Program-made: the position numbers and the translations under genes
In this document: positions 1-64,000 of the stretch, in pieces
How the letters are laid out: every line of letters starts with the position of its first letter
Position numbering within the stretch: the stretch's first letter is position 1
DNA from: Clostridiaceae bacterium AM27-36LB
Lineage (GTDB): Bacteria > Bacillota > Clostridia > Lachnospirales > Lachnospiraceae
NCBI GenBank assembly: GCA_003480725.1
Contig: QUJQ01000005.1
Span: 205,172-269,171 of the forward strand
Direction of reading: 5' to 3'
DNA: 64,000 nucleotides
Notes under the pieces: generated by a model
What the model saw: the letters and a program-made list of their open reading frames with translations, nothing else
What the model was told of the DNA's origin: nothing
The model's database searches: none

Positions 1-1
1 T

Positions 2-1483
2 AGCGGTGTTCTTGTACATCCCACCTCTTTCCCGTCTCCATACGGTATCGGTGATATGGGTCGGGGGGCACATGAATTTATTGATTTTCTTGCTATGGCC
101 GGACAGCATCTGTGGCAGGTGCTTCCGCTTGGACCGTCTGGCAACGGTAATTCTCCCTATCAGAGCTATTCTGTCTTTGCAGGACAGACACTTCTGATCA
201 GCCCGGAGCTGCTGATCGAGAAAAAGCTGCTCACAGAGGCAGATGTTCATCCCATTCCGGAGTTCAATGCTGATCGGGTAGACTATGACAAAGTAACTAC
301 ATATAAGACTTCCCTGTTCAAAAAAGCCTATGAGCATTTCCGTCACACTGCAGACAAGAATCTTCTGGAGGAATATGATTCTTTTCAGTCAAACAATCAA
401 TACTGGCTGGATGACTATTGTCTCTATATGGCAGGCAAAGATTATCACAATGGTCTGCCCTGGTACGAGTGGGAGGACAGTCTCTTAGATCCGACTCCGA
501 AGGAACGGGCGTCTTGGATGAAGCTGCTGGCTTCCGAAATTGATTATTATCGTTTCATTCAGTTTGCATTTTTCAGCCAGTGGTATGAGCTGAAAGATTA
601 TGCAAACAAGAAAGGAATCGCCATCATCGGTGATATTCCTATCTTTACCGCACCTGACAGTGCAGATGTATGGGCAAACAAAGAATTGTTTAAACTGGAT
701 TCCAAAGGATATCCTCTGGAAGTTGCCGGAGTTCCGCCAGATTATTTCAGTGCTACCGGACAGCTCTGGGGCAACCCGCTCTATGACTGGGATGCCATGA
801 AAGATGATGGTTATCGCTGGTGGATCGAGCGTGTACGCAACCAGCTGGATCAGGTCGATTATATCCGTATTGACCATTTCCGTGGATTCGAGGCATATTG
901 GGCAGTTCCGGCCGGTGAGAAGACCGCCATGAATGGTAAATGGAAAAAAGGTCCGGGTGAAGCACTGTTTGAAGCGATCCAGAAAGCACTGGGTGAAGAG
1001 CTTCCGATCTTCGCAGAAGATCTGGGTATCATTACACCAGAAGTGGAAAAGCTCCGCGACACCCTTGGTTTTCCAGGTATGAAGATCCTGCAGTTCGGAT
1101 TTGATGGAACCGGCGAGAGTACCTTCCTGCCGCATCAGCTGAGCACCCGTAACTGTATCTGTTACACCGGAACTCACGACAACGACACTACCTGCGGCTG
1201 GTATGAGCATACCAATGAGCAGAACAAGGACAAAGTGCGCCGTTATATGAACACGGATGCTTCCAGTGTGAGCTGGGATTTTATCCGCACATGTCTGGGA
1301 ACCATTGCAAAATATGCTATTTTCCCTGTGCAGGACCTGTTGAAGCTTGGCAGTGAGCATCGCATGAATACACCTGGCACAGCAACCGGCAACTGGGAAT
1401 TCCGTTATCGTTCCGGGCTTCTGGATGAAGGAATGGCAAAAGGTCTGAAACAGATGACTGAGTTGTTTGGCCGCTGGGGATAA
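2..1483 (+). CDS. malQ: 4-alpha-glucanotransferase (amylomaltase), 5' end outside window
   Basis: The frame is already open at base 2 and ends at 1483, so the start codon lies upstream of the window. The product is a GH77 disproportionating enzyme of the cytosol that moves glucan segments between alpha-1,4-glucans during maltodextrin and glycogen use. Family blocks seen in order: SPYGIGD and WQVLPLGP at the N-terminus, SPYQSYS, the catalytic nucleophile block DYIRIDHFRGFE, the acid/base block FAEDLGIITPEV, and GTHDNDTT. The 493 visible residues are close to full family length (about 500), so only a few residues are missing. plsC follows after 29 bases, but its function is unrelated and an operon is not established. 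An internal ATG at 56 is not the real start because the conserved SPYGIGD block precedes it. Confidence 0.95.
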   Translation, partial: SGVLVHPTSFPSPYGIGDMGRGAHEFIDFLAMAGQHLWQVLPLGPSGNGNSPYQSYSVFAGQTLLISPELLIEKKLLTEADVHPIPEFNADRVDYDKVTTYKTSLFKKAYEHFRHTADKNLLEEYDSFQSNNQYWLDDYCLYMAGKDYHNGLPWYEWEDSLLDPTPKERASWMKLLASEIDYYRFIQFAFFSQWYELKDYANKKGIAIIGDIPIFTAPDSADVWANKELFKLDSKGYPLEVAGVPPDYFSATGQLWGNPLYDWDAMKDDGYRWWIERVRNQLDQVDYIRIDHFRGFEAYWAVPAGEKTAMNGKWKKGPGEALFEAIQKALGEELPIFAEDLGIITPEVEKLRDTLGFPGMKILQFGFDGTGESTFLPHQLSTRNCICYTGTHDNDTTCGWYEHTNEQNKDKVRRYMNTDASSVSWDFIRTCLGTIAKYAIFPVQDLLKLGSEHRMNTPGTATGNWEFRYRSGLLDEGMAKGLKQMTELFGRWG

Positions 1484-1512
1484 ATCACTTATTTGAATAA
1501 AGGAGTTATTTT

Positions 1513-2238
1513 ATGATACGTTTTATACTGGTAGTGCTGATCGTCCTGCTCTACCTGATCGTAGGTATCCCGATCCTGCTGATCGAATGGCTCATCGGGA
1601 AAATAAATCCCCGTGCCAGAGACATCAGCTCCCTTCGCATGGTTCAGGGTATTTTCAAATTTATTTTGTGGGTAACAGGTGCGAAGATCGATTATATTGG
1701 TCATGAAAATGTCCCAAAGGATCAGGCTGTTCTCTATGTAGGCAACCACAGCAGCTATTTTGATATTCTGCTGACCTATTCTCAGTGCCCGGATCTGACC
1801 GGCTATGTAGCAAAGGCAGAGATGCTCAAATATCCGCTGCTCCGCGACTGGATGAAACGGCTGTACTGTCTGTTTCTGGACCGCAGTGACATGCGTGCCG
1901 GTATGCAGATGATCCTGACTGGCATAGACTATATCAAAAAGGGAATCTCCATCTGTATTTTCCCGGAAGGAACCAGAAGCAAAGATGGCAAGATGCTTCC
2001 ATTCAAAGAAGGAAGTATGAAAATGGCAACCAAGACCGGCTGTCCGATTATCCCTATCGCCATTTCCAACTCTGCTCAGATCTGGGAAGCTCATTTTCCA
2101 AAGATGAAACCAGCACATGTGGTGGTAGAATACGGTGCCCCCATATATCCGAAGGAGCTTTCCAAAGAAGAACAGAAATTTATCGGTGCCTATACCCAGC
2201 AGAAGATTCAGGAGATGCTGGACAGTCATCAGATCTAA
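1513..2238 (+). CDS. plsC: 1-acyl-sn-glycerol-3-phosphate acyltransferase
   Basis: This is a lysophosphatidic acid acyltransferase of the PlsC family, which adds the second acyl chain to make phosphatidic acid at the inner face of the membrane. Residues 1-25 form a hydrophobic membrane anchor. The catalytic HX4D motif appears as NHSSYFD near residue 77, and the substrate-binding motif as FPEGTRS near residue 155. The 241 residues are normal for the family. The ATG at 1513 follows an AAGGAG ribosome site. ddl starts 24 bases downstream, so plsC, ddl and murF may share a transcript that supplies envelope lipid and peptidoglycan precursors. Confidence 0.93.
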   Translation: MIRFILVVLIVLLYLIVGIPILLIEWLIGKINPRARDISSLRMVQGIFKFILWVTGAKIDYIGHENVPKDQAVLYVGNHSSYFDILLTYSQCPDLTGYVAKAEMLKYPLLRDWMKRLYCLFLDRSDMRAGMQMILTGIDYIKKGISICIFPEGTRSKDGKMLPFKEGSMKMATKTGCPIIPIAISNSAQIWEAHFPKMKPAHVVVEYGAPIYPKELSKEEQKFIGAYTQQKIQEMLDSHQI

Positions 2239-2262
2239 AATCTAAGCAATGAGGAGTTTTTT

Positions 2263-3309
2263 ATGAAAATTGTAGTACTAGCAGGCGGCATCAGCACAGA
2301 GCGTGATGTGTCCTTGAGCAGTGGTAGTGAGATCTACAAAGCGCTGAAGCGAAAAGGGCATCAGGTCATCCTGGTTGATCTGTTTCTCGGACTGCCCGGT
2401 GTCCATGGACATCTTGAAGAACTGTTTGATTCCGAGATAGACTGGGCGGCATCCATCCGCGGTGTTTCGGAAAAAGCCCCCGACCTGTACGAAGTCAAGG
2501 CCAGACGTCCCGGATACCGCAGCATCTTAGGTCCAAATGTACTGGAGCTTTGCAGTCTCTGCGATATTGTATTCCTCGGCCTTCATGGAGAAGGCGGCGA
2601 GGACGGCCGGATCCAGGCACTGTTCGATCTGTATGGCATCCGCTACACCGGAACCGGGCATGCCAGCAGTGCTCTCTGCATGGATAAGAGCATTACCAAA
2701 GAAATGTTCCGGTGCTACCATGTCCCTACACCTGCAGGCATTACGGTCCGCAGTGAAGAAGAGCTGATACTGCCGGAAGACTTTACGTATCCGTGCATGG
2801 TCAAGACCTGCTGTGGTGGTTCTTCTGTGGGCGTGTACCGCGTGGAAAACGAAGATGAACTTCATGTTGCACTGAAAGAGGCCTTTACCTATGAAGATCA
2901 TGTCATTATTGAAAAATGCATTATAGGCAGGGAATTTTCCATCGCTGTAGTGGAAGGAAAAGCACTTCCTGTTATTGAGATCGCACCTCTGACCGGATTT
3001 TATGATTATAAAAATAAATATCAGGCAGGCAGTACCATTGAGACCTGTCCAGCGGATCTTCCTTCAGAAGTCGCCAAACGGATGCAGCAGCATGCAGAAG
3101 AAGCCTGCGCTGCCGTCTCCATCCAGAGCTATGCCCGGGTGGATTTTATGCTTGATACCGTCACCATGGAAGACTATGCACTGGAAGTCAACACGCTTCC
3201 CGGCATGACCCCTACCAGTCTGATGCCTCAGGAAGCACAGGCTCTTGGCCTTTCCTTTGATGACCTTTGTGAATGGATCCTCGCAGTTTCTCTTAAAAAA
3301 TACAAGTAG
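2263..3309 (+). CDS. ddl: D-alanine--D-alanine ligase
   Basis: This ATP-grasp enzyme of the cytosol joins two D-alanines into the dipeptide that MurF adds to UDP-MurNAc-tripeptide. The start has the typical VVLAGGISTERDVSLSSG block (residues 4-21). The middle holds LHGEGGEDG, and the ATP-grasp part includes KTCCGGSSVGV and EKCIIGREFS. The C-terminus carries EVNTLPGMTPTSLMP with the metal and substrate residues of the family. The 348 residues match a normal Ddl. A GAGGAG site precedes the ATG. The next gene, murF, uses the dipeptide made here and begins within about ten bases, so co-transcription is very likely. Confidence 0.96.
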   Translation: MKIVVLAGGISTERDVSLSSGSEIYKALKRKGHQVILVDLFLGLPGVHGHLEELFDSEIDWAASIRGVSEKAPDLYEVKARRPGYRSILGPNVLELCSLCDIVFLGLHGEGGEDGRIQALFDLYGIRYTGTGHASSALCMDKSITKEMFRCYHVPTPAGITVRSEEELILPEDFTYPCMVKTCCGGSSVGVYRVENEDELHVALKEAFTYEDHVIIEKCIIGREFSIAVVEGKALPVIEIAPLTGFYDYKNKYQAGSTIETCPADLPSEVAKRMQQHAEEACAAVSIQSYARVDFMLDTVTMEDYALEVNTLPGMTPTSLMPQEAQALGLSFDDLCEWILAVSLKKYK

Positions 3310-3318
3310 GTGAAGAAC

Positions 3319-4677
3319 ATGAGACATTTTACAGTAAGACAATTTGCCAAAGCCTGCCAGGCACAGTATTTTGGACCTGAAGAGGTTTTTGAGCAGGAGA
3401 TCCACGGTGTTGTGATCGACAACCGCCAGATTGAAGAAGGATATCTCTTCGCAGCTGTTGCAGGTGAGCGGGTAGATGGGCATACCTTTATTCCATCTGC
3501 CTTTGAAAAAGGAGCCATCTGTGCACTGAGTGAGCAGAAGCTGGAAAATCCTTCCGGCCCTTATCTTCTGGTAGAAAATACTCTGCAGGCATTAAAAGAT
3601 GCAGCTGAGGCCTATCGGAAAACACTGACGCTCCCGGTCGTTGCCATCACCGGAAGTGTAGGAAAGACCAGTACCAAAGAGATGATTTCTTCAATCTTGA
3701 GCCAGAAATATTCAGTTCTGAAGACTCCTGGAAATCTGAATAATGAAATCGGTCTTCCGCTGACCGTATTTCAAATCGACACCAGTCACGAAGTGGCTGT
3801 ACTTGAGCTTGGCATGAACCATTTTGGTGAAATGCATCGTCTGAGCAAGATTGCCCGTCCGAATTACTGCGTCTTTACTAACATCCGTGATGTCCATCTG
3901 GAATTCTTAGGAACCAGAGACGGTGTTTTCAAAGCAAAATCTGAGCTTCTTGACTTTGCTGCACCGGATGTAAAGATCTTTATCAATGGTGATGATGACA
4001 AGCTGATCGCCTTAAAAGACCGGGCTGTAACCTTTGGCCTTCATTCCGACGATCAGATCTGGGCCGATCAGATTGAAAATCTGGGTCTGGATGGTGTACG
4101 ATGCTGCATCCATACCCCATCCGGCGACATCACTCCGGTGATTCCACTTTCTGGCAATCATATGGTCTACAACGCATGTGCCGGAACCAGCGTAGGACTG
4201 GCACTGGGACTGACCCTGGAAGAGATTTCCCATGGAATCGAAGCATTAAAAGCCATTGCAGGCCGCGGACATGTGATTCACACTTCACACTATACGCTGC
4301 TGGATGACTGCTACAATGCAGGTCCTGATTCCATGAAAGGTGCTCTTGATACACTTAATTATGCTCTGACACGAAAAGTCGCTGTTCTGGGTGATATGGG
4401 CGAGCTTGGCACCAATTCCGAAGCACTTCATGCTTCCGTTGGTACTCATATGGCGGATCTTCACATTGATCTTCTGGTAACCATCGGAGTCAAGAGCCGT
4501 GCGATCCATGAAGCAGCAAAACAGGCTGCCCCACAGACAGAATGCATTCATTATGAAACCAAGGCCGATTTTCTGGCAGCTGCTCCACAGATTCTCAAAG
4601 AGCAGGATGCTATCCTTCTGAAAGCATCCAACGCCCAGAAATTCAAAGAACTGGTCTCTGCTCTTCAGGAAATGTAA
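3319..4677 (+). CDS. murF: UDP-N-acetylmuramoyl-tripeptide--D-alanyl-D-alanine ligase
   Basis: MurF adds D-Ala-D-Ala to the UDP-MurNAc-tripeptide, the last cytosolic step in building the peptidoglycan monomer. The Mur-ligase P-loop appears as TGSVGKTSTKEM near residues 112-123. It is followed by the GNLNNEIGLPLT block and LELGMNHFGEM, and then the C-terminal YNAGPDSM and LGDMGELG blocks. About 452 residues is normal. I chose the ATG at 3319 because AGGTGA lies five bases before it. A GTG at 3310 is in frame but overlaps that ribosome site. The gene lies directly behind ddl, whose product it consumes. A large terminator at 4828-4884 ends the unit. Confidence 0.95.
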   Translation: MRHFTVRQFAKACQAQYFGPEEVFEQEIHGVVIDNRQIEEGYLFAAVAGERVDGHTFIPSAFEKGAICALSEQKLENPSGPYLLVENTLQALKDAAEAYRKTLTLPVVAITGSVGKTSTKEMISSILSQKYSVLKTPGNLNNEIGLPLTVFQIDTSHEVAVLELGMNHFGEMHRLSKIARPNYCVFTNIRDVHLEFLGTRDGVFKAKSELLDFAAPDVKIFINGDDDKLIALKDRAVTFGLHSDDQIWADQIENLGLDGVRCCIHTPSGDITPVIPLSGNHMVYNACAGTSVGLALGLTLEEISHGIEALKAIAGRGHVIHTSHYTLLDDCYNAGPDSMKGALDTLNYALTRKVAVLGDMGELGTNSEALHASVGTHMADLHIDLLVTIGVKSRAIHEAAKQAAPQTECIHYETKADFLAAAPQILKEQDAILLKASNAQKFKELVSALQEM

Positions 4678-4688
4678 GCACAAACTAT

Positions 4689-4809
4689 GAGAAACACGCT
4701 TCGCGAGTTTCTCAAGTTATCGCGGCCTCTACACTCCGTTTCGGTCGTTGCTAAACAAGCGCCACTGGCGCTTAGCAACGCCAAGGTCTCGTGCAAGCAC
4801 GGACTTTGG
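4689..4809. repeat. cluster of three intergenic hairpins
   Basis: Three inverted repeats stand next to each other behind murF. The first pairs GAGAAAC (4689-4695) with GTTTCTC (4707-4713). The second pairs CGTTGCT (4746-4752) with AGCAACG (4774-4780), with an inner AAGCGCC/GGCGCTT stem. The third pairs CCAAGGTC with GGACTTTGG across 4781-4809. No open frame with a ribosome site fits here. Such clusters resemble the dispersed intergenic palindromic repeats of bacterial genomes, but repetition elsewhere in the genome cannot be tested from this window. Confidence 0.5.
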
Positions 4810-4827
4810 CTCGTTGCTCGCGTAAAT

Positions 4828-4884
4828 AAAAAGCGCTCTTCCCGTTCCCGTATTTATCGGGAGTGGGAAGAACGCTTTTCTTTT
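4828..4884. terminator. bidirectional intrinsic terminator between murF and carD
   Basis: A long stem pairs AAAAGCGCTCTTCCCG-type sequence (4828-4850) with its complement (4858-4879) around a short AT loop. It is flanked by A-rich sequence on the left and T-rich sequence on the right. It sits between two convergent genes and can stop both transcripts. Confidence 0.85.
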
Positions 4885-4898
4885 GCAGTCATATCTGT

Positions 4899-5423
4899 CT
4901 AGCCGCAGACCATTTCCTGCCTGTTTTCGATATAATCGATAATAAAATGTTCCATTTCTTCCTTAGACTTACCCAGTGCAAATGCCATCTCACTGTACAG
5001 AGCCTCTTCTGCCATCTTCATATATCGTTCATCCACAGAAGCAATTCTCTTTCCCTGACGCAGTCTGTCCTGTCTGCGCAAAAACAGTGTTTTAATCAAT
5101 GCAGCCCAGTTGCGGCAGTCCCCGGAATAAAGTGTCTGCTTATAAATATCTTCTCGCATCTTGTCGTTAACCACTTCGATCAATGCAATCCTCGGAATTT
5201 CATTTAACAACTGTTCTGCTTCTGCTCTGGTGATTGTGCGCCTTGCGCGCCCATCTTTTTCTCTGTCCACAGGGTAATAGATACGGCTTTCTTTCTTATT
5301 CAACGGCGCCAGCACATAATATAATTTTCCTTTATCCACCCCTGAAAGGTTCAGATGTGTGATATCCTCGACCTCACAGATTCCGTTGTGTCCGTAAACA
5401 ATGTATTCTCCTTTCTCAAACAT
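4899..5423 (-). CDS. CarD/CdnL/TRCF-type transcriptional regulator
   Basis: The N-terminal 60 residues form a CarD-type RNA polymerase interaction domain (FEKGEYIVYGHNGICEVEDI), followed by a helical part of about 110 residues. This is the arrangement of CarD/CdnL proteins that bind the RNA polymerase beta lobe and stabilise open promoter complexes. The length of 174 residues fits. The ATG at 5423 is preceded by GGAGGAAC; a longer upstream frame has no ribosome site and no family similarity. The gene is convergent with murF and divergent from trxA. The precise regulon is not known. Confidence 0.85.
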   Translation of the reverse strand: MFEKGEYIVYGHNGICEVEDITHLNLSGVDKGKLYYVLAPLNKKESRIYYPVDREKDGRARRTITRAEAEQLLNEIPRIALIEVVNDKMREDIYKQTLYSGDCRNWAALIKTLFLRRQDRLRQGKRIASVDERYMKMAEEALYSEMAFALGKSKEEMEHFIIDYIENRQEMVCG

Positions 5424-5501
5424 TTCTTCGTTCCTCCTTTCGACAATAAACCAGTTTTTGTGCTGTTCATGCGGTGCCGCCAAATCCGCCAATATAGGTT
5501 T

Positions 5502-5530
5502 ATTATACCAATTATTTCATAAATTAGTAA
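5502..5530 (-). promoter_or_regulatory. candidate promoter of the carD-type gene
   Basis: Reading leftwards, a TATAAT box lies at 5502-5507. It is 17 bases from a weak -35 match (TTACTA) and about 80 bases before the ATG at 5423. The -10 is convincing, the -35 is poor. Confidence 0.45.
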
Positions 5531-5648
5531 TTTCTTTTTCTTGAATCTGAAAATTTCGGTAATTTTCATAAATATACAACTTATATTTTTGTGTAATATG
5601 CCATTTGTCAACTCAGATAAGATTGGCAATTTTTTCACAATATATAGG

Positions 5649-5677
5649 TTCCATATTCCGGACAAATCGGTTATAAT
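5649..5677 (+). promoter_or_regulatory. candidate promoter of trxA
   Basis: A perfect TATAAT lies at 5672-5677. It is 17 bases behind TTCCAT (5649-5654), a moderate -35, and 42 bases before the trxA ATG. The remaining bases between the two divergent genes are AT-rich and hold no other gene I can support. Confidence 0.55.
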
Positions 5678-5719
5678 AGGAACGTAACAGGAATTTAACC
5701 GGAACAGGAGGATTTTTAT

Positions 5720-6031
5720 ATGAGTACCGTAAAAATTACAACAACTAATTTTGAACAGGAAGTACTGCAGTCACAGATTCCCGTACTTCTGGATTTCTGG
5801 GCGGACTGGTGCGGTCCTTGTCGCATGGCAGCTCCGATCATTGATGAAATCGCAGCCGAGACTGCAGGAAAAGTAAAAGTTGGAAAAGTCAATGTAGACA
5901 CCGATATTGAACTGGCTCAGCGTTATCGCATCGCCAGCATTCCGACTTTTCTGGTTTTCAAAAATGGAGAACTGGCTGAAAAAGCCATCGGACTTCAGTC
6001 CAAAGAGGATCTGATGAATCTGCTGAAATAG
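5720..6031 (+). CDS. trxA: thioredoxin
   Basis: This small cytosolic dithiol-disulfide oxidoreductase passes electrons from thioredoxin reductase to protein disulfides. The active site is WADWCGPCRM around residues 29-38 with the classic CGPC pair. The cis-proline block IASIPTFLVFKNGE follows near residue 75. The 103 residues are the normal length. A strong AGGAGG site precedes the ATG at 5720. The gene appears to be transcribed alone from its own promoter and is closed by a hairpin at 6055-6083. Confidence 0.96.
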   Translation: MSTVKITTTNFEQEVLQSQIPVLLDFWADWCGPCRMAAPIIDEIAAETAGKVKVGKVNVDTDIELAQRYRIASIPTFLVFKNGELAEKAIGLQSKEDLMNLLK

Positions 6032-6054
6032 AATCAAAATTTCTAAATAAAGAA

Positions 6055-6083
6055 GGCACTGTACCACCAAATGGTACAGTGCC
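6055..6083. terminator. hairpin between trxA and the reductase-like gene
   Basis: A perfect 12-base inverted repeat, GGCACTGTACCA with TGGTACAGTGCC, lies between convergent genes. The T-tracts are weak on the plus side and better on the minus side. Confidence 0.7.
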
Positions 6084-6100
6084 CCATTTATATTTATCTA

Positions 6101-6895
6101 CTATTTTATAGTCGTTTTATAGTCATTCAGGCATCGCTTCAATCCATCAGAAACATCACTGAATTCCACGCCGTATTTTCTCGCTTTCTCGCAATTCATC
6201 CATAAATTATGCCTTGGGAGTGCATCTTGCAGTTGTACATCTTTCCCAAGTAACTGCAAAAACTGTTCTGTGATCTCATACATGGACTGAGTTGTCTCAC
6301 TTCCGAAATTGTAAGCGCCTCCCGGCAATGTCATCACATGATCCATGTTTTCAACTACTTCTTTCAGATATGTGATTCCGCGAAACTGTCTGGAACTGAA
6401 AGAAACCTGTTGGCTGGCATGCAGCACATTCAGAAAATAATTAGGCTTCGGCGAAACATAGTCATACATCCATTCTGCCCGCAGCATAACTGCGGAAGGA
6501 ACCAGTTCCAACACACGCTCCTCCATCTCCAGCTTATGCTCTGCATAGATATTTCCCGGTTTTACCACTTCTTCTATGTACGGTCCCTCTTCCTTGCAGG
6601 CACTGTACACCTGATCCGAACTGAAACAGATCAGCTTTCTGTCCTTACATGCAGCAGCCAGATACAACGGTATCTGCACATTTGCAAAATACGAGCTTTG
6701 CGGATCTTTCTGACAAGTCCCGATATCAGAGATTGCTGCCGTATGGATAACCACATCTGCTTCACTTTCTTCCACTATTTTCTTGACCATGTCCTGCGTT
6801 GCATTCCGAAGAGATGGTGCAGCGATTGCATCCGTGTACCATGCCTTAAGTTTATGTCCAACAAATCCTGTTGTTCCTGTAATCAATATCCTCAT
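6101..6895 (-). CDS. NAD(P)-dependent sugar epimerase/reductase, RmlD-like
   Basis: This is an extended short-chain dehydrogenase of the dTDP-4-dehydrorhamnose reductase (RmlD-like) group. The N-terminal nucleotide-binding motif is GTTGFVG (residues 7-13), followed by VVIHTAA near residue 50. The catalytic serine block is CFSSDQVY, and the YxxxK pair appears as YAEHK near residue 138. The 264 residues are slightly short for an RmlD enzyme (about 290). No rhamnose or capsule genes stand nearby, so the substrate is not known. The ATG at 6895 follows AAAGGG. Confidence 0.75.
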   Translation of the reverse strand: MRILITGTTGFVGHKLKAWYTDAIAAPSLRNATQDMVKKIVEESEADVVIHTAAISDIGTCQKDPQSSYFANVQIPLYLAAACKDRKLICFSSDQVYSACKEEGPYIEEVVKPGNIYAEHKLEMEERVLELVPSAVMLRAEWMYDYVSPKPNYFLNVLHASQQVSFSSRQFRGITYLKEVVENMDHVMTLPGGAYNFGSETTQSMYEITEQFLQLLGKDVQLQDALPRHNLWMNCEKARKYGVEFSDVSDGLKRCLNDYKTTIK

Positions 6896-6922
6896 TTATA
6901 TCCCTTTCCCAGAATTACTGTT

Positions 6923-8170
6923 TTATTTCAGAATCCCCGTATAATTATGCAAAATATCGTCCGGCTGCATGGCATCCGATACCATAGAAATTTCCAGTTT
7001 ATAGACAACATCTTCATCGCCGACATTTCCATCTACCGGCATGTACCTGTCAAAATAAACATTTTTCTTTTTCTCGGTTGTGATGATCAAACTCACATAT
7101 TCATCCGTTGTCACCAATTTATAATAGACGGTTTCACCCGGAAATGATTCTTTTGCTCTATTTACCATGTCTGCAAAATTATAATATTCTGACTGATCCC
7201 CCAACGGCTCCACCTCACCATCGATTGCCGACTGAAGTTCCTCTAAAACCTTCACCGTTCTCGCCTCATTATTCCTGTTATCTATGGCCGTCTGTACACT
7301 GACGATCAAAGTTATTGCAAGAATTATAGCCGCCATGATCAGGATACTTATACCGACAGTAATCACCATAGTCCGTCTCTTTTGCTTTCGTTCCTCAACC
7401 GTCAGATGAGTAGCCGCAAACTGACGTGCAAATTCATAAGGGTTATCATTTCCATAAGAAATAAATGCATCCACTGTATCGCAATCTGGATACCTTTGAT
7501 ACACTTTATAATCTGAGCAGAATTTTTCCATTCTGTAATAAAAAGGTGGAAACCATCCCGTATAAATACGTCTCCTTATGAAAAAAATAGCAAGTCCCAC
7601 CACAATGATTCCCAGATAACCTGTTATCATAAATGCACCATAAATATATTCAATGTGAGATGCCTTTTTCTCCGGAAGCACCGTTAACAGACGATATACA
7701 TTACTCTCCTCATCCCTTGACCAGTATGTATTCAACCTGTCCCCATATGTATAACCCGTCGGATCAATACCGAGATCCGTCAGATTATAGATGATATGTT
7801 CCCCTTCATTGGGATCCTTAACCGACGCACTCATGCCGTCTTCCTGGACAACTGCTGTGACTGTTCTCTTTCCTATCAACCGATAACCGGTCACGCTCTC
7901 AAAAGGATCATATCTCCCGACTCCAAAGATCCAGATGCAGGAGAAAATAAAGTACAATACCACAAATCGAATCAGACTGCTCCAGACATTATACTTCAGA
8001 GACTTCTCAAGCTTCTCTTTTTCCTGCGCTGATATACCCGGAACTGTAATATACCATGATGCAATTTTTTCCCGTTTTAATTCCTTTTCCTCTACCTGCC
8101 GCATGTGAAATACGGCATTGGCTGCTGTTCCAATGTTCATAAACTGCTCTTCTCTCTTGTTAAAATTCAT
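6923..8170 (-). CDS. hypothetical membrane protein with three predicted helices
   Basis: I do not recognise a named family in this 415-residue protein. It has a short cytosolic N-terminus and hydrophobic segments near residues 68-90, 178-198 and 274-297. An extracytoplasmic-looking segment lies between the first two. The C-terminal domain of about 115 residues is polar and resembles a soluble sensor or binding domain. AAGGA precedes the ATG at 8170. It lies 27 bases upstream of the reductase-like gene on the same strand, so the two may be co-transcribed. No function is proposed. Confidence 0.7.
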   Translation of the reverse strand: MNFNKREEQFMNIGTAANAVFHMRQVEEKELKREKIASWYITVPGISAQEKEKLEKSLKYNVWSSLIRFVVLYFIFSCIWIFGVGRYDPFESVTGYRLIGKRTVTAVVQEDGMSASVKDPNEGEHIIYNLTDLGIDPTGYTYGDRLNTYWSRDEESNVYRLLTVLPEKKASHIEYIYGAFMITGYLGIIVVGLAIFFIRRRIYTGWFPPFYYRMEKFCSDYKVYQRYPDCDTVDAFISYGNDNPYEFARQFAATHLTVEERKQKRRTMVITVGISILIMAAIILAITLIVSVQTAIDNRNNEARTVKVLEELQSAIDGEVEPLGDQSEYYNFADMVNRAKESFPGETVYYKLVTTDEYVSLIITTEKKKNVYFDRYMPVDGNVGDEDVVYKLEISMVSDAMQPDDILHNYTGILK

Positions 8171-8238
8171 CTGTATATTCCTTCAAAAGTTGTTTCAACC
8201 TTCGTCAAACCGTCCTCTGTCGTATAATTTATCCTACC

Positions 8239-8388
8239 TTATTTTTCTTTGTTCATAAATTCATTTTCTCCCGTAAAATCAGGTTCCTTTAATTCGTTAT
8301 TTTTCTTCATCTGATCATAATACGCTTTATATCTATAAATCGTCCGCTCGCTGACATCATTACGCTTTGCAATCTCCACCATAGTCAT
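8239..8388 (-). CDS. small helix-turn-helix fragment
   Basis: This is a 49-residue frame that reads MTMVEIAKRNDVSERTIYRY followed by a charged tail. That looks like the DNA-binding helix-turn-helix found at the C-terminus of resolvases or in transposase helpers. No ribosome site precedes the ATG, and the frame may extend further upstream without a start. It lies just behind the RhuM gene on the same strand. I read it as a remnant rather than a complete gene, but a short functional protein cannot be excluded. Confidence 0.35.
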   Translation of the reverse strand: MTMVEIAKRNDVSERTIYRYKAYYDQMKKNNELKEPDFTGENEFMNKEK

Positions 8389-8426
8389 ACTGCTCTCATA
8401 AGCTGAAAATTTTAATGGCGATGCTG

Positions 8427-9473
8427 CTACTTCTTCGCATTCTCTTCCAGTTCCAGCATGTACTTATCAAAATCAGACATAAATAGTCTGTCCTGAATGA
8501 TACGATATTTTTCAAATTCGGTCTCAGCTTTTGCCTTTGCAATCTCAGCAGTGATTTTGCCTGCATCCTGAAGAATTTCTCTGTCATCTGCCATCAGAAA
8601 TAAATCCAAACGCTCTGCCCAGTCCTCCATTGTCATCGGAATATGACGTTCCGCACGATCCTCTGCCAAATCCAGATAAGCAGATACAATACGCTCCAGT
8701 GAACGCATTTCCTGCTTACTCAAATAATTCTTCGCAACGCTCACATCACTTTTTACGATCTTACCTTCCGGCGCTGCTGCCCAAGTGGTTAATCCCATGT
8801 GTGGCTTCTCTGCATCGGCTCGTTCATAAATCAGCTCTGCTGCCGTATGACCGTGAACTGCATAGTGCATCTTGTTCTGCACTTTTGCAAAAAATTGCTT
8901 TGTTGTTTTTGCTGTTCGGTCATAATCAAGAGCTGTGGCGTAAATATCCGTTATTTTCTGATAGAACCTACGCTCGGACAAACGGATCTCACGAATCTGC
9001 TCAAGCAAGCGGTCAAAGTATTCTACTGTGAGCACAGAACCACCGTTTTTCAGACGCTCATCGTCCATGGCCCAGCCTTTGATGGTATAGTCCTTGACGA
9101 TGCCATTGGCCCACTTGCGAAATTGTACAGCTCGCTCATTATTAACCTTGAATCCAACCGCAATAATCATTTGAAGATTATAATGCTTTGTATCACGAGT
9201 CACCTGACGGGAACCTTCGGTTTGAACTATTCGGAAATTCCGAATAGTTGCAGACTCTTCTAATTCACTATCTGCATAAATCTTTTTAATATGTTCATTT
9301 ATCGTTGGCAAACCAACGTCATACAATGTGGCCATCATCTTCTGTGTCAGCCATATATTCTCATCCTCATAGCGCATCTCAATGCTGTCCTGCTGATCAC
9401 CGATAGATGCAACATAAGTCAGGTATTCCGCTGCGCTTGAGCGGATGGTTATCTCATCTTTTTTCTTTGCCAA
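8427..9473 (-). CDS. rhuM: RhuM family protein
   Basis: This 348-residue protein matches the RhuM family, first named from a Salmonella pathogenicity island and often found next to type I restriction genes and in mobile islands. The typical N-terminal block ENIWLTQKMMATLYDV is present near residues 38-53. The EESATIRNFRIVQTEGSRQV block and HYNLQMIIAVGFKVNNERA follow; these resemble the Fic-like/KilA-N type of phage accessory proteins. The biochemical role is unknown. The start is a TTG at 9473 with an AAAGGAGG site eight to nine bases before it. It sits among truncated genes, which suggests a transferred island. Confidence 0.8.
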   Translation of the reverse strand: MAKKKDEITIRSSAAEYLTYVASIGDQQDSIEMRYEDENIWLTQKMMATLYDVGLPTINEHIKKIYADSELEESATIRNFRIVQTEGSRQVTRDTKHYNLQMIIAVGFKVNNERAVQFRKWANGIVKDYTIKGWAMDDERLKNGGSVLTVEYFDRLLEQIREIRLSERRFYQKITDIYATALDYDRTAKTTKQFFAKVQNKMHYAVHGHTAAELIYERADAEKPHMGLTTWAAAPEGKIVKSDVSVAKNYLSKQEMRSLERIVSAYLDLAEDRAERHIPMTMEDWAERLDLFLMADDREILQDAGKITAEIAKAKAETEFEKYRIIQDRLFMSDFDKYMLELEENAKK

Positions 9474-9548
9474 ATGAAACGCCTCCTTTATACCTCAAAA
9501 TGCGTTTTCGCTATTGTGTTTAGCTGTTCAGCTATTTCCGCAAACGTT

Positions 9549-9767
9549 TTATTCAAGCTGATGCATTTTCATCGAATGCCAAGGCTCCCATTCAACTAAC
9601 GTATAATGAGCTGGCATGAAATCCAATGAACGAACTTCCTTTCGTATGCGCCCCAGCTGAGCTGCGGCTGTCTCCGAAACAAGAAGTTCATTCGCAATAT
9701 ACGAATAGATTTCACGTAAATCACCAAGTGCATCTACAGAATAGCCGACATTGTAGCTATCCGTCAT
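9549..9767 (-). pseudogene. relE: RelE/ParE-type toxin, C-terminus missing
   Basis: The 72-residue frame has the beginning and middle of a RelE-superfamily mRNA interferase, including the helical YSVDALGDLREIYSYIANEL part and EWEPWHSMKM. It then stops at MHQLE. Family members normally continue about 25-30 residues through the FYGGRD-type strand that carries catalytic residues, and this is absent. The ATG overlaps the stop of the antitoxin gene by four bases (ATGA), the usual coupling in such pairs. Behind the stop, another open stretch (9488-9547, ending THFEV) reads like the tail of a different protein, so a deletion junction is likely. Confidence 0.75.
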
Positions 9768-10069
9768 ATGCCAAACTCCTTTGCCAGTACCGCGTCGACT
9801 TCATCTGCAGAATATACCTTTCCTGCTTTGATGGAATCAACACCCTTCTGGAGTTCTGCATCAAGTTCTTCTCTGGTCATTGCACCAACAGCTAATGGCT
9901 TAGAAGAAGGAAGTTTCAATTCAAACGGCATACCTTTTTTCAGTACGATCTGGCTATAAAACATCTGAATTGCACTGGATGGAGAAATGCCAAGCTGAGA
10001 AAGAATGCTCTCGGCATTATCCTTGAGATTAGTATCTATTCTTGCATAAACAGCGGATGTATTTGCCAT
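9764..10069 (-). CDS. relB: RelB/DinJ family antitoxin
   Basis: The 101-residue protein has the ribbon-helix-helix start typical of RelB/DinJ (TSAVYARIDTNLKDNAESIL, then LGISPSSAIQMFYSQI). A C-terminal toxin-binding tail follows. Such antitoxins bind their promoter and neutralise the partner toxin. The ATG at 10069 lies behind AAAGGAGG; a longer frame to 10129 has no ribosome site. The stop overlaps the toxin start. Because the toxin looks truncated, this antitoxin is probably an orphan. Confidence 0.85.
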   Translation of the reverse strand: MANTSAVYARIDTNLKDNAESILSQLGISPSSAIQMFYSQIVLKKGMPFELKLPSSKPLAVGAMTREELDAELQKGVDSIKAGKVYSADEVDAVLAKEFGI

Positions 10070-10189
10070 AGTATCGCCTCCTTTTTCTTTATTACATTTA
10101 TTTTTGCTTGCAATTGCAAGCATTTGCATAAATTATTTTGTGACGAAACTTTGAATTTAATACGCCTCTTAAGGCAGAAAGGAATATTT

Positions 10190-10459
10190 ATGGGATTTTT
10201 ATCGGGTCTATTTCATTCCAGAGACAAGCCCACCAACAGTACCAATGGCAGTGCCTATCGCTTTCTCTTCGGTGGAAGCAACTCTGGCAAAGCCGTCAAC
10301 GAACGAAGTGCCATGCAGATGACTGCAGTCTACGCCTGTGTCAGAATTCTTTCGGAGTCCATTACAGGACTGCCGGTCCATATTTATAAGTATACTGACT
10401 CGGGTAGTAAAGAAAAGGCAATCAAGCATGTTGGACATAAACAAACTATATTGGCATAA
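10190..10459 (+). pseudogene. phage portal protein N-terminal fragment
   Basis: The first about 80 residues match the N-terminus of HK97-type phage portal proteins, including GFLSGLFHSRD and the block RSAMQMTAVYACVRILSESI. Portal proteins normally have about 400 residues. The similarity ends near base 10430, and the last codons (GHKQTILA) come from the opposite strand of an HNH nuclease fragment. AGAAAGGA precedes the ATG at 10190. This is a prophage remnant cut by a rearrangement. Confidence 0.8.
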
Positions 10460-10682
10460 ATGTCAAAACTACTTTTAAATCTATCCTGACATTTCATCGG
10501 CAAGGCATGATGACCTTCCATTAGGGCATTCCTGTGCTTTTAGCAGTAAATGTTACATGTGTTGGATTTACTTCACATTCATATCCTGCTGATTCTATGG
10601 ACTGCATTTTAATTGTTGATGATTTCTTCCATTTATCCACTATAAGAAGTTGCTTGTTTGTAGCTGGAATTTCAATATCCAT
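10430..10682 (-). pseudogene. HNH endonuclease fragment with frameshift
   Basis: A 53-codon frame (10521-10682) reads a zinc-binding lead-in, AGYECEVNPTHVTF, and stops after KSTGMP. Shifting by one base continues the protein as MEGHHALPMKCQDRFK and then ANIVCLCPTC. This is the core and second cysteine pair of a common HNH domain. One base appears to be missing at the CCCTAATGG site. The frame is then cut off at the junction with the portal fragment. It lies 80 bases behind the SLATT gene on the same strand. Whether it once belonged to the CBASS operon is open. Confidence 0.7.
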
Positions 10683-10763
10683 AACCCCTATTTGTTAATG
10701 AATATTTTCAAATCCTTTACCATTAGCATAATTTATCTTTATAGACTTCTAAGGCAACTAAAA

Positions 10764-11321
10764 TCATTGGCGCAAATGCTGTGGTAAAATATTAACCAAC
10801 TCCTCTTCATGAAAGAATTGTTCCTCTTCCTTTTGTAAAGCTTGCTGCGCTGCCGCGTAACTTCTTTTATCCGTTTGAATTGCATTCTCATATACTTTGG
10901 CAGTCCGATCCTTAAGCAGTTCCCTTTTTTCCATTATTTCGTTCTCAGATAATGCGTCAAAGTCTGTTAATGCGGAAATATAATCTTCCTTTATTGACCA
11001 TAGGCTATTAGCAACATCAATGTGTTTCTGTTCTTCTGCTGCAAAGTCTTTACTTTTTAAATAACCATTCACAACAAGCAACGCCGTAGATACAATTCCC
11101 CCGACCCAGGCGACTTTTGCCTCATCCATAATGACAGTTGCCACAAATCCCCCTGTTGATATGGCAGACAAAATGATTTGTACCCATTTAAATCTGTTGC
11201 AATCTCTCTGTAGAAATCCTGCATTTTTAAGATGTGCCGTATATGTATAAACTACTTTTCCATATTGTTCCTTAAGTTGCTGATAAAGTTTTTCCTTATG
11301 CGTTTGGAAATCTTGAACCAT
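10764..11321 (-). CDS. SLATT domain membrane effector (CBASS-like)
   Basis: This 185-residue protein has a coiled N-terminus, two adjacent membrane helices (around IILSAISTGGFVATVIM and WVGGIVSTALLVVNGYL) and a long charged C-terminal helix. That is the architecture of SLATT proteins, two-helix membrane effectors found with nucleotide-signalling systems. In this setting the expected role is membrane disruption after second-messenger sensing. I chose the ATG at 11321 because GGAGGG precedes it. It overlaps the 3' end of the CD-NTase gene by 26 bases, so translation is coupled. A longer frame to 11372 lacks a ribosome site. Confidence 0.8.
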   Translation of the reverse strand: MVQDFQTHKEKLYQQLKEQYGKVVYTYTAHLKNAGFLQRDCNRFKWVQIILSAISTGGFVATVIMDEAKVAWVGGIVSTALLVVNGYLKSKDFAAEEQKHIDVANSLWSIKEDYISALTDFDALSENEIMEKRELLKDRTAKVYENAIQTDKRSYAAAQQALQKEEEQFFHEEELVNILPQHLRQ

Positions 11322-12186
11322 ATATTTCCCTCCATTCATTATGCCAGCAGAAACTGAAACCTTTTTCACCATCTTCTATCGCTTCACATGCTTTATCATA
11401 AGCAAATTTAGCATCATCTTTTATATAATATTTGCGCTCTACTGTTCCTGTCCCCCCTGGCTTATCCCAATATCTTTTATCTGAATTATCATACACATAT
11501 TTGAAAAAATCTCTAGAAATCCAATCATAATAAATAAACGGCTCTTTTGCATATTGATATGAAAGCATAAAATTATAAGCCATGGAATCAATCAAAATTC
11601 CACTCATTAGAACCGTCTTGTTTTCTTTCCATGCTCTGGCCATTCTACATAATTTTTTCAAATTTTTATTGGTTTCATTATTTCTATAGTTAAATACTCC
11701 AATTTCCATTCCTGGATCCATGCTTTTCCAGAATCCTCCGTTATTGGTATCCGGGTAACAAAATCCTGCTCCATCAGAATATCTGAATGCCGGAACTACT
11801 TCAAACTTAATTCCATCTGAAAACATAATATCAACCACTTGTCCATCTGCACTAACTTTTGATGAACTATAAGTTTTTAATAAGCTATTTCTCAATGTTG
11901 CAAGAAGAGAGGATTGTCCATTATATAAATAATTGTCATATCTTTCATATTCTGTCCATGGAATTTCCACTACTATATCAATATCACTAGTGTAAATACT
12001 GGTTCCCCGTCCGTACGAACCTACATACCAGCTGTGGGAAACAATTGAATCACTATTCCAAAAGTCCTGATTAATCCTTTTAGTAATCATATGATATCTA
12101 TTACGCACATTTGATACTGTATTATCTGACATTCTAAGTGAATTACAAAACTTCTGAAAATCTGCAGAGATATTAATTTCGCTCAA
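11296..12186 (-). CDS. SMODS/CD-NTase family nucleotidyltransferase
   Basis: This 296-residue protein carries the polymerase-beta-type nucleotidyltransferase signature GSYGRGTS followed by SDIDIVVEIP (residues about 52-76), and a later acidic position in KFEVVPAF. This pattern marks the cGAS/DncV-like nucleotidyltransferases of CBASS, which make cyclic di- or trinucleotides upon phage infection. The partner effector gene overlaps its end. No E1/E2-JAB or HORMA/TRIP13 helper genes are visible, so this would be a minimal type I CBASS. The messenger molecule cannot be read from sequence. The region is strikingly AT-rich compared with the core genes. Confidence 0.85.
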   Translation of the reverse strand: MSEINISADFQKFCNSLRMSDNTVSNVRNRYHMITKRINQDFWNSDSIVSHSWYVGSYGRGTSIYTSDIDIVVEIPWTEYERYDNYLYNGQSSLLATLRNSLLKTYSSSKVSADGQVVDIMFSDGIKFEVVPAFRYSDGAGFCYPDTNNGGFWKSMDPGMEIGVFNYRNNETNKNLKKLCRMARAWKENKTVLMSGILIDSMAYNFMLSYQYAKEPFIYYDWISRDFFKYVYDNSDKRYWDKPGGTGTVERKYYIKDDAKFAYDKACEAIEDGEKGFSFCWHNEWREIYGSRFPNA

Positions 12187-12342
12187 TAATATGTCCCTCC
12201 AAAATCAATTATATAATTCATAATATACCATATTTCAAAGCAATTTTCTACTTATGTACAACAAGCAGGTGACGTATTGTATGTAGACTTATTGTATTCT
12301 TTTTGTCATAATATAAATTAAGAATTTGTTGGAGGTTACACT

Positions 12343-12558
12343 ATGTCGTTACTACACATATTCGCTATCAATGTAAGAAAATATCGTCTACAGCAAAATC
12401 TTTCACAGGAAAAGTTAGCCGAACTCTCTGGTCTACACCGAACATATATCAGTTCCATCGAAAGAGAACAGCGAAACATATCTATAGATAATATCGCAAA
12501 AATTGCATCTGCCCTAAAAATTGATCCATACTTACTACTGAAAAAATCCATTGAATAA
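12343..12558 (+). CDS. controller (C) protein of a restriction-modification system
   Basis: This is a 71-residue Xre-type helix-turn-helix protein with the features of R-M controller proteins: NVRKYRLQQNLSQEKLAELS, then ISSIEREQRNISIDNIAKIA. The second block is almost diagnostic for C proteins, which delay endonuclease expression until the host DNA is methylated. GGAGG lies seven bases before the ATG at 12343. The endonuclease candidate begins 13 bases downstream. AT-rich sequence upstream (12187-12342) would hold the C-box and promoter, but I cannot define the operator with confidence. Confidence 0.85.
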   Translation: MSLLHIFAINVRKYRLQQNLSQEKLAELSGLHRTYISSIEREQRNISIDNIAKIASALKIDPYLLLKKSIE

Positions 12559-12571
12559 TCGGAGGAAGAAC

Positions 12572-13522
12572 ATGGCAAAAACAAAGCATCCCATACTAAA
12601 TGAATATAATTTATTAAAGGAGTCTTTTAATCAAAATCCCCTTGCATCTGCAGTTACTGATATAATAATAAACATTCACAATAAATGCCAAAATGAATTA
12701 AAATCCAAACAAAAGCATAATCTTAATCCAGGTAATGGAACTATCGGCAAAACTTACTTCTATTTTTCAGATGATAAAAAACATTCTCGTCCTGTAAATC
12801 AAGCGCTTTTTGAAGATGGTTATCAACCTGCTACTGATTTTTCTGGTAATCCAGTTAGGAATCAAGAAGACTTGACCATGACCAAAGCAGACTGGTTTTT
12901 ACATAATCTAAAAAACAATACAATTAAAAATCAGTCTGCTAATGACATAACTTCTGCATTATATACTATATCAATGGAATTTTGTTGTTCTACTGATTTA
13001 ATTGCGTCAAATTCCCAGAAAATTTGTGGTACCTATTTTGAAAAATTAATAGGTCATATCTATTCTCGGCATTTAAATGTAGCTCCAAGCAGTACGCAAT
13101 ATGCCTGTGAACTTGATTCTACCAGCATCAAGATTCCTACCGATTTTATTTTCAATCTTGGTCCTAATATGCCTAAATTTGATGTTCCTGTGAAAACTTC
13201 TACCCGTGAACGTTGTGTAGAAGTATGGGCTCAACAGCGTATCCTCGATGGTGCGTATGGTGCTGGAAGATTTTTAGGATTACTCACATGTATATCCGAG
13301 GCAAAAATGAACTCAGAAAACAAAGATCATTCCAAGTGGAAAGTAGATGATGTATGCGTTCCAAATCAATGGATTAATTATCAATTATTTATTGCACAAA
13401 TCAAGCGAGCCTATTACTTAGATGTTCCTAATCGTTATGATCAACTAAATGATTCTTTTCCACGAATCCATGTAAAAAAATTTGGTGAGTTCTTTTTTGA
13501 ATGGGAAGATTTGCTAGACTAA
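12572..13522 (+). CDS. putative type II restriction endonuclease
   Basis: I do not recognise the exact family of this 316-residue protein. The call rests on position between a C protein and an m5C methyltransferase, and on a PD-(D/E)XK-like arrangement: PTDFIFNLG, then KFDVPVKTSTRERCVE, where an acidic residue is followed by a VKT core. The ATG at 12572 follows GGAGGAAGAAC; a TTG seven codons earlier is less likely. The C protein gene and this one form one transcript, ended by the hairpin at 13524-13553. The cleavage site is unknown. Confidence 0.65.
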   Translation: MAKTKHPILNEYNLLKESFNQNPLASAVTDIIINIHNKCQNELKSKQKHNLNPGNGTIGKTYFYFSDDKKHSRPVNQALFEDGYQPATDFSGNPVRNQEDLTMTKADWFLHNLKNNTIKNQSANDITSALYTISMEFCCSTDLIASNSQKICGTYFEKLIGHIYSRHLNVAPSSTQYACELDSTSIKIPTDFIFNLGPNMPKFDVPVKTSTRERCVEVWAQQRILDGAYGAGRFLGLLTCISEAKMNSENKDHSKWKVDDVCVPNQWINYQLFIAQIKRAYYLDVPNRYDQLNDSFPRIHVKKFGEFFFEWEDLLD

Positions 13523-13523
13523 T

Positions 13524-13553
13524 TAAAAGCAGGCCTTTTTGCCTGCCTTTAAT
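13524..13553. terminator. bidirectional terminator between endonuclease and methyltransferase genes
   Basis: AAAGCAGGC and GCCTGCCTTT form a stem around a T-rich loop, flanked by A and T runs on both sides. It separates the convergent endonuclease and methyltransferase genes. Confidence 0.85.
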
Positions 13554-13558
13554 TTCCG

Positions 13559-14728
13559 TTAATTTAATAATTCTTTTATTTTGATTCCCCAAGCATATGC
13601 CAATAACGGTGGAACCGCATCACCAATCTGTTCGTATTTATCCTGTTCTTCTCTGTTATCATGTGCAGTTAAATATTTTCCACCTACGAAATCATATGAA
13701 TCTGGAAACGATTGTAAGCGGGCACATTCCCGAACTGTTAATGCCCTTGGCTGTACAGGATGAACAAATTCATCTAAGCAATGACTCGTTACTGTAGGTG
13801 AAGCCTCATCCCATTTTAAGCGGTAATTTCTTTTCACATAAATTGTTTTAGGAATAACCTTTCTTGATTGATATTCTGCCAACTCTTCTGCTGTTAATCT
13901 TTCAAACAATCCCTTTAATCCTTCGCCTTGTTGTAAAATCGTAAATCTTTCTAATATATTTTTTCTATGGTTCATTGGAAGATGATTAAGTAATTTCTTT
14001 TCTTTTGTAATTCTTTTCCAAAAAGAGTCATTTTTCATTAACCGTGTATATTCAGATTCTTCTTTCAAATAGTTCGGATTCTCTGTCCATGTATTTGCTA
14101 TAACTTCTGGTATATCAATAAATGCATCCTTCACAGTTACTTCTTTATCCGGTGTCGTCTCTACCGGAGTCTGGCTTACATCAATTTGAGAATCTTTACT
14201 TGCTAAAATAAAAAATCTTTTTCTCTTTTGAGGTACCCCATATTTGCTTGCATCCAAGACAAATTCTTTAAAGTTTCCATACCCGGCTTCTTCTAATTCC
14301 TTCTTTAAATAATCTATGACCAGTTCTTTTGAATCCTTTGCAATCCTTTTATTTTGTATATTGGGAACATTTTCAAACAGTATCATTTTTGCATTAACAA
14401 TTTGTGCGATTCTAATTCCCTCTCTAAATAGAAATTGACGATCATCATACGCAGCTCTTGATGAATTACCCGCGGTAGAAAAAGTTTCACACGGCATTCC
14501 AGACGTTACTAAATCAATTCCCTCTTTTGGAATATAAGGTAGTATCTGATCAGCAGTTACCTCTCGAATATCTGAATGAATAACATGTACCTCTGGATGA
14601 TTTGCCGAATATGTATCTACACAACTTTTTATATATTCAATCGCAACTTTTGTTTCAAATCCTGCTGCATGCAAACCAGTGCAAAAGCCACCTGGACCAC
14701 TAAAACAATCAACATGTGTATATGGCAT
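13559..14728 (-). CDS. DNA (cytosine-5) methyltransferase
   Basis: This 389-residue m5C methyltransferase has all main motifs in order: motif I DCFSGPGGFCTG (residues 7-18), motif IV SGMPCETFS with the catalytic cysteine, motif VI FENVPN, motif VIII QKRKRFF, a variable target-recognition region around 240-310, and motif X EQIGDAVPP. It protects host DNA from the linked endonuclease. AAAGGAG precedes the ATG at 14728. The small AbrB-like gene ends two bases upstream, so both share a transcript that converges on the endonuclease transcript. Confidence 0.93.
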   Translation of the reverse strand: MPYTHVDCFSGPGGFCTGLHAAGFETKVAIEYIKSCVDTYSANHPEVHVIHSDIREVTADQILPYIPKEGIDLVTSGMPCETFSTAGNSSRAAYDDRQFLFREGIRIAQIVNAKMILFENVPNIQNKRIAKDSKELVIDYLKKELEEAGYGNFKEFVLDASKYGVPQKRKRFFILASKDSQIDVSQTPVETTPDKEVTVKDAFIDIPEVIANTWTENPNYLKEESEYTRLMKNDSFWKRITKEKKLLNHLPMNHRKNILERFTILQQGEGLKGLFERLTAEELAEYQSRKVIPKTIYVKRNYRLKWDEASPTVTSHCLDEFVHPVQPRALTVRECARLQSFPDSYDFVGGKYLTAHDNREEQDKYEQIGDAVPPLLAYAWGIKIKELLN

Positions 14729-14730
14729 TG

Positions 14731-14946
14731 TTACTCTCCTTTAACCTTGTTTTTTGTTTTACTCTCTTTATTATTTTGATTATCAGAATTTCTCAAAATA
14801 ATCTCTTTTGTAATTGCATCAAAATATACATCTAATCGTGTTTCTCCTGCCTTGCCATCAATATTAACCAAAACCGATTTTGGTAACCTAATTCTCATAT
14901 CTTGTTGAAGCAAAACAGAATCTAAAAATACCAATTTTTTATCCAT
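14731..14946 (-). CDS. small AbrB/SpoVT-like protein
   Basis: This 71-residue protein reads DMRIRLPKSVLVNIDGKAGE then TRLDVYFDAITKEIILR. This beta-rich pattern resembles the swapped-hairpin AbrB DNA-binding fold. A lysine-rich, polar tail follows. GGAGAG precedes the ATG at 14946. It is the first gene of the methyltransferase transcript, so an autoregulatory role in methyltransferase dosage is plausible but not shown. Confidence 0.55.
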   Translation of the reverse strand: MDKKLVFLDSVLLQQDMRIRLPKSVLVNIDGKAGETRLDVYFDAITKEIILRNSDNQNNKESKTKNKVKGE

Positions 14947-15035
14947 GTTATCTCTCCTGATTTGTCAAATTACAGGTCTATATTAAACTATATTCATTAA
15001 AATATCAACCTAAAATCAGGTCAAATTAAGGGCAA

Positions 15036-15305
15036 CTATTTTCTCCCACCAATCTGCCACTTATCATGTCTCTTAATGCTCCGCACAGCCTGCCGCAGCA
15101 TATTACTGCGACCATGCTGATGATACGGATGGGACACCTTATGTTTATGAAATATAATACATGATCCCATCAACGGATATTTCGGATTATGTATATGCCA
15201 CATATGTCTGGTATTCCGGGACATGATGGTCACATCCCGGTCATCCATATAAATAATCTCAAAATACTCCGGAGCCAGACATTCAAGATCTTTCCTGCTA
15301 AGCAC
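15036..15305 (-). CDS. hypothetical protein behind parB remnant
   Basis: About 89 residues follow a GTG at 15305, which overlaps the last codons of the parB frame. Notable parts are YFEIIYMDDRDVTIMSRNT and a His-rich C-terminal half (HMWHIHNPKYP, IIFHKHKVSHPYHQHGRS). I do not recognise a family. A longer frame up to 15395 exists but runs through parB in another frame and is unlikely. The overlap with parB suggests that the gene travelled with the partition module. Confidence 0.55.
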   Translation of the reverse strand: MLSRKDLECLAPEYFEIIYMDDRDVTIMSRNTRHMWHIHNPKYPLMGSCIIFHKHKVSHPYHQHGRSNMLRQAVRSIKRHDKWQIGGRK

Positions 15306-15681
15306 CTGCTGCCTTCTTTCCAAAATACCCTTCCAGTGCCTTCTCCATGATCTCCTGCACTGCTCCGGCATCCATCTGCCCAAAATACCTCTCATACAAT
15401 TCCAGTGGCAACTTCACAGACACACTCTGCGGCTTCTTCTGTTCTTCCCCTGCCAGGACACACTCAATCGCCTTTTTCGTAATCTCTTTTCCCATCTTTC
15501 GCAGTTTCACTGCCTGATTCGGTTTCAGTTTCTTTCCCTCAGCCTCTGCCACCTGCTGGATCAGCTTCTGCATCTTCACATTCAGATAAAATAGATCCAC
15601 AGCAGCTACCATTGCCAGCGTCCCCTTATCCACAGCATCTTTAAACTTCGGAATCAGCCGGTCCAGCCACAGGATTTTCAA
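15298..15681 (-). pseudogene. parB: ParB C-terminal remnant
   Basis: The 127-residue frame reads like the end of a ParB/Spo0J-type partition protein of conjugative elements: the helical block LIPKFKDAVDKGTLAMVAAV, then KLKPNQAVKLRKM, and a C-terminal helical tail. The ParB box and helix-turn-helix that should make up the N-terminal half are missing. The ATG at 15681 lies inside the parA remnant rather than at a normal start. This is a truncated gene. Confidence 0.6.
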
Positions 15682-15833
15682 TTCCGAAGCAAGTTGTCAG
15701 ATTTGGCTGGCTGTCAAAATCAACAGCCAGAATCCTTTTTCCCATCTCGGTCAGTGAATAAGCCAGATTCCAGGAGCTGGCAGTTTTGCCAACTCCCCCC
15801 TTTAAATGATCCTCTCATAATAATCCTTGCCAT
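15651..15833 (-). pseudogene. parA: ParA N-terminal remnant with frameshift
   Basis: The frame opens at an ATG (15833) and reaches the Walker A lead-in GSFKGG. At a run of six Gs the frame breaks. In the next frame the sequence continues as GKTASSWNLAYSLTEMGKRI, then LAVDFDSQPNLTTCFGIEN, the unmistakable start of a ParA/MinD ATPase. It then runs straight into parB sequence, so the remaining about 200 residues of ParA and the first half of ParB have been deleted. Confidence 0.7.
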
Positions 15834-15972
15834 ACTCTCTCCCCCTCTCATGCTTTCTTTCCATAACAGCATGCACTCTGCTCTGCCACAAACCTTCATA
15901 TTTCTTACATTTTTCTTTGCCATAGAATTGACTCCTTTCAGATTTGACTAATAGATTTTCAGATTTAAAAAA

Positions 15973-16010
15973 AGCCGCTGACACGTTATCCTTCTAACGC
16001 GTCAACAGCT
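15973..16010 (-). terminator. terminator of the serine recombinase gene
   Basis: Reading leftwards, AGCTGTTGACGCGTTA pairs with TAACGTGTCAGCGGCT and is followed by a run of seven Ts. It lies 35 bases behind the recombinase stop. The left end of the ICE should be close by, but I cannot mark the attachment core. Confidence 0.8.
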
Positions 16011-16044
16011 TCTATCTTGCTTTAATTCAGTGTATTATTCGGTT

Positions 16045-17790
16045 TTATTTAGGCTCTTTAACATCTTTAATACGGTAGTACTCATCCATATCCACGCTGA
16101 GTTTTACCGTGGTATCTGGTTTTCGGTTGTTCAAGAGACATACCGTCTCAACGGTATTCCCTTTGTCCCACAAAAGCTCCGTAACTTCCCCGCCATCCTT
16201 GAACACCGGAAAATTCAGACCAATCCGCTTTAGCGGATATTCAGACTCGTCATTCCTGTAAATTTCAATTTCCTTAATCAAGGCTGTGACCACATTTCTC
16301 TTTTCTTCGTCATTTATTATATTATAAACGCAGTCGAAATTCACCATGATTTTGTAAATATTCTCAAGAGTAATTGCCTGCTGCTTAATTGCATCTCGCC
16401 GAAGTCTGGCATCTTCGATTTTTTCCTCCAGCTCAACAATGACATCATATAGGGAATCTAACCGCAAGGTCATATCATGGAGCTTTCGTTCCCGATATTT
16501 TGCATCAGCAGGGAGACTGTCAATTTCCCGTTCCAATCTTGTTTTATTCAGATCAACTTCCTTCAGCTTTGCCTGATAGCCCTCCAGTTCTTTATCCACT
16601 GCTTTCGTGTCAATCTGAACGCCAATCCGTTTTTTAATGGCTTGGGCATATTCCTCATTCCTTACGATCTCACGAATTGCCTCAATGACCATCGGTTCAA
16701 TATCGGTCTTTTTCAGCATCGCCTTATATTCACAATGCTTACCCCGGACCATCCTATTCCGACTACATACATAATAGTAAATTTCTTTGTAAGTGCCATC
16801 TTTATTTGTCCATGCGTGTTTATTCGTATACATGGGACTTCCACAAACCGGGCATTTCAGCAGACCTGATAACAAATGAACTCGATCCCGCCCAATTTTT
16901 GACGGTTGCTTTACTCCGGTTCTAAGACGCTTGGCATGAGCCTTTTCCCATACCTCCTCACTAACGATTCCTTTATGCTGTCCCTCTGTCAGAATGTAAT
17001 CGTCATTTCTTTTCATCTGGTAATCGTTTTTTGTGCCTTTGACTTTTTCCTTCGTTCTCCGTCCATAGGCAATTTTACCGCAATAAACCGGGTTATCCAA
17101 TATCAGTTTAATAAAATGTCCTGTCCAATCCTCTAATGTGCCATTCTGCCTCGGAATTTTCCGTATACCTTGTAAGTTCAACTGATTCGCAATACCACCC
17201 AAACCGATTTCCGATGAAGTATATAATTCAAAAATCTTCCGTATTGCCACAGCCTCTGTTTCTTCAATCATCAGCTTGTTATCTTCCAGTGTATACCCGT
17301 AGGGAGCAAAGCCACCATTCCATCCACCTTGCCGTGCCTTTTCGCGCCGCCCGTTCATCGTCTGCTCGATAATATTCTCACGCTCAATCTCAGCCACAGC
17401 AGATAGTACAGAAATCAAAAGTTTTCCGCTTGTCTGAGAGGAATCAATCCCTTCTTCTATGCAAATCAGATTTACACCATAAGATTGAACCAACTCCAAA
17501 GAGTTAAGTATATCTGCTGCATTACGGCCAAACCGTGACAGCTTATACACTAAAATATAGTCAATGTCCAAGCCATCCTCAATATCTCTGAGCATTTTTT
17601 GAAAGGCAGGCCGTCCCTCAATGGATTTACCGGATTTACCGGCATCTTCATAAGTATCAACAACGATCATTTCCTCACGATCCGCAAATCGTGTCAGCAT
17701 ATTTTTTTGACCTTCCAGGCTGTATCCGTCCACTTGCATCTCTGTGCTGACCCTCGGATACAAAACACAGCGTTTTCCATATCGGTTCAT
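16045..17790 (-). CDS. large serine recombinase (ICE integrase)
   Basis: This 581-residue site-specific recombinase belongs to the large serine family (TnpX/TndX-like). The catalytic N-terminal resolvase domain includes YPRVSTEMQ with the nucleophilic serine, then YILVYKLSRFGRNAAD and IERENIIEQTMNGRREKARQ. The recombinase domain follows (GGWNGGFAPYGY onwards). The zinc ribbon is LKCPVCGSPMYTNK with a second cysteine pair further on, and a coiled coil lies near 400-490. It would integrate and excise the ICE. GGAGG precedes the ATG at 17790. It is the leftmost backbone gene of the element, with its 3' end towards the expected boundary. Confidence 0.93.
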   Translation of the reverse strand: MNRYGKRCVLYPRVSTEMQVDGYSLEGQKNMLTRFADREEMIVVDTYEDAGKSGKSIEGRPAFQKMLRDIEDGLDIDYILVYKLSRFGRNAADILNSLELVQSYGVNLICIEEGIDSSQTSGKLLISVLSAVAEIERENIIEQTMNGRREKARQGGWNGGFAPYGYTLEDNKLMIEETEAVAIRKIFELYTSSEIGLGGIANQLNLQGIRKIPRQNGTLEDWTGHFIKLILDNPVYCGKIAYGRRTKEKVKGTKNDYQMKRNDDYILTEGQHKGIVSEEVWEKAHAKRLRTGVKQPSKIGRDRVHLLSGLLKCPVCGSPMYTNKHAWTNKDGTYKEIYYYVCSRNRMVRGKHCEYKAMLKKTDIEPMVIEAIREIVRNEEYAQAIKKRIGVQIDTKAVDKELEGYQAKLKEVDLNKTRLEREIDSLPADAKYRERKLHDMTLRLDSLYDVIVELEEKIEDARLRRDAIKQQAITLENIYKIMVNFDCVYNIINDEEKRNVVTALIKEIEIYRNDESEYPLKRIGLNFPVFKDGGEVTELLWDKGNTVETVCLLNNRKPDTTVKLSVDMDEYYRIKDVKEPK

Positions 17791-17845
17791 AATTCATACC
17801 TCCAAAATTTACTTTTGGAAAATATCCTATGTAAAGCTGCGATTC

Positions 17846-18007
17846 TCACGCAGCTCCGTCAACCTCGCCCAGCACTCTCATACCATATTTCTCGATGATA
17901 TGTGCCAGCGAAGTGATAAACGCTTCAAATTTTTGTTCCGCCAGAAGTTCTTCTGACCGGATTTCATCTGAAGGAATCAATGCACTTTTATTCTGGATAT
18001 TCTCCAT
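17846..18007 (-). CDS. 53-residue protein upstream of the recombinase
   Basis: This small acidic-helical protein starts MENIQNKSALIPSDEIRSEE and contains a hydrophobic helix around FEAFITSLAHIIEKYG. GGAGG lies a good distance before the ATG at 18007, so it is very probably translated. It ends 55 bases before the recombinase start and is likely co-transcribed with it. The function is unknown. A role in recombination direction or in recombinase expression is only suggested by position. Confidence 0.65.
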   Translation of the reverse strand: MENIQNKSALIPSDEIRSEELLAEQKFEAFITSLAHIIEKYGMRVLGEVDGAA

Positions 18008-18086
18008 TCAGAATCACCTCCGCAATTCCTAACGAAATTATAACTCTACTTGCACAGCCTGAAAATGATACGGCCTTTCGGCACCT

Positions 18087-18437
18087 TTACGTAATCCCCA
18101 GACTGCACAAGAGCGTCTTGTTTATGTTTTCCATGTCATCCTTGTTTAGATGACCAATATAGTTTTTTAACCTCGACTTGTCGATTGTTCTGATCTGTTC
18201 CAGCATAACAACAGATGGTTTCACCAAACCGCATCTGTCATTTAAGTGGTAATGCGTGGGGAACTTTCTGCTTTTTTTGCTTACACTGGTAATTGCTGCA
18301 ATAATAATCGTAGGACTGAAACAATTTCCCACATTGTTTTGAAGAATAAGTACAGGACGAGAGCCACTTTGTTCAGAGCCGATACCAGGGCTTAAATCAG
18401 CCGAATATATGTCACCTCGATGGAATTTTTCAAACAT
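18087..18437 (-). CDS. mazF: MazF/PemK-type toxin
   Basis: The 116-residue protein matches the MazF/PemK mRNA interferase fold: RGDIYSADLSPGIGSEQSGS, then RPVLILQNNVGN, TIIIAAITS and VMLEQIRTIDKSRL. These cover the conserved arginine, the TS residues and the QIRTID block. MazF toxins cleave single-stranded RNA at short motifs. The ATG at 18437 has GGAGG eight bases before it. No classic MazE antitoxin is next to it; the 53-aa gene downstream or the leader peptides upstream are the only candidates. It could also be an ICE maintenance factor. Confidence 0.88.
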   Translation of the reverse strand: MFEKFHRGDIYSADLSPGIGSEQSGSRPVLILQNNVGNCFSPTIIIAAITSVSKKSRKFPTHYHLNDRCGLVKPSVVMLEQIRTIDKSRLKNYIGHLNKDDMENINKTLLCSLGIT

Positions 18438-18458
18438 CACTCTCGCCTCCTTAATATC

Positions 18459-18548
18459 TTAATACTTAAACAGCCGCACCAGTCTGATAGAAATCTTCGG
18501 ATAAAAACCTGGTGCGGCTACTGTTATTCTGTTCGGATTACTCGTCAT
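18459..18548 (-). CDS. 29-residue leader-like peptide before mazF
   Basis: A short frame starts at an ATG (18548) behind a GGGGGCG stretch and encodes a basic peptide ending RLVRLFKY. An 11-base hairpin (18472-18519) lies inside it, and it ends 21 bases before the mazF ATG. This layout resembles a regulatory leader peptide, but there is no independent proof that it is translated. Confidence 0.35.
   Translation of the reverse strand: MTSNPNRITVAAPGFYPKISIRLVRLFKY
18472..18519. repeat. inverted repeat upstream of mazF
   Basis: AGCCGCACCAG and CTGGTGCGGCT form an 11-base stem with a 26-base loop. No long T-tract follows on the minus strand, so it may be a translational or attenuation structure rather than a plain terminator. 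Confidence 0.6.
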
Positions 18549-18922
18549 ATTTGCCACGCCCCCTGACGATGGGAACACAACAGGTCTCCGCTGGCGCGGC
18601 TGTCATAACTCCGCAGCATCGTTCGTATCGTGTGCCACAGGGTTCCCCCCAAGTCTTTGGCGGGCCGTGAGGAAGTATCTTTAAGCCCCCATGCAGTCAT
18701 CGCGCCGGATCTGCCACAATCCGTTTTATGAAATCGTAGATCGCTCCGAAGCAGTTCTTTCATCACCTCCCTGACTGCTCCATCTTCGCGGCGTTTCACA
18801 TTCGCTCGTACATGAGTTATGTACCTGTTGTGCTGTCTATTCAGTTTTCAAAGATCTTGAGGTCACGAGGATAGCGTGTCCTTCTAATAACCGTGAGGCT
18901 TTGAGCCTTTCTTTCAGGGGCG
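18545..18922 (-). other. structured intergenic region between sigma factor and mazF
   Basis: An 84-codon frame (18545-18799) is open here, but its product is unlike folded proteins. The region contains several short start-stop frames, such as a six-codon frame ending in GGGAGGTGATG, where the stop overlaps the next ATG. Small hairpins also occur (AGGCT/AGCCT at 18896-18908). I read it as a leader RNA with coupled short peptides rather than a real gene, with low certainty. The stretch TTGAAAACTGAATAG also occurs in ribosomal spacers of Firmicutes, but no rRNA is present. Confidence 0.4.
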
Positions 18923-19348
18923 TTACAGACGATTTTTAAGGAAAGTCTCCATGTTCCGAAGGCCGCGCTGGATAGATTCGCTGACCGATGCAACGCTGAC
19001 TCCTTCGCTCTTGGCAATCGCTGATTCTGTCAGTCCCAGGAAGTAGTAAGCATAGATGCGCTTGGCCTGCTTGTCCGGCAGAGCGGCAATCGCAGCGTGA
19101 AGCTGCTCCATCGTCACTTTGCGCTCATACAGCTCACAAGGGGTCATGGAAACGAAAAGGGCATCATACTCAATTCCGTCTCCGCGATCCAGAGAATAAT
19201 GCGCCTTGTGGTAATATGTACGGCGGCGGTATGCGGCCTCCAGGCGGTCATGCTCTTTCATAACAGCGGCTACTTCATCAGGAACCTCAATAATGTAATC
19301 GGTCTTATAAAAATCGGGATACTGCTCCCGCAGATTGATCTTGGTCAT
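18923..19348 (-). CDS. ICE-encoded RNA polymerase sigma factor
   Basis: This 141-residue sigma-70 family protein has a reduced region 2 and a clear region 4: LHAAIAALPDKQAKRIYAYY, then LGLTESAIAKSEGVSVASVS and ESIQRGLRNMETFL. Such small sigma factors accompany Tn1549/CTn-type elements and may direct element promoters or act as regulators. The ATG at 19348 follows GGAGGAAATT; ten further codons upstream lack a ribosome site. The gene is divergent from the Xre regulator at 19839. Confidence 0.85.
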   Translation of the reverse strand: MTKINLREQYPDFYKTDYIIEVPDEVAAVMKEHDRLEAAYRRRTYYHKAHYSLDRGDGIEYDALFVSMTPCELYERKVTMEQLHAAIAALPDKQAKRIYAYYFLGLTESAIAKSEGVSVASVSESIQRGLRNMETFLKNRL

Positions 19349-19838
19349 AATTTCCTCCATTTCAGTTGTTAGGGACAAAGGGCAACCGAAATGGCTATGG
19401 CGGAGAGCGACACCGGGGATGTTCGGGAAAATTCCCGTAAAATCGACAAAGAAAAACGTCAGACGGCCTTAATAGCTGTCTGACGCATTTTGTATGATAT
19501 ATTGTACGATTGTGCGGATTATTTACGCTTGATTGCGCGTGTCCGTGTGTATAATTTCTCTTTGGTAGGTCATTGATTTTTTTAGGTAATCACCTACCTG
19601 AAAACCATAATTCTGCTGAAATAAATAACCGCCCATCGTAGACTCCTCAAACGGCAGTCACGGGCGGTAATGGAAATATGCCCTGCCGTGAAAGGCCGTT
19701 TTTTTTATTGGCCTCCCGTCAGGGCTTTTATGTATATTTTATCTTTCAAAGGTGCATGATAAACACATATCAATACGCGTGATTGGGTGATGGTAACTTC
19801 CTCTTACGCACGATAGAATGTAATAGAGGTGAGCAATC
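19349..19838. other. 490-bp control region between sigma factor and Xre regulator
   Basis: No gene is supported here. The region holds a series of inverted repeats: GTCAGAC/GTCTGAC (19457-19485), a near-palindromic GGTAGGT...ACCTACC (19564-19598), CCGCCC/GGGCGG (19629-19667) and a GCCCTG/CAGGGC structure around an eight-T run (19680-19724). It separates divergent regulatory genes. It probably holds their promoters and operators, and the start of the transcripts that control excision. Confidence 0.5.
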
Positions 19839-20207
19839 ATGCCGGAAGATGTATTTGTGTATTTGGGACAGTGCCTCAGAGATGCAAGAGAAGAATGTGG
19901 ACTGACCCAACAGGAGCTTGCGGATCAAACCGGCAGAGGGCTTCGTCATCTCCAGGACATTGAAAAGGGCAGGAAAAATCCGTCTTACGATGTACTGGCA
20001 TCCTTTATCAAGCGATTAGGCATTTCTGCTAATGAGCTGTTTTATCCTGACGCTTCGGAACAGGAAAAGCAAGTACAGCATTTCATGGGAAAGTTTCTGG
20101 CCTGTACCGAGGATGAGCGGCAGATTATCTTGAAAACACTGGATTGTATGGCGGAGCAGTTTATCAGCCGACGTTACAAATCCTCCGATCCGCAAAATTA
20201 TGAATAA
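19839..20207 (+). CDS. Xre family transcriptional regulator
   Basis: The N-terminal 70 residues form a Cro/C1-type helix-turn-helix (LRDAREECGLTQQELADQTG, then RGLRHLQDIEKGRKNPSYDV). The C-terminal 50 residues are helical and may mediate dimerisation. The 122-residue protein is typical of element repressors. GAGGTGAG precedes the ATG at 19839. It faces away from the sigma factor gene and is convergent with the AraC gene. Control of ICE transfer or excision is the likely role, by position and family only. Confidence 0.85.
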   Translation: MPEDVFVYLGQCLRDAREECGLTQQELADQTGRGLRHLQDIEKGRKNPSYDVLASFIKRLGISANELFYPDASEQEKQVQHFMGKFLACTEDERQIILKTLDCMAEQFISRRYKSSDPQNYE

Positions 20208-20246
20208 AACCAGCAGGGCAAAATGCAATTTGTTTCTGCTGGTTTT
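20206..20246. terminator. bidirectional terminator between xre and araC-type genes
   Basis: AAAACCAGCAG pairs with CTGCTGGTTTT. A and T runs flank both sides, between convergent genes. Confidence 0.8.
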
Positions 20247-20286
20247 ATTTTGCCTCCGGCAGTAGACGTAAATTTTCCTAGCCCAA

Positions 20287-21258
20287 TCAATCGCCACTAT
20301 TTTGTTTCCGGTATTCAGCCGGTGCAATCTTCATGACATCTCGAAATGCTGTTGCAAATTTACTCTGATTCTCATATCCAACCTGGCTGGCAATTTCTGC
20401 TATGGTTGCCTGCGTCTGACGAAGCAGAGCAGCGGCCTGTTTCATGCGGTACACTTTCATATAGGTTCCAATGGGCTGTCCATAAACTCCCTTGAACGTA
20501 TCCTTTAAGGTTGCCGTATTGATAAGATACTCTTTGGAAAGTTCCTCAATCGTTGGCCGTTCCTGCAAGTTGGAGATAAGCCGCTTGTGAATGTCCCGTA
20601 CAATCTCCACCTGGGGAGAAGTATATAACTCTCGCTGCTTTTCTTTATTTACATCCACCATACACAAGAATAAGAGAAGCTCCTGCACCTTCAGCATGAA
20701 GTATGGCTTTTGCAGGCGATCCGGTACGGAATACAGTTCAGAAAAGATATGCTCAATCTCATCCTTGGCCCGCATGACAAAGCATGAGCCATCGGCACAA
20801 AATTTGTTTTTGAAATCTGCAATACCAATACCGCTCTCGGCGAGGATTCCAGGCGGATTTTGAGAAACCAGCTCCAGATCAAGCACTACTGAGATTCCGC
20901 GATAATGTCTCAAAGGAAAGGCCATTTCAGAAGCACAGTTATCCATTGTATGAATGGAAAGATCCCCTTCTCCGAGGTACAGGCAGGAACCGCTTTGCAA
21001 TACGCTCCCTTCACGCCCTTCCCGGCAATGATTGATCTCCAGCACATTCTTATCAATGGTTCCGTCCCAATAACAACTCGTTGCTTCAAAATCATTGTAA
21101 ATAAGCTGGATACCGGGATAAACCTGATAGACTGTCATAAGCCCCAGGCCATCCTCACAGTCCATTTTATAGACGGTGCAATATCCGTCATTATCTTTTG
21201 GAATAATCGCAGATAACCCCGTAGCATTGGTGATAGGGTTTTTGTTCATAGTATTCAT
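20287..21258 (-). CDS. AraC family transcriptional regulator
   Basis: The C-terminal 100 residues are an AraC/XylS DNA-binding domain with two helix-turn-helices (RPTIEELSKEYLINTATLKD and ATIAEIASQVGYENQSKFAT, ending FRDVMKIAPAEYRK). The first 200 residues form a sensor part with several cysteines, fitting metal or redox sensing. I place the start at 21258 (or 21249) rather than 21324, because a TATAAT box with an operator like that of the MATE gene covers 21305-21372, which would put the longer start inside the promoter. The ribosome site is weak in all options. It probably controls itself and the MATE-feo operon upstream. Confidence 0.85.
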   Translation of the reverse strand: MNTMNKNPITNATGLSAIIPKDNDGYCTVYKMDCEDGLGLMTVYQVYPGIQLIYNDFEATSCYWDGTIDKNVLEINHCREGREGSVLQSGSCLYLGEGDLSIHTMDNCASEMAFPLRHYRGISVVLDLELVSQNPPGILAESGIGIADFKNKFCADGSCFVMRAKDEIEHIFSELYSVPDRLQKPYFMLKVQELLLFLCMVDVNKEKQRELYTSPQVEIVRDIHKRLISNLQERPTIEELSKEYLINTATLKDTFKGVYGQPIGTYMKVYRMKQAAALLRQTQATIAEIASQVGYENQSKFATAFRDVMKIAPAEYRKQNSGD

Positions 21259-21304
21259 TCCGTTATCTCGTATTTGTTCTGCCAGGATTCTCCTGGCGTC
21301 TTTT

Positions 21305-21372
21305 ATTATATAGTTTTTTCTCATTTTATACCGCTCCAATCGGCAGGATGTGCAATCCAATCAGAAAGCAAA
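21305..21372 (-). promoter_or_regulatory. AraC-type operator and promoter of the regulator gene
   Basis: Reading leftwards, two GATTGGA half-sites stand 21 bases apart, which is two helix turns and typical for AraC proteins. They are followed after 23 bases by TATAAT (21305-21310). The 34-base operator (21334-21367) agrees with that at 25522-25555 in 28 positions. This supports autoregulation. Confidence 0.65.
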
Positions 21373-21461
21373 TTCTATTATAGTGCAGCCCTGCCGAATG
21401 TGCAAATATACGAAAAAGCCGATGCCCTCCAAAACGGAAAACATCGGCTATATGTGGGATT

Positions 21462-21605
21462 TTATTTGCTGCAATATTCCTTTCCTACACAACCGGAACA
21501 ACTGCCGCTACAACAAGAACCATTTTTGCGGTTCTTATGGATTTTTCGCACAGCCCATATTGCATAGAAAACAATCCCGATAAGGATTATACCAGTAACA
21601 AGCAT
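21462..21605 (-). CDS. FeoB-associated Cys-rich membrane protein
   Basis: This 47-residue protein has one N-terminal membrane helix (LVTGIILIGIVFYAIWAV), a basic stretch, and a cysteine-rich tail NGSCCSGSCSGCVGKEYCSK. The pattern fits the small FeoB-associated Cys-rich proteins that follow feoB in many Firmicutes and may help with iron handling at the membrane. AAAGGAG precedes the ATG at 21605. It is the last gene of the feo group, before the AraC operator. Confidence 0.8.
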   Translation of the reverse strand: MLVTGIILIGIVFYAIWAVRKIHKNRKNGSCCSGSCSGCVGKEYCSK

Positions 21606-21640
21606 CTAAAACTCCTTTCTGACTGGAAACTCACAACTTA

Positions 21641-21742
21641 TTAGCTTTGGGTCTCCGATCCTCTTTTCAAAATCCAAAGTCCAAATGCGACCACTGATAA
21701 AATGGCCGCTGAACGAAGCACTTTTCCAAACGTCATATTCAT
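21641..21742 (-). CDS. 33-residue single-helix protein behind feoB
   Basis: A tiny frame begins 3 bases after the feoB stop with an ATG preceded by GAGG. It encodes one hydrophobic helix (VLRSAAILSVVAFGLWILK) with a polar tail. It stands exactly where FeoC-like small partners can occur but shows no FeoC winged-helix features. Its function is unknown, and translation is suggested only by the ribosome site and spacing. Confidence 0.5.
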   Translation of the reverse strand: MNMTFGKVLRSAAILSVVAFGLWILKRGSETQS

Positions 21743-21745
21743 ACC

Positions 21746-23785
21746 TCACAGCAAAAGTCCAACACGATAAACCACAAAAGTAACAGCCCAGGCCACAACC
21801 AACTGGAACAGGGCCGAGAACAGCATCCACCTTGTACTGCCGGATTCCTTGCGAATTGTAGCCAGGGCCGCTGCACAGGGAACGTAAAGCAGGCAGAAAA
21901 TCATCAGGCAAAACGCATTGAGCTGTCCAAAACCGGCTGCACCCAGGATGCCGACCAATGTATCCATTCCCGCGCCGGAGTTGATATTGGGAATCCCAAA
22001 CAGAACGGCACAACTGGACACCACAACCTCTTTTGCAGAGATGCCAGCTATCAGAGCAACCGCTATCTGCCAGAATCCCAGTCCAATCGGTGCAAAGATC
22101 GGTACAAGCCAATGGCCCAGGATAGCCCCGAAGCTGTCTGCCATTTCCGTAGTATAGCCATGCGGCCCAAAGTTCAGGATCACCCACATGAGGATAGATG
22201 CTACAAAGATAGTAGTACCTGCCTTGGTAAGGTAGTCCTTTACCTTTTCCCATACATAGATTGCCACAGTTCTGGCGCTGGGGGCCTTATATTCCGGCAG
22301 CTCAATCAGCAGATAATTTTCCGATTTTCTCCGGTCAATCAAATGGATGATCGCCGCTACCAGGATAGCGACCACCAGGCCGATCAGGTACATGGAATAG
22401 GCCACGAGCATGGCGCGTTCCTGAAAGAACATCTCGGCAAACAAGATGTAGATTGGTAGACGGGCGCTGCAACTCATAAAGGGCGTAATCAACATGACCT
22501 TAAAACGGTCACGCCGGTTTTCCAAAGACCGTGAAGCCATGATTGCCGGAACAGTGCAGCCAAATCCCAAAATCATGGGGATAAATGCCCGTCCGGAAAG
22601 TCCCAGCTTGCTCATAATCCCTTCCATGACATACGCAACACGGGCCATGTATCCGCTGTCCTCCAGAAAAGCCAATGCCAGAAACAGAATGAAAATGTTC
22701 GGCAGGAAAGTCAGGATACCGCCCACACCGGCGATGATGCCGTCTACCAGCAGGGAGCGCAGCACTTCATTGACCCCGACAGCAATCAGTCCATCGCTTA
22801 TCAATGCCGACAGGCTCTCAATTCCTAATTCCAGGAATCCTTTCAGCCAATCGCCAATGGTAAAGGTCAGGAAGAACACCGCCGCCATGACAACGAGGAA
22901 AATCGGGATGCTCCAAAACTTATGCGTCAATACACGGTCTACCTTTTCCGTCAAAGCATCTTGACGGTCCTTATTGACCAGAACCTCCCTGATGATTTCC
23001 TCGATAAAATCATACTTCTCATTGATAATGTCGGATTCATAGTTCCGGTCGATCACATCCGGCATATTGACCGGATAACGTGCAGAGATTTCCTTATCCT
23101 GCTCCAGCAGCTTAATGGCGTGCCAGCGGTAATTGGACAGGTTCGGATATTTCCGCTTCAGCTCTGCCATGATAAGATCAATCTTGTCCTCAATAGCATC
23201 ACTGTAAACCATTGCGTATTCTGAATGGTGGTCGTGCCGGTGTTTTGGAGTATATTTATGATGATGAATCAGACACTCCGGATCTTTACAGTCTTTATGG
23301 TGCGCGGCTGCATGAAGCAGCACATCCAGTCCTGTCCGTTTTCTGGCTGAAACTGGAATGACCGGGATGCCCAGCATTTCCGGCAGTCTGTGTGTGTCAA
23401 TCTCCATGCCGCGCTTTTCCACAATGTCCATCATGTTCAGCGCCAGCACAACCGGCTTGCCCAGCTCCAAAAGCTGCAAAGTTAAGTATAGGTTTCGCTC
23501 CAGAGCGGAAGCGTCCGCAACATCAATAATCACATCGACTTCATCGCTTAGTATAAACTGTCTGGATACCTGTTCTTCCATTGTGTAGGAGGTCAGGCTG
23601 TAAGTGCCAGGAAGATCGACCAGTCGAATATTCAGATCATGGTCTTTAATGGCACCCTCTACTTTCTCAACGGTTACACCTGGCCAGTTTGCCACTTTCA
23701 GATTTGCACCGGTGTAAGCATTGAAAAGTGTTGTCTTTCCGCAGTTCGGATTTCCGATGAAGCCGATAGTCAAATTTTCTCTCAT
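21746..23785 (-). CDS. feoB: ferrous iron transporter FeoB
   Basis: FeoB imports Fe2+ across the cytoplasmic membrane. The N-terminal GTPase shows G1 GNPNCGKTTLF, the G3 motif DLPGTYSL and the G4-like NMMD. Around residues 158-187 lies an unusual run with ten histidines and two cysteines. The C-terminal part has many membrane helices and the conserved gate blocks (PFMSCSARLPIYILF and the second Cys-containing helix). The 679 residues are normal. feoA ends six bases upstream and two small genes follow, so they form one operon with the MATE gene. Cargo of the ICE. Confidence 0.95.
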   Translation of the reverse strand: MRENLTIGFIGNPNCGKTTLFNAYTGANLKVANWPGVTVEKVEGAIKDHDLNIRLVDLPGTYSLTSYTMEEQVSRQFILSDEVDVIIDVADASALERNLYLTLQLLELGKPVVLALNMMDIVEKRGMEIDTHRLPEMLGIPVIPVSARKRTGLDVLLHAAAHHKDCKDPECLIHHHKYTPKHRHDHHSEYAMVYSDAIEDKIDLIMAELKRKYPNLSNYRWHAIKLLEQDKEISARYPVNMPDVIDRNYESDIINEKYDFIEEIIREVLVNKDRQDALTEKVDRVLTHKFWSIPIFLVVMAAVFFLTFTIGDWLKGFLELGIESLSALISDGLIAVGVNEVLRSLLVDGIIAGVGGILTFLPNIFILFLALAFLEDSGYMARVAYVMEGIMSKLGLSGRAFIPMILGFGCTVPAIMASRSLENRRDRFKVMLITPFMSCSARLPIYILFAEMFFQERAMLVAYSMYLIGLVVAILVAAIIHLIDRRKSENYLLIELPEYKAPSARTVAIYVWEKVKDYLTKAGTTIFVASILMWVILNFGPHGYTTEMADSFGAILGHWLVPIFAPIGLGFWQIAVALIAGISAKEVVVSSCAVLFGIPNINSGAGMDTLVGILGAAGFGQLNAFCLMIFCLLYVPCAAALATIRKESGSTRWMLFSALFQLVVAWAVTFVVYRVGLLL

Positions 23786-23791
23786 CGGAAT

Positions 23792-24007
23792 TTACCCCAC
23801 TAAAATATTCTTTGTGATATTGCGCCCAAGTGCAAAGCGTGTTCCCCTGACTTTCACAATCAGGACACCCCGACTTTTGCTGTTCAGAACAGCGATAGAG
23901 GTTCCACGGGTCATCCCAAGGGCCTCCAAACGCTTTTCTATATTGACAGGCAGATCAATATCCTCAACTTTATATTCATTTCCTATTTTTCCATCGCAAA
24001 GATACAT
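23792..24007 (-). CDS. feoA: FeoA domain protein
   Basis: This 71-residue SH3-like FeoA protein carries LPVNIEKRLEALGMTRGTSI, then a run of basic and hydrophobic strands ending RNITKNILVG. FeoA is a cytosolic partner that supports FeoB GTPase function. It lies 6 bases before feoB and 13 bases behind the MATE gene, in one operon. Confidence 0.9.
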   Translation of the reverse strand: MYLCDGKIGNEYKVEDIDLPVNIEKRLEALGMTRGTSIAVLNSKSRGVLIVKVRGTRFALGRNITKNILVG

Positions 24008-24020
24008 GAACGCTCCCTCC

Positions 24021-25397
24021 TCACCGATTTACGGAAGAAGTCTCCGGCAGCTTGCCAAACTCATAAAGCATCATAGAAACGGTAATAACCACCAGAATTG
24101 CATCTGTCAGAGCAATCGCCAGCCATACGCCACGAATACCCATGCCGCCGATCATCGGAAGAACCACGCAGAGAGGAATAAACAGAATAATCTGGCGGAA
24201 CAGCACCAGCCAAGTTGCCTTTTTCGCCTTGCCCAAAGACTGGAACAGGGTTACGGCAATCATAAAGCTGCCTTGCAGGACATAAGTGCTGAACATGATA
24301 CGGAAGTTGGTTGCACCCGATGCCGCGATACCCGGCGTTGTCAGGAACATGGATAAAATCTTCTCTGGAAACAGCTCGGCAGGAATATAGAACACCAGCG
24401 ACAGCAGCGTTGCAGCAGTAATAAAAACCCTGGTCAGCGTCTTTACCCGGTCATAGTCCTTTGCACCATAGTTTGTACCGGCGGCAGGCTGGAATCCCTG
24501 ACTGATCCCCCACAGAGGAACGAAAGAGAAATTCCAGAAGCGGAGCGCCGCACCTAAAAGAAGCTGTGAAGTTTCCCCGCCATAGTTCGATGCCACACGA
24601 TAGATCACTGTCTGCTGTACCAAGGTCAGAATCTGCATCAACAGAGCAGATACCCCGACAGAAAGAACCTGGGGAAGCAGTTCTCCGTCAATGCGGATGC
24701 GCCCAATCTTCACATGAGGACTTTTTTTCTTGAAATACCACAGCGTAATTGCAGCCTGGACAAACTGGGAGAAAATCGTTGCATAAGCAGCCGCCTCAAT
24801 GCCCATACCGTAGGGATTCAGGATACTGATAAAAATAGGGTCAAGAATGATATTCAAAATAGCGCCGCTGGCAATAATCGTCATTGCCTTTTTAAGCTGG
24901 CCTTCTCCGCGAATGACCATGTTTGCACTTTGAAAAAAGTTTACAAACAAGGAACCGGCAAAGATAATCCGTAGATATTTTTCCGCATAATTCAAAATGT
25001 TGTCGCTGGCTCCGGTCAGGGACAAAAGCTGGCGGGTGAACACCATGCCTACCACTGTATAGATAACGGACAGCAGAAGAACCATAGCAACCAGGTTGCC
25101 CATGATCTTCTTAATTGTGTTTTCATCCTTCTTGCCGATAGCGCGGGACAGTACCGATGCAGAACCCACGCCCAGCATGGCCGCTGAACCGGCATTGATA
25201 AGCGTCAAGGGATAGGATACCGATATGGCTCCCATCTGCACGTCACCGACCATCTGGCCGACAAAGATGGAATCCATCATGTTATAAAGCCCAACGACCA
25301 CCATGCCAAGAACCGCAGGGATGCTAAGTTCAATCATCAGCGGCCAGGGGCTTTTTGTTAAGAGCTTTGTTCTTGTGTCAAGTGCCTGTTTCATCAC
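24021..25397 (-). CDS. MATE family efflux transporter
   Basis: This 458-residue protein has about twelve membrane helices arranged as two MATE repeats. Typical blocks are IPAVLGMVVVGLYNMMDSIF with FVGQMVG in the first half, and GISQGFQPAAGTNYGAKDYD in the second. MATE proteins export drugs or metabolites using Na+ or H+. The start is the GTG at 25397 or the ATG directly behind it, both served by AGGAGG. It heads the feo operon and has an AraC-type operator at 25522-25555, suggesting joint control of export and iron uptake. The substrate is unknown. Confidence 0.92.
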   Translation of the reverse strand: MMKQALDTRTKLLTKSPWPLMIELSIPAVLGMVVVGLYNMMDSIFVGQMVGDVQMGAISVSYPLTLINAGSAAMLGVGSASVLSRAIGKKDENTIKKIMGNLVAMVLLLSVIYTVVGMVFTRQLLSLTGASDNILNYAEKYLRIIFAGSLFVNFFQSANMVIRGEGQLKKAMTIIASGAILNIILDPIFISILNPYGMGIEAAAYATIFSQFVQAAITLWYFKKKSPHVKIGRIRIDGELLPQVLSVGVSALLMQILTLVQQTVIYRVASNYGGETSQLLLGAALRFWNFSFVPLWGISQGFQPAAGTNYGAKDYDRVKTLTRVFITAATLLSLVFYIPAELFPEKILSMFLTTPGIAASGATNFRIMFSTYVLQGSFMIAVTLFQSLGKAKKATWLVLFRQIILFIPLCVVLPMIGGMGIRGVWLAIALTDAILVVITVSMMLYEFGKLPETSSVNR

Positions 25398-25492
25398 TCT
25401 ATTCCTCCTGGTCTATTTTAATTTCGAGGTATCCAGCAAAGCGCGCCAGTGACGTGCCTTGCTGGATTAGCCATATCTAACTAACCACTTAA

Positions 25493-25560
25493 AGTATATA
25501 AAATCCGGGCTTCTTTGTACGCTCCCAACCGCAGGATTTACAATCCAATCTGAAACGAAT
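25493..25560 (-). promoter_or_regulatory. AraC-type operator and promoter of the MATE-feo operon
   Basis: Reading leftwards, GATTGGA and GTTGGGA half-sites are 21 bases apart. Exactly 23 bases after the element comes TATACT (25493-25498). The arrangement matches that before the AraC gene. About 95 bases of leader follow before the start codon, including a CCAGCAA/TTGCTGG inverted repeat at about 25434-25466. Confidence 0.65.
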
Positions 25561-25563
25561 TTA

Positions 25564-25596
25564 GGAGCGGAAAGGACATAAGGCCCTTTCCGCTCC
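25564..25596. terminator. terminator behind csoR
   Basis: GGAGCGGAAAGG pairs with CCTTTCCGCTCC, a perfect 12-base stem directly behind the csoR stop. There is no long T-run on the minus strand, so efficiency is uncertain. Confidence 0.7.
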
Positions 25597-25601
25597 CGTT
25601 G

Positions 25602-25865
25602 TTACTGTATCATTTTTTCCAGTAGTTTCAGGGCTTCCTCAAGTTTTGGATTTACGGCGTCCGTTTGCAGGGCCTCCCGGACGCAGCTTCGTATATGGGC
25701 TTGCAAAATCTGCTGATTGGCGCTTTTTAATAACGCCTGTGTAGCAAGAAGCTGATTGGAAATATCCACGCAATAGCGATTTTCCTCAACCATTTGCAGG
25801 ATACCGTCAATTTGTCCTCTGGCGATTTTTAACTTGTGAACAATATCGCCTTTCTTGGCCTTCAT
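25602..25865 (-). CDS. csoR: CsoR-type copper-sensing repressor
   Basis: This 87-residue all-helical repressor of the CsoR/RcnR family carries the metal-binding pattern Cys in RYCVDIS (about residue 32) and His/Cys in QAHIRSCV (about 57 and 61). The first helix GDIVHKLKIARGQIDGIL is typical. With Cu(I) bound, CsoR releases the operator of copper export genes. It stands directly downstream of copA, with ten bases between them, so both are transcribed together and copA is likely its target. Confidence 0.88.
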   Translation of the reverse strand: MKAKKGDIVHKLKIARGQIDGILQMVEENRYCVDISNQLLATQALLKSANQQILQAHIRSCVREALQTDAVNPKLEEALKLLEKMIQ

Positions 25866-25875
25866 AAACGGCCCG

Positions 25876-26085
25876 TTACTGGATACTGACGAGCTGATAG
25901 CCAGCGTCCTCGATAGCAGCTTTCAACACAGCATCCGGCACATCCTGGTCAAGCTGCACCTGGGCCGACTTGCTCTCCAGGTGAACGGCCACATCCTTGA
26001 TGCCCTGGATGTCCCGCAGCGCCTTATCAACGTGTTTCACACACATTCCGCAAACCATACCTTCGATGTTCAATACTTTTTCCAT
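25876..26085 (-). CDS. copZ: possible separately translated CopZ-like chaperone (internal start of copA)
   Basis: Within the copA frame an ATG at 26085 begins the C-terminal HMA domain ([20 protein letters not shown]). It is preceded at ideal distance by AAAAGGAG. The 69 residues correspond to a complete CopZ copper chaperone. I infer a former separate copZ gene that lost the stop codon of copA before it, so that both a fused and a free chaperone could be made. There is no experimental support. Confidence 0.4.
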
Positions 26086-28449
26086 GTGAATTGCTCCTTT
26101 TCGTTCTTCTTTTACTGTTGTCTGTTCGTACATAGGGTCTGAATCCAGTTCTGTATTGGCCTGATGCTTCGCCTTGAACCACCGCAGACGCAGGGCATTG
26201 GATACCACGAATACCGAACTAAAGCTCATAGCAAAAGCGCCGATCATGGGGTTCAGCTTCAACGCAAAGGGCAGATAGAACACGCCTGCCGCCACCGGGA
26301 TACCGATGATGTTGTAGATAAACGCCCAAAACAGATTTTGCTTGATGTTGCGGATAACCGCCTTACTAAGCTGGATTGCCGTAGACACATCCAGCAGATC
26401 GCTTTTCATCAAAACAATATCCGCTGACTCAATCGCCACATCCGTTCCGGCTCCGATAGCGATACCAACGTCCGCTCTGGCAAGGGCCGGAGCATCGTTG
26501 ATACCGTCACCGACCATCGCCACTTTCTTCCCGGCGCTCTGCAAACGGCGGATCTCCTTCTCCTTATCCTGGGGGAATACCTCTGCCACAACACGATCCA
26601 CGCCGACCTGACGCCGAATCGCTTCTGCGGTCTTTGCATTGTCGCCGGTCAGCATGACCACCTCAATGCCCATGCCGGTCAATTCCGCTATGGCCTGCTT
26701 GCTGGTGGGCTTGACTACATCCGCCACGGCAATAACACCAATAAACTGACCACCACGGGCAAAGAACAGAGGTGTTTTCCCGTCAACGGCCATTTTCTCA
26801 CCCAACTGAAGGAGTGCGTCGCCATTGATGCCATTTGCTGCCATCAGTCGGCGGTTTCCGGCAAGGCACGTTTCGTTTCCAATCTGCCCCACAAGGCCCT
26901 GACCGGGAATCTGCTTGAAACCGTCCACCGGAAGGAAGGAAAGGTCTGCTTTTTCGGCCTCCGCCACAATCGCGTCCGCCAGCGGATGCTCGGACATTTT
27001 TTCTAGCGAAGCGGCGATTTGCAGCAGCTCCTTTTGTGGAACGCCCTCTTTGCAGAGCATATTTGTCACTACGGGCGTACCCTGAGTAATTGTGCCGGTC
27101 TTATCCAGCACAACCGTATCAATGCTATGGGCCGTTTCCAGGGCCTCCGCCGATTTAATCAGGATACCGTTGCTTGCGCCCTTTCCGGTTCCGACCATAA
27201 TGGCCGTAGGCGTTGCAAGGCCCAGCGCACAGGGGCAGGAAATGACCAGAACGGAAATGCCGATAGACAGGGCAAATTCAAAGCCATATCCCAACAGCAG
27301 CCAGACAACAACCGCGATCAGCGCGATGCTGATAACTACCGGCACAAACACGCCGCTGACCTTATCAGCCAGTTTCGCAATAGGGGCCTTGGAGCTGGTC
27401 GCTTCATCCACCAGCCGGACAATCTGTGCCAGCGTGGTATCATCGCCCACCTTGGTGGCCTGCATCTTGAAATAGCCGGACTTACTTGTGGTCGCACCGA
27501 TCACTTTGTCCCCGATATGCTTCTCCACGGGGATGCTCTCGCCGGTCAGGGCAGATTCATCAACGGAGGAAAAGCCCTCTATGACAATACCATCTACCGG
27601 CACAGATTCACCGGCCTTGACAATCAGGGTTTCGCCCAACTGCACTTCTTCCACCGGCACCTGAAGCTCTTTTCCGTCCCGCTCCACGGTAGCCGTTTTG
27701 GGAGCCAGATTCATCAGCTTTGTGATTGCGTCCGAAGTCTTACCCTTTGCGCGGGCCTCCAGGGTTTTGCCCAAGGTGATAAGGGTCAGGATCATGCCTG
27801 CGGATTCAAAATACAAATCCATCATAAAGCTGTGAACCGTAGCCATATCCCCATGACCGAATCCGATGCCGATTTTGTAAACGGCGTAAATGCCATAAAC
27901 GATTGCGGCGCTGGAGCCTATCGCAATCAGCGAATCCATGTTAGGCGAGCCGTGGAACAGGGTCTTGAATCCCATCCGGTAATATTTGAAGTTGATAAAC
28001 ACCACCGGGATCAGCAGCAGGAATTGGGTAAATGCAAAGCTGATTGCATTTTCCATCCCCAGCAAGGAGCTGGGGAGCGGCCACCCCATCATGTGACCCA
28101 TAGAAATATAAAACAGCGGGATCGTAAAAAGTGCAGAAAGCAGCAGCCGCTGTTTCATCTGCTTGTATTCTGCCTGTGCCGTACTGACCTCCGGTTTTGC
28201 TGCCGGTGTGGTCGTTCGGCTCTTGTTTTGTGCGGAGGCTTTGGGAATCGCGCCATAACCGGCCTTTTCAACGGCCTGGACGATTCCCGCCGTATCCAAA
28301 ACGGATTCATCATAAGAAGCAACCATGCTGTTTTTTAACAGGTTGACGGATACTTCTTTGATGCCAGGTAGCTTTGCCACGCTCTTTTCCACTCTGGTAG
28401 AGCAGGCCGAGCAAGTCATACCCGTAATGTCAAATTGCTCCTTTTGCAA
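25876..28449 (-). CDS. copA: copper-exporting P1B-type ATPase with N- and C-terminal HMA domains
   Basis: The protein has about 857 residues. An N-terminal heavy-metal-associated domain ([10 protein letters not shown]) comes first, then membrane helices, the actuator TGES, the Cu-type ion motif [11 protein letters not shown], the phosphorylation site DKTGTIT and the hinge [12 protein letters not shown] second HMA domain ([10 protein letters not shown]) forms the last 69 residues, which is unusual because this domain normally stands at the N-terminus or is a separate CopZ. I chose the TTG at 28449 because GAAGGG precedes it and the HMA domain starts right there. A longer frame to 28581 has no ribosome site. 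csoR follows in the same transcript. Confidence 0.93.
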
Positions 28450-28845
28450 AATTATCCCTTCTTTCTTATGAAGATTTGTGCGAGTACCCCTCCCCCGTAG
28501 GGAACTAAATACCGTTATGAAAAGGGGCGTTTGGCACCTTGGGGGAAAGATGCTAAAGCCCCGAACATAAAGTTTACGCACAAGGTCTTTGACCGTTTTT
28601 CATTATACTTATCCTGCTTCTCCTTTGTCCGCTCCAAAGTGGAGCTTTTTTTATCCAAAGAGAAATGAGGTTTTTGCTGGAAATCCAATCAGCATGTTTT
28701 CCAATCCAAAGGGCAGAATCGCTCCCAAATCCATTGACTTTGAGGGGCTTCGTGAATATACTGGCAGCATGAACGATTAAACAACCTTTTAATTGTTCAT
28801 CCATATCAAACCAACCAAATACCAAAATGAAAGGGGGCTTTCTCC
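28450..28845. other. 396-bp divergent control region between copA and the HMA gene
   Basis: No gene is supported. The plus strand holds a TATACT box near 28604 and a compact terminator, GCTCC/GGAGC with seven Ts (28631-28652). Behind it lie repeated CCAATC words (28684-28710) that resemble the half-sites of the AraC operators but with other spacing. The terminator before a gene is compatible with attenuation of the downstream metal genes. Confidence 0.45.
28631..28652 (+). terminator. early terminator or attenuator in the leader of the HMA-zntA transcript
   Basis: A five-base GC-rich stem (GCTCC/GGAGC), a five-base loop and a run of seven Ts. It lies about 190 bases before the next plus-strand gene, with no gene before it on that strand. 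Confidence 0.6.
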
Positions 28846-29064
28846 ATGAAAAAGACCATTAAACTGCTTGACCTGGACTGCGGCCATTGTGCTGACAAAA
28901 TCCAGAACGCCGTGAAGAAGATCGACGGTGTGACCAGCGTATCCGTCAACTTCCTGGGTCAGAAGATGGTTCTGGAAGCGCCGGACGATCAGTTTGACGC
29001 TGTTCTGGCCGAAGCAAAGGCGCTGATTAAGCAGATCGAGCCGGATGTGACTGTTAAGGCGTAA
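28846..29064 (+). CDS. HMA-domain metal-binding protein
   Basis: This 72-residue heavy-metal-associated domain carries the metal site DLDCGHCADK and the KKIDGVTSVSVNFLGQK strand-helix pattern. The neighbouring ATPase lacks its own N-terminal HMA domain, so this looks like its detached metal-binding domain or chaperone. The GHC variant and the neighbour favour Zn/Cd/Pb over Cu. AAAGGGGG precedes the ATG. A terminator-like hairpin at 29076-29107 lies between the two genes. Confidence 0.85.
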   Translation: MKKTIKLLDLDCGHCADKIQNAVKKIDGVTSVSVNFLGQKMVLEAPDDQFDAVLAEAKALIKQIEPDVTVKA

Positions 29065-29075
29065 TGAAAAGCTGG

Positions 29076-29107
29076 ACACCGGCTGCCACACGGTAGCCGG
29101 TGTTTTT
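29076..29107 (+). terminator. hairpin with T-run between HMA gene and zntA-type gene
   Basis: ACACCGGCT pairs with AGCCGGTGT and is followed by five Ts. It may partly terminate transcription, so that the small HMA protein is made in excess over the ATPase. Confidence 0.75.
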
Positions 29108-29165
29108 CATCAATAGACAGAAAAAGCGTGACACGCTTTATGCTGCAACGAAAGGAGAATACACT

Positions 29166-31046
29166 ATGACACGAAAACAAAGGCACTTGCTCACACGCAT
29201 TATCGTGGCGGCGGTGCTGTTTCTTGCAGGCAGCTTGCTCCACCTCCCTGAATTGGCGGAGATGGCGGTCTTTCTCGTCTGCTATGTGGTTGTCGGTTGG
29301 GATATTGTCTGGAAGGCAATCACGAACATTCTGCATGGACAGGTGTTTGACGAAAATTTCCTGATGACGATTGCCACCATCGGCGCACTCATTTTGGGCG
29401 AACATTCCGAGGGCGTTGCCGTTATGCTGTTTTATCAGGTGGGCGAATGGTTCCAGTCCTATGCGGTGTCCAAGTCCAGAAAATCTATCGCAAGCCTGAT
29501 GGACATTCGCCCGGACTATGCCAACATCGAAAGGGATGGAAAGCTGGTTCAGGTTGACCCGGATGAGGTTCAGATCGGAGAAACCATTGTTGTGAAACCG
29601 GGAGAGCGCATCCCGCTGGACGGTACGATTCTCAAAGGCTTTTCCACCTTGGACACTTCGGCCCTGACCGGAGAATCCATGCCCCGCGAGGTGGAGCCGG
29701 GAATGGAGGTCATCAGCGGTTGTATCAACCAGACCGGTATCCTGAACATCCAGACCACAAAGGAATTTGGGGAATCCACCGTAGCCAAAATCCTTGACCT
29801 TGTAGAAAACGCAAGCGATAAGAAGGGCCGTATTGAGAATTTCATCACGCGCTTTGCCAGGTATTATACCCCGGTAGTGGTATTCGCTGCTCTGGCGCTG
29901 GCGATCCTGCCGCCGCTGATTACCCAGCAGCCATTCAGCACTTGGATTTACCGGGCCTTGACCTTCCTGGTGATTTCCTGCCCCTGTGCGCTGGTCATTT
30001 CCATTCCGCTTAGTTTCTTCGGAGGCATCGGCGGCGCATCCAAGATCGGTGTTCTGGTAAAGGGCAGCAACTATCTGGAGGCCCTGGCAAATACCGAGGT
30101 CGTGGTCTTTGATAAGACCGGCACACTGACAAAAGGCTCCTTTGCGGTCAGCGAGATCCACCCTGTCGGCATGGAGGAAGCGCAGCTTTTGGAGCTGGCC
30201 GCATACGCTGAGGACTACTCCAACCACCCGATTTCTCTTTCGATTAAGAACGCCTATGGAGAGAAAATCGACAACAGCCGGGTTTCCGATGTTCAGGAAA
30301 TTGCCGGTCACGGCGTACAGGCCGTGATTGATGGGAAAACGATTCTGGCAGGAAACACCAAGCTGATGGAGAAGGAGCATATTAAGTACACGCCGTCCTC
30401 CGCTGTCGGCACCGTGGTCTATCTGGCCTGTGACGGGAAATACGCTGGATGTATCGTCATTGAGGACGAGATCAAGGCCGATGCTCCAGCCGCAATCAAG
30501 CTGCTGAAATCTGCCGGTATCCGCAAAACGGTCATGCTGACCGGCGACGCAGACGCCGTTGGAAAGAAAGTCGCTGGACAGCTTCATCTGGATCAGGTTT
30601 ATACCGAACTACTCCCGGCTGATAAGGTTGATCGTGTGGAAAGCCTGCTGAAGCAGAAAAGCGAAAAAGGTATGCTGGCCTTTGTTGGGGACGGTATCAA
30701 TGACGCTCCCGTACTGGCGCGGGCCGATGTCGGTATTGCTATGGGCGGATTGGGTTCCGATGCTGCCATTGAAGCTGCTGACGTTGTTCTTATGACGGAT
30801 GAACCGTCCAAAATTGCCGCTGTTATGAAGATCGCCCGTAAGACGATTCGCATCGCAAATCAGAACATTGTGTTTGCTCTGGGCGTTAAATTCCTGGTTC
30901 TGATTTTAGGTGCGCTGGGCTATGCGAATATGTGGGCGGCGGTGTTCGCGGATGTAGGCGTTTCCATTATTGCGATTCTCAATGCCATCCGCGCCATGCG
31001 GGTCAAGCTGCCGGATATGCCTGCGGGCAGCACAAATCAGGGTTAA
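29166..31046 (+). CDS. zntA: Zn/Cd/Pb-transporting P1B-type ATPase
   Basis: The protein has 626 residues with eight membrane helices expected. Signatures: actuator TGES in DTSALTGESMPRE, ion motif SCPCALVISIPLS of the Zn/Cd/Pb subgroup, phosphorylation site DKTGTLT, hinge [20 protein letters not shown]. It exports divalent soft metals. The usual N-terminal HMA domain is absent and is supplied by the gene upstream. The ATG at 29166 follows AAGGAG; the longer frame to 29100 runs through the hairpin and is not used. The ArsR-type repressor gene at 31094-31459 is convergent. Confidence 0.93.
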   Translation: MTRKQRHLLTRIIVAAVLFLAGSLLHLPELAEMAVFLVCYVVVGWDIVWKAITNILHGQVFDENFLMTIATIGALILGEHSEGVAVMLFYQVGEWFQSYAVSKSRKSIASLMDIRPDYANIERDGKLVQVDPDEVQIGETIVVKPGERIPLDGTILKGFSTLDTSALTGESMPREVEPGMEVISGCINQTGILNIQTTKEFGESTVAKILDLVENASDKKGRIENFITRFARYYTPVVVFAALALAILPPLITQQPFSTWIYRALTFLVISCPCALVISIPLSFFGGIGGASKIGVLVKGSNYLEALANTEVVVFDKTGTLTKGSFAVSEIHPVGMEEAQLLELAAYAEDYSNHPISLSIKNAYGEKIDNSRVSDVQEIAGHGVQAVIDGKTILAGNTKLMEKEHIKYTPSSAVGTVVYLACDGKYAGCIVIEDEIKADAPAAIKLLKSAGIRKTVMLTGDADAVGKKVAGQLHLDQVYTELLPADKVDRVESLLKQKSEKGMLAFVGDGINDAPVLARADVGIAMGGLGSDAAIEAADVVLMTDEPSKIAAVMKIARKTIRIANQNIVFALGVKFLVLILGALGYANMWAAVFADVGVSIIAILNAIRAMRVKLPDMPAGSTNQG

Positions 31047-31056
31047 GCGCAATAGA

Positions 31057-31090
31057 AATGCGCCGCAACTTTCACACGCTGCGGCGCATT
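31057..31090. terminator. bidirectional terminator between zntA-type and arsR-type genes
   Basis: AATGCGCCGCA pairs with TGCGGCGCATT between convergent genes. The weak T-runs make it more likely a general stop structure. Confidence 0.8.
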
Positions 31091-31093
31091 TCC

Positions 31094-31459
31094 TTATTGT
31101 TCAGTCGGGCATGATATTTCAAACAACGCATCTATGGCATGATGCAGGAGCTTTGCCTGCGGCGTGTCCGACAGCGAATAATAAACTTCTTTTCCGTCCC
31201 TGCGGCTTGAAATGATTCCGCTCTTTTTTAATATCCGCAGATGATGTGACACAGCAGGGGCGCTCATATCCACAGCCGCCGCGAGATTACATACACATTC
31301 TTCACAATGGCACAGCAGCCATAGAATCCGCAGCCGGGTCGGATCGCCAAGCTGCTGAAATAAAAATGATATATCCTTAAACCCTTCCGCAGAGGGCATC
31401 TTATTTAAGACTTTTTCAATATTCTGTCCGTGGTTGTGGGGCAGATTGTAATGCGGCAT
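31094..31459 (-). CDS. ArsR/SmtB family metal-responsive repressor, CadC-like
   Basis: The 121-residue winged-helix protein carries a CadC-like metal motif in the third helix (CHCEECVCNLAAAVD) and a histidine-containing N-terminus (MPHYNLPHNHG). It then continues with APAVSHHLRILKKSGIISSR, the recognition helix, and the wing GKEVYYSL. The cysteine pattern predicts Cd/Pb/Zn sensing. The ATG at 31459 has GGAG before it. It faces the zntA-type gene and is divergent from the second ArsR gene; it probably represses the ATPase. Confidence 0.87.
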   Translation of the reverse strand: MPHYNLPHNHGQNIEKVLNKMPSAEGFKDISFLFQQLGDPTRLRILWLLCHCEECVCNLAAAVDMSAPAVSHHLRILKKSGIISSRRDGKEVYYSLSDTPQAKLLHHAIDALFEISCPTEQ

Positions 31460-31542
31460 AAAAATCAGCTCCTTCCTGTGACTATGATACTGACATAATT
31501 CTTGTCTGTCAAACAGCTTCATTATAGATTGGAGAAAAATAC

Positions 31543-31860
31543 ATGAACGAAACAGAGAAAACAACTTTTTCCGTTCCAAGCCCCGGCGAATTGGAACAAT
31601 TAACCGAGCTTCACAAAGCGATGGGCGATTACACACGGATGCGGATACTTTGGTATCTGATGCAGAAAGATTCCTGCGTCAGCGAACTGGCACAAAAGAT
31701 GGAGGTCACAGAATCGGCCATATCCCACCAGCTTCGTGCGCTTCGGATTGTCCGGTTAGTGCAATCACGCAAGGCCGGGAAAAACGTGATTTATTCCTTG
31801 CAGGACGAACATATCCGGTGGATTCTTGAAGAAACCTACGCTCATATTTCAGAAAGATAA
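31543..31860 (+). CDS. second ArsR family repressor
   Basis: This 105-residue winged-helix protein carries the blocks YTRMRILWYLMQKDSCVSEL, TESAISHQLRALRIVRLVQS and GKNVIYSLQDEHI. It has only one cysteine in the position of the metal helix (DSCVSELAQ), so the sensing differs from its neighbour. The last residues are not His-rich, unlike CzrA-type zinc sensors. The 83-base gap to the divergent first ArsR gene must hold both promoters. Its target is unclear. Confidence 0.85.
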   Translation: MNETEKTTFSVPSPGELEQLTELHKAMGDYTRMRILWYLMQKDSCVSELAQKMEVTESAISHQLRALRIVRLVQSRKAGKNVIYSLQDEHIRWILEETYAHISER

Positions 31861-31864
31861 AAAC

Positions 31865-31894
31865 GCAACCCCTGTGCTGTTTTGCAGGGGCTGC
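31865..31894. terminator. terminator between arsR-type and nitroreductase genes
   Basis: GCAACCCCTG pairs with CAGGGGCTGC (one mismatch) between convergent genes. Confidence 0.65.
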
Positions 31895-31906
31895 GCGGGT
31901 ATTCCA

Positions 31907-32425
31907 TTACAGCGTTTCGTAGGAAACCAACTGGCTCATCGGGATGCGCTGCTTATTGAAGCGATTGGGGTCGCCGGTTCCTTCATCGGAATAGCCGACA
32001 ACCAGAATGTTGACCGGCTCCAGGTTGGCCGGGAGGTCAAATTCCTTGTGCAGAACATCGGGCTTGAAGTAGCATACCCACACCGTTCCAAGGCCCAGCT
32101 CTGTGGCCTGGAGCATCATGTGGTCGGTCAGGATGGAGGCGTCAATGTCACCGGTCTGCTTCTGATCGAAAGGCCGTACCCACGCCTTATCGTGATCGGC
32201 GCAAACAATAATAGCCAGGGGCGCACCGTAGATATTGGCCGCTTTACTGATCTTTGCAAGACCTTCCTCGCTCTGAACGGCAATCAGGCGAATCGGCTGA
32301 AGGTTGGCAGCGGTCGGGGCCACATGAGCAGCCTCCAGAATCTGCTCCAGCTTCTCAGGCTCTACCTTCGTTTCCTTGTAATCGCGTACCGACATACGCT
32401 GCTTTGCAATCGTGATAAAATCCAT
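31907..32425 (-). CDS. nitroreductase family protein
   Basis: This 172-residue FMN-dependent oxidoreductase has the N-terminal FMN block AKQRMSVRDYKETKVEPEKL, then AAHVAPTAANLQPIRLIAVQ, the middle block ILTDHMMLQATELGLGTVWV and a C-terminal VGYSDEG. Such enzymes reduce quinones, nitro compounds or flavins. The start is the ATG at 32425 with AAAGGA before it. It is divergent from the HxlR regulator, the usual arrangement of a redox enzyme with its regulator. Confidence 0.9.
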   Translation of the reverse strand: MDFITIAKQRMSVRDYKETKVEPEKLEQILEAAHVAPTAANLQPIRLIAVQSEEGLAKISKAANIYGAPLAIIVCADHDKAWVRPFDQKQTGDIDASILTDHMMLQATELGLGTVWVCYFKPDVLHKEFDLPANLEPVNILVVGYSDEGTGDPNRFNKQRIPMSQLVSYETL

Positions 32426-32508
32426 AATATATAGTCCTTTCAGTATTTTTTTTTTGAGCATATCAAATCAACCATTGACCTAATTGTAGCACTTGAACAC
32501 AAAACCGC

Positions 32509-32554
32509 AAGAATGCACTTTTTCGGAAGATACTTCCCAAAAAGATAGCACCTT
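32509..32554. promoter_or_regulatory. 46-bp regulatory element, copy 1 (nitroreductase/hxlR)
   Basis: It lies between the divergent nitroreductase and hxlR genes and contains GCACTTTT, ACTTCCC and TAGCACCT words. The same words at the same spacing recur at 34069-34114; 35 of 46 positions agree by eye. A likely binding site of the HxlR protein. Confidence 0.6.
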
Positions 32555-32575
32555 GCGGGAAAGGAGAACCATTCT

Positions 32576-32932
32576 ATGAAATGTCAAACCAATCAGTTTA
32601 ACTGCCCCGTGGAGGCAACCCTTTCTTTGATCGGCGGCAAGTATAAGCCGTTGATCCTCTGGCATCTGATTGACCATCCATTACACTATATGGAGTTACA
32701 GCGGCTGATTCCAAACGCCACGCCGAAGATGCTTTCGCAGCAGCTTCACGATCTGGAAAACAACGGCATGATTCATCGTGAAGTAATTCCAGAAAAGCCG
32801 CCTAAGACGATATATTCTCTTACCCCATTTGGACAGAGCATCGTCCCCATTCTGGACGCGATGTGCCAATGGGGAAACAGCTATCTGGACGGCCTGGATG
32901 TGCAGCCGCCATGCTGTCAAAGCCGCAAATAA
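32576..32932 (+). CDS. HxlR family winged-helix regulator
   Basis: The 118-residue protein has the family pattern: an N-terminal cysteine in QFNCPVEATLSLIGGKYKPL, then ILWHLIDHPLHYMELQRLIP, ATPKMLSQQLHDLENNGMIH and a wing KTIYSLTPFG. HxlR proteins often sense electrophiles or disulfide stress by cysteine chemistry. Extra cysteines lie near the end (PPCCQSRK). AAAGGAG precedes the ATG at 32576. The divergent nitroreductase and the radical SAM gene share the element before it. Confidence 0.9.
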   Translation: MKCQTNQFNCPVEATLSLIGGKYKPLILWHLIDHPLHYMELQRLIPNATPKMLSQQLHDLENNGMIHREVIPEKPPKTIYSLTPFGQSIVPILDAMCQWGNSYLDGLDVQPPCCQSRK

Positions 32933-32935
32933 AAT

Positions 32936-32971
32936 GCTGGGCATAGCTGACGAAAAGCGGCTATGCCCAGC
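32936..32971. terminator. bidirectional terminator between hxlR-type and radical SAM genes
   Basis: GCTGGGCATAGC pairs perfectly with GCTATGCCCAGC between convergent genes. Confidence 0.85.
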
Positions 32972-32985
32972 GTATATTTTCTGCT

Positions 32986-34011
32986 CTAAATTTGTGACTG
33001 CCGGACGTAATTGCACAGCGCGGCAAAGTCCACATGGGGATTCTTACTTAAAATCTGTTGCAGGCTTTCCCCGGCCTTTTGATGCAGCTTCGGCTTTTTC
33101 AGATCGTCCAAGCGGAAGAAGATATTGAGCCGCCTGCCGACAGCAAACAAAAGCCTTTCATCCGGTGGCAGGGTCAGAAAGCGGTCAATCGTAGAAAGCA
33201 TTTCCTGTTTCTCCGTCCGCAGATTTCCTCTGATCTCCAGAAGCAGATTGACGATGTGTTCATTCACATAGTAACTGTCCATCTCATGTAGCTGTTGTAA
33301 GAATAGCTTTTGCTCTACAACGATTTCTTCCTCCGATTGCAGAGCAAAAGAGCCATTCCTGACAAACTCGCCCAGCTTGGACTCCGGCTTAATACCCGTG
33401 GCATGGACACGGATAAAATCTGGCTGGATGATATTCAGCGCCTTTGCTGTTTGAGCAGCATTTTCTTCAGACAGCTCCTTGCCGCCGATCCCCAGCAATA
33501 TGAACTCCGACAAGATCATGTCCGCTTCTTTTGCCATGCAGCCGCTTCGGACAACAATATCCGCGTCAAAACCTTTGTTGATAAGTTTCAGTATCTGATC
33601 CGAGCCGGTTTCCATTCCGCTGTAAAGATGGTTTAGGCCCGCTTGCCGGAGCGCCTTTAGCTCTGCCGGACTTTTCCGGGTGATACTATCAGCGCGGGCA
33701 TAAGAAGTGATGTACTGCATATCAGGAAAGCTCTGATTGATCGCTTCCAAGATACGGAGCAGATAATCTGTTTTCAGCACCAGGGCATCCCCGTCCTGCA
33801 AGAAGCAGGAAGTAATCTTTTTCCCCCGGTTAAGCTGGGCCTGCCGCCTAATATCTTCGATGGTTTCATCGATGGGGCGCATGGAGAAGCGCATGGATTT
33901 ATAAAGCCCGCAGAAATAGCACTTGTTCCAATGGCATCCCCTTGTGACCCGGATTAGCAGGCTGTTACTTTCAGAAGGTGGACGAATAGGCCCGATTTCT
34001 ATATCTTTCAT
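32986..34011 (-). CDS. radical SAM protein
   Basis: This 341-residue radical SAM enzyme has the cluster motif RVTRGCHWNKCYFCGLYKS; the cysteine spacing Cx4Cx2C is the variant found in an Elp3/B12-type subgroup (CPWNRC-like). SAM-binding and barrel blocks follow: FLQDGDALVLKTDYL and HLYSGMETGSDQILKLINKG. The C-terminal about 100 residues are helical. The reaction is unknown. The gene carries the same upstream element as the nitroreductase/hxlR pair, so both are probably in one redox regulon. Confidence 0.85.
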   Translation of the reverse strand: MKDIEIGPIRPPSESNSLLIRVTRGCHWNKCYFCGLYKSMRFSMRPIDETIEDIRRQAQLNRGKKITSCFLQDGDALVLKTDYLLRILEAINQSFPDMQYITSYARADSITRKSPAELKALRQAGLNHLYSGMETGSDQILKLINKGFDADIVVRSGCMAKEADMILSEFILLGIGGKELSEENAAQTAKALNIIQPDFIRVHATGIKPESKLGEFVRNGSFALQSEEEIVVEQKLFLQQLHEMDSYYVNEHIVNLLLEIRGNLRTEKQEMLSTIDRFLTLPPDERLLFAVGRRLNIFFRLDDLKKPKLHQKAGESLQQILSKNPHVDFAALCNYVRQSQI

Positions 34012-34068
34012 GGTGGTTATCCTTTCAGTGTATTCATGTTAAGGGTAGCATTTCACGGCGGGCTTAAC

Positions 34069-34114
34069 AAGAACGCACTTTTAGGGTAGACACTTCCCGT
34101 ATGGGTAGCACCTC
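34069..34114. promoter_or_regulatory. 46-bp regulatory element, copy 2 (radical SAM gene)
   Basis: It lies 58 bases before the radical SAM start, in the same orientation to that gene as copy 1 has to the nitroreductase. No divergent regulator gene follows here, so a hxlR-like partner may have been lost at the edge of the cargo block. Confidence 0.6.
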
Positions 34115-34288
34115 AAACAAAACTGGCAAGCAATGCCTGTGTTAATACACACAGGCCCGCAGGGAAGAAAATCCCTCCGTGATTTTCCTCTCCGCTTGCT
34201 TGTTGAGGGCAGCGCCCCCAAGCCCCTTTGAACACAGAATTTCATTCTGTGGCTGCGCGTTCTGCGAACGCTTTTGACCAGGACCAGC
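34115..34288. other. intergenic region behind the relaxase gene
   Basis: No gene is supported. Several short hairpins occur, such as ACAGAAT/ATTCTGT and GCGTTC/GAACGC followed by four Ts. This is the junction between cargo and conjugation backbone; a nick site cannot be assigned from sequence alone. Confidence 0.35.
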
Positions 34289-35704
34289 TTACCGCTGGCC
34301 GTGGTCTTTTTCTTTTTCAACATCCTGCTCTACCTCCATTTTCAGCACTCGATCTACATTTGCCTTTGCCGTTAAAAGCTCCCGCATTTCCTCACGGGAA
34401 CGCCGGTACTCGGCATAGGTCTTTTTCTTTTCTTCCAGCAATTTCGCGTACTCCGTCTGTAACTCTTTGACCTTGGGCAGCTTCTTGACGCCCATCTCAT
34501 CAAAGGCATTCTTAGCAGCCTGGTGGAGCAGAATTTCTTCCTCATGTTCTTCCCGGAATTTCTTAGAGTAACCCGCCTTGCGGTATGCCACATAGACCTC
34601 ACGAGTCTTGGCATAATTTACGATGTGAGTACGCAAAACAGCGATCTCTGCCATGCGCTTTTCAGCCGCTTTGATCTGCGCCGAAAGTTCATTGTGATGT
34701 GCCGTGGCAGCCGTAGCCTTTTCTTCCAAAACCGCATACTCTAGCAAATTGTTCTCTGACAGGTAATTCATGGTCTGCGCCATTTGTTTCAGATTAAAAA
34801 CTTTAGCCCATCGAGCATAGCCAGCACCTTTTCCAGCCTGCAATTTTGCCTGAATGTCCACCAGCAGATTGACCTTGGGCGGCTCCGGCTGCACGGCGGA
34901 ATTTTTACGGGGCGTATGCTGTTTTTCACCGGCCAGCACCGCACGGATTTCTGCTTCACTGTACCCGGCCCCCAGCTTATCATCCATGCGGGCTACATTC
35001 TTCCAGCCGGGAGCTTTGAGCCGGATTGCTTTCCCGCGCCGAGATACTTCGCAGCCCATTTCTGTAAGCAGTTTCAACAGCGCATCAAAGTCCGCCGGTT
35101 TCTGCTCCAGCGCATGGTCAATCATCACCCGCAGCTGCTCCCGATGGGAGGGCTTGGCCTGATCGCCCAACCATTTGTTGTAGCTTTTTCCGTGGGGCTT
35201 GGGATTCTCTACAATGGACAGTCCGTTTTCAATGCAGATGGTATCACTTAACCGGCGAACCGCCTTGGTGCTGCCCCAAAAGTTTCGGAATTTCCGGTCA
35301 TATTCTAAGCTGACCGATGACCAGATAATGTGATTATGAATGTGCGACTTGTCTATGTGGGTGCAGACCACAAAGGCATGATTGCCCTTGGTAAACCGCT
35401 TGGCAAATTCTACACCCAGACGGTTGGCTTCTTCCGGCGTGATTTCACCGGGTTTGAATGACTGGCGCACATGGTAAGCGATCACATCGTCCGCCCCGCG
35501 CACCCGCCCGGTGGCGGCGATATACTGCCGCTTCGCCAGCAGAAACTCTGCATCGGCGGTCCGGCTGTCACAGCCATAGCCGGTAATTAGTTTTCCGTTG
35601 TCAGTCTTTTGCGGATTTGCCACATAATCAATAATATCGCTGATTGCTCGGCTCTCAGTGCGCCCCTTCCCGATATGCAGGGGCATGATGCGTGTGGTTG
35701 CCAT
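34289..35704 (-). CDS. MobP-type relaxase
   Basis: This 471-residue relaxase nicks the transfer origin and pilots the single strand. The N-terminal domain has a catalytic tyrosine region (YGCDSRTADAEF preceded by DYVANPQKT), a histidine-containing middle block (DDVIAYHVRQSF), and the metal-binding triad HIDKSHIHNHI near residue 118. The C-terminal half is a long coiled coil ending in a charged tail. GGAGG precedes the ATG at 35704. MobC is encoded 2.4 kb upstream on the same strand. The family resembles relaxases of Tn1549/CTn-type elements. Confidence 0.9.
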   Translation of the reverse strand: MATTRIMPLHIGKGRTESRAISDIIDYVANPQKTDNGKLITGYGCDSRTADAEFLLAKRQYIAATGRVRGADDVIAYHVRQSFKPGEITPEEANRLGVEFAKRFTKGNHAFVVCTHIDKSHIHNHIIWSSVSLEYDRKFRNFWGSTKAVRRLSDTICIENGLSIVENPKPHGKSYNKWLGDQAKPSHREQLRVMIDHALEQKPADFDALLKLLTEMGCEVSRRGKAIRLKAPGWKNVARMDDKLGAGYSEAEIRAVLAGEKQHTPRKNSAVQPEPPKVNLLVDIQAKLQAGKGAGYARWAKVFNLKQMAQTMNYLSENNLLEYAVLEEKATAATAHHNELSAQIKAAEKRMAEIAVLRTHIVNYAKTREVYVAYRKAGYSKKFREEHEEEILLHQAAKNAFDEMGVKKLPKVKELQTEYAKLLEEKKKTYAEYRRSREEMRELLTAKANVDRVLKMEVEQDVEKEKDHGQR

Positions 35705-35758
35705 AGAAGGGCCTCCTTTCTAAAAAAGAAACGGCCTGCGTGGTGCAGACCGCTTTTG

Positions 35759-36067
35759 CTATTCTATAAAATCGTCCTCGATGTCCTCTAACCGCTTCGG
35801 AGGAAACCTCATCTCGTATTGTTCTTTTGCCAGTGCACGAACTTCAGGGCGCTTATCTTTCATTCGGTTTTTCAGCCAGGAAATCTGCTCCTTTGATAAC
35901 CGCCAAGGGAGATTCAGTAAGCGGTTTACCGTCATTTGCTCCGCTTGTTTCTCCGGCGATAAAGAAGCACAGGATTTACAGATGTGCGCCGCATGACCTT
36001 TGCCGGAAAAATTTTCGTTAGCCTTATATTCTCCGCAGACTTTACAATAATGTCCATGCTTCTTCAT
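35759..36067 (-). CDS. putative zinc-ribbon protein coupled to abiEii
   Basis: The 102-residue protein has two CxxC pairs at the start (YCKVCGEY and HICKSCAS), a likely zinc ribbon, followed by a helical basic part (NRLLNLPWRLSKEQISWLKN). Its ATG overlaps the abiEii stop (ATGA). I do not recognise a family name. Coupling to the toxin gene suggests co-expression, but it could equally be a relaxosome accessory, since the relaxase gene begins 55 bases downstream. Confidence 0.6.
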   Translation of the reverse strand: MKKHGHYCKVCGEYKANENFSGKGHAAHICKSCASLSPEKQAEQMTVNRLLNLPWRLSKEQISWLKNRMKDKRPEVRALAKEQYEMRFPPKRLEDIEDDFIE

Positions 36068-36918
36068 AGGCTCGATTCCTTTTCACTGAGCGCATATAAA
36101 CTGCGAACCGCCCTCATGATGATGTTCCACTCCAGATCTGCCGCATAGGAAAACTTCCTGCGGTAAGATTCCCAAAGTTTCTGCATCACAGGACTGCTTT
36201 CCACTTCATTCAAAACATCCACAGCTTCTGCAAGATGCCGTTCGGTTCCGCGTTTTTTGGCAGTTGCCAACAGTGCATCATAGAGCGTCTGCTGGTTCAA
36301 TGTGTTCCCGTGGAGCTGATCCAGAATATAAATGTCATAGAAATCTCTCATGCGGGTGTTGGTGGTGGTTCTGGTGATGATTGTTTCCAGCTTTTCAGCC
36401 AGAACGGTTTCCAGATTGTATGCCCAAATGTCAATGGAGCGATCTTCCAGCATCAGCTTGAAAGAGTAGCGTACCTCCCTGGGGGTAATGGCATCCCCTG
36501 TGGAAATGTCAATCTTCAAAGGTGTCACCACACCGTCAAAGGTTGTAGTCATGCTGACCCGAATCCCAGGATACTCCGCTTCATCCATAATCTCTGAAAT
36601 GCTTTTCAGCTGAAATTTGACGCCATCATCAATCGGCACACTCACAATAGCAGAAATCAGGTTCTCGATCTCCTCTACATTAACATTGGCTCCTTTTACA
36701 GTAGCGTCCAAGTCCATCGTGGAACGGGCATCCAGTCCAACCATTGCCGCTACCAGCATCCCGCCTTTCAGAATAAATTTATCACGATATTCAGAAAGGG
36801 AAATACGCTCCAGAAAACGCTCCATCATATAGTTTCGCATTAAAAGCTGTGCATCCGCAGATTTTTCTCTGGAAAGATTGCGAATCAAATCTTTTAGCTG
36901 CCTTGCTGTCTTTATCAT
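36064..36918 (-). CDS. abiEii: AbiEii/AbiGii family nucleotidyltransferase toxin
   Basis: This 284-residue toxin of the type IV abortive infection pair AbiE carries a nucleotidyltransferase core with ILKGGMLVAAMVGLDARSTM and DLDATVKG, and a later block VLAEKLETIITRTTTNTRMR with DFYDIYIL. AbiEii-type toxins modify RNA and stop growth upon phage attack. The start overlaps the AbiEi stop by four bases. The pair also acts as a maintenance module on mobile elements. Confidence 0.9.
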   Translation of the reverse strand: MIKTARQLKDLIRNLSREKSADAQLLMRNYMMERFLERISLSEYRDKFILKGGMLVAAMVGLDARSTMDLDATVKGANVNVEEIENLISAIVSVPIDDGVKFQLKSISEIMDEAEYPGIRVSMTTTFDGVVTPLKIDISTGDAITPREVRYSFKLMLEDRSIDIWAYNLETVLAEKLETIITRTTTNTRMRDFYDIYILDQLHGNTLNQQTLYDALLATAKKRGTERHLAEAVDVLNEVESSPVMQKLWESYRRKFSYAADLEWNIIMRAVRSLYALSEKESSL

Positions 36919-37523
36919 AAAAGCACCTCCAAATACTGCCGTAAAATTTTTTCAACCCGGAACATACCGGCATACCGCATCAAAGTCCGCAGATCCTTGT
37001 CCTTTCTTCTGGCATACATCTTCAGCGCACCTTGAAAAGTCTGTATTTCCATGCTGCTTCGGCTGCGGAGCAGATCGCAGATGGTGCGCTCCATATCATA
37101 GACAGGAACCGTATGCCCAAAAGGAGTTTGGCCAGTTGTCAGCCCTACCTCATATAGTTCTGGTTTGATGGTGTAAACAGAAAGGCCCTCTGCCTTTAAG
37201 CGAGTGGTGCTGTACCCTCTGCGCACCGTGATAGCGTATGGAGATGGTTCCCGGTCTGTCAAGTCATGAAAAAACAGCGCTGATTCATGGGAAAATACTG
37301 CCTGACCACATCGCAGATGTAACAGAAACATCGCATCAATCCAGGTGTCCTCGGAGACATAAATTCCGTGAGCAACCTGCTGAAGATTTTTCTCTTTGAC
37401 ATATTCATAAAAAATGGGTTTTACAATTCCGCTGGCGATTACCTGTGCGGTTTGCAGCATCCCATCATGCTCGGTCAGAAGTCTGTCTAATTGCTCAAAC
37501 CGTTCTGATTTGGTCACATCCAT
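36915..37523 (-). CDS. abiEi: AbiEi-type antitoxin
   Basis: The 202-residue protein has an N-terminal winged-helix domain (LDRLLTEHDGMLQTAQVIAS and LQQVAHGIYVSEDTW) and the AbiEi C-terminal part (AVFSHESALFFHDLTDREP, YDMERTICDLLRSRS). AbiEi proteins repress their own promoter and neutralise AbiEii. I chose the ATG at 37523 with AAAGGAAGT before it; a longer frame lacks a ribosome site. Confidence 0.88.
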   Translation of the reverse strand: MDVTKSERFEQLDRLLTEHDGMLQTAQVIASGIVKPIFYEYVKEKNLQQVAHGIYVSEDTWIDAMFLLHLRCGQAVFSHESALFFHDLTDREPSPYAITVRRGYSTTRLKAEGLSVYTIKPELYEVGLTTGQTPFGHTVPVYDMERTICDLLRSRSSMEIQTFQGALKMYARRKDKDLRTLMRYAGMFRVEKILRQYLEVLL

Positions 37524-37618
37524 CACTTCCTTTCGTGCTACTATTATACACGGATGTAGCACAGAAGTAAATATAGCAATTTAACAGACACTGTCTCGCA
37601 TTTTTGTGACCGCGCATT

Positions 37619-37930
37619 TTATCCATAAACCAAATCCTGAATGGCAAACTTCAAGTCCTGCACCTTGCCCAGCAGCCAGATGGCAGCCATCGGCAGACCA
37701 TAGGGACTAATAAGGAATGCCATCACCAGCAGGATAATGCCGTTTTGCAGGGAACAGGTCAGCAGAACCGCCACACCCAGCAGGGCGATCACCATGCTGA
37801 TAAGCCCCAGCACCAGACCGGAGACATAGACGATCCCCACACAAATCCAAACGAACAGGGTCAGCGCCAGAATCACCGGAACCATCACGATCTTCAACAG
37901 CAGTTTCAGCAAAAATACCAATGCCCTCAT
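37619..37930 (-). CDS. small conserved membrane protein (CD1845-like)
   Basis: This 103-residue very hydrophobic protein has about three membrane helices (around VFLLKLLLKIVMVPVILAL, VYVSGLVLGLISMVIALLGV and IILLVMAFLISPYGLPMAAI). Similar proteins accompany mob genes in CTn elements of Clostridia. I chose the ATG at 37930 because GGAGG precedes it; the longer frame to 38014 starts without one. The function is unknown; a link to the mating channel or relaxosome docking is possible. Confidence 0.7.
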   Translation of the reverse strand: MRALVFLLKLLLKIVMVPVILALTLFVWICVGIVYVSGLVLGLISMVIALLGVAVLLTCSLQNGIILLVMAFLISPYGLPMAAIWLLGKVQDLKFAIQDLVYG

Positions 37931-38023
37931 TGTTATGCCTCCTCCCAAAATCACAGTTCCTGTTCCTGATTCCATTATCCCTGTCTCACAGCCAAAAGGC
38001 AAGGATACGGGCAAAAAGAAAAA

Positions 38024-38065
38024 GCGGAGGAAGGCGCGGCGAAGAAGCGCCGTTCCTCCCTCCGC
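38024..38065. repeat. imperfect inverted repeat upstream of the small membrane gene
   Basis: GCGGAGG...GCGC and GCGC...CCTCC..CCGC form a long interrupted stem between mobC and the membrane protein gene. Position next to mobC makes it a candidate part of the transfer origin, or simply a transcript-processing hairpin. Confidence 0.45.
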
Positions 38066-38085
38066 AGATGGGGTATTTGTCCCGG

Positions 38086-38430
38086 TTACGAAAGTTTGGA
38101 GAGTTGTGTCAGTATCTCTTTAACTCCGTCCCATAACTGTTCCTGCCGCTGGGATATATCCTCCAAATCGACATCATAAATCCGCCCGGTCTCATGCACC
38201 TTGCGGGTCAGCTGGTTTAAGTTGTTGCTGCTCCGGCGCAGCAGGGATACCAGTTCTTTCAGTTCCGGCAAATCCAGCTGCACCACATAGCCGTCCACAG
38301 CCATTTTCCGCAGATAGGCGCTCAGGTTTTTTGTCCCAAACTGTGCCATTTTCTGCTGAATCAACTCCATTTCATCAGCAGATACCCAAAACAGAACCGG
38401 CACATCCCGCTTGCGCTTGGGGCTGCTCAT
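38086..38430 (-). CDS. mobC: MobC-type relaxosome protein
   Basis: The 114-residue protein has an N-terminal ribbon-helix-helix-like part (PVLFWVSADEMELIQQKMAQ and NLSAYLRKMAVDGYV) and a helical C-terminus with RRSSNNLNQLTRKVHETG, the typical MobC core. It helps the relaxase open the transfer origin. The start overlaps the stop of the DUF3848/3849 gene (ATGA). Confidence 0.85.
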   Translation of the reverse strand: MSSPKRKRDVPVLFWVSADEMELIQQKMAQFGTKNLSAYLRKMAVDGYVVQLDLPELKELVSLLRRSSNNLNQLTRKVHETGRIYDVDLEDISQRQEQLWDGVKEILTQLSKLS

Positions 38431-39233
38431 CGCTCCGGCTCCTGTTTCTTCGGGGCGGCAGACTTATGGGCAGGCGGTTCCTGTTTGAGCTTTTGCAGGA
38501 CAGAACTTTTTTGCTGTTCCTGCATGGTTTTTCTGGCCTGCCTGGTAAACAGATCGGTCAGACCGGGATTGACCCCATCCACAACCAGATAGGCGCAGTG
38601 GCGGGAAGCGCCGCTGTCCTCCGGCATGGGAATGGTTTTTGCCCAGGCTTTATTGTCCTGAGAGATACGCCCGCCATGGTTCTTGTGCTGGATGGTGTTT
38701 GCAAGAATGAACTGTACCCGTTCCGCCCCGAACTTTTCCAGCACATCTTTGACCGCCGCCTCCGTATCCAGCCGGTTCTCTGCATAGTGGGCGCTGATGG
38801 TCTGCTCAATGGCTTCTTTGCAGGCGCTGTTCACCTGATATGAGAGGTTGTACTGTGCCATTTCCCCATGTTCTCTCGCATAGGCAGCTGAATGGGGGTA
38901 GAGAGGGGCAGTTCGTAATTCTTCCTGCGCCTTGCACACATCATCGGCACGGTTTTCAATGCTGTCCCGGATCACATCCATATAGCCAGTCTCCAGCTTT
39001 TCAAAATAACGGTACACATCCGCCAACGGAGATGAAGATTCCAAAAGTGCCTGAGCCTGGGTGTCGGTCAGTTCCAGCTCCTCCATCGCCATCACGATGT
39101 CCTCCCGGACGGTGTACTCATAGGTGTGGTGCAGGATTTCTTCTGGGGGCTGACTTTTCAACCAATCCATGTATTTTTCCTGCTCAGTGGCCATCTTTTC
39201 ATAAAGGGCCGCATTCAGATTATTGGTATTCAT
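38427..39233 (-). CDS. DUF3848/DUF3849 domain protein
   Basis: The 268-residue cytosolic protein has an N-terminal DUF3848-like part (KYMDWLKSQPPEEILHHTYE) and a DUF3849-like part (DVYRYFEKLETGYMDVIRDS, LYPHSAAYAREHGEMAQY and RVQFILANTIQHKNHGG). Such proteins occur only in conjugative elements of gut Firmicutes; the role is unknown. The ATG at 39233 has GGAGGTG before it. It lies between the giant helicase gene and mobC with overlaps or near-overlaps on both sides. Confidence 0.8.
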   Translation of the reverse strand: MNTNNLNAALYEKMATEQEKYMDWLKSQPPEEILHHTYEYTVREDIVMAMEELELTDTQAQALLESSSPLADVYRYFEKLETGYMDVIRDSIENRADDVCKAQEELRTAPLYPHSAAYAREHGEMAQYNLSYQVNSACKEAIEQTISAHYAENRLDTEAAVKDVLEKFGAERVQFILANTIQHKNHGGRISQDNKAWAKTIPMPEDSGASRHCAYLVVDGVNPGLTDLFTRQARKTMQEQQKSSVLQKLKQEPPAHKSAAPKKQEPER

Positions 39234-39234
39234 G

Positions 39235-42200
39235 TTATCGCACCTCCTCATGCTGTTTTGGTTTCTTGTCTGTACTGCGGGGCGGCACCGGGCGTTTCAG
39301 ATGATCCAGCACCGAAGGCCGTGTGCTTTTGGCAACAACAGCCTCGGCGTGTGCCTGTCCCTTTCCGTCGATGTTGAGCAAAGTATCCAGCTCCACCAGA
39401 CGGGCGTTTTTGCTTCGCAGTTCTTCTTCATAAAGGAATGGCTTTCCGACTTCCTCCTTTGCGGCAGCCTGCTGCTGATAGAGGTTATCCAGCTGGGCCT
39501 TTGCCGCCTCCAGACGCTGTGGCATCTGGGCGAGGGCATTGTCGATACGGGTAAGATTTCCGCGAGGGTCTGTACCAAGAGTTGCCCTGTGGGTCATCTG
39601 TCCTTTCAGCAGGAGCGTATACTCCTGTTTCCAAGCGGAAAATTCCACGGATATGGCATAGCCCCGGTAGCTGCCAATCTGCACCGGATCGGAGGTTTTG
39701 ACCTCCTTGCAGGCATCCAGAAGGGCTGCGCCGGCGTTCTCCTTATCGGTCAGCAGATCGCCACGAATCTCCATACCGGCAAAGCCGTCCTCTGGGTGCG
39801 GGTGAGCTGCCAAAACCTCCAGATCAGATTCAAAGCCCTTGATAAAACCTTTGTGCTTTTCAATCTCCTCCGGGAAGTATTTGAGCAGCTGGTCCTCCAG
39901 ACGATATTGCTTGCTCTGGTGGTCGGCTTTCATCAGCTTCAGGCGGGATACCTCCACATCCAAATCCATACGCTCCTTGATGCGGGGATCTCCGGCACAC
40001 AGAGCCTTGATCTCAGCAAAACTGAGGGCTGTTTCATCCACATCATCGCAGGAGCGCACCGGCGATTTAGAAGTCATGATCTGACTGATGAATTTCTGCT
40101 TGTTCTCCACTGTCTGCCAGAGGTATGCGTCAAAGGTTCCCTCGGTCACATAGCGGTACACATGAACAAGGGGGTTCTGGTTGCCCTGACGCTCGATACG
40201 CCCCTTTCTCTGGGCAAGGTCTCCGGGTCTCCACGGACAATCCAGATCATGAAGTGCCACCAGACGGTCTTGCACATTGGTGCCTGCGCCCATCTTGGCG
40301 GTGCTGCCCAAAAGGACACGCACCTGACCGGTACGGACTTTAGAGAACAGCTCCTTTTTCCGCACTTCGGTGTTGGCTTCATGGATAAAAGCGATCTGGT
40401 CGGCAGGCATTCCCTGAGCAATAAGTTTCTGACGAATATCGTCATATACCGTAAAGACCGGTTCCTGCTCCGGCAGAGTCACAGCGCCTTCCAGTGCGTG
40501 AAGCAGTGGATTATCCAGCGTTTTCGCCGCCTTGCTTGCAGGAGCTTTGGCCTGTGGTGTAGAAATGTCGCAGAACACCAGCTGGGTCAGCTTGTCAGCT
40601 TTGCCGTCCCGCCAGATCTGCATGATGTTGTCCACACACTGATTGACCTTTGTGCCAGGTTCGTCCGGCAGCATCTGGTTGACGATCCTCTGGTCAAGCC
40701 CCAGCTTACGGCCATCCGAGGTAATCTTGAGCATGTTATCCTGGGACGGGTCAACAGTTCCGCTGTGTACCAGCGATGCACGCTCCGAAAGAGCTTTGAC
40801 CATTTCCTGCTGATGTTCGGTAGGCTGCGCCACGATGTTGTGGTATTCCACCTCCGGGGTGGGCAGGTTCAGTTGGTCGGCGGTCTTGATGTCCGCCACT
40901 TCTTTGAACAGGTTCATCAGCTCTGGCAGGTTAAAGAACTTGCTGAATCTCGTTCTTGCCCGGTAGCCGGTGCCTTCCGGTGCCAGCTCCAAAGCTGTGA
41001 CGGTCTCTCCAAATCGGGAAGCCCAGCAGTCGAAGTGGGTCATGTTCAGCTCTTGCAGGCGTTCATATTGAAGATAACGCTGCATGGTGTAAAGCTCGGT
41101 CATGGAGTTGCTGACCGGTGTGCCGGTGGCAAAAATCACGCCACGATTTCCGGTGATCTCATCCATATAGCGGCACTTGGCAAACATATCGGAGGATTTC
41201 TGCGCGTCCGATGTGGAAAGACCAGCCACATTCCGCATTTTTGTGTATAGAAACAGGTTTTTATAGTTGTGGGCCTCGTCCACAAACAAACGGTCCACAC
41301 CCAGCTGCTCGAAGGTTACCACATCGTCTTTTCGCCCCTCGGCTTGCAGCTTTTCCAGTCTGGCTTCCAGAGACTTTCTGGTACGCTCCAGCTGCTTGAC
41401 GGTAAAACGCTCGCCGCCGCTGGCCTGTACCTCTGCAATCCCCTCGGTGATCTCGTCGATCTGCTCATAGAGAAGCCGTTCCTGACGCTCCCGGCTGATG
41501 GGGATACGCTCAAACTGGCTGTGTCCCATGATAATGGCATCATAATCACCCGTCGCAATACGAGCGCAGAACTTCTTTCGGTTATGGGTCTCAAAATCCT
41601 TTTTTGTGGTGACTAAGATATTGGCGGAAGGATAGAGACGCAGAAACTCCGACGCCCACTGCTCGGTCAGATGGTTTGGAACCACAAAGAGAGATTTCTG
41701 GCACAGTCCCAGGCGTTTGGCTTCCATCGAAGCAGCTACCATCTCAAAGGTTTTGCCTGCGCCTACTTCGTGTGCCAGCAGGGTATTTCCGCCATACAGC
41801 ACATGGGCGATGGCACTTTTCTGGTGTTCCCGCAGGGTAATGGCCGGGTTCATGCCGCCAAAAGTGATATGGCTGCCATCATACTCGCGGGGACGGGTAG
41901 AGTTCATTTCTTCGTTATACTGGCGCACCAAAGTCTGGCGGCGCTCCGGGTCTCTCCAGATCCAGTCCCTAAAGGCTTCCCGGATAGCCTGCTGTTTTTG
42001 AGCAGCCAGGGTGGTCTCCTTGGCGTTCAGAACCCGGCGCTCTTTTCCGTCTGCGTCCTCTATGGTGTCGTAGATACGGACATCCCGCAGGTTCAGGCTG
42101 TCCTCCAAAATCTTGTAGGCATTGGCACGGCTGGTTCCGTAGGTGGTGTAGGCTGCCACATCGTTGTAGGATACGGAAGATTTCCCCTTGATCTGCCATT

Positions 42201-45200
42201 CAGCGGTAAAGGACGAATAGTTGACCTCGATACTGCGCTGGAGATAAAACGGGGTGTTGAAGGTTTCGTACATAAACTGCTGGATGTACTCTTTGTCGAT
42301 CCAGGTAGCGCCCAGACGCACCTCGATCTCCGACGCATCCAGGTCTTTGGGCTGGGCGGCGCTAAGAGCTTCCACATTGACTGCATAAACCGGGTCCTGC
42401 TGTGCCGCCCGCTGCGCCTGACGCAGTTTGCGGCGTACATTGCCGGAAAGGTATTCATCAGCAGTCACAAAATGGGGTGTGCCGTCTTTCTCCAACTGTC
42501 CCGGTACACGGAAGATCACGCCTTGCAGCTCTCCGGCCAGTTCTTCTTTTGTTTTTCCGGTAAGCTGGCTCATATAGCTCATATCTACGCAGGCTTTTTC
42601 CGAGATGGACACCGCCAGTGCTTCGCTTGCCGTATCCACAGTAGCCACTGCCTGATGGGGCTTGATGGTCCGTTTGGTGAACATATCCGCCTTGCGCTCC
42701 AGCTTTCCGTCCTCGTCGATAACTTCCAGCGCACAGAGCAGGTAATAGGAAGAATCATCTGCATAGGCCAGCCGGTTCGCACGGTCGTTGATGAGACCGT
42801 ATTTGGCAGAAAAGCTGTCATAGAGTCGGTTCAGTTCCGCCTGTTTTTGGGTAATGGTGCTGTCTGGAACCGCTGCATCCATCTGAAGGTCGATCAGTTC
42901 CTGCACACAATCACGCAGTCCCACAAGACCTTTCACGCGGGCTTCGACGGTGGCGTTGAGGTCAGGGCGCACCATGCGGCTGTTTTCCCGATAGTACACC
43001 TGCCCGTCTACAATGGCATAGGAATAGTTCTTCACATTTGGGTCGGCAGGAATGGAGGTGTCAATGGCTTCGCCTTCGCCCAGCTCCGGCAGCTCTGCCT
43101 CCTGATAAGTGCCATGAATGTACTTCACAGCATCATGCAGCTGGTCGGAAAGCTTCAGTCCCTCGATGGGGTTCACGGTGTAGTCCATACCATGTGCAGT
43201 GCTTACCGGCTCCTGTCTGCCCAGCACCATTTCCGGGTGGTCGATAAAATACCGGTTGATGGCAAACCCGTCCTCCGTCTGTCCGGTCTGCGTCCACTCT
43301 GATGCAATGTCCAGCGGACGGTCCCGCTTTTGGAGAAAGATGATGTCCGATACAACCTCGGCACCGGCATTCTTTTTGAACGCGTCATTAGGCAGACGGA
43401 TCGCTCCCAGCAGCTCGGCACGCTGGGCAAGATAGCGGCGCACGGTGGAATCCTTGGCATCCATGGTATAGCGGGAGGTCACAAAAGCTACCACACCGCC
43501 GGGACGCACCTGATCCAGTGCTTTGGCGAAAAAGTAATTATGAATGTTGAAATTCAGCTTGTTGTAGGCTTTGTCATTGACCTGATACTGACCAAAAGGC
43601 ACATTGCCGATGGCAAGGTCAAAGAAGTCCCGCCTGTCAGTGGTCTCAAAGCCGCCTACTGTGATGTCCGCCTTGGGATAGAGCTGCTTTGCGATACGCC
43701 CGGAAACCGGGTCCAACTCCACGCCGTACAGATGGCTGTTTCGCATTTTCTCCGGCAGCATACCAAAGAAATTGCCCACACCCATAGACGGCTCCAGAAT
43801 ATTTCCTGTCTCAAATCCCATACGGTCCACCGCTTCGTAGATGGCCTGAATGACCGTAGGGCTGGTGTAATGGGCGTTGAGGGTAGAGCTTCTGGCGGCG
43901 GCATATTCCTCCGGGGTCAGCAGTTCTTTTAGCTGGGCATACTCTAAAGCCCATACCGGTTTCTCCGGGTCAAACGCATCAGAGAGACCGCCCCAGCCCA
44001 CATAACGGGAAAGAATCTCCTGTTGTTCGGGGCTTGCCTGCTGTCCGGCAGATTCCAGCTCTTTCAGCAAACGAATGGCATTAACATTTGCCTGGAACTT
44101 GGCTTTTGGACCGCCTTCACCCAAATACTCATCGGTAATGCGGAAGTTCTGTGCATTGCGGCGCAGGTTAGCCTTGTATTCCTCATAGGAGGCTTCCTCG
44201 GCAGCTTTGGCATTGGGGAAGGTCTGCCACTGGCCGTTGACCTGAATGGAAACCGGGTGTTCATCCAGCACTTCCTCAAAGGTTTTCTCCGGCTCTGTTA
44301 CAGGGGCTGGCGGCTCCGGCTCCTCAATATGCAACCGTTCCACCACCACATCATAAGGTAGATGGTTCTTATCGCCCGGATAGACGGCCATGGTCTCGGA
44401 ATGGAAGGTCGGGGATTCGGTAGCCGATTGGGGCTGTTCCTGTCCAAAGCCGTCCTGCTGACGGGCATACATCCCGCGCAGCAAAGGCGCAACCTCATCC
44501 CAGCGGAAATACAGCATAGCCAGACGCTTTTCCTCTGCATCCATGACTTCCAGTTCTATGCCCTGTGCCGTGGTACGGTAATCGACAATATCGCCGGTCT
44601 CCAAATTCAGCGTCTCGATCTCACCGGAATAGGCTCTGCTCAGCCAGTAGGCGATCTCGCTGTTGCTCCTGCCGGATTGCAGCAGCGTGGAAATCTGCTT
44701 TTTATCCGCTTCATCCATCAGTCCATGAGCCAATACATCCCGCAAGTCCTGATCTGCCTTGTCCGGGTCAATAGGAAGAAACTCGGTATAGTAAGCATTT
44801 CGGCGATCTGCCCGAAGCAGCTGTTCAAACTGTTCTTTGCGCTCTGCCCGGTAGATGGGATATACCATGCCGGTGGGCAGAAGCTGTACGGTGTCATCCC
44901 GTAGCTCGGTGATCTGATAGGCGTCATCCTCGATATACACGGTATCGCCCACGGCATAGACCGGGGCGGCTGGGTCATAGGAGGTTCTTTGCGGAATTGG
45001 GCGGCGAACTGCGTCATATTCCTCATCGGAAATAGCAACTTTGGAAGTCTGCTCTGTCTCAACAGCTGCGATCTGCTCTACATCCGACATTACCTGCTGG
45101 ATAAATGAGTCATTGTCCAGTTTTTCCGGGTCTGCCACCTGGCCGTTGACGATCCCTCTTTCCTCCAGAGCTTCCCGGATGGCGATGGGGTCGATGTTGT

Positions 45201-48024
45201 CAAAACGGTCCTGTTCTTCTTCGGTATAGAACCGGTCCTCCTGAATGAGCTGGGCAAGCCTGCGCTGTACCTTCGGCCAGGGCAGCTGCGTTTCCTCCGG
45301 GCTGCCGGCACGGACAACGAACAGGCTGTTGCTGTTACTGCCGCCGTATTCCTGAGCCAGCCATGCAGCGGTATCTTTCTCTCTTGCATGGTCTTTCATA
45401 TAACGGACGACAGCGTGTTTACTCTCGATATTGCCGTTCCATGCACAAATGGCAGTATCAATATCTTCCTGAGAAAGAGGGCGCAGAAGTTCATGGAGCT
45501 TTGGATAGGTTTCGTCGATCACTTCCCGGTGCAGGCGCTGGCGGAACTCCGGCACATCCGAATAGAGGCGGATCAGCTCCATATCCTTAGAACCAAGGAC
45601 CGCACGGCGCACAGCGGCATTGCCCTCGATGACAGCATTTTCACGGTCAGAATGCCCGCAGGCATTGCGGTATGCGGCATCCTCGGAAATGGCGGCAGTC
45701 ACCACAGTCTTATACTGCTCAAACTGCTCCCGAAGGGTAGGCTTTGGCGTTTCTTCCTCCACCTCCGGCTGCTGGGCTTGGATGGCATCTTCTTCTGCCA
45801 ATTCCTTTTCAGCCTGGATTTTGTCATACTGCGCCTGTTCCTGTTCGGTAAGATAGCGGCCTTTCTGGACAAGTGAGGTAATGCGCTTGGCAACCTTTTC
45901 CCAGTTCAAGTGAACATCCGGGCAGTCCTGCTTTTTATAGTGCAGTCCTTTCCCATCGTGATCTTCGCCGCTGTGTGTTGCGCCGGACAGGGCATGAGAG
46001 CGTCCGCCAATGCCATACTCGTCTTTGAGGAATCTCACTTTCTCCTTATCCGTATGGTTTGCCATGAAGAACGCATAGATACGGCCTTTTCCTCCGGCGA
46101 AACTGCTGCCGCCGGTCATGGCGGCGTCGATCTCATCCTCGGTAATGAAGTGCTGGACGGTTGGCACTTGGGAAAGCTCTGAAGAAAAGGTCCTGCGGGG
46201 CAGGTCAAGGTCCTTCAGGTTCTCCCAGATCTCCCTCGGTCTATGATAGTGAAAACGCAACAGGTCACGGTCCTGCTGATAGGCAGTCCAGAAGGCAGCG
46301 TATTCTTCCTTGAGGGTTTGGCGGAAAGCTGGGTCACTCAGCTGCTCGGCAAGCCATGCAGTTTCTTCCGGGAACCCGGTTCTCTGAATACCGGACAGAC
46401 AGGACAGATACCCGGAATCTCTGGCTTTATCGCTGAAATCGTGGTACAGATGCCAAAGTTTTTCTGCAAGGAGGGAGCGTTCATAGCCTGCCGCTTCTGC
46501 AAGCTCCACATTAGAGGCAAACTGACCACTTTCCAAAAGCTCCCCGATACGCTCTGCGGCGCGCTCCCAAGAAATGATCTGGGCAGACCTGTCATAACGG
46601 ACAGACTTCCCGTGGGAAAGATGGATACCATCCTCGGCATACCATGCGCTCACACTGCCAAGACCGTTGCCGCCGTGGTACAGCGTTTTCAGTATCTCGG
46701 CAATCTCAGCGGTGGTTTTCTGCTTTTCAAATGCTGCAACCACACGCTCCCTCTGACGATCTGTATTGCCGCCCAAACGCAGCACATGGTCGATGTCATT
46801 TTGGGCAAAAGAAAAAGCAGAGGATGTATGCGCTACATTCTCTGCTTCATCTATGGATTGGATCTGTTCCGCTTCGGAGAGGAACAGGTTTAGGGTCAGC
46901 TGTTGATAAGCTCCGCCATCAGGATCTCCTCTGCCTGGGCTTTGCAGGTGTTCATCAGCCCCACCCACTTCATGGGATCGCTGGCTTTCAGTTGCTCGGT
47001 GGCTCCCGCTTCCTTCGCCAGCTGGGGCATCATCTGCTCCAGTCTGCTCTGGGCGGTCTCGTCGATCTCCAGAAGGTGCTGGTACAACTTCTCGCTCAGC
47101 AGCATCTGGTTGTAGAGGATGGGACGATGTTCCTTCAGGTAGGTTTTCCTCATCCTGCCGTACTTGCCCAGGGTTTTCTCTGACTGCTGGCTCAGCTTCA
47201 GGTCGGGAATCAGATAGTCTCCGTTCTGGATATAGGTCATGGGATTGTTCATCTTGCTTGCTCCTTTCTTGGTTGGCTTCGCGCTCTGCATTTCGGACGG
47301 TGACGCCGATCTGCCGCAGCACCTGCTGGTTGATCTGACTGACCGCTGTTCCCAGCGCCCCGATGGTGGACGGGGTGTTGAAATCAAAGATCGCCATGAA
47401 ATCTTCGTGGTCGAAGTAACGTTCCGGCTCCAGTCCACAGCGGGACATCAAAGCGTAAGTGATACTGACGGTGGCGGCTGCCTTGAACTGCACTCCGATG
47501 TTAAACTCATCATATTCCTCCAAAAAGGAACCGTCAACGATATAGAAGAAGTCCTGCTGATGCTCCGTCCAGTATTCCTCAGCCAGTTTTCCGGCTACCT
47601 TGGTGAGCTGTCCGGCAAGGTCATCACCGGAAACATCATAGGTGCGCTCAAGCATGGCCTGCACCGAATCCAAATGGCGCTCCTCCAGCTGCCACAGCCA
47701 GGGAGTGCGGGAATGTTCACGGGTTCCGGTGTCGGAAATATCAAAGACATAACGCAGGCGGGGCCTGTCCCCGGAATCGTCCACCAGAGCGATTCCCTTG
47801 GAACCGCGCCTTACATAACGGCCCATCTTTTCATTCCACAAATCGTACTCCGCACAGGCGGTGGCGTCCGGTCGCTGGGCGTAGATCATCAGTTGTTCAT
47901 GGAACGGGTACTTGTAAAGGCGGGAAGCAGTAGTGAGAAACCCTGCCCATTCCTGCCAGCTCCCCGTGAGCTGTGTTGCCACCTTGTCCGCCATCTGTGC
48001 ATATAGTTCAGCTTTGGTTGGCAT
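39235..48024 (-). CDS. giant N6-methylase/SNF2 helicase of the conjugative element (LtrC-like)
   Basis: About 2,929 residues. The N-terminal about 250 residues are an ArdC/LtrC-like part. Residues about 258-376 are a polar linker that overlaps the tnpV gene. Repeated modules follow between about 430 and 1190. The N6-methylase part lies near 1400 (ILEPSMGVGNFFGML, then AIGNVPFGQY in place of NPPY). The SNF2 helicase part has Walker A in HEVGAGKTFEM near 2090, FVDEAHNYKN near 2250, and motif VI in LAQRKGRIERQGNQN near 2600. Such proteins may protect or remodel incoming DNA. The ATG at 48024 follows AGGAGG. The whole frame is intact, with no stops, in spite of the nested gene. Confidence 0.9.
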   Translation of the reverse strand: MPTKAELYAQMADKVATQLTGSWQEWAGFLTTASRLYKYPFHEQLMIYAQRPDATACAEYDLWNEKMGRYVRRGSKGIALVDDSGDRPRLRYVFDISDTGTREHSRTPWLWQLEERHLDSVQAMLERTYDVSGDDLAGQLTKVAGKLAEEYWTEHQQDFFYIVDGSFLEEYDEFNIGVQFKAAATVSITYALMSRCGLEPERYFDHEDFMAIFDFNTPSTIGALGTAVSQINQQVLRQIGVTVRNAEREANQERSKQDEQSHDLYPERRLSDSRPEAEPAVRENPGQVRQDEENLPEGTSSHPLQPDAAEREVVPAPSGDRRDRPEQTGADDAPAGEGSGSHRATESQRSHEVGGADEHLQSPGRGDPDGGAYQQLTLNLFLSEAEQIQSIDEAENVAHTSSAFSFAQNDIDHVLRLGGNTDRQRERVVAAFEKQKTTAEIAEILKTLYHGGNGLGSVSAWYAEDGIHLSHGKSVRYDRSAQIISWERAAERIGELLESGQFASNVELAEAAGYERSLLAEKLWHLYHDFSDKARDSGYLSCLSGIQRTGFPEETAWLAEQLSDPAFRQTLKEEYAAFWTAYQQDRDLLRFHYHRPREIWENLKDLDLPRRTFSSELSQVPTVQHFITEDEIDAAMTGGSSFAGGKGRIYAFFMANHTDKEKVRFLKDEYGIGGRSHALSGATHSGEDHDGKGLHYKKQDCPDVHLNWEKVAKRITSLVQKGRYLTEQEQAQYDKIQAEKELAEEDAIQAQQPEVEEETPKPTLREQFEQYKTVVTAAISEDAAYRNACGHSDRENAVIEGNAAVRRAVLGSKDMELIRLYSDVPEFRQRLHREVIDETYPKLHELLRPLSQEDIDTAICAWNGNIESKHAVVRYMKDHAREKDTAAWLAQEYGGSNSNSLFVVRAGSPEETQLPWPKVQRRLAQLIQEDRFYTEEEQDRFDNIDPIAIREALEERGIVNGQVADPEKLDNDSFIQQVMSDVEQIAAVETEQTSKVAISDEEYDAVRRPIPQRTSYDPAAPVYAVGDTVYIEDDAYQITELRDDTVQLLPTGMVYPIYRAERKEQFEQLLRADRRNAYYTEFLPIDPDKADQDLRDVLAHGLMDEADKKQISTLLQSGRSNSEIAYWLSRAYSGEIETLNLETGDIVDYRTTAQGIELEVMDAEEKRLAMLYFRWDEVAPLLRGMYARQQDGFGQEQPQSATESPTFHSETMAVYPGDKNHLPYDVVVERLHIEEPEPPAPVTEPEKTFEEVLDEHPVSIQVNGQWQTFPNAKAAEEASYEEYKANLRRNAQNFRITDEYLGEGGPKAKFQANVNAIRLLKELESAGQQASPEQQEILSRYVGWGGLSDAFDPEKPVWALEYAQLKELLTPEEYAAARSSTLNAHYTSPTVIQAIYEAVDRMGFETGNILEPSMGVGNFFGMLPEKMRNSHLYGVELDPVSGRIAKQLYPKADITVGGFETTDRRDFFDLAIGNVPFGQYQVNDKAYNKLNFNIHNYFFAKALDQVRPGGVVAFVTSRYTMDAKDSTVRRYLAQRAELLGAIRLPNDAFKKNAGAEVVSDIIFLQKRDRPLDIASEWTQTGQTEDGFAINRYFIDHPEMVLGRQEPVSTAHGMDYTVNPIEGLKLSDQLHDAVKYIHGTYQEAELPELGEGEAIDTSIPADPNVKNYSYAIVDGQVYYRENSRMVRPDLNATVEARVKGLVGLRDCVQELIDLQMDAAVPDSTITQKQAELNRLYDSFSAKYGLINDRANRLAYADDSSYYLLCALEVIDEDGKLERKADMFTKRTIKPHQAVATVDTASEALAVSISEKACVDMSYMSQLTGKTKEELAGELQGVIFRVPGQLEKDGTPHFVTADEYLSGNVRRKLRQAQRAAQQDPVYAVNVEALSAAQPKDLDASEIEVRLGATWIDKEYIQQFMYETFNTPFYLQRSIEVNYSSFTAEWQIKGKSSVSYNDVAAYTTYGTSRANAYKILEDSLNLRDVRIYDTIEDADGKERRVLNAKETTLAAQKQQAIREAFRDWIWRDPERRQTLVRQYNEEMNSTRPREYDGSHITFGGMNPAITLREHQKSAIAHVLYGGNTLLAHEVGAGKTFEMVAASMEAKRLGLCQKSLFVVPNHLTEQWASEFLRLYPSANILVTTKKDFETHNRKKFCARIATGDYDAIIMGHSQFERIPISRERQERLLYEQIDEITEGIAEVQASGGERFTVKQLERTRKSLEARLEKLQAEGRKDDVVTFEQLGVDRLFVDEAHNYKNLFLYTKMRNVAGLSTSDAQKSSDMFAKCRYMDEITGNRGVIFATGTPVSNSMTELYTMQRYLQYERLQELNMTHFDCWASRFGETVTALELAPEGTGYRARTRFSKFFNLPELMNLFKEVADIKTADQLNLPTPEVEYHNIVAQPTEHQQEMVKALSERASLVHSGTVDPSQDNMLKITSDGRKLGLDQRIVNQMLPDEPGTKVNQCVDNIMQIWRDGKADKLTQLVFCDISTPQAKAPASKAAKTLDNPLLHALEGAVTLPEQEPVFTVYDDIRQKLIAQGMPADQIAFIHEANTEVRKKELFSKVRTGQVRVLLGSTAKMGAGTNVQDRLVALHDLDCPWRPGDLAQRKGRIERQGNQNPLVHVYRYVTEGTFDAYLWQTVENKQKFISQIMTSKSPVRSCDDVDETALSFAEIKALCAGDPRIKERMDLDVEVSRLKLMKADHQSKQYRLEDQLLKYFPEEIEKHKGFIKGFESDLEVLAAHPHPEDGFAGMEIRGDLLTDKENAGAALLDACKEVKTSDPVQIGSYRGYAISVEFSAWKQEYTLLLKGQMTHRATLGTDPRGNLTRIDNALAQMPQRLEAAKAQLDNLYQQQAAAKEEVGKPFLYEEELRSKNARLVELDTLLNIDGKGQAHAEAVVAKSTRPSVLDHLKRPVPPRSTDKKPKQHEEVR
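46896..47252 (-). CDS. tnpV: TnpV-family protein, nested in another frame of the helicase gene
   Basis: This 118-residue protein looks folded and family-like: MTYIQNGDYLIPDLKLSQQ, KYGRMRKTYLKEHRPILYN, LLLSEKLYQHLLEIDETAQ and MKWVGLMNTCKAQAEEIL. These match TnpV, a small protein first seen on Tn4451-type elements, of unknown function. AAGGAG lies eight bases before the ATG at 47252. The gene is read on the same strand as the helicase but in a different frame, over its full length. The helicase frame here gives only a polar Glu/Arg/Pro/Asp-rich linker, so TnpV looks like the constrained frame. Confidence 0.75.
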   Translation of the reverse strand: MNNPMTYIQNGDYLIPDLKLSQQSEKTLGKYGRMRKTYLKEHRPILYNQMLLSEKLYQHLLEIDETAQSRLEQMMPQLAKEAGATEQLKASDPMKWVGLMNTCKAQAEEILMAELINS

Positions 48025-48062
48025 AGTGTTCTGTCCTCCTTTCAGTTTTGGGGTAAAAAGGT

Positions 48063-48083
48063 GGGGTGGCAGATCGCCACCCC
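48063..48083. repeat. hairpin between TTRAP and helicase genes
   Basis: GGGGTGGC pairs with GCCACCCC around AGATC. There is no T-run on the minus strand, so it may slow or process the long transcript rather than end it. Confidence 0.6.
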
Positions 48084-48103
48084 ATCCCTGCCGATTATGG
48101 TGT

Positions 48104-48319
48104 TTACTGGTCAAAATCCGGGTACAGCTCCAGTTCGGCAAACTTCTCATCGGTCATCGCACAGAGCTTCGTAAGGGCGCTGTCGGTCAACTCTCTCAGC
48201 TCCGTTTCCTCCGGCGAAAGCTCGCCGCGCATCTCACGCAGACTGTCAATCAGCCCGGTGCGGCTGCCGGTATTGTAAATGCACATCAGGTTCATTTCCT
48301 CAAAAGTAAAGTTTCCCAT
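48104..48319 (-). CDS. TTRAP-type putative transposon-transfer assisting protein
   Basis: The 71-residue acidic protein matches the TTRAP family of conjugative elements: NFTFEEMNLMCIYNTGSRTG, then LIDSLREMRGELSPEETELR and LTDSALTKLCAMTDEKFAEL. The function is only inferred from family context. The ATG at 48319 has GGGAG before it and lies within a few bases of the stop of the large CHC2/ArdC gene. Confidence 0.85.
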   Translation of the reverse strand: MGNFTFEEMNLMCIYNTGSRTGLIDSLREMRGELSPEETELRELTDSALTKLCAMTDEKFAELELYPDFDQ

Positions 48320-48320
48320 A

Positions 48321-50999
48321 TCAAATCTCCCTTTCCGCACTCTTTTTGGGTGCTGTCTTTTTGTGTTCTGTCTTGGGCTGGCCTTTCAGCTGCTCCATGA
48401 CGGACTTTTTCTTTTCCCGTTCCTCCCGATGGGTGGCGGCTGCCAACTCCATCAGGGAAATGGGCTGACCGCTTCGGGCCTGCTGTTCCAGCTCTGCCAC
48501 CGTAGGTTCTTTTGTGCCATTGTTGATGATACCGTCGATCATGCCGTAATCGTCCTCCAGCATCATTTCCGCATTTTTCAGCGGGTTTTCTGGCAGGAAT
48601 CCGGGGATCTGGGTAAAACCAACACTGTCACAGTAATGACAGGATACCTTACCGTCCTGTCTGATCGCAACGATGTCGCTGACGCTCATGGAGGGACTGT
48701 GAAAGTCCACGGGCTTTTCCAGATTGAATTGCTGATAGAGTTTTTCCAGCTGCTCCGGCACAGTGCCAGACTCCCTCAGAGGAGCTGTGTAAATGAGGTC
48801 ATAATTGCTGCGGTCTATGGAAATGTTATGGGACTTTAACCAGTCCAGATTCATAAAGCGTACATTCTGCGGATCGTCACGACTTACCTGATAGATGGCA
48901 AAGCAATCTCTATTCTGGGAGAGAAATGCCTGTTCGCGTTCCTGCTGATGTTCCTGACGCTCCATGACCTTTTCGTGGAACTGAGGGCTTTTCTCCCATT
49001 CCTCATGGTCCACACCGAAAAGACCGCCATGATCCATGATTTCCTGCGGGTCAAACACCATGCTCTCCGTATTGTCCTCATGCAGCGCATAGACGGTCAA
49101 ACCGGCGGCATCCAGTTCCAGCGCCCGTTCTCTGGTAACAGGGAGCATCCCATCATAGGAGTAGCCATATTCCTGCATATCCGGTGTGGATACCTGCTCA
49201 TCCGGCATGGGGTATTCATCCAGTGCCTGCTCCTGCGCTTCCGGCAGCTGGGAAGAAACAGTCATCTGACTGGTCTCTGCCTGCATTTGCTGATAGGCCG
49301 CTTCCTGCAAGGTCTCAATCATGAACATAGGAGCGTGTCTGAGCGAAGTGCTGTCCAGATTGTTGTCATCACAAATCTGGAGAACTGCATTTTTGCGGGA
49401 AAGCTCCGGCATATCCAGCTGACCGCCATCCAGCTCTTTCATGGATGCGGCATCGTAAAGGGTATAGTCCCAGCCACTGTCACAGGGCTGGATATGAAGA
49501 TAAGTGGCATCGTCGATCAGAAACAAAGCCTCCTGCTGGTTGGCGTCCGCTCCCAGCACCTCCATTTCCGGCATGGCCGCAGCCAGTTCCTTTACCGCTT
49601 TTTGCACCAACGGATTATCACGGTAATAGTCGATTGCCTGAATGGTGTCCAGGTCAATGGTCTGCCCGGTCAAAATCGGAAAAGGTCCTTCATAGTCGCT
49701 TCCATCTTTCAGCTCAAAGCCAATGCCCTTGATCCCGTTCATTCGCTCTGCCGGAATCTCCTGATAAATGCGGACCGCCTCCTCCAAAGACAGGTTATCG
49801 TGATATTCTCCAAGGTTTGGAAACTCCATGCACTCTGCTACATAGTAAGTCAGATTGCCGGTTGGCTGCTCTATCGGGGCGGTTTCCGGCTTTGCCTTTG
49901 CATGGGGGTCTATTCCACGCTCTTTGCAGATTTCCTTATAGTGGCGCTCAATGTCAGAGATCAAAGTACCGGAGGTCTTGTTGATGGTTTCCAAACTGGC
50001 TCTCAGCTCTTTCAGCTCCTTGCCCTGACTCCAGCTTGCAATATAGCCGAAGCTGTTTTCTCCGGTCTCGATGCCAAAATATTTGCAGACTGCGTAGGAG
50101 ATGCTTTCAGCCTCCACTTCCTCCGTGTGGCGACTTTTGATTGCCTGTTTTTCTGTGGTTGGATCTTCCTCAACTGCAAGACGCCATTCAAACTGATTTT
50201 CGTCCACATAGCGCCAATCCATATCAGAAGCAAACTGTTCAGCTTCTTTTTCTGTGGCAAAATCCAGCTTGAAATCATGCTTGGTTCCACCTTCACTCTC
50301 CAGTACAACCTTCCATGACGGTAGCATTTCATATTTTTTAGGGTCATGGAGCTTGCTGTGGGCAATCTCATGAACCGTGGCCGAAACCGTCTGCACCTCA
50401 CTCATGCCCTGACGAATGGCGATTTTCTGATGATCGGCAGAAAAATAGCCGTCCGTATCGGCAGCCATTGCTTCAAAAGTGATCGGCACCGGCGCACTGC
50501 GGCGCAGAGCCTCCATGAATGCCTCATAATTTGGCACATTGCCGGAAAGGGAGGAAGCAAGCTCCGGCAAAGGTTTCCCGTCGGTCTGGCTCACATCAAA
50601 GACCTTGACCGGACGAAACATGGGGATTTCGATTTCTTTTTCCTCTGTGACGATCTTTCCGTCTTTATCCAGAATCGGAGCCTTGGTATCCGGGTCCAGC
50701 TTCTGCTCCTCGATTTTCTTCTTATACGGTGTGGGGGCGATGATGGTAATGCCATGCTCGCCCTTTTTTACATGACGCTCAAACTGGTCTTTCCACTTAT
50801 TGTATCCGGCTACCAATGTAGCGTCCGGCTTCTGCATATAGATGAGCATGGTGTTGTTTACCGAATAGCGGTGGAAGCGGGACATGACGGACAGATAGCG
50901 CATATACTTTTCGCTCTCAAACAGTTCCTTGATGCCCTGCTCGATGCCATCTGTGATTTCCCTTAGCCGCTCTCGGTTGGTGGGTTTGTTCTCAGCCAT
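48321..50999 (-). CDS. alternative shorter product of the CHC2/ArdC gene (internal start)
   Basis: In the same frame an ATG at 50999 (MAENKPTNRERLREITDGIE) is preceded by AAAGGAG, though at a rather long distance (10-11 bases). It begins exactly at the ArdC-like part. Internal initiation would give an 892-residue protein without the zinc finger. Whether it is used is unknown. Confidence 0.4.
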   Translation of the reverse strand: MAENKPTNRERLREITDGIEQGIKELFESEKYMRYLSVMSRFHRYSVNNTMLIYMQKPDATLVAGYNKWKDQFERHVKKGEHGITIIAPTPYKKKIEEQKLDPDTKAPILDKDGKIVTEEKEIEIPMFRPVKVFDVSQTDGKPLPELASSLSGNVPNYEAFMEALRRSAPVPITFEAMAADTDGYFSADHQKIAIRQGMSEVQTVSATVHEIAHSKLHDPKKYEMLPSWKVVLESEGGTKHDFKLDFATEKEAEQFASDMDWRYVDENQFEWRLAVEEDPTTEKQAIKSRHTEEVEAESISYAVCKYFGIETGENSFGYIASWSQGKELKELRASLETINKTSGTLISDIERHYKEICKERGIDPHAKAKPETAPIEQPTGNLTYYVAECMEFPNLGEYHDNLSLEEAVRIYQEIPAERMNGIKGIGFELKDGSDYEGPFPILTGQTIDLDTIQAIDYYRDNPLVQKAVKELAAAMPEMEVLGADANQQEALFLIDDATYLHIQPCDSGWDYTLYDAASMKELDGGQLDMPELSRKNAVLQICDDNNLDSTSLRHAPMFMIETLQEAAYQQMQAETSQMTVSSQLPEAQEQALDEYPMPDEQVSTPDMQEYGYSYDGMLPVTRERALELDAAGLTVYALHEDNTESMVFDPQEIMDHGGLFGVDHEEWEKSPQFHEKVMERQEHQQEREQAFLSQNRDCFAIYQVSRDDPQNVRFMNLDWLKSHNISIDRSNYDLIYTAPLRESGTVPEQLEKLYQQFNLEKPVDFHSPSMSVSDIVAIRQDGKVSCHYCDSVGFTQIPGFLPENPLKNAEMMLEDDYGMIDGIINNGTKEPTVAELEQQARSGQPISLMELAAATHREEREKKKSVMEQLKGQPKTEHKKTAPKKSAEREI

Positions 51000-51572
51000 G
51001 ATTTTCAATCTCCTTTCCAAGTGTGTGATTTCTGCTGTGTGTTCTGCAATCCATGCCTTTTGTTCTTCTTCACTTTCATAAAGAAAAAGGTCCAGCAGGT
51101 ACTCTACATAGGTTTCCTTCTGGATCGCTTCCACAAAACGGGGGTGCAGTTCTTCCTCCGGTGTCCGGGGAGAATGGTCGATCTCCCATTTTTTCAGCAG
51201 ATGGTAGTAATCGGACAGTACGCGATAACACCGCTGCCGGTCCTCCCGAAACTTTTGTGCCTCGGTTTTCTGCCGGACATACCTCCTGCGGGGAGGGGCC
51301 TGACTGTCATAGATCAGGCCAAAGTCCTGTGCCAGTTTCTCCGCCGCTTCTTTTGGGGAGAGATTAAAGAGCTTTGCGGTAAAGTCGATCACATCCCCAT
51401 CTGCACCGCAGCCAAAGCAGTGGAACCGCTGGTCTACCTTCATGCTGGGGTTCTTATCATCGTGAAAGGGACAGCAGGCCATACCATTTCGTTTGACCTC
51501 GATCCCATAAAACGCTGCCACTTCTCTGGTGCTGACTGACAGCTTGACTGCTTCAAATACATTCTCTGCCAT
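48321..51572 (-). CDS. CHC2 zinc-finger/ArdC-like multi-domain protein
   Basis: 1,083 residues. The N-terminus is a DnaG-type CHC2 zinc finger (GMACCPFHDDKNPSMKVDQ, HCFGCGADGDVIDF) with a helical part to about 190. Then comes an ArdC/LtrC-like region (LREITDGIEQGIKELFESEK, SRFHRYSVNNTMLIYMQKPD) with the metallopeptidase motif TVHEIAHSKLHD. YodL-like and DUF4316-like parts follow (LTYYVAECMEFPNLGEYHDN, RDCFAIYQVSRDDPQNVRFM). In related elements the zinc finger and the rest can be two genes; an internal ATG at 50999 has its own ribosome site. A primase or antirestriction role is plausible. Confidence 0.85.
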   Translation of the reverse strand: MAENVFEAVKLSVSTREVAAFYGIEVKRNGMACCPFHDDKNPSMKVDQRFHCFGCGADGDVIDFTAKLFNLSPKEAAEKLAQDFGLIYDSQAPPRRRYVRQKTEAQKFREDRQRCYRVLSDYYHLLKKWEIDHSPRTPEEELHPRFVEAIQKETYVEYLLDLFLYESEEEQKAWIAEHTAEITHLERRLKIMAENKPTNRERLREITDGIEQGIKELFESEKYMRYLSVMSRFHRYSVNNTMLIYMQKPDATLVAGYNKWKDQFERHVKKGEHGITIIAPTPYKKKIEEQKLDPDTKAPILDKDGKIVTEEKEIEIPMFRPVKVFDVSQTDGKPLPELASSLSGNVPNYEAFMEALRRSAPVPITFEAMAADTDGYFSADHQKIAIRQGMSEVQTVSATVHEIAHSKLHDPKKYEMLPSWKVVLESEGGTKHDFKLDFATEKEAEQFASDMDWRYVDENQFEWRLAVEEDPTTEKQAIKSRHTEEVEAESISYAVCKYFGIETGENSFGYIASWSQGKELKELRASLETINKTSGTLISDIERHYKEICKERGIDPHAKAKPETAPIEQPTGNLTYYVAECMEFPNLGEYHDNLSLEEAVRIYQEIPAERMNGIKGIGFELKDGSDYEGPFPILTGQTIDLDTIQAIDYYRDNPLVQKAVKELAAAMPEMEVLGADANQQEALFLIDDATYLHIQPCDSGWDYTLYDAASMKELDGGQLDMPELSRKNAVLQICDDNNLDSTSLRHAPMFMIETLQEAAYQQMQAETSQMTVSSQLPEAQEQALDEYPMPDEQVSTPDMQEYGYSYDGMLPVTRERALELDAAGLTVYALHEDNTESMVFDPQEIMDHGGLFGVDHEEWEKSPQFHEKVMERQEHQQEREQAFLSQNRDCFAIYQVSRDDPQNVRFMNLDWLKSHNISIDRSNYDLIYTAPLRESGTVPEQLEKLYQQFNLEKPVDFHSPSMSVSDIVAIRQDGKVSCHYCDSVGFTQIPGFLPENPLKNAEMMLEDDYGMIDGIINNGTKEPTVAELEQQARSGQPISLMELAAATHREEREKKKSVMEQLKGQPKTEHKKTAPKKSAEREI

Positions 51573-51578
51573 GTGCCT

Positions 51579-51857
51579 TTAACCGCTGGGCTTTCTCACA
51601 GGAGGCTGGTATCCGGCAGCTTTCGCACGCTCACTGGCAGCTTTGCGGCGTTCTGCGCTATATGGCTCCCTGACTGATACACACCGCTTGGGGACGGTAA
51701 AGTTATGGGCGTCCTTTCGGGTGATCTGGTCGGGGTGCTTTTTTGCCAGCAAATCCAGCTTCTCCATCAGACGGGGATCATGGGTATAGATCTCAGCCAT
51801 TGGTTCTGCCTGATTATAGAGAAGAATGGTTTCCCGTTCCACTAAAGAGAGCTTCAT
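51579..51857 (-). CDS. hypothetical protein of the conjugation operon
   Basis: This 92-residue basic protein starts MKLSLVERETILLYNQAEPM with AEIYTHDPRLMEKL. It then carries a lysine- and arginine-rich part (KRCVSVREPYSAERRKAASE) and a proline-rich end. Proteins of this kind are common between topB and the CHC2 gene in such elements, but I know no function. It overlaps the topB stop (ATGA) and ends six bases before the CHC2 gene, so it is clearly part of the operon. Confidence 0.7.
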   Translation of the reverse strand: MKLSLVERETILLYNQAEPMAEIYTHDPRLMEKLDLLAKKHPDQITRKDAHNFTVPKRCVSVREPYSAERRKAASERAKAAGYQPPVRKPSG

Positions 51858-53962
51858 CGGCTGCCTCCTTTCCGCTGATCAAATTCCAGCTTGAAGTTGG
51901 CGTACTGTCCATCGTCCTCCAAAACCACAGTGGCATCGTAGGTCTTGCCGGTTTTCTCCGAATATAGCCCCGTCACACGGACACGGCCATCGTTAAGCAG
52001 TGCAGACACCACAGCCTTGGTCGGCTGTTTTTTCTTGGCAGCCCACCATTTGTTATTTTTCCAGATTGCAAATTTGCAAGAATCATTCTGACAGAAGAAG
52101 CCTTTTTGCAGTTCTGCAACTTCACCGCCGCAGCGAGGGCATTTGCCCACCACCTCACGGGGCGGAGTGAACAGGTACTCAGTTCCTTTGATGACCTGAT
52201 AAGTTCCCACCAGATCTTTCAGCATGGTGCTGATCCCGTCCAAAAACTCCTCCGGGGCAAGCTGCCCGCGCTCGATCTCGCCCAGTCGGTACTCCCACTC
52301 GGCAGTCAGAAGCGGCGATTGCAGTTGTTCCGGCAGAACGGTGATCAGGGAAACTGCATCGTGGGAAGGGAGAAGCTGCACCGTTTTCCTGCTCTTTTTT
52401 CGTTCCAGAAAACCGGCAGATACCAGCTTTTCCAAAATACCGGCACGGGTGGCCGGTGTCCCCAGACCTTTTCGCTCGGCATCCTCCGGCATATCCTCTT
52501 TTCCGGCAGTCTCCATCGCGGACAACAGAGTGTCCTCCGTAAAGTGCAGGGGCGGACTGCTTTTGCCTTCTTTGACGATTGCAGCAACAACCGAAAGGGT
52601 CTGTCCTTCGGTCAGCTCCGGCAGGGCTTTCTCTGCGCCCTCTTTTTTCGGCTCTGCATCCTTCATTTTGGCACGGTAGGCGTCCTCCAGTGCTTTCCAT
52701 CCGGGGTGCTTCACCGTTTTTCCTTTGGCGGTAAACTCCCTACCGGCACACGCTGCAATCACAACGGTTTCCGAATAGATATGGGGCTGGGCCACGGCAC
52801 ACAGCAGACGCAGGGCCACCAGCTCCAGCACCGCTTTTTCTCCCGCAGGAAGGGCAGAAAGGTCTGCATCCTTGAGATTTCTGGTAGGGATTACTGCGTG
52901 GTGGTCAGTTACTTTCTTATCGTTGATGACCGCATGGGAGTCACAGGTAATGGCGATCCCTTTGCGAAACGGCATAGCATTGGCAACCAGATTCACCAGC
53001 ACCGGCAGGCTGTCTGCCATATCACTGGTCAGATAGCGGCTGTCAGTACGGGGATAGGTGCAGAGCTTCTTTTCATACAGGCTTTGCAGATAGTCCAGGG
53101 TCTGCTGGGCTGTAAATCCAAGCAGGCGATTGGCATCTCTTTGCAGAGTAGTCAGATCATAGAGGGCAGGCGGCTTTTCGGACTTTTCCTTGCACTCCAC
53201 CTTTTTGATTGTGACATTTGCACCCTGACAGGCTTCTTTCAGCTGCTCAGCAGCAACCTTATCCGCCATGCGCTCCCCGGATACGGTAAGACCGGGCAGC
53301 TCCAGCGCCACGGTATAAAAGGGAATCGGCTTAAAGGTGTCGATCTCAGCTTCTCGCTGAACAATAAGCGCCAGCGTCGGGGACATCACGCGCCCGATGT
53401 TGAGGGTTCGGTGATACAGCACGGAAAAAAGCCTTGTGGCATTGATCCCCACCAGCCAGTCGGCCTTGGCACGGCAGAGGGCAGCATCCCGAAGTCCGTC
53501 ATAATCCGCACCGGGGCGCAGGTTTGCAAAGCCCTCCCTTATGGCAGAGTCCTCCATCGAAGAAATCCAGAGCCTTTTCATAGGCTTTTGACAGTCTGCC
53601 AGCTCATAGACGCTGCGGAAGATCAGCTCACCCTCGCGTCCGGCATCGCAGGCATTTACCACTTCCGTCACATCCGGGGCATTCATCAGCTTTTTGAGAA
53701 TATCAAACTGCTTTTTCTTATCCTTTCCCACCACCATCTGCCAATGCTCCGGCAGGATAGGCAGGTCATCATATCGCCACTTGGCATACTTGGGATCATA
53801 ACTGTCTGCATCCGCAAGACCAGCCAGATGGCCCACGCACCAGCTGACACGCCAGCCGTTACCCTCCAGATACCCATCCTTACGAGCAGTTGCACCGATT
53901 ACCGCAGCCAGACTTTGTGCAACCGATGGTTTTTCAGCGATTACCAGTTTATATCTCATCAT
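51854..53962 (-). CDS. topB: DNA topoisomerase III
   Basis: This type IA topoisomerase of about 702 residues has the TOPRIM start YKLVIAEKPSVAQSLAAVIG, the acidic metal block ACDAGREGELIFR, and a catalytic tyrosine in LCTYPRTDSRYL. A C-terminal zinc finger is CPRCGGEVAELQKGFFCQND. It relaxes or decatenates DNA during replication or transfer of the ICE. The start lies at the first of two adjacent ATGs behind GGGAGG (53962 or 53959). It overlaps the preceding gene by 14 bases. Confidence 0.93.
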   Translation of the reverse strand: MMRYKLVIAEKPSVAQSLAAVIGATARKDGYLEGNGWRVSWCVGHLAGLADADSYDPKYAKWRYDDLPILPEHWQMVVGKDKKKQFDILKKLMNAPDVTEVVNACDAGREGELIFRSVYELADCQKPMKRLWISSMEDSAIREGFANLRPGADYDGLRDAALCRAKADWLVGINATRLFSVLYHRTLNIGRVMSPTLALIVQREAEIDTFKPIPFYTVALELPGLTVSGERMADKVAAEQLKEACQGANVTIKKVECKEKSEKPPALYDLTTLQRDANRLLGFTAQQTLDYLQSLYEKKLCTYPRTDSRYLTSDMADSLPVLVNLVANAMPFRKGIAITCDSHAVINDKKVTDHHAVIPTRNLKDADLSALPAGEKAVLELVALRLLCAVAQPHIYSETVVIAACAGREFTAKGKTVKHPGWKALEDAYRAKMKDAEPKKEGAEKALPELTEGQTLSVVAAIVKEGKSSPPLHFTEDTLLSAMETAGKEDMPEDAERKGLGTPATRAGILEKLVSAGFLERKKSRKTVQLLPSHDAVSLITVLPEQLQSPLLTAEWEYRLGEIERGQLAPEEFLDGISTMLKDLVGTYQVIKGTEYLFTPPREVVGKCPRCGGEVAELQKGFFCQNDSCKFAIWKNNKWWAAKKKQPTKAVVSALLNDGRVRVTGLYSEKTGKTYDATVVLEDDGQYANFKLEFDQRKGGSR

Positions 53963-54632
53963 CTTCAGCCTCCCATTCATTCTGCCAATTATCAGACAGT
54001 TTTTTTGCAATGCTGTGTTCTGAGGCAAGTGTAATGTCATATCCAAAGCGATAATCATATCGGTACAACCTGCCAATCAAATCATTGATTATGATATTGC
54101 AGGCCATAATCACACGCTCTTTATCCACCTGCATCAGTTGATAGCGTTGATAATTGTTGTAATATTCTTCGTGACGGCGGGTATTGCAGGCGGCATCTTC
54201 AAGTAAACTATCTACTGCATCCTGGCAACCATCTTCTTTTTCCCCTTCCATGCAGTTCAGAAGTTCCATCATCAAAGGAAAGCTCTGTTCATCCATAGGA
54301 GCTTCTGCTGCAAGAAAACCGATCAAAGCGGATAAGAGCAGACGAGCCGCCGTCTGTTCTTGTTCCGTCAGCACGGCCATTGTTTTCTCCGCATTTGGCA
54401 GGATCTTTTCTTCCACAAAATCTGCCGCATCGTCGGAACAAAGCTGACGGATAGAATCTATGGACAATGAAACTGTCATGGTATCTAAGGAGAAATCAAA
54501 GGGGTCATCTTGCTTTGGCTTTCTCCAAAGTTTGTTTAACATGGTAGAAAGAATGTCGCCGCCAAAATACACAGCAATTACCAGCAGGTCAAAAACAGCA
54601 ATCAGCTTGATAAATATAATCAGAACACTCAT
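53949..54632 (-). CDS. membrane-anchored protein resembling the all-alpha domain of VirD4
   Basis: 227 residues. A membrane helix at 5-25 (FIKLIAVFDLLVIAVYF) is followed by an all-helical soluble part. In that part LLLSALIGFLAAEAPMDEQS and following residues match LLYCALIGYIHYEAPVEEQN in the VirD4 of the same element; 16 of 32 ungapped positions are identical, and weaker similarity continues through QRYQL/KKYKL. There is no Walker A or B motif. The all-alpha domain of coupling proteins binds relaxosomes or substrates, so this may be a separate adaptor at the channel. That role is inferred. I know no named family for it. Confidence 0.65.
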   Translation of the reverse strand: MSVLIIFIKLIAVFDLLVIAVYFGGDILSTMLNKLWRKPKQDDPFDFSLDTMTVSLSIDSIRQLCSDDAADFVEEKILPNAEKTMAVLTEQEQTAARLLLSALIGFLAAEAPMDEQSFPLMMELLNCMEGEKEDGCQDAVDSLLEDAACNTRRHEEYYNNYQRYQLMQVDKERVIMACNIIINDLIGRLYRYDYRFGYDITLASEHSIAKKLSDNWQNEWEAEDDEI

Positions 54633-54823
54633 TTTTTTCGTTTCCTTTCTTTGAGCCAGCGTTCCATCTCACGATGGCAGATACCTACGCAGGGGCTTCC
54701 ATAACTCCCGCAACCATAGCAGGGGTGGTTGTGGGGTAAAGAAGGAGGACGGGAAGTTTCCCTCCCGCCCTCCGGCCTGCGTGTCATCATGCGTTCATAG
54801 GGACTGTCTGTGAATCGGGTCAT
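54629..54823 (-). CDS. small Cys-rich basic protein
   Basis: The 64-residue protein has a proline-rich part and then CYGCGSYGSPCVGIC, four cysteines that could bind zinc, and ends REMERWLKERKRKK. It overlaps both neighbours by four bases (ATGA), as expected of a real operon gene. The function is unknown. Confidence 0.6.
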   Translation of the reverse strand: MTRFTDSPYERMMTRRPEGGRETSRPPSLPHNHPCYGCGSYGSPCVGICHREMERWLKERKRKK

Positions 54824-55584
54824 TTCACGCTGTCCTCGTCATCTTCTTCTGTGCTGCCCCCGTCAGCGTCCGGTTCATCCGACTCCTCATCCTCGGTTTC
54901 CCATTCCTCGGAATCTTCCTCGCCGTAATCATAATCGTCCAGACTGTCATTGCCCTTGGTCTTAGGCTTATTCTTAATGAGCTTCAAGTAGGCAAATACG
55001 CCACCGCCTCCCAGCAGAGCCAGCAAAAGGACTATCGCAGCCGGGTTCAGTCCGGCAGGCTTCTCTTTTTCCGGTTCCGATGTTTCTACCGGAGGTTCCG
55101 ATGCTTTGCCCGTACATTTACTCTTATCAGTTACGCAGACCGGGCAGGCCGTATTGACTGCCCCTGCTTCACATTTTGTTGAACAGCTGCATACCGCAGG
55201 CATCTCCTCTTTGGGTTTTCCATCTTCCATCAGCGCCGCAAGGTCTGCATCGTCCACCTGATTCAGAAAGTGAACAGCAGTCTCCTTGTCCTCATTCGCC
55301 CTATCAATCAAGATGTAAAAGTAATTTCCAGCTTTGGTCGTAACCGTAATAAGCTGCTTATTGCCTCCAAAATCATCTACCAGTGCTGCATTCCCCTCCG
55401 GTGTAAGTGCCGGTGCTGGTTCTGTTTCTTCCACAATCACGTTGCTATCATTGGTAGAATCCTCTGCCGGTGCCGCCGGAGCCTGTTCTGACCCCTGTGC
55501 AAAAGCAGGGATCGTAAAGCCAAATGCCACAACCATTGTCAGGCAAAAGGCGGAAAGTGTTCGGAGCAATCGTTTATTCCTCAT
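54820..55584 (-). CDS. DUF4366 (CD1107-type) surface protein
   Basis: The 254-residue protein has a signal peptide (LLRTLSAFCLTMVVAFGFTI PAFA with a likely cut after it), an extracellular domain of about 130 residues with a Cys-rich part (CSCSTKC, CPVC), a membrane helix (AAIVLLLALLGGGGVFAYLK) and an acidic C-terminal tail. This is the pattern of DUF4366 proteins found in all Tn1549/CTn4-type transfer regions, presumably part of the mating apparatus at the surface. The ATG at 55584 has AGGAGG before it. Confidence 0.88.
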   Translation of the reverse strand: MRNKRLLRTLSAFCLTMVVAFGFTIPAFAQGSEQAPAAPAEDSTNDSNVIVEETEPAPALTPEGNAALVDDFGGNKQLITVTTKAGNYFYILIDRANEDKETAVHFLNQVDDADLAALMEDGKPKEEMPAVCSCSTKCEAGAVNTACPVCVTDKSKCTGKASEPPVETSEPEKEKPAGLNPAAIVLLLALLGGGGVFAYLKLIKNKPKTKGNDSLDDYDYGEEDSEEWETEDEESDEPDADGGSTEEDDEDSVK

Positions 55585-55825
55585 AGCTGTTTTCCTCCTG
55601 TTCGTTATTGTCATCAGCCAAACTGCCGGGAACTGTGCCACCGGACAGCATGGCGCTCAACTGGGTCGGGGTCATACGCAGGGCGCGCACCATCTGGACG
55701 ATCTCCAGATTTTCTGCCTCGGTTTTCTGTGCTTCCAGCGCCTTGAGCTTTTCCTGATACTCTGCGATCTTCTCACGGACCTTTGTAATCTCCTGGTCAA
55801 TGCGCTCAATTTTGTTCTTTGCCAT
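55574..55825 (-). CDS. DUF4315 family protein
   Basis: The 83-residue protein is mainly a coiled coil (KIERIDQEITKVREKIAEYQ, then KLKALEAQKTEAENLEIVQ) followed by ALRMTPTQLSAMLSGG. This is the typical DUF4315 pattern of conjugative elements. It ends within the start of the DUF4366 gene. The function is unknown. Confidence 0.88.
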   Translation of the reverse strand: MAKNKIERIDQEITKVREKIAEYQEKLKALEAQKTEAENLEIVQMVRALRMTPTQLSAMLSGGTVPGSLADDNNEQEENSYEE

Positions 55826-55854
55826 CGTCTATCACTCCTTCTTAAAAATCTCTG

Positions 55855-57591
55855 TTACCAGTTCATCAGGCCGTAGCCCTTAATGCTTTGATAATTCAGG
55901 TCATAACTTTTAATCTTGCAGGCATCGCCGGAATTTCCCTCCACGGTATAAACACGGCTGCCATCCGTACCGATCACGATACCCACATGGTCTGCTGTCC
56001 CATCCAAATCCCAGTCAAAGAAAATTGCATCTCCGGGAGCCAGATTGTTATAGCCTCTTGCGCCCCACTGTCCATGAGACTGGAACCACGGAACACCTTG
56101 CCACTCACAGCCTGCAAAGCGCGGCTCACTTTTTCCTGCCTGGTTATAGCACCAGGATACGAAGCAGGCGCACCATTCCACACGGGAGTCAAAGCCGTAC
56201 CAGCTCCAGTAGGGATAACCGCCCACATTGCCCACCTGACGCTTGGCCAGTTCCACCAGCTGAGGATTGCCGGGGCGGGTACCGTTAATGAACTGCACAC
56301 CGGACAGATCTTCCGAGCCGCTGGTATCAGGGGAGCCGCCGCCAAACAACAGCGGCTTATTGCCCATGGTCTGCCGGTAAACCTGATACATTTTCATCTG
56401 CTCCGGGGTCAGAAGTTCCGACACCACAGCGGAAATGGGCTTGCTGGCGAGTTTCACATTCAAAATGTAATACTCATAGGGAACTTCTTCTGAGGTGGTC
56501 TCACCGGTCTCCGGGTCGGTGGAGGTCTCCGTGCGGTAGCGAATCTCCACTTCCTCAGTAAGCGTCAGCTGATACTGTGCTGCAAACACACGCGCCAGCT
56601 CTGCCTGAGCGCTCTGCCGGGTGTAGCCTTGCAAGACGGCAGAGAGAAATGCTGCCAGCTCATGAGGGTCATGGCCGATCATACCAAGGTCATAGCGATA
56701 CTCGTCATACCCTGGGTGACTGCTTTCTATGTTGTCGATTTCCTCCTGCAACCGGGCTTCTCTGGCTGCATAATCTGCCTCCACCGCCAGCATTTCCGGG
56801 TCATCCGACGGATAGGTGGTGCCGGAGAGAACGGAACCGATGCTCTGCGCCATCATGGAGCAGGAGGACATGGTATTCATCAGCATACAGGTAATGAGGA
56901 ACAAAACCCCTGCCATCAGGAAACCCTTCTTGTGGCGCATGACGAATGCCCCTGCCTGCTGTACCTTTTCTTTTACCGTCCTTGCGGCTTTTCCGGTTTT
57001 GGATGCAGCCTGGGCGGTATTTCCGGCAGTCTGACCGGCGTGTTTGGCGGCGGCATACTGCTTTTTGATGGCCTGCTTTTGCTGCCAGCGGGAAAGAGGG
57101 TTGCTGGCAAACCGGGGATTTTCCTGCAAAGATTTCTGGTACAGAACATTTACATTTGCCTTTTCCAGTTGACGCTCTGCCTGGGCTGCTTTGCGGTACG
57201 GCTTCAGCTTGTGGCTGCGATAGCCCTCCCGCACCAGATAAGCGCCGGTCTCCACCGCTTCCTCGGACTTGTGGGCGCTTTCCACGCCCACATTGTCCTG
57301 CTCTGTTTCCCGGATCTCTTTGTGGAGCTTGCCTGCGACCAGATGGACGGGAGCTTCCCTGACTCCTTGAGAAACTTTGGAAGGTGGCTTTTTCTTGTCC
57401 TCAAAGGTCAGCTTCGAGGTCTTTTTTCCGGTATCCGGGTCAATGACCGTCTGCCTGACCTTTTTCTTTGGGATATTGGCCTGCGCCTTATCTGCTCTGG
57501 CCGCAGCTTTTTCCGCTTTACGGATCGGCTTTTCCAGTGCAGGATCAGACCGTTCCTCATCAGTAAAGCGCAGGCGCGGCTCTTTATTCAA
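55855..57591 (-). CDS. membrane-anchored CHAP-domain peptidoglycan hydrolase (CD1108-type)
   Basis: 578 residues. A long basic, cytosolic N-terminal part of about 220 residues precedes one membrane helix (GFLMAGVLFLITCMLMNTM). An extracellular helical domain follows, and then a C-terminal CHAP hydrolase (WCACFVSWCYNQAG with the catalytic Cys, DHVGIVIGTDGSRVYTVEGN with the His). It opens the cell wall locally for the mating channel (VirB1-like role). The start is a TTG at 57591 with GGGAG before it; the gene overlaps the previous one by eight bases. Confidence 0.9.
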   Translation of the reverse strand: MNKEPRLRFTDEERSDPALEKPIRKAEKAAARADKAQANIPKKKVRQTVIDPDTGKKTSKLTFEDKKKPPSKVSQGVREAPVHLVAGKLHKEIRETEQDNVGVESAHKSEEAVETGAYLVREGYRSHKLKPYRKAAQAERQLEKANVNVLYQKSLQENPRFASNPLSRWQQKQAIKKQYAAAKHAGQTAGNTAQAASKTGKAARTVKEKVQQAGAFVMRHKKGFLMAGVLFLITCMLMNTMSSCSMMAQSIGSVLSGTTYPSDDPEMLAVEADYAAREARLQEEIDNIESSHPGYDEYRYDLGMIGHDPHELAAFLSAVLQGYTRQSAQAELARVFAAQYQLTLTEEVEIRYRTETSTDPETGETTSEEVPYEYYILNVKLASKPISAVVSELLTPEQMKMYQVYRQTMGNKPLLFGGGSPDTSGSEDLSGVQFINGTRPGNPQLVELAKRQVGNVGGYPYWSWYGFDSRVEWCACFVSWCYNQAGKSEPRFAGCEWQGVPWFQSHGQWGARGYNNLAPGDAIFFDWDLDGTADHVGIVIGTDGSRVYTVEGNSGDACKIKSYDLNYQSIKGYGLMNW

Positions 57592-57967
57592 ACCATTCTC
57601 CCAGCATGAGGGAGGACATCATGTAGTGCAGCTCTGCATAAATGGCCATTCCCACAGGATCGTTGAACATACAGCCGGACAGGTAGGCATAAAACTGTGC
57701 CACCACATCGGACAGGATCTTCGCTTCAGTTCCTTCCAGAACCAGACCACCCATACCTTCCTTGGCACGGATGGCACTCCAGACCTCTGCCAGACGGAGA
57801 AGCCCCACCTGACCGGTCTCATTCAGTTCTGCTGCCTGATCTGCCGCTGTGCGGCACTCGCTTACCGCATCGGCCATGACTGTAAGCAGCTGGCTGCGCT
57901 GGGCATTTACCGCCCTGTCAAAAAACATCAGCGGATTTTTATTCAAAATGTTGGAGTTCATCATCAT
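57584..57967 (-). CDS. hypothetical protein between virB4 and the CHAP hydrolase
   Basis: This 127-residue helical protein starts at one of three consecutive ATGs overlapping the virB4 stop, with GGAGG before them. Parts seen: NILNKNPLMFFDRAVNAQRS, LLTVMADAVSECRTAADQAA and LYAYLSGCMF-like helices around AQFYAYLSGCMFNDPVGMAI. No family is known to me. Its position in the mating-channel operon suggests a structural or chaperone role. Confidence 0.65.
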   Translation of the reverse strand: MMMNSNILNKNPLMFFDRAVNAQRSQLLTVMADAVSECRTAADQAAELNETGQVGLLRLAEVWSAIRAKEGMGGLVLEGTEAKILSDVVAQFYAYLSGCMFNDPVGMAIYAELHYMMSSLMLGEWFE

Positions 57968-60432
57968 TCATCCTCCTTCTTTTTCAGTTCCTGGGGTTTG
58001 GTGGTCATAATGCGGTAAAGCTCGGTATTCTTCGGGAAGTGATCCACGAAAGGCAGGATCGTGGAGCCATAGAACAGCAGGCCCTCGCCCTCACCGGAGT
58101 GGGTCACATAAGATAACTGGTGTGTGGAAATGCCCAGCTGCTTGGCGAGGATCTGCCGGTCCCCGCCTGCCTGGTTGAGCATATACACGAAGTCGGAATT
58201 TTCAAAGATATTTTCCACCTCGCGGCTGCTCAAAAGGTCTTTGACATTCTGGGTGATACCTGTCGGAATACCGCCCCATTTTCTGAATCGCTTCCAGATT
58301 TCCACCGTATAGGCGGCGGTCTGCTCCTCCTTCAAAAGCAGGTGCATCTCGTCGATGTAGTAACGGGTGGACTTGTGGGCGGCACGGTTGATGGTAACGC
58401 GGTTCCATACCTGATCCTGAACCACCAGCATACCGATTTTTTTAAGCTGCTTGCCCAGTTCCTTGATGTCATAGCAGACAATCCGGTTATCAATGTCCAC
58501 ATTGCTCTGATGATTGAACACATTCAAAGAACCCGTTACATAGATTTCCAATGCCGTTGCAATGTACTGAGCTTCTTTTTCTTCCTGCTCCCGCAACAGG
58601 TTATAAAGGTCCTCCAAAATCGGCATATTCTCCGGCTTTGGGTCATTGAGATATTCGTTGTAAACCAACCGTACACAACGGTCAATAATGGTTTTCTGCA
58701 CCGGCTGCAAGCCCTCCTTACCGCCCACGATCAGCTCACACAAGCTGAGGATAAAATCAGATTTGAGGGACAGCGGGCTTTCATCATCCGAGTAGTCCAG
58801 ATTCAGATCCATCGGATTGATATAGTTGGTTGAAGTAGGTGAGATCTTGATGACCTGCCCATGCAGACGCTCAACAAGAGGTGCGTACTCCGCTTCCGGG
58901 TCACAGATAATGACATCATCACTGGTAAGCAAAAAGCAGTTGGCAATTTCTCGTTTTGCGCTGAAGGACTTACCGGAACCCGGCGTACCCAAAATCAGGC
59001 CGTTGGGGTTTTTCAGCAGCTTTCTGTCCACCATGATGAGGTTGTTGGACAGATCATTGATGCCGTAGTACAGTGCTTCTTTCCCGTTCTGGAACAGTTC
59101 CTGCGTAGTGAAGGGCACAAAGATAGCTGTGGAACTGGTGGTCAATCCTCGCTGGATCTCAATCTGATTGAGACCCAGAGGCAGACAGCTCATCAGCCCT
59201 TCTTCCTGCTGGAAGTCCAGCCTGGTCAGCTGACAGTTATACTTCTGGGCAATAGAGCCTGCCTGAAAGATGTTGTTGCCAAGCTGACGGGGATTGTCCG
59301 CTGTGTTCAGCACCAGAAAGGTCAAAAGGAACATTCTCTCGTTGCGGCTCTGCAAATCCTGCAAGAGTTTTTTCGCTTCACTGCCGTAGGTAGCAAGATC
59401 AGATGGAATGATGTCCATGTCATATCCGGCGCGGACTGCTTTTTTCTGTTCCTCGATCTTGCTGCGGTCAAGGTCGGTAATCTTGCGCTTTACCGTTTTG
59501 ATGGCTTTCACCTGATCCACCGACTGAATGTGCATACTCACAATGAGCGAGCTTTCCATATCCAGAAAATCAGCCAGCAGACGGTCATTCAGCTCCGGTG
59601 CGAGAATCTGCAAAAAAGAAACAGCCCCGTATTTCTTACCCATACGGAACTGCTTGCCGGTGCGGAACTCAAAGGAGCTTGGTGCAATAAAATCCTTTGT
59701 GGACAGACCGGAAGGAGCCAGCCAGTCCCATTCAAACTGAAACGGGAGTTGTTCATCCATGTGGAATACCGCATGAAGCTGAAAAAGCCTTTCTTTACCG
59801 TCCAGCGTTCTGGCAGCTACACCAAGACGCTTAAAGTTATTAAGTATATCGGTCTCAATACGCTCCAGACGGGGCTTGGCGGCTTTGATGCTGTCCGCGT
59901 CGATACCAAAGGTCAGGTATTTTGTCTTGATGAGACCGTTGTTACCTCTGGCCAGCTGATTTTGCAGCATTGTGGTGTATTCCTCGCGGATACTGTCAAA
60001 GGCGTCCCTCTGGGGCGGGATGGAAATGGAGTTAGCAAAGGTCTCCTCCGATGCCGCAAGATTCAAAAAAGACAGCTGGAAATGAATCGAGCTGTCAAAA
60101 TAATTGAGAAAATCACACCACCCCTCAAAGATTGCCGTCTTATCTTCGTTTTGGGAGAGCTGATAGTTGATGTCCTGAAACTGGATGGTCTTTGTGTAGT
60201 GGCTGTCCGATACGCGGCAGATTCCGTCCGGCCACATCCGTTCATAAGGGATACTGTCCTGCGCAGATTTTCCTTTTTTGTCCGTGCGGTTAGCGCGGGC
60301 AATGGCCGCTTCGATCTGCTTCTTATCGGCGCGGGACAGCTTTTTCTTTGTCTTTACCGGCTGCACAGTTTTTTCCTCGGTTTTTCCGAACATCCGATGC
60401 AGCCATTTTTTTATTGCGGTGAACAATGTCAT
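57964..60432 (-). CDS. virB4: VirB4-type conjugal transfer ATPase (CD1110-type)
   Basis: The 822-residue ATPase powers the type IV secretion channel. Walker A is LGTPGSGKSFSAKRE near residue 484, and Walker B appears in STRYYIDEMHLLL. C-terminal motifs include GGIPTGITQNVKDLLSSREV and the typical NSDFVYMLNQAGGDRQILAK. The N-terminal about 450 residues form the domain that docks with VirB6-type partners. It overlaps prgI by 110 bases at the start if the ATG at 60432 is used; its ribosome site is very close, so an inner start such as the ATG at 60393 is also possible. Confidence 0.92.
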   Translation of the reverse strand: MTLFTAIKKWLHRMFGKTEEKTVQPVKTKKKLSRADKKQIEAAIARANRTDKKGKSAQDSIPYERMWPDGICRVSDSHYTKTIQFQDINYQLSQNEDKTAIFEGWCDFLNYFDSSIHFQLSFLNLAASEETFANSISIPPQRDAFDSIREEYTTMLQNQLARGNNGLIKTKYLTFGIDADSIKAAKPRLERIETDILNNFKRLGVAARTLDGKERLFQLHAVFHMDEQLPFQFEWDWLAPSGLSTKDFIAPSSFEFRTGKQFRMGKKYGAVSFLQILAPELNDRLLADFLDMESSLIVSMHIQSVDQVKAIKTVKRKITDLDRSKIEEQKKAVRAGYDMDIIPSDLATYGSEAKKLLQDLQSRNERMFLLTFLVLNTADNPRQLGNNIFQAGSIAQKYNCQLTRLDFQQEEGLMSCLPLGLNQIEIQRGLTTSSTAIFVPFTTQELFQNGKEALYYGINDLSNNLIMVDRKLLKNPNGLILGTPGSGKSFSAKREIANCFLLTSDDVIICDPEAEYAPLVERLHGQVIKISPTSTNYINPMDLNLDYSDDESPLSLKSDFILSLCELIVGGKEGLQPVQKTIIDRCVRLVYNEYLNDPKPENMPILEDLYNLLREQEEKEAQYIATALEIYVTGSLNVFNHQSNVDIDNRIVCYDIKELGKQLKKIGMLVVQDQVWNRVTINRAAHKSTRYYIDEMHLLLKEEQTAAYTVEIWKRFRKWGGIPTGITQNVKDLLSSREVENIFENSDFVYMLNQAGGDRQILAKQLGISTHQLSYVTHSGEGEGLLFYGSTILPFVDHFPKNTELYRIMTTKPQELKKKEDE

Positions 60433-60778
60433 ACACCTCCTTATCGAGCATTTCCTGCCGCTTTAATACGGCATAAAAGTTGTTGGTCTGGTAAGGTCGC
60501 TGCTTTGGACGGATCACAGCTACTTTGAGAATGTTGCCCACGATCTTTTCCAGGGGCTGTCCATGCTTTTCGTACATAGCCAGCATAAAGAAGGGTAGCA
60601 TAACCAGCATCATACACATAGCCGCTACACTGTTTCCGGTAGGTTTTCTTAGCAAAAAGAAAAGCGGTACGCCAATAAGCGCTCCGCCCGTGAAGCAGAT
60701 AAGCTGCCGCTTAGTCAGATTGAACATGACCTTTGTTTTGACTTTTGTTAAGTCCTTGGGTACGGGTACATAAGCCAA
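60323..60778 (-). CDS. prgI: PrgI family inner-membrane protein
   Basis: 151 residues with two membrane helices (LICFTGGALIGVPLFFLL and SVAAMCMMLVMLPFFMLAM) and a basic C-terminal tail. The start block VPVPKDLTKVKTKVMFNLTK is typical of PrgI/VirB3-like channel proteins of Gram-positive elements. The TTG at 60778 with GGAGG eight bases before it is the best start; no ATG precedes the conserved block. The last 110 bases overlap virB4 in another frame. Confidence 0.88.
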   Translation of the reverse strand: MAYVPVPKDLTKVKTKVMFNLTKRQLICFTGGALIGVPLFFLLRKPTGNSVAAMCMMLVMLPFFMLAMYEKHGQPLEKIVGNILKVAVIRPKQRPYQTNNFYAVLKRQEMLDKEVYDIVHRNKKMAASDVRKNRGKNCAAGKDKEKAVPRR

Positions 60779-60798
60779 TGTGGAAACCTCCTTCCGTT

Positions 60799-61668
60799 TT
60801 AGTGCGCCTGAAAGACTGATTTGGCGAGACTGCCGGTTTTGAACAGCGTAAAACATAGCAGTACGGTGTAGCCCACGCAGCTCCAGATTGCCATGATGAT
60901 GTCATCTTCCAGAGCGATGTTCTGCACCAGCACAGCATAAATTGCCACGCAGACGATAATGAGAAACGCCTGAAAGCCCAGTGCCAGCAGGGATCGGAGG
61001 TAATTCTGTCCCATACCGCCCCATTCTTTGCCCATCATTGCAGCCATTGGAATGGGAGCCACCGAAGTCACAAGGTAGATCTCGATCATACGGCCATAAA
61101 TAACGATAAAGATACAGATATACAACGCCCACATGGTAATGCCAATAAAGAGGGATTGGAACCACAGTCCGAACAGCGGTCCCAGATCCATTTCCATCAG
61201 CCTCGGTTCCAGATCGGTCATAACTGAGGAAATGTCAATGGACGCATCCGAATTGATAACCCCTGCCGCCTGCGCCACTACGCTCTGCGCCATATCAAAG
61301 ACGCCCATCACGATATTCCATGTATTTGTGACAATGAGGATGGCAGCGGCTGATTTGAACACCCACTTAAAAATCATCCAGGTATCCACATCATGCAGGT
61401 TGTTCTTGTCTGCAATCATCTGGATCAGGTCTACGGTCATCACGATAGCCAGGATCACACCTGCAATCGGCACCATGATGGAGTTGGACAGATTCTCAAT
61501 CATGCTGAAAATACTGCCATTCCATCCCTGTGGGGTCTGGCCTACCTGTACGGATATATCCGCGACCTGCTGATTTACACTGTCAAACATCCCCGAAAGG
61601 TTGCTCATAATACCGCCCACCAGCATTTCTTTCAGCCAATTTGTCAGGGCCTCGAGTAAGAAATCCAT
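60799..61668 (-). CDS. virB6: VirB6/TrbL-like conjugal transfer membrane protein
   Basis: 289 residues with an N-terminal amphipathic part and about five to six membrane helices (IMVPIAGVILAIVMTVDLIQ, MFGLW-like SLFIGITMWALYICIFIVI, AFLIIVCVAIYAVLV and others). The loop with APIPMAAMMGKEWGGMGQNY is typical for the CD1112-type proteins. It is the polytopic core of the mating channel. It stands between Maff2 and prgI in the standard order. Confidence 0.9.
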   Translation of the reverse strand: MDFLLEALTNWLKEMLVGGIMSNLSGMFDSVNQQVADISVQVGQTPQGWNGSIFSMIENLSNSIMVPIAGVILAIVMTVDLIQMIADKNNLHDVDTWMIFKWVFKSAAAILIVTNTWNIVMGVFDMAQSVVAQAAGVINSDASIDISSVMTDLEPRLMEMDLGPLFGLWFQSLFIGITMWALYICIFIVIYGRMIEIYLVTSVAPIPMAAMMGKEWGGMGQNYLRSLLALGFQAFLIIVCVAIYAVLVQNIALEDDIIMAIWSCVGYTVLLCFTLFKTGSLAKSVFQAH

Positions 61669-61689
61669 ACGGTGTCAACCTCCTTTCCG

Positions 61690-61715
61690 CCGCCCCCGCA
61701 AAGCTGCGGGAGCGG
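61690..61715. repeat. hairpin between Maff2 and virB6 genes
   Basis: GC-rich stem (CCCCGCA with TGCGGG) without a T-run. It possibly stabilises the highly expressed Maff2 part of the transcript. Confidence 0.55.
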
Positions 61716-61737
61716 CAAGGATTTCATACGGAGACGC

Positions 61738-61956
61738 TTAGACAGAGAAAAGCCCGGAGAGCAGAGGTACAAGGACCATGCCGACTACGGCTACACCAGC
61801 ACCGGCCATGAGCTGCTTCATGCCCTGAGATTTGGCGCCAGGGTTGTCATTGCCATAACCTTCCAACAGGTTGATGACACCCCAGATACCAAGACCAGCG
61901 CCCAGAGCGATAACGAGAGTCTGAAGAACGGTAATTGCCTGTTCAAAAAATGCCAT
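61738..61956 (-). CDS. Maff2 family mobile element protein
   Basis: This 72-residue protein has two membrane helices (TVLQTLVIALGAGLGIWGVI and LMAGAGVAVVGMVLVPLLSG) joined by a short glycine-rich loop (EGYGNDNPGAKSQGMKQ). The pattern is that of Maff2 proteins, which look like VirB2-type pilins and are found right before virB6 in these elements. A structural role in the channel is likely. Confidence 0.88.
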   Translation of the reverse strand: MAFFEQAITVLQTLVIALGAGLGIWGVINLLEGYGNDNPGAKSQGMKQLMAGAGVAVVGMVLVPLLSGLFSV

Positions 61957-62176
61957 ATAGTTTGTTAGCCGGAATCTGATTAAAAAATAGGTTTGTCATG
62001 TTTCATAGGCATACAAAAGCCGGAACAATCTGCCGCCCGGTTTCCGGGAGCATGATTCCGGCTGTCCTCCTTTTTCATTATTTTTTCTTGCGATTGCCCA
62101 CTTTGTACGCCAATGGCCTCAACAGAGGCAGTTGCGGCAAATAGATACGATCACTCCTTTCCTCAGCGGAACCGTA
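61957..62176. other. intergenic region between virD4 and Maff2
   Basis: Only a weak 32-codon frame on the minus strand (ATG near 62079, ending HDKPIF) is visible; it lies over a hairpin and I do not count it as a gene. A cruciform-like structure at 62018-62063 dominates the region. Confidence 0.4.
62018..62063. terminator. branched hairpin behind virD4
   Basis: AGCCGGAA pairs with TTCCGGCT and encloses a second stem, CCCGG/CCGGG. It may end part of the virD4 transcript or set the level of Maff2. Confidence 0.55.
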
Positions 62177-63304
62177 TTACACGCCCTCCGTGTCTACTTC
62201 ATATACATCGCAGACCTCATCAGGCTTGAGTTTTAGTCTGGCAGACAAAAATGCTTCAATATCAAAGGTATTCCGCTTGTCTGCATCAGCTGTGTATTTG
62301 AAATTGGGGTGCTTGGTGATGTCGTACTTATCCGAAAGGAAAGGACGCACACCGCGCAGCTGGAGGATACACTTGCCGCCATCCATAACAGCAAGCTCAT
62401 CCTGGCTCATCAGCTCTTTACCCAATTTTTGATAGTTGAGGGAGTGGGAGGTTTCCCGGCCACGGCTCTCTCCGGTGTTGTAGGTGTCGATGGTTTCCTT
62501 ACCCAGCACGGCAGCCAGCTCTTTGAGGGTAGTCGGCTCTTTACCGCCCAGAAAGATGGAAGTATCCATGTTACCGATAATGGTATCCGCGTTGTCCTTA
62601 TAGATCGCCTTGAGCTGACTCTGTGCCTGCAACACCAGACAGGCTGAGATCTCACGGCTTCGGATGGTAGCAACCAGCTTTTCCAACTTGGGTATCTGGC
62701 CAATGTTGGCGCATTCATCAATGAGACAGCGCACATGGATCGGGAGCCTGCCGCCATACACATCGTCGGCTTTTTCGCAGAGCAGGTTAAACAGCTGGGT
62801 ATAACACATGGATATAAGGAAATTAAAGCTGTCATCTGTATCACTCATAATGAGGAACAGAGCAGTTTTCCGGTCTCCCAGAGTATCCAGCTCCAGCTCG
62901 TCATAAGCTGTGACCTCACGCAACTCTGCAATGTCGAATACGGCAAGGCGAGCGCCGCAGGAAATCAAAATCGACTTAGCGGTTTTGCCGGCAGCCAGCT
63001 TATATTTCTTATACTGGCGCACCGCAAAGTGGTTTGGCTTCTCGGCTTCCAGTGCATCAAACATCAGGTCCACGGGGTTTTTGAACTCCTCGTCATCCTC
63101 CCGGACCTCCATGGCGTTGATGAACTCAATGAGGGTGGAGAAGTTTTGTTCCTCCACCGGAGCCTCATAATGGATATAGCCAATAAGCGCGCAGTACAAC
63201 AAGGTTTCTGCTTTTACCCAGAAATCGTCTCCGGCCTTGCCTTCGCCTTTGGTGTTGGCGATCAGCGTTGTTACCAGCTTCAAGATGTCCTTTTCGCTAT
63301 GGAT
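62177..63304 (-). CDS. virD4: VirD4-type coupling protein, 3' exon behind a group II intron
   Basis: 376 codons form the C-terminal exon of the type IV coupling protein, which feeds the relaxase-DNA complex into the channel. It begins at IHSEKDILKLVTTLIANT, a block that lies inside the normal protein. It includes the all-alpha domain (LLYCALIGYIHYEAPVEEQN) and the Walker B block HVRCLIDECANIGQIPKLEK with LVATIRSREISACLVLQAQS. Walker A must lie in the first exon outside the window. The intron ends exactly between two codons. An open frame up to 63421 is intron sequence and not protein. The gene is functional only if the intron splices. Confidence 0.85.
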   Translation of the reverse strand: MHSEKDILKLVTTLIANTKGEGKAGDDFWVKAETLLYCALIGYIHYEAPVEEQNFSTLIEFINAMEVREDDEEFKNPVDLMFDALEAEKPNHFAVRQYKKYKLAAGKTAKSILISCGARLAVFDIAELREVTAYDELELDTLGDRKTALFLIMSDTDDSFNFLISMCYTQLFNLLCEKADDVYGGRLPIHVRCLIDECANIGQIPKLEKLVATIRSREISACLVLQAQSQLKAIYKDNADTIIGNMDTSIFLGGKEPTTLKELAAVLGKETIDTYNTGESRGRETSHSLNYQKLGKELMSQDELAVMDGGKCILQLRGVRPFLSDKYDITKHPNFKYTADADKRNTFDIEAFLSARLKLKPDEVCDVYEVDTEGV

Positions 63305-63345
63305 GTCGGGTAAGAGACTGGCATTGCTGCCAGCCCCTCCCCTAA

Positions 63346-63379
63346 GAACCGTACGTGACAGTTTCCCGTCATACGGCTC
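63346..63379 (-). ncRNA. group II intron domain V
   Basis: The 34-base hairpin reads GAGCCGTATGACGGGAAACT (first 20 bases) and closes with CACGTACGGTTC. The GAGCCGTATG / CGTACGGTTC stem with a GAAA loop is the catalytic core of group II introns. The length of 34 bases is exactly standard. Confidence 0.92.
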
Positions 63380-63417
63380 AAGCCTATCGTAAGGCCTCGT
63401 GTAAAACGAAACCCGGC

Positions 63418-64000
63418 TCAAATCAAGTAGTTTGGCTCATGCAGATTTCGATGGCACCAGGGATGTACCATAATAGCGGGCCATTTCCTGTTGTTTTCGG
63501 TAATAAAATGCGTCTTGAATCCTGTTTCGGATGTAATTCTTTCTCCGCATACAGGGCAGCACCGTTTCTGGTTGTTCCAGATTTTAACGAGTTTTTCTCG
63601 TCCTTTGGTACTGTTCAACATTCTTTCCCCGTCACGTTCCTCATAATATCCCGTCCATCTTTCATCGAATGGGTTGGCTTCGGCGGCGATTTTCCTAAAT
63701 CGGATGATTTTAGTATTTGCCGCGTATTCCAGTTTGAGGTATTTTTCATCGAAATCTTTACCGCGGAAAGCAGGCTCTGTTGCAAACGTCCACGTTCGGT
63801 TATCAATATGGTGCCAGTATTTGTTGGCAATCCATTTCCTACCTTTTCGCTTGTGTCTGCGGGAAGCCCACCTCCATAGGCACTCGAAAATCCTGTGGTC
63901 AACCAATCCAAAAATATCCGCCGAAACTACGTAGCGGTGGTAGTTGACCCAACCACGAATGACAGGATTTAACTTGCGAATGAGCAAGTCCTGTGTGGCT
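63418..64000 (-). CDS. group II intron-encoded reverse transcriptase/maturase, C-terminal part
   Basis: The frame is open to the right edge, so the reverse transcriptase domain lies outside. Visible are the maturase (X) domain, LNPVIRGWVNYHRYVVSAD with FECLWRWASRRHKRKGRKWI, and a C-terminal HNH endonuclease domain: CCPVCGERI, then HFITENNRKWP and HPWCHRNLH. It assists splicing and retrohoming. The apparent TTG start at 63987 is not the real start. Confidence 0.92.
   Translation of the reverse strand, partial: ATQDLLIRKLNPVIRGWVNYHRYVVSADIFGLVDHRIFECLWRWASRRHKRKGRKWIANKYWHHIDNRTWTFATEPAFRGKDFDEKYLKLEYAANTKIIRFRKIAAEANPFDERWTGYYEERDGERMLNSTKGREKLVKIWNNQKRCCPVCGERITSETGFKTHFITENNRKWPAIMVHPWCHRNLHEPNYLI

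Follow-up and report, generated by a model that had tools for sequence, protein, structure and literature searches.

A tnpV gene nested in DarB-like methylase-helicase genes appears to be an old and widely kept same-strand overlap of mobile DNA

Introduction

TnpV (PF14198) is known from Tn4451-type mobilizable elements, in which its gene is free-standing. To our knowledge, long same-strand gene overlaps in bacteria have rarely been established. DarB-like polyvalent proteins, such as P1 DarB, have a methylase and SNF2-type helicase core (PMC5512222), and the accessible parts of that article mention neither TnpV nor an overlap. Among bacterial overlapping genes attributed to overprinting, the cases described in the accessible parts of PMC4683798 and PMC7103648 also involve a long coding overlap in another frame; those cases appear to be young or antisense, whereas the overlap described here is on the same strand, in one fixed frame, and recurs in several phyla and in phages. 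In the open-access literature, we found no report of a tnpV/methylase-helicase overlap.

Results

The locus lies in a 64,000-nucleotide stretch of contig QUJQ01000005.1 (hereafter the window) from Clostridiaceae bacterium AM27-36LB, and has the following features:

39235..48150, minus strand: DarB-like methylase-helicase ORF containing tnpV, 2971 aa
47269..48024, minus strand: helicase N-terminal domain, upstream of the overlap, with homologues found
47261..47266, minus strand: ribosome-binding site for tnpV (AAGGAG), eight bases 5' of the ATG
46896..47252, minus strand: tnpV, complete nested CDS from ATG 47252 to the stop at 46896, 118 aa
46896..47252, minus strand: polar linker of the helicase, encoded by the frame overlapping tnpV, about residues 300-418 counted from ATG 48150
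40051..43953, minus strand: methylase-helicase core, used as the query for DarB-like relatives

The 118-residue protein scores 148.9 bits against PF14198 (cut-off 27) in an alignment that spans profile positions 1-111 of 111, and is thus a member of the family above the curated cut-off over the whole domain. In contrast to the free-standing genes of Tn4451-type elements, tnpV of the window lies wholly within the methylase-helicase ORF at a frame offset of +1, i.e., its first base is one base past a helicase codon start. The earlier note had described a complete TnpV-like gene inside a helicase gene, on the same strand in another frame and preceded by AAGGAG, and this description was borne out. 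For the enclosing gene, ATG 48024 is a likelier start than ATG 48150, with AAAGGAGG (48042..48035) ten bases upstream. The enclosing ORF matches the Eco57I, SNF2-rel_dom, and ResIII profiles above their cut-offs and falls just below that of Helicase_C (23.4 versus 23.5); by its profiles and core similarity, it fits the definition of a DarB-like protein, namely an adenine methylase fused to a SNF2-type helicase. Its core is 41.8% identical to that of Klebsiella phage LASTA over the core and 27.2% identical to P1 DarB over 52% of the core. Unlike the window helicase, P1 DarB starts near the core and lacks a nested ORF.

Analysis of the best 80 of 437 relatives revealed that in all 80 loci tnpV is spanned by an ORF on the same strand and in the same relative frame, 422 to 3175 aa long, with both frames open along the full overlap, and that the third frame across tnpV is broken, leaving pieces of 7-34 codons at mid-gene. 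A broader count covered 179 distinct helicases; it excluded loci L081-L110, L191-L220, and L281-L346 (retrieved stretches that overlapped others or were shorter) as well as ORFs with fewer than 150 matched N-domain positions, and it merged identical N-domains (205 to 179). At a threshold of 40 bits, TnpV was present in 171 of these helicases, its frame relative to the helicase was identical in 171 of 171, and 169 copies were inside the helicase ORF. When loci were retrieved by the helicase N-domain alone, TnpV was found in 58 of 60. The pattern that the earlier note had set against its own proposal, i.e., a TnpV frame regularly broken beside a conserved linker, was not seen among the 179 distinct helicases.

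The eight helicases that lack TnpV at the 40-bit threshold are L261, L378, L184, L377, L376, L280, and the second ORFs of L076 and L144. L377 carries TnpV at 31 bits, a diverged copy as judged by eye; L376 has its N-domain in another frame, with TnpV further on; L280 reaches a contig end; and L184, of which L475 is a longer copy, has a free tnpV that ends up 5' of the helicase ORF, at a distance of 12 bases. An Arthrobacter locus was also read as having a separate upstream tnpV, and this reading was withdrawn because the helicase frame stays open in the upstream direction through tnpV and very likely starts there. Free-standing TnpV homologues do exist, with 43 free-standing and 37 nested copies counted by hand in one list.

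The enzyme core, used as a query, retrieved mostly viral contigs. After exclusion of 4 of 92 loci for scant upstream sequence (L472, L507, L508, and L560), a TnpV-like match was present in 79 of 88 and lay inside the helicase ORF in 78 of 88; with near-copies merged, the corresponding counts were 73 and, at the same offset, 72 of 82 distinct loci. HHalign gave 97% for homology between the profile of the phage nested ORFs and that of TnpV, and among six phage nested ORFs, one equaled the PF14198 cut-off (27.0), three were below it, and two had no match. Judged by profile comparison, the phage nested ORFs are therefore relatives of TnpV and not Pfam members. The nested arrangement was found across several bacterial phyla, in their phages, plasmids, and conjugative elements, with TnpV at one fixed offset, either directly before the methylase-helicase core or with extra domains between. 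The earlier note had placed the arrangement in Tn1549-type elements, and restriction to such elements is ruled out by the copies in plasmids and phages. Two scans of viral contigs with TnpV-less helicases as queries found no relatives. Fold searches with TnpV gave no match at E <= 0.001, the best viral match having an E of 0.52 and a probability of 0.99.

Ribosome-binding sites precede tnpV in 123 of 136 Bacillota copies versus 161 of 4342 control ATG pairs (4%). In the viral set, a clear site was found in only 32 of 65 copies, and 7 had no ATG nearby. A chance ORF is ruled out by the PF14198 score, the frame conservation in 80 loci, the omega values given below, and the ribosome sites.

To compare selection in the two frames, greedy disjoint pairs of equal length were taken from 134 copies. 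Across 32 pairs, omega was 0.13 and 0.25 in the TnpV frame, indicating purifying selection, and 0.62-1.17 in the linker frame, where amino acids are nearly free to change. Stops were nevertheless avoided in the helicase frame (0.5 seen versus about 25 expected), a contrast that is inflated since all sequences in this test had an open helicase frame. Ten further pairs gave a TnpV-frame omega of 0.50, given helicase-changing sites. In addition, synonymous codons were shuffled after removal of identical and partial domains: 96 distinct nested tnpV genes were predicted to have 2.5 helicase-frame stops and had 0, and 35 free-standing ones had 7.2 versus 8.2 expected. Since the nested class is defined as stop-free, only its expected number is informative. 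AlphaFold pLDDT block means were 94-98 over residues 31-118. These data uphold the view of the earlier note that TnpV is the constrained, folded frame and that the helicase linker is polar.

The same note took TnpV to be the older frame, a view that we consider likely but unproven. It is supported by several TnpV-less relatives, whose junction is short or whose protein begins at the core. Other observations do not. The codon-usage test, whether pooled or applied to 61 genes singly, did not favor TnpV as the ancestral frame: pooled agreement with the rest of the helicase was 0.46 for the linker frame versus 0.06 for TnpV, and gene by gene, TnpV was higher in 33 of 61, a tie. L469 and L507, which have no nested TnpV, retain polar stretches of roughly 60-100 residues. 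In a tree of 62 of the 114 cores, constructed with a rapid method, the nested state is distributed over the tree and the TnpV-less rows resemble scattered losses. Labels are only weakly clustered (33 of 500 shuffles were as low for T). T here denotes a TnpV-like match at any position of the retrieved locus, such that L475 is T though not nested. Of the 12 TnpV-less rows, L501 and L508 offer scant sequence upstream of the core, and L492 was not checked by eye. The N-domain tree holds just three TnpV-less rows, on long branches, and gives no decision on age. In the TnpV tree, which includes 82 of the 169 nested copies and 32 of the 35 free-standing ones, free-standing genes occur at several places among nested ones.

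Discussion

Based on sequence comparisons, we propose that tnpV is very probably (roughly 80%) a genuine coding gene and has had its place inside the DarB-like methylase-helicase gene for a long time. Ribosomes starting at the internal site would translate TnpV off the helicase mRNA, and other ribosomes would read through in the helicase frame and produce a flexible linker joining the N-terminal modules to the core; the linker may be largely a by-product of read-through across tnpV.

If the TnpV frame were instead untranslated and open merely through conservation of the helicase protein, which we regard as extremely improbable, constraint should lie in the linker; the opposite was seen, with a low omega for TnpV and a nearly neutral one for the linker, and the ribosome sites are conserved and free-standing homologues exist. 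The reverse order of events, in which the linker came first and TnpV arose within it by overprinting, later escaping to small transposons, would agree with the pooled codon usage (per gene a tie), with the spread of the nested state over the core tree, with free-standing TnpV at several places among nested copies, and with the polar stretches of L469 and L507. We nonetheless consider it unlikely, given the asymmetric constraint and the short junction or start at the core in several TnpV-less relatives.

TnpV might also be made by frameshifting, as the C-terminal portion of a product that starts with the N-terminal modules, with no internal initiation. In phage PBC5, the N-terminal polyprotein does run in the TnpV frame with a TnpV-like domain at its end, and phrog_938, a family of 2185 positions, matches phage copies near its C-terminus. 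However, an ATG and ribosome site are conserved at most Bacillota copies, and among 101 profile hits in loci other than PBC5, there is none in which more than 150 residues of the own-frame ORF precede the domain, making this explanation very improbable. TnpV could instead have an Xis-like role in element excision or integration, with its position in the helicase gene only supplying an operon; for Tn4451, resemblance to lambda Xis led to such a role being postulated (PMC3158075). This explanation seems quite unlikely here: in phages and plasmids, too, nested copies go with the methylase-helicase, fold searches with TnpV matched no known protein at E <= 0.001, and a title cited in PMC5704250 states that TnpX is the sole transposon protein required for Tn4451/3 transposition.

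Returning to a long-nested coding gene, we give even odds to the broader proposal that within the DarB-like family (P1 DarB aside) it arose before the branches of conjugative elements and of phages diverged, that it encodes a dedicated small partner of these antirestriction-type enzymes, that most small-transposon tnpV genes are escaped copies, and that the overlap may rank among the most widely conserved long same-strand ones in prokaryotic mobile DNA. The most tentative part of our reading, which we are inclined to doubt, is that TnpV could be a small helical partner or regulator produced beside the enzyme, with most free-standing tnpV genes of small transposons being copies that left the nested state.

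As far as sequences can tell, tnpV and the helicase gene are an unusually old and widely kept overlapping pair. One fixed-frame overlap recurs in phages, plasmids, and conjugative elements with asymmetric selection, and therefore offers a natural, replicated system for overprinting; it also lets fusion across an intervening gene be studied and suggests that a component of DarB-like systems has been overlooked. In addition, the overlap accounts for annotation errors in RefSeq, in which some records retain tnpV, with the helicase lost or truncated, and others retain only the helicase.

A nested gene in the methylase-helicase ORF

The tnpV frame is a real gene nested inside the helicase gene, both old and widespread, and sequence comparisons give good support for its being coding and conserved. 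Overlapping genes are already known as a kind, and this pair is a new variant of it. The features of the pair in the window are as follows.

48150..39235, minus strand: methylase-helicase ORF, 2971 residues, with an Eco57I-type methylase and an SNF2-type helicase
47252 (ATG) to 46896 (stop), minus strand: tnpV, 118 residues, inside the helicase ORF at offset +1
Eight bases 5' of ATG 47252, minus strand: AAGGAG, ribosome site of tnpV

The likelier helicase start is ATG 48024, which is preceded by AAAGGAGG. The tnpV product is a full-length TnpV (PF14198; 148.9 bits against the Pfam profile, cut-off 27), and the earlier note, made from the sequence alone, had its coordinates, length, and ribosome site right. 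That note had also judged the TnpV frame to look like a folded protein, in agreement with an AlphaFold model that is helical and confident (mean pLDDT, 87.6; for residues 31-118, block means of 94-98) and has an ill-defined hairpin at its N-terminus. The phage ORF model, at 77, is likewise helical. PDB and viral fold searches gave no match at E <= 0.001, and a PDB sequence search gave weak matches at most, the best (E = 0.027) being a designed protein. Our preferred guess is that TnpV is a putative partner working beside the methylase-helicase.

In print, TnpV figures as a transposon protein with a postulated role in excision (PMC3158075). The available parts of papers naming TnpV or Tn4451 (PMC10782964, PMC11913394, PMC12323340, and PMC5704250) do not mention the overlap, and we found no report of it in an open-access library, outside which most subscription papers and preprints lie.

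After the linker, i.e., the polar stretch written by the helicase frame across tnpV, QLTLNLF (46882-46902, minus strand) resembles a sliding-clamp-binding motif. With near-copies left unmerged, a motif of this type was present within 80 residues past tnpV in 82 of 167 helicases versus 8 of 1670 shuffled segments.

Conservation of the overlap in Bacillota

A scan of named genomes yielded 437 TnpV relatives, the best 80 of which were kept. In all 80 of these loci, the helicase frame is open across tnpV (ORFs of 422 to 3175 aa, some truncated where a contig ends) and the third frame is interrupted; an AAGGAG-type site precedes the ATG in 77, and the other three comprise two loci with divergent N-termini and one at a contig end. 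By Pfam search, TnpV occurs in 82/196 genomes of one order and in 0/14 control genomes. Hand counting of 80 regions fetched from the TnpV-positive genomes of that order gave 37 nested and 43 free-standing copies; in the free-standing ones, 1 to 26 stops interrupt the helicase frame. TnpV thus has "two lives".

Seen from the helicase, the part upstream of the overlap (N-domain), used as a query, matched 63/245 genomes of the class, and an N-domain alignment matched 24/299 genomes of the phylum and 23/296 of a second class. A TnpV match was found in 58 of 60 loci located through the N-domain alone, the other two being L261, with a junction of ~41 residues, and L280, which is cut short by its contig. 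Over all loci analyzed, some of them found via TnpV, 171 of 179 distinct helicases carry TnpV at >=40 bits, with an identical relative frame in 171/171. In 169, TnpV lies fully within the ORF; of the other two, one carries a helicase-frame stop and one is at a contig end. The nested frame occurs at the same offset on named plasmids of Virgibacillus, Cohnella, Monoglobus, Subdoligranulum, Anaerococcus, Ruminococcus albus, Streptococcus agalactiae, three Enterococcus species, Listeria innocua, and Selenomonas; several of these copies score only 30 to 63 bits.

RefSeq annotation is disturbed by the overlap (L452/L462, L451, L460, L465, and L449). In Cohnella, TnpV and an antisense hypothetical protein are annotated where the helicase start should be; in Monoglobus and Selenomonas, TnpV is annotated and the helicase is given a late start; in Virgibacillus, the helicase alone is annotated.

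DarB-like relatives in phages and plasmids

By sequence, the core of the window helicase (40051..43953) is DarB-like, with 41.8% identity to Klebsiella phage LASTA across the entire core query and 27.2% to P1 DarB over 52% of it. The methylase-helicase dyad and DarB are described in a polyvalent-protein paper (PMC5512222), in the text of which term counts gave 0 occurrences each of "TnpV" and "overlapping"; a DarB-like protein was detected by proteomics in phage JC1 virions (PMC9144972).

An alignment of cores gathered 80 viral contigs; adding 8 loci from plasmids or phages and 4 others made 92 loci, 88 of which have enough upstream sequence (82 distinct once near-copies are merged). Upstream of the core, the longest open stretch averages 125 codons in the TnpV offset versus 75 in the other, and it is longer in the TnpV offset in 79/88 loci (74/82 distinct), AT-rich ones included. 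A TnpV-like profile grown from one phage ORF matched 79/88 loci, 78 inside the helicase ORF (73/82 distinct, 72 inside), all at the same offset and mostly ~230 to 560 bases upstream of the core. Matches were weak at L466 and L572 (E = 0.007-0.01), and the nested ORF of phage BcepIL02 scored 20.4 bits. The profile had no match at L467, L468, L501, L503, L506, L547, L557, L565, and L573; a similar ORF is visible by eye in L468, L547, L557, L565, and L573, all five of which were scored as misses.

Because Bacillota loci had also entered the iterations of this profile, homology between the phage ORFs and TnpV rests on an independent test, in which a profile of phage-set ORFs alone matched 38/114 TnpV sequences at E < 1e-3 and 0/15,569 reversed decoys at E < 1. 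HHalign of the phage ORFs against TnpV gave 97.1% over 47 columns, and 95.8% over 52 with other alignments. Among six phage or plasmid nested ORFs, only one reaches the Pfam TnpV cut-off (27.0); three fall short of it, and the remaining two do not match TnpV.

The single match outside the helicase ORF is at L469, where a split tnpV closely follows the snf2 helicase gene. Small elements with a tnpV of their own are described as integrating in snf2 genes of streptococcal ICEs, with tnpV-carrying elements sitting inside those of S. suis ICEs (PMC9815147).

In Sinorhizobium phage PBC5 (L581), an N-terminal polyprotein (175-6766) in the TnpV frame ends in a TnpV-like domain and overlaps the methylase-helicase (6192-15972), which is in another frame, so the frame junction may be able to switch. 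Besides such a switch, an error in sequencing or a separate arrangement may account for this.

Selection and translation signals

We compared 32 disjoint pairs of nested copies differing by 1 to 8%, using a nonsynonymous/synonymous-type ratio per frame (omega). TnpV omega was 0.13 at changes silent in the helicase and 0.25 at helicase-altering changes, against 0.62 and 1.17 for the linker; the helicase N-domain gave 0.12 in the same pairs. Wider distance ranges agree (TnpV, 0.14-0.37; linker, 0.63-1.70). TnpV-silent changes creating a helicase stop numbered 0.5 at 316 sites versus ~25 expected from comparable changes, a contrast inflated by drawing the copies from open helicases. The low TnpV omega and near-free linker therefore place the information in the nested frame, with the helicase frame mainly needing no stops, and bear out the earlier claim that TnpV is the constrained frame. 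In ten pairs of the viral set (one window-like), omega was 0.50 in the nested frame and 0.72 to 1.57 in the linker.

A ribosome site (AGGAG, GGAGG, or AAGGA ahead of either of the two ATGs nearest the TnpV domain) is present in 123/136 Bacillota copies versus 161/4342 control ATG pairs, drawn from other parts of the helicases in that frame. The viral set has such a site in 32/65 copies versus 97/3154 control pairs; seven further copies lack a nearby ATG.

Order of events

That TnpV preceded the linker, as the earlier note had proposed, is likely. TnpV-less relatives, judged by reading (L467 viewed in part), include L378 and L382, with short junctions, and L503, with a short polar stretch; P1 DarB and an Agrobacterium plasmid helicase, both TnpV-less, start near the core. 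Against this, L469 and L507, which have no nested TnpV, keep ~60 to 100 residues of polar or acidic sequence, so a long linker accompanies TnpV usually but not always. Codon usage also gave no support for "TnpV first": pooled, the linker frame is nearer the rest of the helicase (0.46 versus 0.06 for TnpV), and per gene there is a tie (TnpV higher in 33/61).

A tree of 62 cores, made by a quick method with P1 DarB as the root, has loci with TnpV on every main branch and loci without it dispersed (10 changes, of which well-supported branches force 9), which we read as repeated loss. In the TnpV tree, free-standing genes are interspersed with nested ones at several points, and 20 free-standing rows form one group (9 nested/free-standing changes, at least 5 forced). 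As place and frame are common to all nested copies, we regard nesting as a single old event and the majority of free-standing copies as escapes, with the root not fixed.

In L184/L475, the helicase ORF has the N-domain and no nested tnpV, and a free tnpV sits 12 bases upstream of it, an escaped or alternative arrangement in our reading. Two 207-residue proteins (P0001 and P0002) score 396-406 bits with TnpV versus 244 for the best single ~118-residue copies, pointing to TnpV copies in tandem or to artefacts of assembly.
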